A stretch of 34,186 bases of DNA from an uncultured Arenicella sp. (GTDB taxonomy: Bacteria > Pseudomonadota > Gammaproteobacteria > Arenicellales > Arenicellaceae), in contig CALAKU010000094.1 in NCBI GenBank assembly GCA_937922925.1, positions 1 to 34,186 on the forward strand, given 5' to 3'. Of this stretch, positions 1-34,186 are shown in pieces. Both the position numbers and the translations under genes were made by a program. The stretch's first letter is position 1; the number at the start of each line of letters is the position of its first letter. The notes beneath the pieces are model-generated. The model saw nothing but the letters and a program-made list of their open reading frames with translations. It did not search any database and was not told where the DNA came from.

Positions 1-55
1 CTGTCTTTTAGTTATGCAAAGTTAGCATTGAAACCTTTTATTACTGTTGTCTCGA

Positions 56-1948
56 TCAAAGACAAAACGTTACGACATTTAAGTTGGCGGCAGGAACCAC
101 AAAACAAGTTTGTTCGTCGATAAATTCAAACGAACCAATATCGCAAAAACCATCATTGAAGACTCGCTCTACCCCACGTTGATCGGTGGCTGGGCAATCA
201 CTGGCTGGTCCAAGATTACGTGGTGGGCTATTAGAGCGCAGCGCATGAGTCAAAGTGGGCCCTCCATTATTCGCGAGCGGCAGTAATAGCGGGTCAACCG
301 GAATGGCCCCGGTACCACAAGTGCCATCCGAGATAATGTTTGACGCATTTGCTATGACCTGAGCACCTTCATCACCCTGACAATCGGTGCCTAAAGAATT
401 CACGACGATGCTATTTTTGAAGGTCATATTGCCGCCATACAAGAAGATTAGGCTTGAATTGGTAGCTCCTACGACCGTGCTGTTGTTAAGAGCAAGTCGC
501 CCCCCTCTGCTGTAAACCGCTGTACCAACATTGCCAGAAAAAGTGCTGTTATCAGAGGTAAACGGGCCAGCAATAAAAACACCCGCAGCCAAACTAGTCG
601 CGATATTACTTGAGATGGTGCTGTTCATTAGAACCGCACTATCTTCAATCCGAGTGAGCGCGAAACCGCCACCGACAGACGCTGTATTACCTGAAATGGC
701 ACTACTAAGGATGCTTATGCTCGCCACATTGGCGAGCATGCCGCCTCCAAATGAAGCGGCAGTATTGTCTCTGATCCTTGAATTAATAATATAAACCGAT
801 GTTGTGAGAGGCGTATTTATATCCAGGCCAGCACCACCATTGGCAATGTTACTGCTGACGACACTATCAGTGACATCGAGTGTGTCAGAGCCACTTATTC
901 TGAGCCCGCCCCCGTAGCCCCGCGTTGCCATGTTCGCGGAGACAGTTGAATTATAAAGGCCAACTGAGGCTGCAGTGATCACCCTAACCCCACCACCGCC
1001 TTCTGAGCCTTCGGTTTGGTTGCTAGAAATTTCACTGTTTTGCCGAATAAACAGATTCCCTCCGTTTATCATAATTCCGCCGCCGCCACTCTGAAGATTA
1101 TTGCTAAGAGTAGCCGAATTCCCGGTAACGATAGACCCGTAAACGTATAAGCCGCCTTTAGCATAGAGGCCGCCACCGGCACCGGCGGTATTGCCACTGA
1201 TGGTGCTGTTATTCAAGGTCGCCACACCTGCCGCGTAGATCGCGCCGCCTTCCTCGTTGGTGGTATTTCCCGACAGAGCACTTTCGTTGATGGTGAGGCT
1301 GCTGCCAGCAAAAAGCGAGATGCCTCCACCACCTTTACCAGTGGCGGTGTTGTTAGAAATGGTGCTGTTATTAATCGTTACGCTGCTATTTAGGTTAACA
1401 AAAATGCCACCACCGCCATTAATCGGGTTCGTGCAGACATTATTTGTGACGGTGACGTTGTTTAACGTCAGCCCGCCTCTAACATAGATGCCGCCGCCGC
1501 TGCCGGTGTTATCGACATTACCGCCCCGAATAGTCAGATTATTCAAGGTTAAATGGCTATTACTGCCTTCTATGACGCTAAATAGGCGAAATTTGGTGGC
1601 TGCACCTGAGCTGCGTTCTATGACCCTTCCGTTACCCTCAATGGTGATCGGAGATCGAATATGTGGAGTCGCCGTCACCAAATTAAAAGCCGTGTTTGGA
1701 AAACCCACAGAATAAGAGATGGGCGAACCAGCGGGCAGAAAAATGGTATTCGGCCCAGAGTCGCCGGCAGCACAACTGCCTGTATCCGTGCCCGCTTCTT
1801 GATTGGCAATATTGGCGCTGTTGATGGCTTGAATCAGCGTACACTGACTATTCACTGAAATGGTTGCCGCGTGAGACACTGGTAAACACAGCACCTGTGA
1901 TACAGCGAGTGCGATCAGTTTTTTATTTCTTGTTTTTAGAGGCGCCAT
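56..1948 (-). CDS. Secreted right-handed beta-helix protein with choice-of-anchor Q C-terminus
   Basis: A 630-residue protein with a positively charged N-terminus, a hydrophobic stretch and an Ala-X-Ala type signal cleavage site near residue 27 (VSHAA), so it is exported. Residues of about 130-530 are a long run of imperfect repeats built on NNSTISGN-like units, the typical look of a right-handed parallel beta-helix. The C-terminal part contains LANNGGPTLTHAL and then DQRGVERV with CDIGSFEF, the signature of the choice-of-anchor Q domain found at the end of exported repeat proteins. The N-terminus has a spaced pair of cysteines around a QAINSAN segment, as in CSLREA-type exported proteins. 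Such proteins are usually surface or secreted adhesin-like or carbohydrate-related molecules; I see no catalytic motif, so no enzymatic role is assigned. It is separated from its neighbours and probably monocistronic. Confidence 0.85.
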   Translation of the reverse strand: MAPLKTRNKKLIALAVSQVLCLPVSHAATISVNSQCTLIQAINSANIANQEAGTDTGSCAAGDSGPNTIFLPAGSPISYSVGFPNTAFNLVTATPHIRSPITIEGNGRVIERSSGAATKFRLFSVIEGSNSHLTLNNLTIRGGNVDNTGSGGGIYVRGGLTLNNVTVTNNVCTNPINGGGGIFVNLNSSVTINNSTISNNTATGKGGGGISLFAGSSLTINESALSGNTTNEEGGAIYAAGVATLNNSTISGNTAGAGGGLYAKGGLYVYGSIVTGNSATLSNNLQSGGGGIMINGGNLFIRQNSEISSNQTEGSEGGGGVRVITAASVGLYNSTVSANMATRGYGGGLRISGSDTLDVTDSVVSSNIANGGAGLDINTPLTTSVYIINSRIRDNTAASFGGGMLANVASISILSSAISGNTASVGGGFALTRIEDSAVLMNSTISSNIATSLAAGVFIAGPFTSDNSTFSGNVGTAVYSRGGRLALNNSTVVGATNSSLIFLYGGNMTFKNSIVVNSLGTDCQGDEGAQVIANASNIISDGTCGTGAIPVDPLLLPLANNGGPTLTHALRSNSPPRNLGPASDCPATDQRGVERVFNDGFCDIGSFEFIDEQTCFVVPAANLNVVTFCL

Positions 1949-2312
1949 GGTGAGTTCTCAAGTTGTCAGTCTGTGGTTTATGTCACGCGCAATTTCACTT
2001 CCAGATTTAGGCTAGAGCTCGTTAGCTGCCGGGTTGTTAGACTATCGTACAGCATAAAGGAGTGTGGCGCATCCAACCGTGGTGCATCCAATTGCTCCTG
2101 CGGAACCAAACCTTAATAGCCGAGCAAACGTTGATTCACGCGTTGATTCATCCCAAGCCGAAGAGCTTTCCGTGATTTGTACATGAGCGCTCACGGTAAG
2201 GCGATAAAGATAAAGTCGGTCATAAGTATCGACCTTAATAAAATTCGCTAAAAACAATGGTTTTTGAGTATCATTCTAAAAAACAATTTGCCCCCCTATC
2301 AGAGGTATAACA
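1949..2312. other. Intergenic stretch without recognised gene
   Basis: This 364-base gap lies between two divergent genes and must hold both promoters. I see no RNA gene, terminator or convincing operator. A 71-codon minus-strand reading frame at 2042-2257 has no recognisable domain and is not called. The only clear site is the AGAGG ribosome binding site just before the downstream membrane protein gene. Confidence 0.5.
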
Positions 2313-2903
2313 ATGAACTTTACACAACGACAAAACATTCAGATTGTTTCTGCTTTGGTCTTTCTAACTGCTATTACTCAGGTTGTATATACTGTTTTGT
2401 ATATGCAAGCGAATCATATTCCGCGCCAGTGGCTTTGGGGTTTTGAAGGTTTGGTGTTTGTATTACTTGCCGCGTTTGCGGGTTCAGCTCTGGTGCATTT
2501 TAAACAATACAGCTTGGGCTTTTCTGCGATCTTTGCGAGCGCGATTCTAAACATCGTGCAAGTTGGGATTGGCTTAACGCAGTTTGGGCCGTTTCGTGAA
2601 GCCTCGCAAGCGGTAGAGGGCGTCGCTCCCACCGCAGGGGCTGTGGTTGCCTTGTCCTTTTTTATCTACAATGCTGCCAAAGTACTGCTGGGCCTTGCTG
2701 CAATCGGCTTCGGTTCGGTCATTGCCAATAACGGCGCAAAATTAATCGGCCGATTGACAATGCTGGCGGGCTTAATCGCCTTCGCAGCAAACACCATTGT
2801 CATGATGTTTGGGCGAATCAACTCTGTTCCGTCTGGCGCAACTGGTGTCATTGCAACGCTGTTACTTTCTGTTTGTATTTGGAAACTTCTAGCTGACGAC
2901 TAA
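2313..2903 (+). CDS. Small multi-pass inner-membrane protein, function unknown
   Basis: A 196-residue hydrophobic protein with about six predicted membrane segments (roughly residues 10-30, 40-60, 68-90, 108-132, 145-168 and 175-192) and short polar loops. An AGAGG ribosome binding site lies about eight bases before the ATG, which supports the start. I recognise no catalytic or transport motif. It is flanked by long non-coding gaps on both sides, so it is likely transcribed alone. No function is proposed. Confidence 0.75.
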   Translation: MNFTQRQNIQIVSALVFLTAITQVVYTVLYMQANHIPRQWLWGFEGLVFVLLAAFAGSALVHFKQYSLGFSAIFASAILNIVQVGIGLTQFGPFREASQAVEGVAPTAGAVVALSFFIYNAAKVLLGLAAIGFGSVIANNGAKLIGRLTMLAGLIAFAANTIVMMFGRINSVPSGATGVIATLLLSVCIWKLLADD

Positions 2904-3259
2904 GATTTTTGAGCGCTATCTTGTACGGAGTCTTTGAAAGTTCACCGCAAGGCCATAGGCGTTTCAAACTATAAGGTTTGCACTAACGGGGGCGACTCGT
3001 GGTTTGGGGATGGTTGCTTCGATTTGACTTCGATAAAAAGCACGCCGCATATACTTAGCCCCGACAGCTTATTAACCATTTGATGCAAGCATTCGTTGGA
3101 TAGCCCGATCATCTATTTCAAGTTGTGGTTGTAAAAACGGACATATTTAGTGGACGTTTGAACATAGTGATTCTACCCCAACGACCATAGAATGAGCTTC
3201 GTTAGAGTTCTATTGAGCTTGAAGCAATTACTTAACTGATTTCAACACGAGATTCGAAA
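2904..3259. other. Intergenic stretch without recognised gene
   Basis: This 356-base gap separates the membrane protein gene from the YHS-domain gene, both on the plus strand. I find no open frame of useful length, no structured RNA, no repeat and no convincing terminator. It presumably carries the promoter of the YHS gene, but I cannot point to clear -35 and -10 boxes. Confidence 0.45.
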
Positions 3260-3754
3260 ATGAAAAAAACAAACATTCTAGCTGGCTTAACAGCGGCTCT
3301 ACTGCTTGCGGCGTCTACCCTAAGTTTTGCCGCTGAAGAAACACAGCAAGACGTAAATGGTGTGATTCTATCGGGCTATGACGCTGTCTCTTATTTCACC
3401 GCCGAGAAAGCAACTAAAGGTTACGCCGGAATTTCAGCGGTGCATGATGGTGCGATATACCACTTTAGCTCTGAAGCAAACCGCGACTTGTTCAAAGCCA
3501 ATCCGTCTAAGTACGCGCCTCAATATGGTGGGTTTTGCGCCTATGGTGCTGCGATCGGTGCGAAATTCCCGATTGACCCCACAGTATTCGCCGTTGTTGA
3601 CGATAAACTGTACGTAAACAATAGCGCCAACGTTTCGAAGCTTTGGAATGCAAAACAGGCTAAAGCCATCACATTGGCTGATGAGAAATGGTCAAAAATC
3701 AAAACCGTTGCTTCTAGTGACCTAGAGCCAGATGATGATCTAGAAGACGAGTAA
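3260..3754 (+). CDS. Secreted YHS-domain protein
   Basis: A 164-residue protein with a clear signal peptide (charged start, hydrophobic core, cleavage after STLSFA near residue 24). The mature part, residues of about 33-140, matches the YHS domain as found in small exported proteins: SGYDAVSYF, then YHFSSEANRDLF, then YAPQYGGFCAYG, with one cysteine in the last motif. YHS domains are associated with metal binding or metal-linked enzymes; in this stand-alone form the role is not established. The extreme C-terminus is very acidic (DLEPDDDLEDE), an addition beyond the domain. A strong intrinsic terminator lies about 90 bases downstream, so it is probably a single-gene unit. Confidence 0.85.
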   Translation: MKKTNILAGLTAALLLAASTLSFAAEETQQDVNGVILSGYDAVSYFTAEKATKGYAGISAVHDGAIYHFSSEANRDLFKANPSKYAPQYGGFCAYGAAIGAKFPIDPTVFAVVDDKLYVNNSANVSKLWNAKQAKAITLADEKWSKIKTVASSDLEPDDDLEDE

Positions 3755-3846
3755 ATCGTTACATCAAAAGGAACATTATCAATGTTTTAAGCAGGAGCGC
3801 ATTATCGAAATGTACTTCAGCTGACTAAGCAAACCCAAGTACTAAG

Positions 3847-3883
3847 CAAACCCCAGTGACACTAGCTGGGGTTTGTTGGTTTT
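3847..3883 (+). terminator. Intrinsic terminator after the YHS gene
   Basis: A perfect 10-base-pair stem, CAAACCCCAG (3847-3856) and CTGGGGTTTG (3866-3875), with a nine-base loop, followed by TTGGTTTT. The T-rich side is on the plus strand, so it should stop transcription coming from the YHS gene before the convergent acs gene. The 5' arm overlaps a 13-base direct repeat, actaagcaaaccc, at 3824-3836 and 3841-3853. Confidence 0.85.
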
Positions 3884-3982
3884 AGTGCATATGAAAACGA
3901 CGACAAGGATAGTACTGTTTCAGTGTCGATCGTTCTTAATTTTTGATCTAAAAGCAGCGACAATTGCCAGTTCGATTGTTTG

Positions 3983-5914
3983 CTAGCCACGATTGTTGAT
4001 CAAATCTTCCACAACACTCGGGTCGGCCAGTGTGCTGATATCACCAAGGTTCTCGAATTCGTTTTCGGCGATTTTGCGTAAGATACGGCGCATGATCTTG
4101 CCTGATCGAGTTTTCGGCAGCCCAGGCGCCCAATGAATAACGTCGGGCGTGGCAACTGGGCCGATTTCTTTGCGTACATGGGTTACTAATTCTGCCTTAA
4201 GCTCATCGGTATAATCCACCGTGGCCATTAAAGTCACGTACGCGTAAATTCCCTGCCCCTTGATATCGTGTGGATAGCCCACCACCGCAGCTTCAGCGAC
4301 CGCTTCATGCAGCACGAGCGCACTTTCAACCTCAGCTGTACCCATTCGGTGGCCGGATACATTGATCACATCATCAACGCGGCCGGTAATCCAATAGTAT
4401 CCATCTTCGTCGCGGCGACATCCGTCACCAGTAAAGTAATAGCCAGGGTACATTGAAAAATAAGCTTCTTTAAAGCGCTCATGATTGTTGTAAAGGCTGC
4501 GCATTTGGCCGGGCCAAGACCGCTTGATCGCTAAGTTACCAGATGCCTCACCTTCAAGCACCTGGCCTTCATCATCAAGCAAAACCGGCTCTATTCCAAA
4601 GAATGGCAGGGTTGCCGAGCCGGGCTTGGCCGCTATGGCTCCGGGCAGCGGCACAATCATGATGCCACCGGTTTCAGTTTGCCACCAAGTATCAACGATG
4701 GGGCAATTACCATGCCCTACTTTATTGAAATACCACTCCCATGCTTCTGGGTTGATGGGTTCTCCAACCGTGCCCAACACCCTTAAGCTGCTTCTCGACG
4801 TAGACTCTAGAAATTGATCGCCCGCGCCCATTAAGGCCCTTAGTGCGGTCGGCGCCGTATAAAAAATATTAACTTGATGCTTATCGACAACTTGCCAAAA
4901 CCGACTAGCATCGGGATACGTAGGTACGCCCTCGAACACGAGCGTTGTCGCGCCATTGGCAAGTGGGCCGTACGTTAGGTAGGTGTGCCCGGTAATCCAA
5001 CCAACATCGGCGGTGCACCAATAGACTTCGCCCTCTTGATAGTCAAATACGTACTTAAACGTTAAGGCAGCAGTCAACAAATAGCCGCCCGTGGTGTGCA
5101 ATACGCCTTTTGGCGTTCCAGTCGAACCCGATGTATAAAGAATAAACAAGGGGTCTTCAGCGTCCATCGCTTCAGGTTCGCAAGTAGACTTTTGACTCGC
5201 AACTGCCTCGTGATACCAAACATCACGTTTCTCTTGCCAGCCTGTCGTATTACCTGTTACCCGGCAAACTAACACGGCCTCTACCGACGGTGTTTGTTCA
5301 CAGGCCTGATCGACATTCGCTTTTAGGGGAATCGGTTTTGCACCGCGCAAACCTTCATCGGCGGTAATCACCATTTTGCATTGCGAATCGTTGATTCGCC
5401 CTCGAAGTGCTTCTGGTGAAAAGCCACCAAAGACCACTGAATGAACCGCGCCGATGCGAGTGCAGGCCAGCATGGCATAAACCGCTTCTGGAATCATTGG
5501 CATGTACAAACAAACTCGATCACCTTTGACCACGCCCTGATCACGCAGTGCATTGGCAAGCTTACACACCTCATCATGTAATTCTTGATAGCTAATGTTT
5601 TTACTTTGCTCAGGGCTATCTCCTTCCCAAATCAGCGCAGTTTGATTTGCGCGTTGTGGCAGATGACGATCGATACAATTATGCGACACATTAAGCTTGC
5701 CACCTTCGAACCAGCTAATATCAGCCGAATGAAAATCAACGTTTGAAACACGATCAAATGGCTCAAACCAATCGAGTGTTTGCGTAGCGAGTTCAGACCA
5801 AAATTCATCCGGCTCAGACAATGAGCGAGCGTACATTTGTTGGTATTGCTCTTTGCTTAAATGCGTCGTCTCTTTAATTGAATCAAAAACTGGGTAGATA
5901 CTGCGGTCGGTCAT
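3983..5914 (-). CDS. acs: Acetyl-coenzyme A synthetase
   Basis: AMP-forming acetate:CoA ligase of 643 residues, the usual length for Acs. It activates acetate to acetyl-AMP and then acetyl-CoA in the cytoplasm. Visible motifs are the P-loop-like [11 protein letters not shown] (about residue 265), the YYFTGDG and [13 protein letters not shown] motifs of the adenylate-forming core and hinge, and [11 protein letters not shown] near the C-terminus, which holds the lysine that is reversibly acetylated in this family. It is the last gene of a minus-strand operon with a DUF4212 subunit, an acetate symporter and an unknown membrane-anchored protein, which agrees with uptake plus activation of acetate. 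Confidence 0.97.
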
Positions 5915-5926
5915 AGCGAAAGCTCG

Positions 5927-6433
5927 TTAATTCTGTTGTCTAAAGTCTTGTTTATACGACGTTTCATACGTAGCGAACTCCATCGTAGTTTCAGAGTAGT
6001 AACGCGCATTGCCGGCATTCAGCGCGACTCGCATGATTGCATCGGAGTAGTTAATCGCTGGATTAATCTGGGTTTGCCAATTTTTGCCAGCCTTGTCTTT
6101 CGCCGTGAGTTGGAATGGCCTTTGCTCCAAACCATCTGGCGTTACGAAACCGATGTGAGCCAGTTGCAAAACTTTGTTGCTACTAAGCATCAGCGCAGTT
6201 TGATCGTCGCTTTGGCTCACCGTGATCGTTATTTCAAAATTACCATTTTTAAGGCCACACACGCCACTACTAAAGCGGCAATTAGCTTGAGCGACCAATT
6301 TGTATGCCTGCCCCGCCACTGCTTTGTGAGGTTTCTCTTTGAGTACTAAATCAACCAAGTAATAGCTCGCTATCGCCAATACTGGCGTAACAATCAACGC
6401 GGCAACGATGTGTCTATTGTTAAAAAAACGCAT
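5927..6433 (-). CDS. Membrane-anchored protein of unknown function in the acetate operon
   Basis: A 168-residue protein with one N-terminal membrane segment (about residues 9-28) and an otherwise soluble, probably periplasmic domain. Two cysteines spaced CRFSSGVC could form a disulfide. The domain looks beta-rich (alternating stretches such as NFEITITVSQS and FQLTAKDKAG). I do not recognise a family. It sits 12 bases before acs and 64 bases after the symporter gene on the same strand, so it is cotranscribed with them. A 137-codon frame on the opposite strand covers much of it but has no domain or operon support. Confidence 0.7.
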   Translation of the reverse strand: MRFFNNRHIVAALIVTPVLAIASYYLVDLVLKEKPHKAVAGQAYKLVAQANCRFSSGVCGLKNGNFEITITVSQSDDQTALMLSSNKVLQLAHIGFVTPDGLEQRPFQLTAKDKAGKNWQTQINPAINYSDAIMRVALNAGNARYYSETTMEFATYETSYKQDFRQQN

Positions 6434-6497
6434 TAATTTAATGAGTTAATGGCTCATAACAAATAGACAACGAATCATGACCACCAAAACAAAAACG

Positions 6498-8234
6498 CTA
6501 GTGAGAAACCGCGTTTCCCTCGCCATGAGGAGAACGTATGTAATCAACCATTTCTTGCACACTATTAGGTGGCTCGGCGGTAAATCGACACACAGTGAGT
6601 GCAACAAAGAAGTTCACCACAGCGCCTACGGCTCCGAACGCATTAGGCTCTATTCCAAAAAACCAATTAGGGCTCAAACCGCCTAAAAACGACGTGCTTT
6701 GTACGAACATAATTCCTTTGTGTTGGAACACGTAAAACAAAGTCACTCCAATGCCGGACAACATGCCAGCAACCGCGCCAGCGGTGTTCATGCGTTTGTA
6801 GAAAATGCCCAACATAAGCGCCGGAAAAAGCGACGCGGCCGCTAAGCCAAATGCCAAGGCCACGGTTCCGGCCGCAAAATCAGGCGGGTTAAACCCTAAA
6901 TAGCCCGCTAACAAAACGGTAAAGGCCATCGCCAATCGTGAGGCTCTTAATTCAACTTTTTCAGAAATATCAGGCCTAAATATTCCTTTGAGTAAATCAT
7001 GAGAGATGGCCGATGAAATCGCTAACAATAAGCCGGCCGCAGTCGACAAAGCGGCAGCCAAACCGCCCGCAGCGACTAAGGCGATAACCCAATTTGGCAA
7101 TTTAGCTATTTCAGGATTGGCTAATACCAAAATATCGTTATCGATTTTAACCATCTCATTTTGGCTTGTATCGGCGCTGTACTGAATCTTTCCATCGCCA
7201 TTTTTGTCCTCAAATTTTAAAAGACCGGTAGTCTCCCAATTCTTGAACCATTGAGGCCGCTCGTCATAGCTTAAATGGTTACCCGGGGTCGGCTCGATTG
7301 TGCTCATTAAATTTAGACGTGCCATTGCCGCTACTGCGGGAGCCGTCGTGTATAAAATGGCAATAAACACCAATGACCAACCCGCTGATCTACGTGCATC
7401 TTTAACGCTCGGGACAGTGAAAAAGCGAATAATCACATGCGGGAGCCCCGCTGTCCCAATCATCAAAGACAAGGTGTACACGAACATATTCAGAGTACTG
7501 CCTCTGGTCGAAGTTGTGTATTCACTAAACCCGAGTTCAGTCACCACCTGATTTAATTTATCTAAAACGTAGGTCCCATCCGACAACAAAGTGCTGCCCA
7601 AACCTAATTGCGGAAGCGGATTGCCTGTGAGCGACAAAGAGATAAAAACAGCCGGAATGGTATACGCAAAAATCAACACCACGTACTGAGCAATTTGGGT
7701 ATAGGTAATCCCTTTCATGCCGCCCAATACAGCGTAAACAAACACGATGATCATGCCCGCCGTTAAACCAAATTCATACGACGTTTCCAGAAAGCGGCTA
7801 AACGCAACCCCTATGCCTTTCATTTGGCCAATCACATAAGTGACCGACGCTAAGATCAAACAGATAACCGCAACCACTTTCGCAGTATTCGAGTAGTATC
7901 GGTCGCCGATAAATTCGGGCACGGTAAACTTTCCAAACTTGCGTAAATACGGCGCTAGGCACATCGCCAGCAAGACATAACCGCCCGTCCAACCCAATAA
8001 AAACACCGAACCGCCATAACCTTGGTAGGAAAAGCCAATCAAACCCGCCATCGAAATAAACGAAGCCGCAGACATCCAATCTGCCCCGGTGGCCATACCG
8101 TTCGCGATTGGATGTACGCCGCCGCCCGCAACGTAGAACTCTTTGGTCGAACCCGCGCGAGCCCAGATCGCGATGCCAATGTAGATCGAGAACGTAAGGC
8201 CAACGACAATATAAGTAAGGTTTTGAAGATCCAT
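6498..8234 (-). CDS. actP: Sodium:solute symporter, acetate permease ActP-like (VC_2705 type)
   Basis: An integral inner-membrane transporter of 578 residues of the sodium:solute symporter family, with about 13 membrane segments and the family landmarks STKEFYVAGGGV and MATGADWMSAASFI near the N-terminus. Members next to a DUF4212 protein and acs form the VC_2705 subgroup and are taken to import acetate or other short carboxylates with Na+. A hydrophilic loop at residues 318-375 contains DKNGDGKI (from residue 343), which resembles a calcium-binding EF-hand loop. The start follows the DUF4212 stop by five bases, and an AAGGAG lies within the last DUF4212 codons, 13 bases from the ATG. The substrate assignment to acetate comes from the neighbouring acs. 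Confidence 0.9.
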   Translation of the reverse strand: MDLQNLTYIVVGLTFSIYIGIAIWARAGSTKEFYVAGGGVHPIANGMATGADWMSAASFISMAGLIGFSYQGYGGSVFLLGWTGGYVLLAMCLAPYLRKFGKFTVPEFIGDRYYSNTAKVVAVICLILASVTYVIGQMKGIGVAFSRFLETSYEFGLTAGMIIVFVYAVLGGMKGITYTQIAQYVVLIFAYTIPAVFISLSLTGNPLPQLGLGSTLLSDGTYVLDKLNQVVTELGFSEYTTSTRGSTLNMFVYTLSLMIGTAGLPHVIIRFFTVPSVKDARRSAGWSLVFIAILYTTAPAVAAMARLNLMSTIEPTPGNHLSYDERPQWFKNWETTGLLKFEDKNGDGKIQYSADTSQNEMVKIDNDILVLANPEIAKLPNWVIALVAAGGLAAALSTAAGLLLAISSAISHDLLKGIFRPDISEKVELRASRLAMAFTVLLAGYLGFNPPDFAAGTVALAFGLAAASLFPALMLGIFYKRMNTAGAVAGMLSGIGVTLFYVFQHKGIMFVQSTSFLGGLSPNWFFGIEPNAFGAVGAVVNFFVALTVCRFTAEPPNSVQEMVDYIRSPHGEGNAVSH

Positions 8235-8239
8235 AAGCT

Positions 8240-8494
8240 TTACTGATCTCCTTGCTTGAACTGATCGTCGAGATCGCTCATCTTTTTAGCGTAGTAAAAA
8301 ATAATGCCGACAAACAAATAAATGGAACCCTGCTGTGCAATCCAAAAACCCAGCGGATAACCTCCTAAACTAAACTGATTCAGGGCATCCGCAAACACGA
8401 TGCCGCCGAGAAATGGCACGGTGAACCAAACCACTAGGAGCTTTACAATCAAACTCACGTTCGCCTTCCAGTAAGCATCGGCCTTGTTTTTCAT
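8240..8494 (-). CDS. DUF4212 small membrane subunit of the symporter
   Basis: An 84-residue protein with two membrane segments (about residues 16-38 and 48-70) and a short charged C-terminus. It matches the DUF4212 family by length, the KANVSLIVKLL and WFTVPFLGGI segments and its position directly upstream of a VC_2705-type sodium:solute symporter. Proteins of this family are regarded as the small partner of that transporter. It is the first gene of the acetate operon; an AGGA lies about ten bases before the ATG. Confidence 0.9.
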   Translation of the reverse strand: MKNKADAYWKANVSLIVKLLVVWFTVPFLGGIVFADALNQFSLGGYPLGFWIAQQGSIYLFVGIIFYYAKKMSDLDDQFKQGDQ

Positions 8495-8734
8495 AATGGG
8501 TCTGTCCTAGTTCTTGTGTGTAAGAATGTTTGTATTGATTGGCGCAGCGGCAAACCAAAGGCACAGATTATCAAGCTTAAAAGTAAATACCTAGCTTTGA
8601 ACGCAATCATTCTCGGCTATCCGTAATACAGCTTCAACTTCCCGATTCTTAGCTTCGATACAGGGCGCATCTAGAACAATGGAATAAGCGGATTTTGCTA
8701 GACTCGCCTCAAACCAATCTCATTCATTTCGATC

Positions 8735-9889
8735 ATGGCTCAGCTTGATGCAAATGCTTTCGGTTATGGAACGCAAATCCGTAAGTCGCCCTATTTTGAT
8801 GCCACCATCCGTTGGGGCGCAAAAGGGTTTTCGGTGTACAACCACATGTACATTCCAAGAGATTTTGGTGATGCAGTGCAAAACTATTGGAACCTGATTA
8901 ACGATGCTATTTTGTGCGATGTCGCGGTCGAGCGGCAAGTTGAAATCACCGGGCCAGATGCCGCTGAGTTTACTCAGCTCTTAACCCCGCGTGACTTGAG
9001 TCAATGTGCCGTTGGGCAATGTAAATATGTTTTGATCACCAATGCCGATGGCGGTATTTTGAATGACCCGGTATTGCTGCGCTTGGCCGAGAATCACTTT
9101 TGGTTATCTTTAGCCGACTCAGATGTGTTGATGTGGGCACAGGGCGTTGCTGTTCACTCTGGCTTAGACGTCACCATAAAAGAGCCAGACGTTTCTCCTT
9201 TGCAATTGCAGGGGCCCAAATCAAGCGAGATTATGAAAGCCTTGTTTGGCGATCAAATCGAATCACTCAAATACTATTGGCTAAAAGAATTCGAGATCGA
9301 TGGTATTCCCTTAATCGTATCTCGTACGGGTTGGTCAAGCGAACTTGGCTATGAGTTGTATCTGCGTGATTCAAGCTATGGCGATCAACTATGGGAAACG
9401 ATTATGGAAGCCGGTGCGCCCCACAATCTTAAACCTGGTCATACCTCATCAATTCGAAGAATCGAAGGCGGTATGTTGTCTTATCACGCTGATATGGATA
9501 ACAAGACCAATCCTTTCGAGCTGGGTTTAGATCGCTTAGTTAACTTAGACACAGACGCTAATTTTATCGGCAAGGCGGCGCTCGTAAAGATCAAATCGCA
9601 AGGCGTACATCGCAAACAAGTAGGCCTCGAAATAAACTGCCCACCGCTGGCCACATCCAATACGACTTTTTGGCCAGTCGTAGCGAACAATAGACAAGTG
9701 GGTAAAGTGACCTCAGCGATTTATTCACCGCGCCTAGATAAAAATATTGCGCTTGCCATGCTCGACATCGATTTTTGTGAGATTGGACATAAGCTAGAAA
9801 TCCAAATGCCCGACGGACCTACAAAGGCCACTGTGGTAGAAAAACCCTTTTATGATCCCAAAAAGAGCAACGCCACTGGGAAAAGCTAA
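8735..9889 (+). CDS. GcvT-family tetrahydrofolate-dependent methyltransferase, DmdA-like
   Basis: A 384-residue cytoplasmic protein of the aminomethyltransferase (GcvT) fold. Its order of motifs follows dimethylsulfoniopropionate demethylase DmdA: VYNHMYIP near residue 35, DVAVERQVEITGPDA near 63, LTPRDLS, GGILNDPV, EPDVSPLQLQGPK and RRIEGGMLSYHADM. DmdA moves a methyl group from DMSP to tetrahydrofolate, giving methylmercaptopropionate. However, residues around 200 read RTGWSSELGYELY, closer to ordinary GcvT proteins than to the SKQGGFEIY I remember for DmdA, so it could be a DmdA relative acting on another methyl donor such as a betaine, sarcosine or dimethylglycine. It stands alone, divergent from the acetate operon, and its stop codon overlaps that of the convergent kdgK. 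The family call is firm; DMSP as the substrate is tentative. Confidence 0.8.
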   Translation: MAQLDANAFGYGTQIRKSPYFDATIRWGAKGFSVYNHMYIPRDFGDAVQNYWNLINDAILCDVAVERQVEITGPDAAEFTQLLTPRDLSQCAVGQCKYVLITNADGGILNDPVLLRLAENHFWLSLADSDVLMWAQGVAVHSGLDVTIKEPDVSPLQLQGPKSSEIMKALFGDQIESLKYYWLKEFEIDGIPLIVSRTGWSSELGYELYLRDSSYGDQLWETIMEAGAPHNLKPGHTSSIRRIEGGMLSYHADMDNKTNPFELGLDRLVNLDTDANFIGKAALVKIKSQGVHRKQVGLEINCPPLATSNTTFWPVVANNRQVGKVTSAIYSPRLDKNIALAMLDIDFCEIGHKLEIQMPDGPTKATVVEKPFYDPKKSNATGKS

Positions 9890-10800
9890 ATCGGCATTAT
9901 CGCGCCTTGATGTTGAATAACCTGGCCCGCTAATTCGTGACCGGCCCTACAAGCGTCTGTTACGGATTCTCCTTTCAACCTCGAGGAAATATAAGCGGCA
10001 TTAAATGAATCGCCCGCCGCCGTGGTATCAACAACACTGACTGGCTTAGCCTCAACTGATTCGATAACGCCTTCGCTCATCGCCAAACAGCCCTGTTCGC
10101 CAAGTTTAACGACGACTTCTTTTGCTCCCCATCCATGTATGGCGTAGATGACTTGTTCGGCTGTTTCCAGCCCAAATAAAAGTTTTTCATCATCCAAGGT
10201 CGGTAGCGCAATGCTGGCAAGCTGATAAACACGTCGATATGCCTCTTGGGCTTCTTCTTTAGACGCCCATAACTTGGGGCGATAATTACCATCAAAAATA
10301 ATATGAACGCCCTGCTCGACCAATTTATTTAATACGTCGAACAATCGATCACGTGATTGTTCGTCCAAAATCGCCAGGCTAATCCCAGATAAATAGACGT
10401 AGTCGTATCGACCTAACTTAGTCACAAGATCGATGGCTTTTTCTTGGGAATCGACTATTTGGCTTGCTGGTGACTGCTTACGCCAATACAAAAATGACCT
10501 CTCGCCTTCATCGCTTAGGCTAATCATGTAGAGCCCTGGCACGGCGTTAGCATACCTAGATACGCCAGAGCAATCGACGCCTTCTTTTGACCACTGCTGT
10601 AGCAGCCAATCGCTTAGTTGATCATCGCCAAGTGCAGAAAAATAGCTTACATCAATGGCCTTCCTAGCCATGTAGATCGCTGTGTTCATGGTGTCACCAC
10701 CATAACTCATCTGCACGGCCATAGAGTCATTTTTTGGGCAGGCGCTGGCATGCCTTAGTTCCAGCATGCACTCGCCAATGACCGCGATCGTTCCCGGCAC
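9886..10800 (-). CDS. kdgK: 2-keto-3-deoxygluconate kinase
   Basis: A PfkB-family sugar kinase of 304 residues. It shows the family's first signature region with YGGDTMNTAIYMAR (about residues 33-46) and the C-terminal DTTAAGDSFNAAY, which carries the catalytic aspartate and anion hole. In alginate catabolism it phosphorylates 2-keto-3-deoxygluconate to KDPG. The start is a GTG, with GAGG seven bases upstream. It is the last gene of the alginate operon, 52 bases after the reductase gene, which supports KDG as substrate. The KDPG aldolase that would follow is not in this window. Confidence 0.93.
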   Translation of the reverse strand: MPGTIAVIGECMLELRHASACPKNDSMAVQMSYGGDTMNTAIYMARKAIDVSYFSALGDDQLSDWLLQQWSKEGVDCSGVSRYANAVPGLYMISLSDEGERSFLYWRKQSPASQIVDSQEKAIDLVTKLGRYDYVYLSGISLAILDEQSRDRLFDVLNKLVEQGVHIIFDGNYRPKLWASKEEAQEAYRRVYQLASIALPTLDDEKLLFGLETAEQVIYAIHGWGAKEVVVKLGEQGCLAMSEGVIESVEAKPVSVVDTTAAGDSFNAAYISSRLKGESVTDACRAGHELAGQVIQHQGAIMPI

Positions 10801-10852
10801 GTCTCAACCTCGAAAAAATAATAAGGTGTGATAAAACTGATTTATCTTGGTG

Positions 10853-11602
10853 TTACGAAAACAAGAGACCGCCGTTGATGTCGATGTTGTTGCCAGTGAT
10901 AAAAGAGGCTTCTTCTGACAAAAGGTAGCTCACCGCGTTTGCGACTTCTTCGGGCCGACCTTCGCGCCGTAGTGGCGTGCCATTGGCAACGTTGGTGCGA
11001 ACAGCGTCTTGGGTAAATGTGTCATGAAAAGTGGTGCTTATCATTCCTGGGCACAATGAATTAACTCGAATCCCTTTAGGGCCAAGTTCTTTTGCCATGG
11101 CTCGGGTAAATGTCATCACGGCCCCTTTGGACGTTGCATAGGCTGAGGCACCAGGGCCCCCACCATCGCGACCGGCCTGAGATGCCAAATTCACGATAGA
11201 CGCGCCTTGGTCCATGTGAGCCGAGGCTAGCTTAGTAGTTAAAAACGTTGAATTCAGATTTAAACTCATGATTTTATTGAAAAAATCTTCTTCCATAACG
11301 TCAATGGTTTGTCGCTCGACTAGGCCTCCAGCGACATTGACCAATCCGTGTATCTGCCCGCCAAGCTCCAAGGCCTGATCTACCAATGCTTGGACATCCG
11401 CCTGAGATGTCATATCCCCTTGGACAATAATCGACTCGCATCCCATTTCTGATAGCTCTTGTTGTAGGCTTTGAGCGAGGTCTTTGCTGCCGAAATAATT
11501 AATCGCAAGCTTCGCTCCTTGAGAGCCCAATTTTTTCGACACTTCTCGACCTATGTCGCGTGCGCCGCCGGTAACAATAATAGTCTTATTTTTTAAATTC
11601 AT
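10853..11602 (-). CDS. Short-chain dehydrogenase/reductase, probable DEH reductase
   Basis: A classical SDR of 249 residues. The cofactor loop is TGGARDIG near residue 11, the NAG motif appears as NVAGG (about 88), and the catalytic serine (NLASQAG) and YATSK lie at about residues 140-160. In alginate-degrading bacteria the SDR in this position reduces 4-deoxy-L-erythro-5-hexoseulose uronate (DEH) to 2-keto-3-deoxygluconate with NAD(P)H. The assignment rests on the fold plus the place between the transporter and kdgK genes. The cofactor preference is not clear from the sequence. No strong ribosome binding site is visible. A different sugar acid oxidoreductase activity remains possible. Confidence 0.88.
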   Translation of the reverse strand: MNLKNKTIIVTGGARDIGREVSKKLGSQGAKLAINYFGSKDLAQSLQQELSEMGCESIIVQGDMTSQADVQALVDQALELGGQIHGLVNVAGGLVERQTIDVMEEDFFNKIMSLNLNSTFLTTKLASAHMDQGASIVNLASQAGRDGGGPGASAYATSKGAVMTFTRAMAKELGPKGIRVNSLCPGMISTTFHDTFTQDAVRTNVANGTPLRREGRPEEVANAVSYLLSEEASFITGNNIDINGGLLFS

Positions 11603-11625
11603 TTTCGTAACAACGTTTGTTTTAT

Positions 11626-11654
11626 GTTTTTTGCTAATGTGTTTTTGCTAATGT
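11626..11654. repeat. Two tandem copies of a 14-15 base unit
   Basis: The units gttttttgctaatgt (11626-11640) and gtttttgctaatgt (11641-11654) sit in the 56-base gap between the transporter stop and the reductase start of the alginate operon. They could be slippage products or an RNA processing or regulatory site; nothing in the sequence decides between these. Confidence 0.75.
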
Positions 11655-11658
11655 TTTT

Positions 11659-12960
11659 TTAGGCTTTCGGCTTAAGCGGTTCAATTTTCGGGCACAAAAT
11701 CCAGATGCTGGACATAGCGATCAATGACAACGCAGCCCCAATAATAAAAGCTGGTGTGTAGTTACCGCCCGAGGTAAGCCAAGGTACCAAGGAGGTTAGA
11801 GCAACCGCGCCAAGTTTTGCGGCCATGCCGGCAAAACCCGCTAATGTCCCAACTGTTTTTCCACCAAAAAAGTCACTTGGAAGTATTTGCACATTGCCGA
11901 TGGCCGTTTGAAAACCAAATAGAATGATCGCCATTAAGAGCACAGCATTGACCGCCGAGCCAGGGTTCGACATCGCCAACAAAGTTGGCAGCATAATTAA
12001 ACAGCCAAGTGAGATCGTGAATTTTCGAGTGGCATCGACACTCCAACCCGCCTTAATTCGGTTTTGCGCTAGCAAGCCGCCAAACCATGCGCCGATCATC
12101 GCTCCGACATAAGGAACCCATCCATAGATGCCAATGGTTTTAACATCCATCCCGTAGACTTCTGAGAGGTAAATGGGAATCCAGAAAACGAACAGCCACC
12201 AAATTGGATCGATGGCGGCTGAGGCAATGATCACGCCCCAGCTTTGTTTGTGAGATAACAACTTGCCTGTGCTGGGATTGTAGCCTTCGTCGAATTCACC
12301 ATCGCCATCGAGGTCTTGATTCTTTTGCCCAGTTAAAATGTAGTCGCGCTCTTCTTCAGTAATATATGGATGCGTTTTCGGCGGCGACTTAACTAAAATC
12401 CACCATGGAATCAGCCACAGTAGCCCGGTTAAACCAACGATTACAAAGATCGCCTTCCAACTAAAATAGATAGACAAAAATGCGATCAGGGGTATTGATA
12501 CAATGCCACCGATAGCAGCCCCGGAATTAAATATGCCTTGCGCTAATGCTCTCTCTTTAGTGGGAAACCATTCTGCATTACCTTTTGTCGCGCCGGGCCA
12601 GTTACCCGCTTCGGCGACGCCCAAAATAGCTCGAAAGATACTAAAGCTCACAACCCCTTTCGCAAACGCGTGCAAGGCGGTTGCAATCGACCAAATACCA
12701 ATAGACAGTGCAAAACCGATTCGAGTGCCAACCCAATCAAATATTTTACCAAAAATGGCTTGGCCGAAGGCGTACGAGAAAACAAATACAACGGATATAA
12801 ACGCGTATATTTCTTTGCGTTCGTCGTCGCTTTTATCAGGGTAAAGATCCGCTGCAATATCAGGCCATAAAACATTCAAGGACTGTCGGTCGATGTAGTT
12901 AATGATCGTGGCAAGGGCGATTAGTGAGACTACCCACCATCGCAAATTCTTAATTTTCAT
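11659..12960 (-). CDS. MFS transporter, anion:cation symporter type, for unsaturated uronates
   Basis: A 12-helix inner-membrane transporter of 433 residues in the major facilitator superfamily. NYIDRQSLNVLWPDIA in helix 1 and EAGNWPGATKGNAEWFP around residues 117-133 are typical of the hexuronate/galactonate (ExuT-like, ACS) branch. In the alginate operon it most likely brings DEH or small unsaturated oligouronates into the cytoplasm. The central loop between helices 6 and 7 holds DLDGDGEFDE (residues 216-225), an EF-hand-like acidic loop not expected in most family members. The start codon overlaps the end of the KdgF gene by 11 bases, with GAGGA just upstream, pointing to translational coupling. 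Confidence 0.9.
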   Translation of the reverse strand: MKIKNLRWWVVSLIALATIINYIDRQSLNVLWPDIAADLYPDKSDDERKEIYAFISVVFVFSYAFGQAIFGKIFDWVGTRIGFALSIGIWSIATALHAFAKGVVSFSIFRAILGVAEAGNWPGATKGNAEWFPTKERALAQGIFNSGAAIGGIVSIPLIAFLSIYFSWKAIFVIVGLTGLLWLIPWWILVKSPPKTHPYITEEERDYILTGQKNQDLDGDGEFDEGYNPSTGKLLSHKQSWGVIIASAAIDPIWWLFVFWIPIYLSEVYGMDVKTIGIYGWVPYVGAMIGAWFGGLLAQNRIKAGWSVDATRKFTISLGCLIMLPTLLAMSNPGSAVNAVLLMAIILFGFQTAIGNVQILPSDFFGGKTVGTLAGFAGMAAKLGAVALTSLVPWLTSGGNYTPAFIIGAALSLIAMSSIWILCPKIEPLKPKA

Positions 12961-13315
12961 TGTTGGCTTCCTCTAAGAAGTCTTCTCTGTGCGGGCTAAA
13001 AATATCGATCAAGACCCCTGCTTTTTTGCATACGGCCCCGTGCATTTGATGTGGCGCCACGTAAAAAGAGTCACCGGCTTTCAGCAGTTTTGTCTCGCCG
13101 TCGACGACGGCTTCGAACTCGCCGCTCTCAACATAACTAACCTGAGTGTGGCGGTGGCTGTGTTGATAGCCAATCGCGCCCTCATCAAACCAAACCTTAA
13201 CGGCCATCAGTTCAGGCCCATAGCCGAGTATCTTGCGGCTTATGCCCTCTGAAACCTGTTCCGTCTCCACCTGATCAGAGCATACAAATGAAGGGCTGCA
13301 TTCATTCTTCTTCAT
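12950..13315 (-). CDS. kdgF: Cupin protein KdgF, unsaturated uronate ketonisation
   Basis: A small single-domain cupin of 121 residues. The metal-binding motif HSHRHTQ (about residues 54-60) and the second cupin motif with APHQMHG (about 88-94) provide the expected histidine and glutamine ligands. KdgF proteins speed conversion of the 4,5-unsaturated monouronate made by lyases into its linear keto form, DEH. The gene starts two bases after the PL17 stop and overlaps the transporter gene, so it is firmly within the alginate operon. It has no signal peptide and should act in the cytoplasm. Confidence 0.9.
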   Translation of the reverse strand: MKKNECSPSFVCSDQVETEQVSEGISRKILGYGPELMAVKVWFDEGAIGYQHSHRHTQVSYVESGEFEAVVDGETKLLKAGDSFYVAPHQMHGAVCKKAGVLIDIFSPHREDFLEEANNEN

Positions 13316-13317
13316 CT

Positions 13318-15534
13318 CTACTTACCTGCTTGAGAAATCAATTTAAAGTGACCAACCCACTCAACCTGCTGATCATCTAGACTAATCGAATGCTGACTGG
13401 ATGCATCACCATCCTGCGCGAGAATCAGTTGCAGCGACGTGTCATCAGTGAGTGTTATCGAGACGATCTTGTAGCTGCCCTGAGACTTTGACGTCAACAA
13501 GGCAATTTGACTGTTAGCGTTGATTGTATATTCTGCACGCCCGTTGTACTCACCGTGTTGTTCAAGCACCGAAACAAAAGTATGTTCTTTTGCTGCGGGG
13601 ATGCGGTGAATCAAAACACTTTGATTCTTCAGATTATGATTCGGGTCGTTGGCGCCAAGTTCAACGAAGATCATTTCGCCATCATCTCCGCCCACCGTGC
13701 TATAGGTATAAAAACGCCCATCGTTCAACCAGCTTACTTGTGCGATTGGCTCAGTGATGGATGCGGCCCCACGATTCCATAAAAACTGATAACCATTATC
13801 TTTGCCCAGTGGTGACCAAGAATCGGCATTCGCATGAAGGTTTAGATTGTGTGAGATGAATTGGCCTTGATAGTGTAAGGGTAAGTCAAATTGATGCTCA
13901 TTTTGGCTTTGCACTTCGAACACATCAATCACCAGCGGATGCTCCAATGATGAATGTTTTACCATTGCCATGGTTCGGCGCAGCCCAGTGTCGGGGTATG
14001 CATCGTTGATCGACGCGCTGCTTATTTTCACGTCGTCAGTGGCACTGTAATAATGGATGGTTGGTGCGAATTTCTGGCCTACTTTCCAATCACCATTAAA
14101 GTGACTTTTCTCATCCACCACCACCGTATTGTGAGCCACCGTTTGTTTTGCCCAGGCGTTGTTCTCTGGCAAATAGTGGCCACCGTACTTGGCTTCAATA
14201 TTTAAGAATCTCGCCGCGCCATAGTCGCTGATAATTTCATTGCCATTATCAAAATACAGCCAATGCAATTTATCAAAATGCCCGTGCCCTAAGCCTTGAG
14301 AGGTGTTTTTCATCACCAAGGCTTGATGACCATGATCGATGCCATTTCTGAAAATGGTTAGTGCGCCTTGATCTCCGCCTTTGCCATCTCGAAGCTGCAT
14401 AGATTCGAACTGGAACGGTTTTGCTAAGCCGTCATCAATAGCTTTAGCAGCCTTAAAACCATAGCCGGTTAACAAGGTCTGGTTCTGTCTTTTGGACACA
14501 CTCAAAAGACTTGGGTCTTGGGTTATCTCATAGGCAATCGCAATACCATGAACTAGTTCGATAGTATCGATACCCTTATCTTTGATGGCATCATTGATAC
14601 CAAAAAATAATTTGTTGTAGCTCAGCTGAATCGCGGTTCGTATGGCTTTTAAGAGTGTTTGGTCGCGGTATTCAAATATTTTTCGTTCGGGTTCATTGAC
14701 CTCTATCGCCTTGGCGAACAATACAAACGGCATTAATGCATAGCGTTGATAGTACGGCCCCTCAGCGTAATAGCCATCTGGTGAAAACAGGTCTTCAATT
14801 TGTTTTAGAAAGCCAGCATCCCCTTTCATATCCAGCCCATACAAGGCCTGCTTGACCAAGGTCTCATTGTCTAACACATAGCCTGTCATGCCGACGGCTG
14901 CGGCAGCCCACGTGCCATGGTTATGGATTTTATTGAAGGTGGCCGGTTGACCCGCTGAGAGAAAGTCCGCCACGGGTAGCAATAGCTGGGTTTCAATCAC
15001 TTGTCGGTCTGCGTCAGCGATTGCCGTAACGACCATGTCATAGGCTTGAATGGTGTGAACCAACCAAACAGCTTCGTTCAAGCTTTGCCAAAACAGCTTA
15101 CCTGGCGACTGTTCTTTGCGCTTTGGATGAATACCTAAACCGGGATACAAGTTACTGTATTCGAGCAGCATGGCTTCTACATACTCAGCAAACTTGGGCT
15201 CTTGAGTAAGTTGATAGAGCAAGCCAGCATCATACATAAGTTGGTAGTTGCGCTTATGTTGCTCATGCGTAAAACCACCGCCTGCATCCTTTGGCACAGG
15301 AATATTCGCTGGCGCATCAATTTGCGCCTCAACGCGTTGCTTCAAGTCATCTAACGCCATTTGTGCGCGCTCGACCTGCGAAATTTCAGCTCGAATCGTC
15401 TTAACGTCGGCTTGTGTGAGCGTTAAGTTTGGATGGTTTGAAGGCGCTTGCGATGCATTGCCTTGCTGATTACAGGCTTGCAAAGCCATCAGCAAAACAA
15501 AGGTTAGAGCGACATGTGATATTGTTTTTATCAT
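13318..15534 (-). CDS. Oligoalginate lyase, polysaccharide lyase family 17, lipoprotein
   Basis: A 738-residue exolytic alginate lyase. The N-terminus is a lipoprotein signal with lipobox LQAC, Cys21 being the acylated residue, so the enzyme is membrane-attached, probably in the periplasm. An alpha/alpha barrel alginate-lyase domain (about residues 60-360) is followed by a heparinase II/III-like beta domain (about 380-640). NHG at 205-207 and GYYAEGPYYQRY at 254-265 hold the Asn, His and Tyr used for catalysis in characterised PL17 enzymes such as Alg17c. It would release unsaturated monouronates from oligoalginate. It follows the PL6 gene by two bases. Confidence 0.95.
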   Translation of the reverse strand: MIKTISHVALTFVLLMALQACNQQGNASQAPSNHPNLTLTQADVKTIRAEISQVERAQMALDDLKQRVEAQIDAPANIPVPKDAGGGFTHEQHKRNYQLMYDAGLLYQLTQEPKFAEYVEAMLLEYSNLYPGLGIHPKRKEQSPGKLFWQSLNEAVWLVHTIQAYDMVVTAIADADRQVIETQLLLPVADFLSAGQPATFNKIHNHGTWAAAAVGMTGYVLDNETLVKQALYGLDMKGDAGFLKQIEDLFSPDGYYAEGPYYQRYALMPFVLFAKAIEVNEPERKIFEYRDQTLLKAIRTAIQLSYNKLFFGINDAIKDKGIDTIELVHGIAIAYEITQDPSLLSVSKRQNQTLLTGYGFKAAKAIDDGLAKPFQFESMQLRDGKGGDQGALTIFRNGIDHGHQALVMKNTSQGLGHGHFDKLHWLYFDNGNEIISDYGAARFLNIEAKYGGHYLPENNAWAKQTVAHNTVVVDEKSHFNGDWKVGQKFAPTIHYYSATDDVKISSASINDAYPDTGLRRTMAMVKHSSLEHPLVIDVFEVQSQNEHQFDLPLHYQGQFISHNLNLHANADSWSPLGKDNGYQFLWNRGAASITEPIAQVSWLNDGRFYTYSTVGGDDGEMIFVELGANDPNHNLKNQSVLIHRIPAAKEHTFVSVLEQHGEYNGRAEYTINANSQIALLTSKSQGSYKIVSITLTDDTSLQLILAQDGDASSQHSISLDDQQVEWVGHFKLISQAGK

Positions 15535-15536
15535 GT

Positions 15537-17813
15537 CTATTTTGAATTTAGATACCGGTTATCCGATAACTCAGCCGTGTCAGTTTTGTCGCTATAAAGC
15601 TCTTGAATCACTAATTCTGGCGTGTCGGTGAACGCATTTTTGGTAATGCGAGTAACGGGCTCGCCAACAGTGTGATTAACTCTAAGCGGTAAACTATTCT
15701 TTATTGTGTTGCTGTGAATGTTTGAAACTTGCACGCCGTGCAATACCATGGAACTTTTTGATTTGTTGCGCTTGCCTTGCCCAACATTGTTAAGCTCGGT
15801 GCCAATAAGCTCAAAGTGCGGCCCAAAGGTACTTTCATCGGTACCACCGCGGTAAAAATCCACTAAGTCTCCCTGCACAGAATCAAAGGATGAATCACGA
15901 ATAATCACATATTCGGCGTTGTATATACCAAGGTCGTCAGCCTCTTTATCTAGGCTTAAAATCGCGCCTGTGATGTTTTTAAACTCGGAGTTAGTGATTT
16001 TAATTTCATCCGCAAAAGTCCCCTTGGACACACTTAAGAAATTAAATGAATGATTAATATCAAGATCGATAACCCTTGTGTCTTCGATCTCTAAGCGATA
16101 GTTACTGAGCATCGAACGGCGTTGCGTTCGAATAACCGAATTGCCCGCACTGTCTGGTGATTGCTCGCCAGTGATGGTTAAACCACTTAGCTTGAGATTA
16201 CCGCCGTCTTGAATTTCAAATAAGGCGCCCCGTTCGAAACTAATTTCTACCGGCTTTGATGCCTTAGTGGCTTTTATGGTGATGGCCTTATCGAGAAAAA
16301 GAATGCGTGACACTGCATACTGCCCTGCTCGCAAACTCAAAACATCGCCATCCTTTGCCTCTTTTAAGGCGTCGGCCAAGGTGTCTAGCCCGGGTTTAAC
16401 GCGCACTACGCGCCCATGATCAAATGTCGCCGACTCAGCCGGTTTGGCATACCAATTTACACCGGTGGCGCTTTTCTCTATTGGCGACAAGGCACTGCTC
16501 ACACCAATATCTTTGTCTATTTCACTCGACTCTGGGTACGGCGAAGGGTACTGCAAACCATTATCGGCCTTGCCCATCGTTAATGAGGTTTGCACAAACC
16601 CCGCTTTGATTTGCTCGTCAACAGACGCGTTAATCACATTAGAATCAAATGCGATGCCGCTTACGTCATCATAAATAGTAAAAGGGTCTCGTTGATCTTT
16701 AGACACTATTAAATTGTTATTAAAACGAGTCCGTATAGGTACCGCAGAGCGCTCAAAGTCACTGCCAGCGGCCAATTGAATATGGTCTGAATTCACCAAG
16801 GTATTGTTTTCGATAATGGAATCTTCGACCTGGTGGTAACGATTAATCTTTGAATTGGGCACGCCGTTCATCACCACAAGCGCACCTCCAAAACGATAGC
16901 CGGCCAAGCCCTCAAGATAATTATTGCGAATGGTTTGGCGCTTATTAATGACCCGAATGCCGCCGGTATGATCCGCTCCATTACCAAAAAAGACATTATT
17001 TTCTACCAAGGTATCGTTGCCATGGCGCATGGTTAACGTACCACGCGATTGGTAGAACACATTACCAATAAAGCGGTTCTTCCCTGCTTTGTTTGAAATG
17101 ATTTCCAATTCACCATCGCAACGATCAAAGTAATTATTTTCGACTGTTGTGTATGAATCTGTTAATGAGTAGTGGCTAGTGCCAACCCGTAAGGTCTCGC
17201 CACCATTAGAACCGAGTATTTGTCTTGGGCCAAAATAGTTATTGTCGATTCGGTGATAATTCTCTTGGCTTTCTGGGGTATTTAAGCGCACCGCCATGGT
17301 AACGCCTTTGGTTTTCTTATTAGCAATATGATTGTGATCAAAACGATTATATTGCCCATACATCATGACCCAGCTTTCATTCTCATAACGCTCGGGATTA
17401 TTGAAGCCGTCAATGACGACCTCGGTGACCCGCGAATGATTCGCTAACTCATCTTTATTCTTGCGAAAGGAAATAACCGCACTGGTGGGCGTATACCCAT
17501 CTTTAAACACCAAACCCGAAACAATAAGGTGCTTGCCCGCCAAGCGCAGATTCGATTGGCCACTGATGATCACCTTGCCTGCGGTCTGGGCTTTTAAAGT
17601 GATGGGCTGTGTTTCTGTTCCTTGACCCTCAAATAGGATTTCGAAATCGGTCCAGGTCCCGTTTTCTAAGACAATAGTATCGCCTGCCTCGACACTTTTA
17701 AGTGCTTTTTGGTAGCCAGCGATATCACTGACTAGCTTTTCTTCAGCGTGAGCGGATGTCGGAAACAAAGCGCTTGCCAAAAATATTAGTAGAAATTGTA
17801 TTAACTTAAACAC
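15537..17813 (-). CDS. Alginate lyase, polysaccharide lyase family 6
   Basis: A 758-residue secreted lyase with a signal peptide cleaved after TSAHA (residue 23). Two parallel beta-helix domains are seen, about residues 25-380 (catalytic) and 430-755, the layout of two-domain PL6 enzymes such as AlyGC. In DGELEIISNK the lysine is residue 242, and in LTMRHG the arginine is residue 263; these match the Lys/Arg catalytic pair of the chondroitinase B/PL6 family, with the same spacing. It would cleave alginate by beta-elimination outside the cytoplasm. The start is GTG, with an AGG about nine bases upstream. It is the first gene of the alginate operon. Confidence 0.95.
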   Translation of the reverse strand: MFKLIQFLLIFLASALFPTSAHAEEKLVSDIAGYQKALKSVEAGDTIVLENGTWTDFEILFEGQGTETQPITLKAQTAGKVIISGQSNLRLAGKHLIVSGLVFKDGYTPTSAVISFRKNKDELANHSRVTEVVIDGFNNPERYENESWVMMYGQYNRFDHNHIANKKTKGVTMAVRLNTPESQENYHRIDNNYFGPRQILGSNGGETLRVGTSHYSLTDSYTTVENNYFDRCDGELEIISNKAGKNRFIGNVFYQSRGTLTMRHGNDTLVENNVFFGNGADHTGGIRVINKRQTIRNNYLEGLAGYRFGGALVVMNGVPNSKINRYHQVEDSIIENNTLVNSDHIQLAAGSDFERSAVPIRTRFNNNLIVSKDQRDPFTIYDDVSGIAFDSNVINASVDEQIKAGFVQTSLTMGKADNGLQYPSPYPESSEIDKDIGVSSALSPIEKSATGVNWYAKPAESATFDHGRVVRVKPGLDTLADALKEAKDGDVLSLRAGQYAVSRILFLDKAITIKATKASKPVEISFERGALFEIQDGGNLKLSGLTITGEQSPDSAGNSVIRTQRRSMLSNYRLEIEDTRVIDLDINHSFNFLSVSKGTFADEIKITNSEFKNITGAILSLDKEADDLGIYNAEYVIIRDSSFDSVQGDLVDFYRGGTDESTFGPHFELIGTELNNVGQGKRNKSKSSMVLHGVQVSNIHSNTIKNSLPLRVNHTVGEPVTRITKNAFTDTPELVIQELYSDKTDTAELSDNRYLNSK

Positions 17814-17863
17814 CAGACAAACCTAGGTTATGTGTTGCTAGTAATGGTTAGAGTACGCGTCAC

Positions 17864-17889
17864 TGTAAAACCGTTTTTGACCTTTTACA
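17864..17889. promoter_or_regulatory. Inverted repeat before the PL6 operon, candidate operator
   Basis: TGTAAAA (17864-17870) and TTTTACA (17883-17889) are a perfect 7-base inverted repeat with a 12-base spacer, about 50 bases upstream of the PL6 start codon. On the minus strand the region also offers a weak TTGTAA / TACAGT pair with a 17-base spacer, so operator and promoter may overlap. The full GntR operator motif found near the receptor gene is not present here. Confidence 0.35.
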
Positions 17890-17916
17890 AAAGCTAAACG
17901 ACTTGTGAGTAATCTG

Positions 17917-17928
17917 GATCAGCTGATC
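17917..17928. promoter_or_regulatory. 12-base palindrome GATCAGCTGATC
   Basis: A perfect palindrome about 105 bases upstream of the PL6 start, in the gap between the receptor terminator and the lyase operon. It could be a regulator site, but a palindrome of this size can also occur by chance. Confidence 0.25.
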
Positions 17929-17990
17929 ACTGCGCAGCATTCTCTGAGTAAACTTCCCTGAGCGCAGCCAAAAAAACTGAGGCCAAACAA

Positions 17991-18023
17991 ATAACGGGCA
18001 CGGTAAATACTCGTACCCGTTAT
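17991..18023 (-). terminator. Terminator after the TonB-dependent receptor gene
   Basis: The arms ATAACGGG (17991-17998) and CCCGTTAT (18016-18023) pair perfectly, with an additional inner ACG/CGT pairing. On the minus strand the hairpin is followed by TTGTTTGG, and on the plus strand by TTTATC, so it may work both ways. It begins 20 bases after the receptor stop and separates the receptor from the lyase operon. Confidence 0.7.
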
Positions 18024-18043
18024 TTTATCTCATCGTTACGAGA

Positions 18044-21000
18044 CTAGAAGCGATAGCTGCCGCCGAAGATAATGCGACGATCAGGGAAGCCTACGAAACA
18101 TAGAGGCCCACTGCCGCTGACGCAGTTTTGATCAATCCGCTCTTCCGTCAAATTAACAACCTCAACTCCAACGTTGAAATGGTCGTTAATGTCGTACGAA
18201 ATACTGGCATTCAACTGGCCTCGGTCGCCGGTAACCACTGGGAAGCTAAAGGTACTGCTACCACTGGTGTTCGCACCGCCACCAAAGTCTTGTGTGCGGA
18301 ACGCTTCACGCCAAGTGTAGCGAGCTCGCGCTGAGACACCGTACTTCTCGTAAAAGACAGTCACGTTATAGGCTGTTTCAGAAAAATCAAGCAGCCCGCG
18401 CTCAGCACTGACTTCGCCTAGCACTGAAAGACCTCGACCAGAGGTGCTATCGATCACCGATCCACCGCTGAAATCTTGAAAAGTTGCGTTGGCAACAAGG
18501 CCGAAACCAGACGCCCAGCCCAATGAATCTTCATAGCTTGAAAGATCGTACTGGAATGCTAGCTCAACACCTGTCTGAGTAGTAGTTTCAGGGTCGTTCC
18601 CTGGAATGGTAAAGTCAACACAGAGCCCTAACTGATTCGGGTTGCCAAGCACGTTTGGCACAACATCTGGATTAAAAATACCACCACCTGGGCAAGAAGG
18701 ATCCGTCTCGCGCGAGAAACCGAAGGTGTTATTAGGGTCGGCTATCAAGGCAGCGCCTTCAAAATCAACACCAAAGATATTGGTTCGCTCTTTGCGGAAA
18801 TAACCAATACTCGCTACTGCCGCTGGCGCAAAATACCATTCAAGAGAAAGGTCTAAAGAATCTACCTCTTCAGGCTCTAATCCGGGATTACCTAAGGCAA
18901 CAACCGCGTTCTCACTCGGGTCGAACGTAAAGCCAGTCGCTAGATCATCAAAGTCGGGGCGACGAATGTCAGACCCAAAACCAAAGCGAACGATAACGCT
19001 GTCCGATGGCTGCGCAACAATGTTTAAGCGTGGCAACAAGAAGTCATAGCTACCTGTTGTCGTTTCCAAAGAACGGTTACCAGCGGCATCTTCGGGGCCA
19101 AAACCCGTTGAGGTGATCTCAGTATCAAGATATCTAACACCAACATTACCGCGAAAAATACCGTATTCGAAATTAGCCTGAGCATAGAGTGAATTAGTTT
19201 CCTCACTGATATCGAAGAAAGCGTTCTCATCCGAAGACAAGTTGAGCGTCAAATCACCATCAGCTTGAGGCTCCAATGCTCGTTGTTGCGCGAGAGCTGA
19301 TTCGAGGATCGAAATAACCCCATTTGGGTCAGAAAACGATCGATCGGGATCAATCAACAGAAAGTTGCTGATGAACAAACCACGACCATCTGCCGCGTTG
19401 AAGTTACTTGGTCCGCGCACTAACAATTCTTGGAAAAACGTGCCATTCGGGCTGTCTTCTAAACGGCTGAAACCACCGATGCGATCATCAATGTCTTCAA
19501 ATCGACTTGAAGACTCATTAAAACGGTAACCAAAATCAACAGAAGTGATGCCCGTGTCGCTGAAGGCTCGTGAAAAGTCTAAGCGAAACGCATCTTCCGA
19601 GTTGTTGGTGGTGTTTTGACCTACGTCTACCTGATCAAGAACCACATTTGCGGGGTTTGTCAGGTCCGCAACCGAAGGTGCAAACGGCGAGTCAAAGTTG
19701 ATGCCAAACGACAGAGAACCGCCGCTTAGGTCATAGATAAACGGCACGCAGTTATCATTACTGGTGCTGGGGTCGCCTGAGGGCGCGCCATCTAGAGGAC
19801 AGTTTGGATTAATAAAATTTAGAGTCGTATTGAGGGTAGGATTTGTTGTATCGGAGCTAGTCGATGCAATTTCGAAGCTCGCTGTCCATTTATCGTCTTT
19901 CCATTCGCCACCTAGAGAGAAAATCTCGCTTTCGGTAACTCGTGACCCAGTCTCACTAGTAAAACGCAAGTTAGGATCATCATCGTCGTTAGCTAAATTT
20001 GGCTCTAATGTGCCAGCTAAAGCTGCCGGAAATGTTCCTAGGTTTTGGCCACCGAGGTTGCCAAAATTAACCGTTTCAAACGCAGTTGGAACACTGATAT
20101 TTCTTAATGAGCTTACCCCAGAGGCTTGCAGTCTGTACTGATCTCGGCTGCGCTCTTGTTCGTTGATAATCGCATCAAAATGGAATGTGAGATTGTCATT
20201 CGGGGCCCACTCGAAAGTACCCGCCAAATTAGTGGTTTCAAAGTCGTCATTTTCTTGTTCTTGCAACAAGAATTGAATACCCAAAAACTCTGAAGGATTC
20301 GCTCCGGGAGGCGACGCGATATTATCGCGGTCAGCACGTGGTCTAAACGACACCGCTTCTTGCTCAGTGTAGCTACCGCTTAATACTAAGCCAAAGCGAC
20401 CCGAGTCCGTTTCCCATACATCGCCATAAGCTGCTGAAAAACGCGGTTGAATGCTTTCCGTTGATAGGCTGCTGTCTTCGCCTTGAACTCGTATGGCCCC
20501 AAGCGTTTTGGTCAACTCAAGCGGGCGAATCGTTCGTAGATTAATCGTGCCACCGACCGAGCCTTCGATTGTTTTCGCTTCAGGTGATTTTGTTACCTCC
20601 ACCGCGCTGATAATCGAGGCGTTCACGTCCTCGAAATCGATACCGCTGCGCCCTGCTCCTGAACCAACGGTTGACACACCATTGATTTCAACACGATTCG
20701 CATTGGTTCCGCGGATTTGCACGCCAGTACCAATACCAGCGGTTCTAGTAATCTGAATACCCGTAATGTTCTCAAGTACTTCCGCCAAGTTTTGGTCAGG
20801 TAGCTTACCAATATCTTCAGCGCGAATTACTTCGATTAAATTGTCGGAAGACCTTTTTTCATCCAAGGCGTTCTGCAATGAAGCACGAATCCCAGTAATC
20901 ACAAGCTCTTCTAGTTCATCGCCTTGATCAGTGTTTTGGGCAAAAGTGGGTCCAGCGGCACCAATCACACTTGCAACGGCACCAGCAATAAGTATTTTTT

Positions 21001-21055
21001 TAGTCGACAACCGCAAATTGGGCTGGCCGACTCTCCTCGTATCAAATGTCATCAT
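18044..21055 (-). CDS. TonB-dependent outer-membrane receptor
   Basis: A 1003-residue outer-membrane protein. The signal peptide ends at about residue 40 (GPTFAQ), followed by a TonB-box-like ELVITG, a plug domain (about residues 58-180, with IGKLPDQNLAEVLENITGIQI and GSVGGTINLRT) and a long beta-barrel ending in the terminal phenylalanine of GGSYRF. Its length and plug type match receptors used for oligosaccharides, and its place next to alginate lyases and a divergent GntR gene suggests import of alginate oligomers. There is no SusD gene, as expected outside Bacteroidota. AAGAG lies about eight bases before the ATG. The receptor has its own promoter region, with GntR-type operators, and its own terminator. 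Confidence 0.93.
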   Translation of the reverse strand: MMTFDTRRVGQPNLRLSTKKILIAGAVASVIGAAGPTFAQNTDQGDELEELVITGIRASLQNALDEKRSSDNLIEVIRAEDIGKLPDQNLAEVLENITGIQITRTAGIGTGVQIRGTNANRVEINGVSTVGSGAGRSGIDFEDVNASIISAVEVTKSPEAKTIEGSVGGTINLRTIRPLELTKTLGAIRVQGEDSSLSTESIQPRFSAAYGDVWETDSGRFGLVLSGSYTEQEAVSFRPRADRDNIASPPGANPSEFLGIQFLLQEQENDDFETTNLAGTFEWAPNDNLTFHFDAIINEQERSRDQYRLQASGVSSLRNISVPTAFETVNFGNLGGQNLGTFPAALAGTLEPNLANDDDDPNLRFTSETGSRVTESEIFSLGGEWKDDKWTASFEIASTSSDTTNPTLNTTLNFINPNCPLDGAPSGDPSTSNDNCVPFIYDLSGGSLSFGINFDSPFAPSVADLTNPANVVLDQVDVGQNTTNNSEDAFRLDFSRAFSDTGITSVDFGYRFNESSSRFEDIDDRIGGFSRLEDSPNGTFFQELLVRGPSNFNAADGRGLFISNFLLIDPDRSFSDPNGVISILESALAQQRALEPQADGDLTLNLSSDENAFFDISEETNSLYAQANFEYGIFRGNVGVRYLDTEITSTGFGPEDAAGNRSLETTTGSYDFLLPRLNIVAQPSDSVIVRFGFGSDIRRPDFDDLATGFTFDPSENAVVALGNPGLEPEEVDSLDLSLEWYFAPAAVASIGYFRKERTNIFGVDFEGAALIADPNNTFGFSRETDPSCPGGGIFNPDVVPNVLGNPNQLGLCVDFTIPGNDPETTTQTGVELAFQYDLSSYEDSLGWASGFGLVANATFQDFSGGSVIDSTSGRGLSVLGEVSAERGLLDFSETAYNVTVFYEKYGVSARARYTWREAFRTQDFGGGANTSGSSTFSFPVVTGDRGQLNASISYDINDHFNVGVEVVNLTEERIDQNCVSGSGPLCFVGFPDRRIIFGGSYRF

Positions 21056-21122
21056 TTTATTCTCTTTGTAATAATCTGGTCTTACATGCCACGCATATAG
21101 GCATTTATTTATACTTACAAAA

Positions 21123-21133
21123 TATTATGACAA
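21123..21133. promoter_or_regulatory. Partial GntR operator, TATTATGACAA
   Basis: Matches one half of the TNGTNNNACNA motif of FadR-type regulators, with one fixed position changed. It is the copy nearest the receptor start codon, in the same intergenic region as three full matches. Confidence 0.4.
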
Positions 21134-21166
21134 TTACAACAAGATATTTTGTTTTTTAATAGAATT

Positions 21167-21177
21167 TGGTATGACAT
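21167..21177. promoter_or_regulatory. Partial GntR operator, TGGTATGACAT
   Basis: Differs from TNGTNNNACNA only at the last base. Its centre is 23 bases from the next full site, about two helical turns, as expected for side-by-side binding. Confidence 0.5.
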
Positions 21178-21189
21178 TCTTATCCCTAA

Positions 21190-21200
21190 TTGTATGACAA
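21190..21200. promoter_or_regulatory. GntR (FadR-type) operator, TTGTATGACAA
   Basis: A full match to TNGTNNNACNA with TTGT and ACAA as inverted half-sites, lying between the divergent receptor and regulator genes. It is placed to control the receptor promoter. Confidence 0.7.
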
Positions 21201-21283
21201 TTGTGAGGCCAATGTTTTCAACAGCTTACATCAACCACCTGAGCCAACGACCTAAGTGTGATGCGAAAGCTGAGTGAGCATAA

Positions 21284-21294
21284 TTGTCATACAA
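21284..21294. promoter_or_regulatory. GntR (FadR-type) operator, TTGTCATACAA
   Basis: A full match with the same half-sites; its core is the reverse complement of the previous copy. It lies upstream of the regulator gene and suggests autoregulation. Confidence 0.7.
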
Positions 21295-21316
21295 TCTTCA
21301 TGCTTTGTTATCAATA

Positions 21317-21327
21317 TTGTATTACAA
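21317..21327. promoter_or_regulatory. GntR (FadR-type) operator, TTGTATTACAA
   Basis: The third full match, 33 bases (about three helical turns) from the previous one. It lies just before the earliest plausible start of the regulator, consistent with autorepression. Confidence 0.65.
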
Positions 21328-21377
21328 TCCGAAAAGTTGATGTTATGATCGAAATAAGAAAAAAACGAGAACTTGGC

Positions 21378-22130
21378 ATGTCAGGAAAAAAGCGACTGTA
21401 TTTATCAGTATTTAACGAGATATCTAAAAGGATTAATTCCGGGGAATTTCCGGTGGGCAGCCGATTACCAACTGAGCGCGAGTTGTCAGAGCGCTTTGAA
21501 GTCAGCAGACCAACGATACGAGAAGCCATCATTGCCCTTGAAGCCAAAGAGCAGGTATCCGTAAAAGCGAACTCAGGGGTCTATGTATTAGGCAGTAATT
21601 TAGCTAATGACGACTTTAGCCGTGAGATTAGTGCGTTTGAATTATTAGAAGCAAGAGTGATTTTAGAGGGCGAAGCAGCGGCTCTAGCAGCCCGAATGAT
21701 AACGCCCGAAGAATTAAGAGAATTGGCCTTAGCGCTGAGCCAAATGGAACAAGAAGGTGTAGAAGATATATCCTCTTCTGGCGCAGACAGACAATTTCAT
21801 ACCATCATCGCTAAGGCCACACATAATCGAGTAATTGTTAAACAAATCAAATATTTATGGGACATTCAAGAGAATTTTGATCACATCCATGACGCTCATC
21901 AATCCGTGTGTGTTACCGATTTAAGCACTCGGATTGCCGACCATGCCGCCATCTATGATGCCATTGCGGCTGGTGAGGGCGACAAAGCACGAAAGGCAAT
22001 GAGAAAGCACTTTTCTGACCTACTCGAAGCCATGCACAATGCCTCTGAAAAGGAAGCTGTCGAAGAAACCAAACGAAAAGTTTCAAAACTACGTGAGCGT
22101 TTTACGATCGGCGAAGTCGTTAACTTATAA
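21378..22130 (+). CDS. GntR-family transcriptional regulator, FadR/FCD subfamily
   Basis: A DNA-binding repressor-type regulator, 250 residues from the start chosen here. A winged helix-turn-helix occupies about residues 5-75 (LPTERELSERFEVSRPTIRE and then NSGVYVLG). An FCD ligand-binding domain follows from about 90 to 230, with FELLEARVILEGEAAA, DRQFHTIIAKATHN and a histidine in ADHAAIYDAI, in line with the metal-binding pocket of this domain. The start MSGKKRLYLSV fits family N-termini; ATG at 21345 would add 11 residues. The frame is open back to 21258, but that would place two operators inside the gene. It is divergent from the receptor gene and probably senses an alginate breakdown product such as DEH or KDG. 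Confidence 0.9.
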   Translation: MSGKKRLYLSVFNEISKRINSGEFPVGSRLPTERELSERFEVSRPTIREAIIALEAKEQVSVKANSGVYVLGSNLANDDFSREISAFELLEARVILEGEAAALAARMITPEELRELALALSQMEQEGVEDISSSGADRQFHTIIAKATHNRVIVKQIKYLWDIQENFDHIHDAHQSVCVTDLSTRIADHAAIYDAIAAGEGDKARKAMRKHFSDLLEAMHNASEKEAVEETKRKVSKLRERFTIGEVVNL

Positions 22131-22210
22131 CGAAAGCCGTTAACTTATAACGAAAGTCGTTAACGTATAAGCAAAGTCTTTAAGCTATAACTAAGGCCGT
22201 TGAATTACCA
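22111..22210. repeat. Tandem array of a 20-base unit overlapping the regulator's 3' end
   Basis: Five head-to-tail units of 20 bases, like cgaaagtcgttaacttataa, run from 22111. The first contains the last codons and stop of the GntR gene. Units 2 and 3 are near identical to it, unit 4 diverges and unit 5 (22191-22210) is decayed. Each unit carries a TAA in the same place. There are no spacers, so it is not a CRISPR array. A 20-base period would keep copies on nearly the same DNA face. It looks like local slippage duplication outward from the gene end. Confidence 0.85.
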
Positions 22211-22347
22211 GTTGAAGTTGTTGATGAATAATCAGAGCTTTAGGTCACCTATCTTATCTTGCCCATTCTTAAAATCGGCTAGCTAAAGCCGCCGGCAGCT
22301 GCACATTGAACGGTGCCTTTCGCCCTCGTAAAGAGTAAACTGCGTTA

Positions 22348-23088
22348 ATGCAACATGTGTTTTTCACCTCGCGAAGCCATAGAGGAAAGGTCAAACGAAA
22401 CAATCAAGACTGTTTGGCGTATCTTGATGATCTGGCGTTCGCCGCCATTGCCGATGGGGTTGGTGGTAGCGCATACGGTGAGGTAGCGAGCCAGCTTAGC
22501 ATTGATGCCTGCCTTGACTATCTCGTGTCTGAGAAAGCATTGCCCTCTTCTAATACGCACAAAGAATTGTCTAACGCAATAAAAGTCGCGAATGAAGAAA
22601 TCATCACTATTCAACGGAATGAGCCCAAATACGCAAAGATGAGCTCAACGCTGACTTGCTTTTGCGTGTGTGACTCAGAGCTTCATTATGCTTGGGTTGG
22701 TGATTCGAGGGTTTACTTGCTGCGCCCTTCAAAAGAATCGATTACGATGCTCAGCAGTGACCATACGCTCGATCGATCAAAGATTGATCCGCAAATGGCA
22801 CCGCAACTTTATAAACGGGCAGCAAGCATTTTAACCCGAACCGTCGGCAGCATTCTGTTACTGAAGCCAGATACCGGCTTGATACCTGTTGAAACCGGCG
22901 ATTTGGTTCTCGCCTGTACCGATGGGCTCACTAACATGGTACCCGATGAGCTGATACTCGAGTACACGACCAAGGCTGACATTGATACCTCAGAAGGCTT
23001 AGAAAAACTCGCGGATCGCTTGCTCGACAGAGCCTTGGATTGCGGCGGTGTTGACAACATCTCCTTTGTTTTAGCAAAAATAACTTAA
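22348..23088 (+). CDS. PP2C-type serine/threonine protein phosphatase
   Basis: A soluble 246-residue phosphatase of the PPM/PP2C family. Motifs in order are HRGKVKRNNQD (about residue 11), ADGVGG (about 35), YAWVGDSRVYLL (about 110), SSDHTLDRS, ACTDGL (about 190) and GGVDNISF near the end. The aspartates in these motifs bind the two metal ions of the active site. It removes phosphate from Ser/Thr residues, most likely countering the kinase encoded convergently five bases away. It has no membrane segment and should be cytoplasmic. Targets are unknown. Confidence 0.93.
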   Translation: MQHVFFTSRSHRGKVKRNNQDCLAYLDDLAFAAIADGVGGSAYGEVASQLSIDACLDYLVSEKALPSSNTHKELSNAIKVANEEIITIQRNEPKYAKMSSTLTCFCVCDSELHYAWVGDSRVYLLRPSKESITMLSSDHTLDRSKIDPQMAPQLYKRAASILTRTVGSILLLKPDTGLIPVETGDLVLACTDGLTNMVPDELILEYTTKADIDTSEGLEKLADRLLDRALDCGGVDNISFVLAKIT

Positions 23089-23093
23089 GGTAT

Positions 23094-24044
23094 TTATTGC
23101 TTTAAAAGCCGGATCATCTCAGCCGCGCTTTGCAAGCGTGAGTCGGGCTCTTTTTCTAAGCATTGCATCACGGTTTTTTCGACTACGCTGGGTATTTTTA
23201 TTTTTGAAATTTTAGACGGTGACACCGGGTTGGTGTTTAAGGTGCTTTCGATCACTTGGCTCGCTGTATCCCCTTTTGTGGTCAATTCACCAGTCAACGC
23301 CTCATAAAGGATAGCGCCCAAACTGTAAATGTCGGTACGGCCATCGATGTCATCGTCTTTGTTTATTTGCTCTGGCGACATATAGCACACCGTTCCTTGC
23401 AACTTTTGAAAGCCGGTCATACTTTTATCTTGCGCTGATCTGCTGGCCGTTAATTCATCAAAAACGGCGATCTCTCCAGTTTCGCTGCGCACTTTTGCAA
23501 GCCCCCAATCAAGCAGTAACACTTCACCAAACGGCCCGACCAGTATGTTTTCAGGCTTGATATCTCGATGCACTACACCATGAGTATGCGCATATTCAAG
23601 CGCATGCGCCACTTGAATCACGATGTCTAGCAGCTGAGACAAATCATAGCGCTCACGAAAATTGATGATCTCGCGAAAGGTATAACCTTGCACTAACTTC
23701 ATGGTGAAGTAGTAGTGCCCCTTTCGATCACGACCAAGCTCATAGGTCGGCATGGTATTGGGATGCTGCAACATGGCCGAGACGCGAGCTTCGCGAAGCA
23801 GGCGCTTTTGCTCAATCGGATCATCCGCAAACTCTGGCAAAAGCGACTTATAGCAAATGACCCGCCCAAGATGCTGGTCTCGGCATGATTGAATCAGCGA
23901 CTTACCGCCTTTGGCAATGGTCTTAAAGTGCGAGTAACGAAAATTGGGATTGATCTGCTTGGCTAAATCTTTATCCGTCTGCTCGGTGTAGAGCTTGGGG
24001 TAATCGTCCTGCTTAAATTTTGGGAATTCACTCATACGAGCCAC
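23094..24044 (-). CDS. Eukaryotic-like serine/threonine protein kinase
   Basis: A cytoplasmic 316-residue protein kinase made of the kinase domain alone (about residues 39-315), without a membrane segment or sensor domain. ATP-binding lysine 66 (VICYKSL), the helix C glutamate near residue 85, HRDIKPEN at 159-166 and DWG at 179-181 in place of DFG are seen. The glycine-rich loop is weak (AKGGKSLIQS). DWG is common in bacterial kinases of this type, so activity is likely kept. The start is GTG at 24044 or ATG at 24035; neither has a clear ribosome binding site. It is convergent with the PP2C gene, an opposing-enzyme pair, but not in one operon. Confidence 0.92.
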   Translation of the reverse strand: MARMSEFPKFKQDDYPKLYTEQTDKDLAKQINPNFRYSHFKTIAKGGKSLIQSCRDQHLGRVICYKSLLPEFADDPIEQKRLLREARVSAMLQHPNTMPTYELGRDRKGHYYFTMKLVQGYTFREIINFRERYDLSQLLDIVIQVAHALEYAHTHGVVHRDIKPENILVGPFGEVLLLDWGLAKVRSETGEIAVFDELTASRSAQDKSMTGFQKLQGTVCYMSPEQINKDDDIDGRTDIYSLGAILYEALTGELTTKGDTASQVIESTLNTNPVSPSKISKIKIPSVVEKTVMQCLEKEPDSRLQSAAEMIRLLKQ

Positions 24045-24156
24045 GTCTTTGGAGTTTGGTTGATATAACCAGTGCTGAGCTTAACGGTAGCCCTCGCTTG
24101 GCAAAAAGTAAATACGCGTTTGTCTGACTCCCCTATATGGTACAAAAGACAGGCAC

Positions 24157-24187
24157 AAAAAAGGGCTGCTCGAAAGCAACCCTTTTT
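24157..24187 (-). terminator. Intrinsic terminator of the glutamine synthetase gene
   Basis: Read on the minus strand, AAAAAGGGTTGCT, loop TTCG, AGCAGCCCTTTTT forms a 13-pair stem with one U-G wobble, a UUCG tetraloop and a U-run. The wobble would be a C-A mismatch on the plus strand, so the minus strand is the intended one. It starts 21 bases after the glnA-like stop. Confidence 0.88.
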
Positions 24188-24207
24188 GACTTAATAAAAG
24201 CGGGGGC

Positions 24208-25218
24208 TTATGCCAAGGCTTCGTTCGTCGTTTTGATGATAGCGGCGGCTACCTTGTAAGGATCCGCATTTGACGCTGGGCGACGATCTTCCAATCGACC
24301 TTTCCAACCGTCTTCAACCGTACCTACTGGGATACGAATTGACGCGCCACGGTCTGACACGCCGTAGCTGAACTCATTAATTGATTGAGTCTCGTGCGCA
24401 CCAGTTAAACGTTGGTCGTTGTCTGCACCGTAAACGCTGATGTGGCGCTCGATGTTTTTACCGAACTCTTCGCAAACTTGGTTAAAGATGTCTTCTTTGC
24501 CTAAGTCACGCATTGGGCCATTTGAGAAGTTCGCGTGCATACCAGAACCGTTCCAGTCAGTATCGCCCAGTGGCTTTGGATGCCAATCAACCGCCACGCC
24601 ATATTTCTCAGCACAACGTTCGATTAAGTAGCGACCCAACCAGATTTCGTCGCCAGCGCGTTTGGCGCCTTTGGCAAAAATTTGGAATTCCCATTGACCA
24701 GCAGCTACTTCGGCATTGATACCTTCTACGTTTAGACCGGCTTCTAAGCAGATATCCAAATGCTCTTCAATGATGTTTCGACCGAACGCATTACGACCGC
24801 CCACTGAACAATAATAAGGGCCTTGTGGAGCTGGAAAACCATTGACTGGGAAGCCAAGTGGCAAGTTCGTGTCTGGATCAACCAAGAAGTATTCTTGCTC
24901 AAAACCAAACCAGAAGTCATCGTCGTCTTCTTCGATGGTCGCACGACCATTCGACTCATGTGGAGTGCCATCGGCGTTTAAAACTTCGGTCATGACCAAG
25001 TAAGAGTCTTTGCGGTCTGGATCAGGGATGATCGCGCAAGGCTTTAGTAGGCAATCAGAATCACTGCCATCAGCTTGCTCAGTTGAAGAACCGTCAAAAG
25101 ACCACATTGGGCAATCTTCAAGCTTGCCACTGAAGTCGTTACGAACCATTGTTTTACTGCGAAGGCTTTGAGTTGGTTTGTAACCGTCAAGCCAGATGTA
25201 TTCTAGTTTGCTTTTCAT
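24208..25218 (-). CDS. Glutamine synthetase, eukaryotic-like type II
   Basis: Joins ammonia to glutamate with ATP. At 336 residues it has the length of GSII, well short of the roughly 470 of the bacterial GSI. The N-terminal beta-grasp region includes YIWLDGY and MWSFDGSSTEQA; the catalytic domain has GFEQEYF (105-111), GRNAFGRNI, INAEVAAGQWEF and NGSGMHAN (223-230), with the metal-binding glutamates and histidine in place. As in other GSII enzymes there is no adenylylation loop, so control is expected at transcription. A sigma-54 type promoter lies upstream. GSII occurs in some bacteria as a second synthetase; whether a GSI is also present cannot be told here. Confidence 0.94.
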   Translation of the reverse strand: MKSKLEYIWLDGYKPTQSLRSKTMVRNDFSGKLEDCPMWSFDGSSTEQADGSDSDCLLKPCAIIPDPDRKDSYLVMTEVLNADGTPHESNGRATIEEDDDDFWFGFEQEYFLVDPDTNLPLGFPVNGFPAPQGPYYCSVGGRNAFGRNIIEEHLDICLEAGLNVEGINAEVAAGQWEFQIFAKGAKRAGDEIWLGRYLIERCAEKYGVAVDWHPKPLGDTDWNGSGMHANFSNGPMRDLGKEDIFNQVCEEFGKNIERHISVYGADNDQRLTGAHETQSINEFSYGVSDRGASIRIPVGTVEDGWKGRLEDRRPASNADPYKVAAAIIKTTNEALA

Positions 25219-25306
25219 ATTCGAAAATTCTCAAGAAAAATTGTAATAGTTAAAATGAAGCCTTTGCTTTGAACAAGGCAGCGATGCATTAGCACGCGTA
25301 ATAGTA

Positions 25307-25322
25307 AGCAAAAACTGTTCCA
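25307..25322 (-). promoter_or_regulatory. Sigma-54 promoter of the glutamine synthetase gene
   Basis: On the minus strand, TGGAACAGTTTTTGCT matches the sigma-54 consensus TGGCACRNNNNTTGCW with one mismatch, and keeps GG and GC with exactly ten bases between. Transcription would start near 25296, about 78 bases before the ATG. RpoN-dependent expression fits a nitrogen assimilation gene. Confidence 0.72.
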
Positions 25323-25442
25323 AGTTTCATCAATTTTTGGAAAAAACCACACTCCACATTGACATAAAATGCCTATTTAAAATAAGTGTATACAAATCAA
25401 TAATTAAGGGTAACTTAGTAAAGTGATTGCTTACACAAACAT

Positions 25443-25448
25443 TGCACC
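25443..25448. promoter_or_regulatory. NtrC half-site TGCACC
   Basis: A single TGCACC half-site about 120 bases upstream of the sigma-54 element, a usual enhancer distance. The second half is not conserved, so it is weak alone. Confidence 0.3.
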
Positions 25449-25514
25449 AAAAACAATCAAACCTTACAGTAGGATGAACTAACGCACTGTTTTGGGTCAT
25501 TTTATCTTCTATAA

Positions 25515-25531
25515 TGCACCAATACAGGGCA
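25515..25531. promoter_or_regulatory. Candidate NtrC enhancer site
   Basis: TGCACC-AATAC-AGGGCA fits the TGCACCNNNNNGGTGCA enhancer motif in one perfect and one 4-of-6 half-site. It lies about 195 bases upstream of the sigma-54 element. Together with the TGCACC at 25443 and the promoter, it accounts for the otherwise empty 361-base gap 25219-25579. Confidence 0.45.
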
Positions 25532-25579
25532 TCGAGTGTTGCGCTCGGACAAGAGCAAGGAATTAGATCAGCGATGTAT

Positions 25580-26515
25580 TTAAATTGTTTCGTCAGATTT
25601 ATCCAAGCCGTTTATAAACGGAGCACGTAACTGGCCTAAGTAATTTTGCGGATAATTAGGGTTAATCAAGCCGATTGTACCAACCTGTTCTTGAGGCTGG
25701 CCTTGCCGTTCGGGATGATAATACGTGCCAAAAAGTCGATCATAAACAATCAAATTGTTGCCGTAATTGTTATCCGATTGGCGTACATCTTTAGAGTGAT
25801 GCCAACGATGCAATTCGACAACGTTAAAAATCCAATACAGCGGGCCGAGCTTGAGATCGATATTGCAATGCTGCGAATAGCCACACACTGCAGTAACCCC
25901 TAAATACATCGATAAAACCATGCCATCGGCGCCCAATAGAATCGGAAAAAACAATTCGGTAAACATAAACCATGCTTTATCGACTGGATGCGCCCTAGTT
26001 GCATTCCACCACCACAATCGTTGCGCTGAGTGATGAACTGCATGAAAGCGCCACAGCAAGGGAACTTCATGAGCCAAACGATGCCCCCAATATCGCCCGG
26101 CATCGGCCACCAGCATCAACAGTACTAACTGAGCAATTAATGGCCAGTCACTGGGCCACAATGAGCCACCAAATTGAGCTGCTAACCACACAGCCAACCC
26201 CGCTAAGAGCGCGATATACACTGGGCGAAGGAAAATCGGCAGAATCACATAGGCAACGGTTCCACTGATCAGGTCGGTAAAAAAATCGCCCTTAGGCGTA
26301 TTCCACTCGCGTCGATACGGCATGGTTAATTCGGCTAACCAGAAAAGAAATCCAAGCCCAACCACAACCGCATACGTGCTCAAGGCAACCGAAACGCCCT
26401 GCTCTAACAATACATAGATAACCGTTGGCGTGCCGACAAGTGCCAGTGGGAATAGGATTCTTTGCACAACGGCGTAGAGCACTGAGGTTTGTTTGGTATC
26501 CGACATACTTTTCAT
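25580..26515 (-). CDS. Sterol desaturase / fatty acid hydroxylase family membrane protein
   Basis: An inner-membrane di-iron hydroxylase or desaturase. Membrane segments occur at about residues 10-30, 35-55 and 75-120, and the histidine clusters are HRLAHE, HAVHHS and ELHRWHH, the ligands for the two irons. Family members act on lipid or sterol-like chains with O2; the substrate here is not evident. The frame extends to a GTG at 26551, but ATG at 26515 (MKSMSDTK, 311 residues) or 26506 fits better as a start. It lies 56 bases after the PQQ dehydrogenase start-to-stop unit on the same strand and may be its downstream operon partner. Confidence 0.85.
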   Translation of the reverse strand: MKSMSDTKQTSVLYAVVQRILFPLALVGTPTVIYVLLEQGVSVALSTYAVVVGLGFLFWLAELTMPYRREWNTPKGDFFTDLISGTVAYVILPIFLRPVYIALLAGLAVWLAAQFGGSLWPSDWPLIAQLVLLMLVADAGRYWGHRLAHEVPLLWRFHAVHHSAQRLWWWNATRAHPVDKAWFMFTELFFPILLGADGMVLSMYLGVTAVCGYSQHCNIDLKLGPLYWIFNVVELHRWHHSKDVRQSDNNYGNNLIVYDRLFGTYYHPERQGQPQEQVGTIGLINPNYPQNYLGQLRAPFINGLDKSDETI

Positions 26516-26571
26516 TTTGTTGTTCGCATAAAACCCCAAGCGAGGGAACACATAAGTGTATACGACGTCTA

Positions 26572-28737
26572 TTACTCGCGACTTAGCGAGTCATAAAAGG
26601 CTTTATCTCTAGAGCTGTTAGCTTCATTAATCACATAGGCTCGAATCGCCTCACTGGTTTTTGAATCCAGAACACCTCCAAAGTTTGGCATACCTTGACT
26701 GGCGAGCGCGCCGTTTTCAACCACACCCTGCCACGCCTCTGCGCTTTGCGTTATCGCTGAATAACGTAAATTTGGCACCAAGCCCGAAGAAAAGGCCTGA
26801 TCACCGTGACAACTCGCGCAGGTTTCTGCATAGGCATAAGCGCCCGCTTTGATCACATCTTGACCGACATCCAGCAGAGTTGGAATCGAGACGGCCGACT
26901 CAGTGCTAGCCGGGATCGGCGGCAGTTCATCAGCAGCCCCTAGTTTGAACACCATAACTCGCCCTAGTTTTGGCGTGCTGCCAGTCGGTAAGACTCCACC
27001 ATAGCCAAGCACATACACACCGCCCCATCCAGACGCCACGGCAATGTATTGCTCGCCATCTAGCTCATAAGTAATTGGCGCCGCGATTACGCCAGTTTGC
27101 GTATAAAACGACCAAAGCGGTTCACCAGATTGCGCATTAAACGCCGCAAAATGCGCATCGGCTGTGCCTTGGAACACCAAATTACCGCTGGTTGAGAGTA
27201 CGCCGCCATTCCAAGGGCCCGAATGTTCGTGTCGCCACACTTCTTGTTGTTTGACTGGGTCCCAAGCGATCAAACGGCCCTTGAGCGACGCCTTCGCCGC
27301 TTTAAATACCGCTTTGTCCGTTGGTAGCCCTGCATAGATCGAGTCTGTGCCGGTATTCCAAGTACCCAAGGTGTATTGGTAGCCGGGCTTATCAACATAA
27401 ACCCAAGGGGCTTCTTGAGCGGGAATGTAAACCAAATTGGTGTCGTGGCTGTACGACATGGGTTGCCAATTATGAGCGCCCAGCGGCCCCGGCAATTGGA
27501 TGCTCGGTGCCTTTCCAGAGTATCTCGCCGACTCCGTTTCAACCGGCCGACCGGTTTTCAGGTCAATGTGCGTTGCCCAGGTGACGGGAACAAAATTATT
27601 GGCCGATATTAATTCGCCTGTTTCACGATCAACCACATAAAAGAAGCCGTTTTTAGGGGCTTGCATGATCACTTTGCGAACTTGGCCTTGAATCTCAAGA
27701 TCCGCCAAGATCATATGCTGCGTTGCCGTGTAATCCCAATTGTCGGCCGGTGTGGTTTGGTAGTGCCAAACGTATTCGCCCGAATCGGGCCGAACCGCAA
27801 CAATGGATGATAAGAATAAGTTGTCGCCGCCTTCAGGGCTGCGAATGCTGTGGTTCCATGGCGAGCCATTGCCTACGCCGATATAGAGCAAATCCAGCTC
27901 AGGATCGTAGGCCATTGAATCCCAGGCGGTGCCGCCACCTCCGGCCTGCCAATACTCTCCTGTCCAGGTTTTTGCGGCCATCGCCATCGTCTCGTTTTCA
28001 AAGCCTTGCGCTGGGTCGCCAGGCACAGTGAAAAACCGCCAAAGCAGCTCGCCACGCTCAGCTGAATACGCACTCACATAGCCACGCACCCCCAATTCAG
28101 CGCCGCCATTACCAATAATCACTCGCCCATCAATGACGCGTGGCGCACCAGAAATCGTGTAAGGAAGGCTTTTGTCAATGGTGTTGATGTCCCAATTCAC
28201 CGCACCGGTTTTGGCATCCAGTGAGATAAGCCGCCCGTCCATGGTCGCGGTAAACACTGAGTCGCCCCAGATAGCAACGCCGCGATTAACCACATCACAG
28301 CACCCCTTAGCCGCTTGTTCTTTATCTATTTTGGGATCATAGCGCCAAATTTGCGCTCCGGTTCTGGCGTCAAGAGCGTAAACAACATTCCAAGTCGCGG
28401 TGGCATAGAGGATACCGTCGTGAACAATCGGCGTGGTTTCAATACCTCGACTGGTGCCTAAATCAAATGCCCACGCCAAGCCTAACTGATCAATATTCTG
28501 CGCATTGATGCGCTTGAGCGGCGAGTGTCGTTCCTCAGCATAAGTTCGCCCATGCGATCGCCATCCTGAATTGTCCGCATTAATAATCGCGTCGCGATCA
28601 ACACTCGAACTAGCTTGGCGGTTTTTAGTTTGCCCATGGCTTAATGACTCTTGTCTGTCAGATTGATCATGACATGCAGATAACACTAAAAAACTGAGGC
28701 AAAACAATAAGTTAAGGTTTCTTATTTTTATCACCAT
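26572..28737 (-). CDS. PQQ-dependent quinohaemoprotein alcohol dehydrogenase, lipoprotein
   Basis: A 721-residue periplasmic dehydrogenase. The signal ends in lipobox LSAC (Cys22), so it is lipid-anchored. An eight-bladed propeller (about residues 45-600) shows AWAFDLGTSRGIETTP, the vicinal cysteines of GCCDVVNRG that sit over PQQ, GGGGTAWDSMAYDP and NWDYTATQ with the presumed catalytic aspartate. A C-terminal cytochrome c domain has CASCH at 640-644 and the probable axial methionine in GMPNF. It would oxidise alcohols or aldehydes and pass electrons through haem to the respiratory chain. It is divergent from the mtoX operon. The true substrate is unknown. Confidence 0.92.
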   Translation of the reverse strand: MVIKIRNLNLLFCLSFLVLSACHDQSDRQESLSHGQTKNRQASSSVDRDAIINADNSGWRSHGRTYAEERHSPLKRINAQNIDQLGLAWAFDLGTSRGIETTPIVHDGILYATATWNVVYALDARTGAQIWRYDPKIDKEQAAKGCCDVVNRGVAIWGDSVFTATMDGRLISLDAKTGAVNWDINTIDKSLPYTISGAPRVIDGRVIIGNGGAELGVRGYVSAYSAERGELLWRFFTVPGDPAQGFENETMAMAAKTWTGEYWQAGGGGTAWDSMAYDPELDLLYIGVGNGSPWNHSIRSPEGGDNLFLSSIVAVRPDSGEYVWHYQTTPADNWDYTATQHMILADLEIQGQVRKVIMQAPKNGFFYVVDRETGELISANNFVPVTWATHIDLKTGRPVETESARYSGKAPSIQLPGPLGAHNWQPMSYSHDTNLVYIPAQEAPWVYVDKPGYQYTLGTWNTGTDSIYAGLPTDKAVFKAAKASLKGRLIAWDPVKQQEVWRHEHSGPWNGGVLSTSGNLVFQGTADAHFAAFNAQSGEPLWSFYTQTGVIAAPITYELDGEQYIAVASGWGGVYVLGYGGVLPTGSTPKLGRVMVFKLGAADELPPIPASTESAVSIPTLLDVGQDVIKAGAYAYAETCASCHGDQAFSSGLVPNLRYSAITQSAEAWQGVVENGALASQGMPNFGGVLDSKTSEAIRAYVINEANSSRDKAFYDSLSRE

Positions 28738-28763
28738 GAATGCCTGTGTTTGATTGAGCCAGA

Positions 28764-28775
28764 GTTTACGTAAAC
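28764..28775. promoter_or_regulatory. 12-base palindrome GTTTACGTAAAC in the divergent promoter
   Basis: A perfect palindrome 27 bases before the PQQ dehydrogenase start. Next to it is a second inverted repeat, ATCTAT-AAGA-ATAGAT (28777-28792). Both lie in the region shared with the mtoX operon, so a regulator binding here could control both directions. Confidence 0.4.
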
Positions 28776-28852
28776 CATCTATAAGAATAGATTTGCAGTC
28801 TGCCTAATTTCATGTCTGGGTACAACAATTCCGTGACAACAAATCTTTGGTG

Positions 28853-28858
28853 TATAGT
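28853..28858 (+). promoter_or_regulatory. Possible -10 box of the mtoX operon
   Basis: TATAGT lies about 47 bases before the mtoX start and is the best -10-like hexamer in the region. No good -35 at the right spacing is visible, so an activator may be required. Confidence 0.3.
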
Positions 28859-28904
28859 GCTCGAATAATAATAAAAATTTCACCATTTATTGGAGGATAC
28901 TCGA

Positions 28905-30263
28905 ATGATTAAATCCCTTTTCAAAGTCGCTTGCGGCTTGTTTTTAGTTAGCGCGAGTGGCATCTCTCACGCCGATGAAACCTGCATGTCGCCCTATATG
29001 GCCAAGATCGTTGGCCAAGAGGATTTTGTCTACGTATGGACCTTAGGCGAAGAAGGCTTAGGAGACGAGCAAGACAAGTTAGTTACCATTAGCGTTAACC
29101 CAGACGCGCCAGACTATGGCAAAGTCGTCGATTCACTCTCGGTTGGTGGCCGCAATGAAGCGCACCATTCCGGTTTTTCAGATGATCGTCGTTTTTTATG
29201 GGCAGGTGGTTTAGACAGCAATAAGATTTTTATCTTTGATGTACATACCGACCCAGCTAAGCCCACGCTGCACAAAACCATTGATGATTTTGTCTCAAAA
29301 AGCGGCGGTGTGGTTGGCCCACATACCTTTTACGCACTCGCTGGCCGCATGATGATTACCGGCCTTTCAAACAATAAAGACAATGGTGGCCGCACTGCCA
29401 TGGTCGAGTACTCAAACAAAGGCGAGTACGTGGCCACGCACTGGCATCCCACCGATGAAGATTTACGCGGGGCAGAAAAGTCGGGGCAATTTGCAGACGG
29501 CTACGGTTACGATGTGCGCGTTATGCCGCGCCGAAACGCCATGTTTACTTCGTCGTTCACCGGTTGGTCAAACTACATGATGGATTTTGGCACCATGTTA
29601 GCTGACCCCGAAGCCATGAAGCGCTTTGGTAACACCGCAGTGGTTTGGGATTTACATACTCGCCAACCCAAAAAAGTGTTTGATATGCCTGGCGCGCCGC
29701 TAGAAATACGCTGCGCTTGGAAGCCAAACAACAACTATTGCTTTACTACCACCGCGCTAACCTCGCAAATCTGGTTGATGTACGAAGACGAGCAAGGCGA
29801 ATGGCAAGCCAAAGCGGTAGCCGATATTGGCGATCCGTCTAAAGTCCCGTTGCCCGTCGACATATCGATTACCTCTGATGACAACGGCCTATGGGTTCAA
29901 ACTTTTATGGACGGTAAAGCGCGTTACTTTGATATTTCCGACCCATTTGCGCCCAAACAAGTGTACGAGAAAGTCATTGGTTCACAGCTAAATATGATCT
30001 CGCAAAGCTGGGACGGCAAGCGCGCTTACTTTACCTCATCACTGCTCGATAATTGGGACAAAAAAGGCGAGCTTGATGAGCAGTTTTTCAAATCCTACAC
30101 CTGGGACGGCGATAAATTGAACCTTGAATTTGAAGTCGACTTCAAAAAAGAGAAGCTCGGCAGCGCACATCAAATGCGTTTTGGTGCCTATGGTTTGTAT
30201 GGCATGGATCGGCCATGGGAAAATGAGCAAAGTGATGAGGGCGCCGACGAAGCCGCTGAATAA
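28905..30263 (+). CDS. mtoX: Methanethiol oxidase, selenium-binding protein family
   Basis: An exported protein of 452 residues from the selenium-binding protein (SBP56/SELENBP1) family. The bacterial member next to SCO and MauG genes is methanethiol oxidase, a periplasmic copper enzyme that turns methanethiol into H2S, formaldehyde and H2O2. A signal peptide is cleaved after SGISHA (about residue 24). Family motifs seen are NEAHHSGF (about residue 80), GPHTFYAL, THWHPTDED, GYGYDV and SAHQMRFG near the end, with many histidines as possible metal ligands. ATG at 28905 is preceded by GGAGG at 28892-28896; the upstream TTG at 28890 overlaps that site and is rejected. Its stop overlaps the SCO start (TAATG). 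Confidence 0.9.
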   Translation: MIKSLFKVACGLFLVSASGISHADETCMSPYMAKIVGQEDFVYVWTLGEEGLGDEQDKLVTISVNPDAPDYGKVVDSLSVGGRNEAHHSGFSDDRRFLWAGGLDSNKIFIFDVHTDPAKPTLHKTIDDFVSKSGGVVGPHTFYALAGRMMITGLSNNKDNGGRTAMVEYSNKGEYVATHWHPTDEDLRGAEKSGQFADGYGYDVRVMPRRNAMFTSSFTGWSNYMMDFGTMLADPEAMKRFGNTAVVWDLHTRQPKKVFDMPGAPLEIRCAWKPNNNYCFTTTALTSQIWLMYEDEQGEWQAKAVADIGDPSKVPLPVDISITSDDNGLWVQTFMDGKARYFDISDPFAPKQVYEKVIGSQLNMISQSWDGKRAYFTSSLLDNWDKKGELDEQFFKSYTWDGDKLNLEFEVDFKKEKLGSAHQMRFGAYGLYGMDRPWENEQSDEGADEAAE

Positions 30264-31003
30264 TGCGCCGTTTTTTCTCTAGATACCTTTTTTGGGGAGC
30301 CGCGTTTTTCGCGGCTTCTCACGTTTCGATAGCTCAAACCTCGGATTCACAGACCGCTGATCGACAAGGCGTGTTCTTAGCGCCGGGCTGGGGCAAACTC
30401 TCTTTTGAAGCACCTGAGGCAGGCACGTATACCCTACCCGCCTTAGACGCCGCAGCCGATGGTGAAGTGCTCAATCATGAAGGTAAATCGTTACAACTTG
30501 ATGATCTAACGGGCGAAAAACTCACCTTACTGAGTTTTATTTATCGCACCTGCGATGATGTGAATGGCTGCCCGCTTTCAACAATGGTGTTGTATTCCGT
30601 GGCCAATACGCTAGCTAAAGAACCCGAATTAAACGATAAGTTACGCATACTGACTTTAAGTTTTGATCCTGAAGGCGATACGCCTGAAGCGATGAGCGAA
30701 TACAAAGAGGACATCTTAGGCGACACAGACCTCGACTGGCGTTTTTTAACCACACGCTCAAATACTGAGCTATTACCGATTCTTGATGCGTATCAACAAA
30801 CGGTCGTGCAAGATCGTAAAAGCGAAGACGGTAAAGGCAAGTTCTCGCACATCTTGCGTGTGTATCTCATTGATAAAGAACGGCAAATTCGCAATATCTA
30901 CAGCCTTTCATTTTTGCATCCCGATATTCTGGTGAACGACGTCAAAACCTTGCTGATGGAAGACGCGAACATCAAGAGCCTGCAAGCTAATTCTGAACAA
31001 TGA
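30263..31003 (+). CDS. SCO1/SenC-family thioredoxin-like protein with widened cysteine motif
   Basis: A 246-residue exported thioredoxin-fold protein (signal peptide to about residue 24). SCO proteins carry copper to target enzymes using a CxxxC pair and a distant histidine. Here the cysteines are C97 and C103 in TCDDVNGCP, five residues apart, and the histidine is probably H196 (FSHILR). It is translated in a chain: its ATG overlaps the mtoX stop by one base and its stop overlaps the next start by four (ATGA). It is therefore likely to supply copper or redox activity for MtoX maturation. The wider loop may change metal handling. Confidence 0.86.
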   Translation: MRRFFSRYLFWGAAFFAASHVSIAQTSDSQTADRQGVFLAPGWGKLSFEAPEAGTYTLPALDAAADGEVLNHEGKSLQLDDLTGEKLTLLSFIYRTCDDVNGCPLSTMVLYSVANTLAKEPELNDKLRILTLSFDPEGDTPEAMSEYKEDILGDTDLDWRFLTTRSNTELLPILDAYQQTVVQDRKSEDGKGKFSHILRVYLIDKERQIRNIYSLSFLHPDILVNDVKTLLMEDANIKSLQANSEQ

Positions 31004-32280
31004 GGTTTCAATTTGCCGGCCTCGCTCTGGCATTATTGCTTTGCCAATACGCCGCTGCTGACTCGAACACTGAAGCTTCCTCTGAGGCCGCCCTACCTTC
31101 CATTCGCTTAGCGCCTGGCGACGATAAAAGCGGTTACGACTCAACCGCTTATCAAACCAATTCACTTAGTCTTGAACACCGTAAAGGAACAGCTCTTAAC
31201 CTTGCTGCGTTTGCGATTGAGCCTCAGCTTGGCCTTCCCGACCCAAAAGAGTCCCTAGAACTAGAGCCTAATGCAGCTGAAATCGCATTGGGGCGGCGTT
31301 TGTTTTTTGATCGACGTTTATCGCGCAACCAAACCATGTCGTGCGCCATGTGCCATATTCCCGAACAGGGCTTCACCAGTAACGAACTAAAACGCCCCGT
31401 CGGCTTTGAAGGTCGCAGCGTGAAGCGCAATGCGCCAAGCCTATTAAATGTGCGCCTGTATGAGCGATTTTTTGTTGACGCGCGCGAGACCAGTTTGGCT
31501 CAGCAAGCTTGGTCGCCGCTTTTAGCCAGTAACGAAATGAACAATCCGTCGATTGGCCATGTCCTTGAACAAATTAATCGCGACCCGGTTTACCAGCAAC
31601 AGTTTAAGCAGGCTTACGGTAAACCAGCCGATATGCTCAATGTTGGCTACGCCCTAGCCCAATACCAACAAAGCTTGTTGGCGGGAGACGCGGCCTTTGA
31701 TCGTTGGAAGTACGCAAGTGACAAAACCGCGCTCAGCAAGTCGCAACAGGCGGGCTTTGAGCTATTTACCGGCAAGGCTGCCTGTGCAAGCTGCCATTTG
31801 ATTGGTGATCAGTACGCGCTGTTTACCGATCAACAATTACACAATACTGGCGCAGGCTACCAAGCTTCTATGCTCGGCGAGCAAAAAGAAATCACCGTTA
31901 TTTTAGCGCCCGGCATAGAAACCACTATTCCCGCCGAAGTCGCTCAGCGCGTTGGTGAGCCCAAGCCCAATGATCTAGGCCGTTATGAAGTGAGCCTAAA
32001 CCCCAAAGATCGTTGGAAGTTTCGTACACCAACCCTTAGAAACGTTGCTTTAACTGCGCCCTACATGCATAACGGCGAGTTCTTAACGCTCAAAGACGTT
32101 GTCAATTTCTATAATCAAGGCGGCCAAGCGCATTCTGCACTAAGCCCATTGATTCGCCCCCTGAATTTAAGCGCAACAGAAGTTGATAACTTGATCGCCT
32201 TTATGCAATCACTCACCAGCAGTAAGCTAAAATTACTGGTCGCCGATGCCTTTGCGGCCGACGTTCAAGACCCCGAATAA
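31000..32280 (+). CDS. Di-haem cytochrome c peroxidase / MauG-like protein
   Basis: A 426-residue periplasmic protein with a signal peptide (to about residue 20) and two haem c sites, CAMCH at 115-119 and CASCH at 262-266. RRLFFDRRLS before the first and FRTPTLRNVALTAPYMHNG after the second are typical of bacterial CCP/MauG proteins. Such proteins either destroy H2O2 or, like MauG, oxidise residues of a partner enzyme. As the third gene of mtoX-sco-mauG, it could mature MtoX or remove the H2O2 that MtoX produces. The sequence alone does not tell which. Confidence 0.9.
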   Translation: MRFQFAGLALALLLCQYAAADSNTEASSEAALPSIRLAPGDDKSGYDSTAYQTNSLSLEHRKGTALNLAAFAIEPQLGLPDPKESLELEPNAAEIALGRRLFFDRRLSRNQTMSCAMCHIPEQGFTSNELKRPVGFEGRSVKRNAPSLLNVRLYERFFVDARETSLAQQAWSPLLASNEMNNPSIGHVLEQINRDPVYQQQFKQAYGKPADMLNVGYALAQYQQSLLAGDAAFDRWKYASDKTALSKSQQAGFELFTGKAACASCHLIGDQYALFTDQQLHNTGAGYQASMLGEQKEITVILAPGIETTIPAEVAQRVGEPKPNDLGRYEVSLNPKDRWKFRTPTLRNVALTAPYMHNGEFLTLKDVVNFYNQGGQAHSALSPLIRPLNLSATEVDNLIAFMQSLTSSKLKLLVADAFAADVQDPE

Positions 32281-32286
32281 ACTCAT

Positions 32287-32321
32287 GGCGTTAAACCTTA
32301 TTTTGTTTTACGCCGCCTTTT
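32287..32321 (+). terminator. Weak hairpin after the mtoX operon, possible terminator
   Basis: GGCGT (32287-32291) pairs with ACGCC (32310-32314), extended by AAA/TTT across one mismatch, followed by gccttttg. The stem is short and the T-run brief, so partial read-through into the next gene is likely. Confidence 0.3.
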
Positions 32322-32352
32322 GATTAAACTGCTTTAATACCTTTTTACTGTT

Positions 32353-33306
32353 ATGACTGACCCAGTGATCAAACCAAGCGAAAAACAGCCCGATGTGTTT
32401 GCTTTTTATGACAAAGGCAGCAGCACATTTTCTTATGTGGTCAAAGACCCTGATTCATCGGCGTGCGCAATCATTGATTCGGTACTGGATTTTGATTACC
32501 CCTCTGGCTCAATTCAGTATGGCAGCGCCGACGCTATTATTGACTGCATTCGCGAGCATGAACTAAACGTTGAATACCTAATTGAAACCCATGTACATGC
32601 AGATCACCTCTCTGCTGCGCCTTATATTCAAAATGTCCTAGGCGGCAAAATTGCCATTAGTAAGCACATAAAAATGGTGCAAGAAGAGTTCGGCAAGGTC
32701 TTTAACGAAGGCACCGAGTTTCAGCGCGATGGCAGTCAGTTTGATCTTTTGTTTGACGAAGACCAAGCCTACAAATTGGGCAATCTTGATTGCCTAGCCT
32801 TACACACGCCCGGCCACACTCCGGCCTGCACCACGCATATTATTGGTTCAGTCGCTTTTGTCGGCGATACGCTCTTTATGCCAGATGGCGGCACCGCGAG
32901 AGCGGATTTCCCGGGCGGTGATGCACGGACTCTATTCCATTCAATTAATCGCATCCTCGCCCTACCCGACGACACGCCTCTGTTTATGTGTCACGACTAT
33001 CAACCTAATGGGCGTGAACTCAAGTATCAAACCACCGTTAAAGAACAAAAAACTAATAACATTCATGTGATGGAAGGCGTGAGCGAAGACGACTTTGTCG
33101 CCATGCGCCAACAACGCGATAAGACCTTGGGCATGCCTACGCTCATACTGCCATCGTTGCAAACCAATATGCGCGCAGGCTATTTCCCTGAGCCAGAAAA
33201 CAATGAAACGGTGTATTTAAAAGTGCCGCTTAACGGTCTCAAGCAATCACTGGTAGCCAATAATAATTCGAAAACCAACACCAATAATAAAGATGAGTCG
33301 GCCTAA
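32353..33306 (+). CDS. MBL-fold hydrolase, persulfide dioxygenase (ETHE1)-like
   Basis: A cytoplasmic metallo-beta-lactamase-fold protein of 317 residues. The metal motif THVHADH is at 79-85, with HTPGHT (about 155), VGDTLF and CHDY further on. TARADFPGGDA recalls the ETHE1 and Blh-type group, which oxidise glutathione persulfide with one iron. No rhodanese domain is fused. The gene lies 72 bases after the di-haem protein gene and 58 bases before a sulfide:quinone oxidoreductase gene, which fits a role in clearing persulfide from sulfide oxidation. A related hydrolase activity cannot be excluded. Confidence 0.85.
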   Translation: MTDPVIKPSEKQPDVFAFYDKGSSTFSYVVKDPDSSACAIIDSVLDFDYPSGSIQYGSADAIIDCIREHELNVEYLIETHVHADHLSAAPYIQNVLGGKIAISKHIKMVQEEFGKVFNEGTEFQRDGSQFDLLFDEDQAYKLGNLDCLALHTPGHTPACTTHIIGSVAFVGDTLFMPDGGTARADFPGGDARTLFHSINRILALPDDTPLFMCHDYQPNGRELKYQTTVKEQKTNNIHVMEGVSEDDFVAMRQQRDKTLGMPTLILPSLQTNMRAGYFPEPENNETVYLKVPLNGLKQSLVANNNSKTNTNNKDESA

Positions 33307-33364
33307 GGCGAACCCTTACTGGCCTAATACTCATCACTAATAATTAAAAATTCGGAGCTCAACT

Positions 33365-34186
33365 ATGAATACGCAAACCAAGCAAGTGGATGTTCTTATC
33401 ATCGGCGCCGGCTCAGCCGGTATTGCCACGGCCGCCAGTTTAAAAAAGCGCAACGCCGGCTTGAGTATCACCTTAGTTGACCCTTCTGCCGATCATTACT
33501 ATCAACCCGGTTGGACTATGGTTGGGGGCGGCATCTTTGATGCCGAATCAACGCATCGTAAAACCGCCGATTTGATCCCTTCCGGCTGCCAATGGTTGCA
33601 AGACAGCGTAAGTACCATTGATGGCAGTAGCAGTCGCGTTACACTTGCCAGCGGCGATACTCTTGGCTATTCGCACTTAGTTGTCGCGCCCGGTTTAAAG
33701 CTAAATTGGGCTGGGGTAGAAGGCCTTGAACAAGCACTAGGTAACAACGGCGTCACCTCAAATTATCGTTACGATTTAGCGCCTTATACCTGGGAGTTAG
33801 TGCAAAACTTTAAAGGCGGCAAAGCGATTTTCACGCAACCGCCGATGCCGATCAAATGCGCTGGTGCCCCGCAAAAGGCTCTATATTTATCGGCTTCAGA
33901 ATGGTTAAAACAAGGCAAGCTTGATCAAGCCGATATTCATTTTTACAACTCTGGCCCGGTGCTTTTTGGCGTCGCCGACTATGTGCCTGCTTTGATGGAG
34001 TACATCGAAAAATACAACGCCACTTTAGACTTCGGCCAAACCTTAACCAAAGTCGATGGCGAATCAAAAACCGCGTGGTTTAAAGACAGCGAAGGCAATG
34101 AAAGCAGCTCAGAGTTTGAGTTCTTACACGTCTGCCCACCGCAGACCGCGCCTGATTTTATCAAAGCCAGTGACTTATCGGATGAC
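33365..34186 (+). CDS. sqr: Sulfide:quinone oxidoreductase, type II, truncated by window end
   Basis: The first 274 residues are present and the frame is open at the window edge. The FAD-binding GAGSAG is at residues 14-19. MPIKCAGAPQKALYLS, with Cys165, matches the conserved active-site region of mitochondrial-type (SQRDL-like) SQR; VLFGVADY follows. The enzyme oxidises sulfide to persulfide and reduces the quinone pool at the inner membrane. A GGAG lies about ten bases before the ATG. It follows the persulfide dioxygenase-like gene on the same strand. The second redox cysteine and C-terminal membrane helices would lie beyond the window. Confidence 0.9.
   Translation, partial: MNTQTKQVDVLIIGAGSAGIATAASLKKRNAGLSITLVDPSADHYYQPGWTMVGGGIFDAESTHRKTADLIPSGCQWLQDSVSTIDGSSSRVTLASGDTLGYSHLVVAPGLKLNWAGVEGLEQALGNNGVTSNYRYDLAPYTWELVQNFKGGKAIFTQPPMPIKCAGAPQKALYLSASEWLKQGKLDQADIHFYNSGPVLFGVADYVPALMEYIEKYNATLDFGQTLTKVDGESKTAWFKDSEGNESSSEFEFLHVCPPQTAPDFIKASDLSDD

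Follow-up and report, generated by a model that had tools for sequence, protein, structure and literature searches.

DMSP-derived methanethiol occupies a central place in the marine sulfur cycle. Reports differ on whether methanethiol oxidase (MtoX) gives H2S or sulfane sulfur, a dispute to which gene linkage can speak. Are methanethiol oxidation and sulfide disposal parts of one pathway in the window analysed here, a stretch of 34,186 bases from an uncultured Arenicella sp., in which mtoX is followed by genes for sulfide and persulfide oxidation? Our analysis suggests that the region very probably combines a cassette for methanethiol catabolism (mtoX-sco-mauG) with a gene pair that disposes of sulfide and persulfide (pdo-sqr).

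The five open reading frames at 28905–34186 have the coordinates and the strand (forward throughout) that the first-pass annotation gave them. The mtoX gene (28905..30263, 452 aa) starts with an ATG at 28905, with an in-frame TTG also present at 28890, and its TAA stop codon (30261–30263) shares one base with the ATG of sco (30263..31003, 246 aa), which in turn overlaps the gene of a MauG/MbnH-like di-haem protein (31000..32280, 426 aa) by four bases (31000–31003), as expected from the earlier description of these three genes as translationally coupled. Directly behind them on the same strand, likewise as first described, lie pdo (32353..33306, 317 aa), preceded by a 72-base gap, and sqr (33365..34186), preceded by a 58-base gap. 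Since the window is an entire contig (C94 of assembly G000), sqr is cut at 34186 after its first 274 amino acids, an N-terminal part, and sequence past this point is unreadable in the assembly, where no second SQR match was found at E≤1e-20. Scans for consensus promoters (0 sigma-70-like sites against 6.6 expected from shuffles) and for terminator-like sites (6 against 7.2) were uninformative, as nothing exceeded the shuffles. We infer co-transcription across the 72-base gap; given leaders of this length, pdo and sqr could also have their own promoters.

The MtoX assignment holds: the protein, which has a signal-like N-terminus and a TCMSPYM cysteine motif, matches the SBP56 Pfam family and passes the curated model NF052453 (MthilOxMtoX) with 760.3 bits against a cut-off of 650, while, among the remaining SBP56 proteins of this order, those covering most of the model reach at most 158 bits. 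In a tree of eight proteins of the over-cut-off type and five low-scoring ones, biochemically proven MtoX not being among them, the window MtoX and its seven counterparts are split from the low-scoring SBP56 proteins (134–158 bits) by a branch with 100/100 support, placing it inside the MtoX group. Residues H87, H88, H140, H422 and C27 are invariant in a 12-sequence alignment, and the histidines may, judging by motif, correspond to the copper ligands His89, 90, 140 and 412 of Hyphomicrobium MtoX (PMC5739008).

The second protein is a SCO1/SenC-type copper chaperone (Pfam SCO1-SenC, 57.2 bits, cut-off 22.8) carrying a CDDVNGC motif at position 97. The di-haem protein (Pfam CCP_MauG) has CxxCH motifs at 115 and 262 and scores under the cut-offs of both the MbnH equivalog TIGR04039 (222.8 against 362.85 bits) and the methylamine-utilisation MauG equivalog TIGR03791 (188.9 against 443.85 bits). 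The first-pass annotation had proposed that it acts as a peroxidase clearing the H2O2 made by MtoX, a role suggested by the superfamily it shares with bacterial cytochrome c peroxidases (CCPs) and by the best-scoring PDB chains below 6e1c, which are peroxidases. However, PDB alignments place its Tyr371 at the axial-ligand position of MauG (equivalent to Tyr294), where MauGs carry Tyr and CCPs carry Met or His (PMC7567364). This tyrosine is present in 81 of 84 rows of MauG homologues, the other three ending before the position; the rows represent 79 distinct sequences, because some contigs entered under two ids. A MauG homologue also accompanies mtoX in 70 of 80 named loci, whereas sulfide genes adjoin it in just 6 of the 80. 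The MauG-type tyrosine makes H2O2 scavenging a quite improbable role, and maturation of the MtoX cofactor appears the likelier one.

The product of pdo, a member of the metallo-β-lactamase family, scores 365 bits against PDB entry 4ysk (identical in sequence to 4ysl), compared with 76 bits against ETHE1 (4chl) and 75 against 4ysb. It thus resembles PpPDO2 (4YSL) more closely than it does the type I persulfide dioxygenases and can be called type II-like, following the type labels for 4YSL, 4CHL and 4YSB in PMC11507549. Against the bifunctional sulfurtransferase/dioxygenase model NF040641 (Blh) it reaches 368 bits, below the cut-off of 625, and aligns with profile positions 138–422 of 423 only. 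The best PDB match of the SQR is mitochondrial SQOR with 201 bits, the next best kind scoring 60, and its KCAGAPQ(K) cysteine motif aligns with that of the mitochondrial enzyme; over the 274 N-terminal residues this agrees with the proposed assignment to type II SQR, with which we equate SQOR by assumption. The place expected for a second active-site cysteine, near the C-terminus, lies beyond the contig end; three full-length relatives (L033, L035 and L039) have YGSCPLT. These identities back both proteins as candidates for the added sulfide-consuming steps.

The further suggestion that most MtoX products are handled at this one locus loses ground, as none of the genes at 28905–34186 has a known formaldehyde role and the compartments probably differ: by eye, signal-like N-termini are present on MtoX, SCO and the MauG-like protein and absent from PDO and SQR, which would place the methanethiol and the sulfide/persulfide steps apart. 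A divergent PQQ-dependent dehydrogenase gene (26572–28737) was weighed as a possible partner acting on formaldehyde or an alcohol and dropped because it is not conserved; it has no homologue in the clustered loci of relatives, although L072 and L102 carry PQQ dehydrogenases, 36–38% identical, several kb away from mtoX.

The first-pass annotation had staked its pathway reading on a linkage shared beyond the window genome, and a gene-order comparison shows that it recurs in related genomes. Our clade set comprises 12 distinct mtoX loci, from seven genomes of the genus and from five named loci included because their MtoX falls in the same clade (100/98). Nine of the 12 adjoin sqr (eight loci) and/or pdo (five), with the sulfide genes on either side of mtoX, in two opposite orders. 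Two (G008 and L045) have mtoX-sco-mauG with neither gene adjoining, so the join is not required. Elsewhere, in two genomes of family f14, the SQR encoded close to mtoX is a different one, with 43% identity; outside the clade and f14, the join was found in none of 42 MtoX-positive genomes and none of 71 named loci. Within the genus, the block sqr-mtoX-sco-mauG of G014 contains the sole SQR match of that genome and stands beside a candidate sulfite dehydrogenase (soeABC-like); between the flanks of this block, three other genomes of the genus (G000, G007 and G012) have an IclR gene. SoeA-like proteins are present in 6 of 7 MtoX-positive and 5 of 11 MtoX-negative congeners, too weak a difference for use, and one supposed SoeA (L047:11273-14125) turned out to be a DUF349 protein.

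Genes for MtoX and SQR are neighbours more often than chance would give: an SQR match at E≤1e-20 is present in 24 of the 51 MtoX-positive genomes, and in six of the 24 it lies within ~5 kb of mtoX, against ~0.14 expected (±7 kb neighbourhood, kinship ignored). Nor do the linked SQRs form one clade, a grouping rejected with a p-AU of 0.0017; the corresponding values were 0.10 for the upstream-linked SQRs and 0.11 for the upstream-linked MtoX proteins, the groupings having been defined by gene order after an earlier tree had been inspected. Counts and trees leave out L049 (an SQR fragment), L130 (a duplicate of L139) and L123 (a protein of lactamase fold that shares 27% identity with the window PDO), and the AU test further omits two SQR pieces from contig C132 of G001, the SQRs of f14 and the distant ones L134–L137. 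Since several lineages place mtoX beside sqr, and the SQRs concerned differ, the comparison offers evidence that a working MtoX calls for the handling of sulfide, and the clade supplies natural contrasts for testing this (linked, unlinked, sqr only and pdo only).

In the pathway that we propose, SCO would assist in loading exported MtoX with copper, and the MauG-like enzyme would provide its tryptophan-derived cofactor; MtoX would then split methanethiol into formaldehyde and a product that carries the sulfur. H2S, either the immediate product or formed when sulfane sulfur is reduced, would reach the membrane or cytosol. There type II SQR would pass electrons to quinone and sulfur to glutathione or another thiol, and PDO would oxidise the persulfide so formed, yielding sulfite. 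In this way the neighbouring SQR would recover electrons and clear an MtoX inhibitor; on the Hyphomicrobium enzyme, sulfide acts both as a competitive substrate and as an inhibitor (PMC5739008).

The first-pass annotation had taken H2S, formaldehyde and H2O2 as established MtoX products; H2S and H2O2 are disputed, since three Rhodobacteraceae enzymes have been reported to yield sulfane sulfur, not H2S or H2O2 (PMC10936201). MtoX might accordingly give sulfane sulfur directly, with PDO as its true partner and SQR serving only side-product H2S. The window motif TCMSPYM, with a cysteine invariant in 12 sequences, compares with the TCQSPYM of cluster 2 in that report. Also counting against our proposed pathway, the report describes a Ruegeria pomeroyi mutant lacking sqr and fccAB whose H2S build-up was no greater than that of other strains. 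Against direct sulfane release, 75% or more of the sulfur supplied to the Hyphomicrobium enzyme was recovered, after acidification, as H2S (PMC5739008). Moreover, sqr adjoins mtoX in eight of nine linked loci and pdo in five, a weak contrast because the L049 sequence breaks off within sqr and that of G001 stops 669 bases past pdo. In G014, too, SQR is linked and no type II PDO was found, the closest PDO-like match (47% identical to an f14 protein) lying on another contig. Direct sulfane release with PDO as the main partner therefore appears possible but rather doubtful.

A different objection is that the locus holds two independent units, a methanethiol unit and a neighbouring general sulfide-defence unit induced by sulfide rather than methanethiol. 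The gaps ahead of pdo and sqr are consistent with this, as are congeners in which the pair stands by itself: without mtoX and beside a FisR-like sigma-54 activator in G005 and G015, and away from mtoX in G008. Yet linkage in both gene orders within one clade, and in a second family, far exceeds chance, and all three of these congeners have a FisR-like activator and SulP, whereas both were absent (FisR-like domain at E≤1e-10) from the five linked genomes searched, a set leaving out the genomes of the linked named loci L046, L047, L049 and L050. In the window assembly (88% complete), no sulP occurs before the contig end and the SulP relative found elsewhere is only 25% identical. We regard two independent units as unlikely. 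The joined cassette might have arisen through repeated dismantling, in this lineage, of a persulfide-sensed sulfide-defence module (FisR-like activator, pdo, sqr, sulP), whose pdo-sqr core, or one gene of it, became attached to mtoX-sco-mauG, upstream in some genomes and downstream in others, thereby shifting control from sulfide to DMSP-derived methanethiol. We offer this tentatively, as somewhat short of an even chance; if true, sulfide removal would act ahead of product inhibition of MtoX. DMSP is the source of methanethiol that we infer: the DMSP-demethylase model (DmdA) is passed in 7 of 7 MtoX-positive and 3 of 11 MtoX-negative congeners (Fisher 0.004, relatedness ignored). Methionine gamma-lyase was rejected as a source, with none of 18 congeners over the curated cut-off.

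The mtoX-pdo-sqr linkage itself is not new, because a 2019 paper had described mto-clusters of Methylophaga thiooxydans that contain mtoX, sco1/mauG, pdo, sqrB and sulP (PMC6548844), and the cluster at 28905–34186 is a variant of this known arrangement. Like mto-clusters 1 and 2, as given in the available text, it unites mtoX, SCO1, MauG, persulfide dioxygenase and sqrB at one locus; unlike them, it has separate sco and mauG genes instead of a sco1-mauG fusion and neither a tlpA-like gene nor sulP before the contig end, and in several relatives the sulfide genes flank mtoX on its opposite side. The join seems to have been built separately in this lineage. Hyphomicrobium sp. VS and R. pomeroyi have the same three genes mtoX-SCO1-mauG in an operon-like arrangement, for which the available text of PMC5739008 describes no adjoining sqr or pdo; directly upstream, R. 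pomeroyi has an IclR regulator where the window has the divergent PQQ-dehydrogenase gene. The pairing of SQR and PDO recalls the FisR-controlled operon of Acinetobacter baumannii, in which the two work together (PMC7315123, available text). The free-standing pdo-sqr of G005 and G015 resembles it in the FisR-like activator alongside, whereas the window pair lies behind mtoX-sco-mauG in an assembly with no FisR-like domain at E≤1e-10. New here are the frequency of the join in the clade, its two opposite orders, the non-monophyly of the linked SQRs and the second family with another SQR, together with the FisR/SulP contrast between unlinked and linked genomes and the co-occurrence of DmdA with MtoX.

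Five plus-strand genes occupy the right end of the window, which is one whole contig (G000:C94, 34,186 bases) of an 88% complete assembly of 104 contigs. The mtoX product (28905–30263) scores 760 bits against the cut-off of 650 of a curated methanethiol-oxidase model (NF052453); the SCO1/SenC-type sco gene (30263–31003) shares one base with the end of mtoX, and a MauG-like gene (31000–32280), encoding two CxxCH motifs and Tyr371, overlaps sco by four bases, which bears out the tight coupling described in the first-pass annotation. The persulfide dioxygenase (pdo, 32353–33306) and sulfide:quinone oxidoreductase (sqr, 33365–34186) genes follow directly, as also described there, behind gaps of 72 and 58 bases, with sqr cut by the contig end. 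The closest structures to the PDO are 4ysk/4ysl (365 bits), against 76 and 75 bits for 4chl and 4ysb, both type I (labels from PMC11507549), and the SQR fragment best matches mitochondrial SQOR (201 bits; next kind, 60 bits). Signal-like N-termini were called by eye; we infer co-transcription of the island genes, their enzyme activities and the compartments of the steps. The placement of the SBP56 protein in the MtoX clade holds in a tree of eight proteins of the over-cut-off kind and five low-scoring SBP56 proteins, none of them a biochemically proven MtoX, in which the window protein groups with the former (branch 100/100). Order-wide, sub-cut-off matches covering most of the model reach at most 158 bits, and the control genomes gave none over the cut-off and a single match below it, in Sulfolobus acidocaldarius.

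MtoX exceeded the cut-off in 21 of 109 genomes of the order and in 32 of 369 sampled evenly across the class, a union of 51, as two are common to both sets. We looked in these, and in the 11 MtoX-negative congeners, for SQR (with an SQOR-like query) and type II PDO at E ≤ 1e-20. Their coordinates place SQR no more than about 5 kb from mtoX in six of the 51 (G000, G004, G007 and G014 of the window's genus and, from another family, f14, G110 and G469), and type II PDO in four (G000, G001, G004, G007). Linkage of sqr and/or pdo was thereby found in five of seven MtoX-positive congeners and both f14 genomes, and in none of the other 42 MtoX-positive genomes, where contig ends limit the view in some. 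Among the matches listed, 80 named mtoX loci were viewed up to 10 kb to each side: six are linked, all within the nine closest (L043–L051, labelled uncultured Arenicella twice, Cellvibrionales once and Gammaproteobacteria six times), and the remaining 71 show no linkage. Because their contigs are equal in length, L043, L044, L048 and L051 were taken as the same loci as G001, G009, G014 and G008 and counted once. The window, G001, G004, G007, G008, G009 and G014, with five named loci (L045, L046, L047, L049, L050) included by MtoX clade (100/98) rather than genus, make 12 distinct loci. Nine of these are linked (sqr in eight, pdo in five, both in four), so the linkage on which the pathway reading was built is not unique to the window genome; G008 and L045 are unlinked, G009 is cut by a contig end, L049 is cut within sqr, and the G001 contig stops 669 bases past pdo.

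The di-haem protein had been read as a possible remover of H2O2. In alignments, its Tyr371 is matched by Tyr in 6e1c, the di-haem enzyme MbnH, and by Met in 4aal, a cytochrome c551 peroxidase. Tyr stands at this position in 81 of the 84 rows of homologues, which comprise 79 distinct sequences; the other three rows stop short of it. The window protein lies under the cut-offs of both the curated MauG and MbnH models, and is thus MauG-like but a member of neither named equivalog. According to PMC7567364, the axial tyrosine is kept in all MauGs and is Met or His in CCPs. Given this MauG-type tyrosine, maturation of the MtoX cofactor, as proposed in PMC5739008, is the better reading, and H2O2 removal the less likely role. 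As for the products themselves, PMC10936201 describes three MTOs yielding sulfane sulfur and no H2O2, and no extra H2S from a mutant without sqr and fccAB. On the other side, sulfide inhibits MTO (PMC5739008), and sqr adjoins mtoX more often than pdo does (8 versus 5 of nine linked loci, two of them cut). Because of this excess and the published inhibition, we favour a need for the cell to remove H2S, although gene linkage cannot decide MtoX chemistry; H2S and H2O2, the MtoX products in the first-pass scheme, are disputed by PMC10936201.

The model for DMSP demethylase (DmdA) was passed in 10 of 18 congeners (7/7 MtoX-positive versus 3/11 MtoX-negative) and in none of 14 control genomes, five of which gave weaker matches. 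In all four loci examined (G000, G004, G007, G014), dmdA lies in a homologous run, comprising in G000 (L157:1867–9125, contig C59) dmdA, a metY-like gene, an alpha/beta hydrolase present in three of the four genomes, a FadB-like gene (763 aa) and an acyl-CoA ligase. The G000 metY-like product exceeds the cut-off of an O-acetylhomoserine sulfhydrylase subfamily model, and the ligase scores 332 against the cut-off of 822 of a 3-(methylthio)propionyl-CoA ligase model. The co-occurrence and the dmdA/metY-like run make DMSP a likely source of methanethiol, with MetY as a possible assimilation branch; the run is possibly a variant DMSP-to-methionine route. A second DmdA-like gene, in the window itself (8735–9889, plus strand), reaches 397 bits where the cut-off is 410, and its best solved relative is 3tfh (290 bits), Pelagibacter DmdA.

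Near this gene are an acetate–CoA ligase (3983–5914) and a VC_2705-type sodium/solute symporter (6498–8234). Beyond it lies a carbohydrate-utilisation-like locus (9886–22130) with PfkB kinase, SDR, MFS transporter, TonB receptor, GntR/FCD regulator, and heparinase/alginate-lyase-like and chondroitinase B-like proteins, then convergent PP2C phosphatase and Ser/Thr kinase genes (22348–24044). In G001, a Cys/Met-metabolism-type enzyme (L029:2056–3369; partial match to methionine gamma-lyase, 222 bits, under cut-off) is encoded near mtoX; the two are 1.6 kb apart, separated by an aldehyde dehydrogenase gene (3399–4820).

In two congeners without mtoX (G005 and G015; L125:6797–12627 and L126:6851–12240), pdo–sqr is followed by a SulP-family gene, called by Pfam scan in G005 and by clustering with that gene in G015, and a FisR-like sigma-54 activator is divergent to pdo. 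The cysteine spacings of its N-terminal domain, 11 and 7, are also those of FisR. At E ≤ 1e-10 this domain occurs in three of 18 congeners (G005, G008, G015), the ones whose pdo–sqr pair lies away from mtoX, and is absent from all five linked genomes, a split expected 1 in 56 times by chance if relatedness is ignored. In G008 the domain adjoins a second pdo, and the pair is elsewhere, on a 4.4-kb contig. G005, G008, G015 and G017 have SulP relatives at ≥40% identity; the five linked genomes, two of them just 88% complete, gave none.

Gene order varies around mtoX–sco–mauG: the window continues with pdo–sqr and G001 with pdo (its SQR matches being on other contigs), whereas pdo–sqr precedes in G004, G007 and L046 and sqr alone in G014, L047, L049 and L050. 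One G001 SQR copy (L128:7865–9076, contig C132) is broken by a stop; the other reaches the end of C129. In G014 (L039:2738–15489), the block is flanked by a cupin-HTH/GcvT-oxidase pair and by a soeABC-like operon encoding a molybdopterin oxidoreductase, a 4Fe-4S protein and a DmsC-type anchor; soeABC is a candidate name, the best solved relative being a thiosulfate reductase. Among eight other soe-like loci, those of G000, G007 and G012 have these flanks around an IclR gene instead (L149, L150, L151), with one more ORF in G007; G008 has the IclR gene and no cupin-HTH match, and neither was found in G001, G003, G004 and G013, G003 having little sequence on that side. These arrangements suggest that the sqr–mtoX–sco–mauG cassette moves as one block.

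In the SQR tree, the window SQR groups with an unlinked G001 SQR (99/95), then with that of the mtoX-less G015 (96/94). A single clade of the seven tested linked SQRs, a grouping put to the AU test after an earlier tree had been seen, was rejected (p-AU 0.0017); clades of upstream-linked SQRs (p 0.10, the deeper forks of this tree being unresolved) and of upstream-linked MtoX (p 0.11) were not. The mtoX-adjoining f14 SQRs, 43% identical to the G007 SQR, fall outside a group (97/94) of genus SQRs, a second G110 SQR and the G451 and G228 SQRs, and since they do, the phylogeny points to independent assembly of the mtoX–sulfide gene joins. The f14 locus L124 combines mtoX and SQR with a MauG homologue, a thioredoxin-fold gene and SulP. 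In L123, mtoX and SQR are accompanied by two MauG homologues (one of 677 aa, long enough to be a fusion), a gene related to that thioredoxin-fold gene, and a metallo-beta-lactamase protein of 230 aa that shares 27% identity with the window PDO.

A search of open-licence PMC literature found no report on methanethiol oxidase with Arenicella. PMC6548844 does describe, in Methylophaga thiooxydans, two mto-clusters in which mtoX, pdo, sqrB and sulP occur together with a sco1/mauG fusion and a SCO/TlpA gene; on dimethylsulfide the two MTOs were up-regulated, as were the sco1/mauG genes downstream of them. The mtoX–pdo–sqr linkage was therefore already in print, and the central claim of novelty falls. 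It is these published Methylophaga clusters that the f14 loci resemble.
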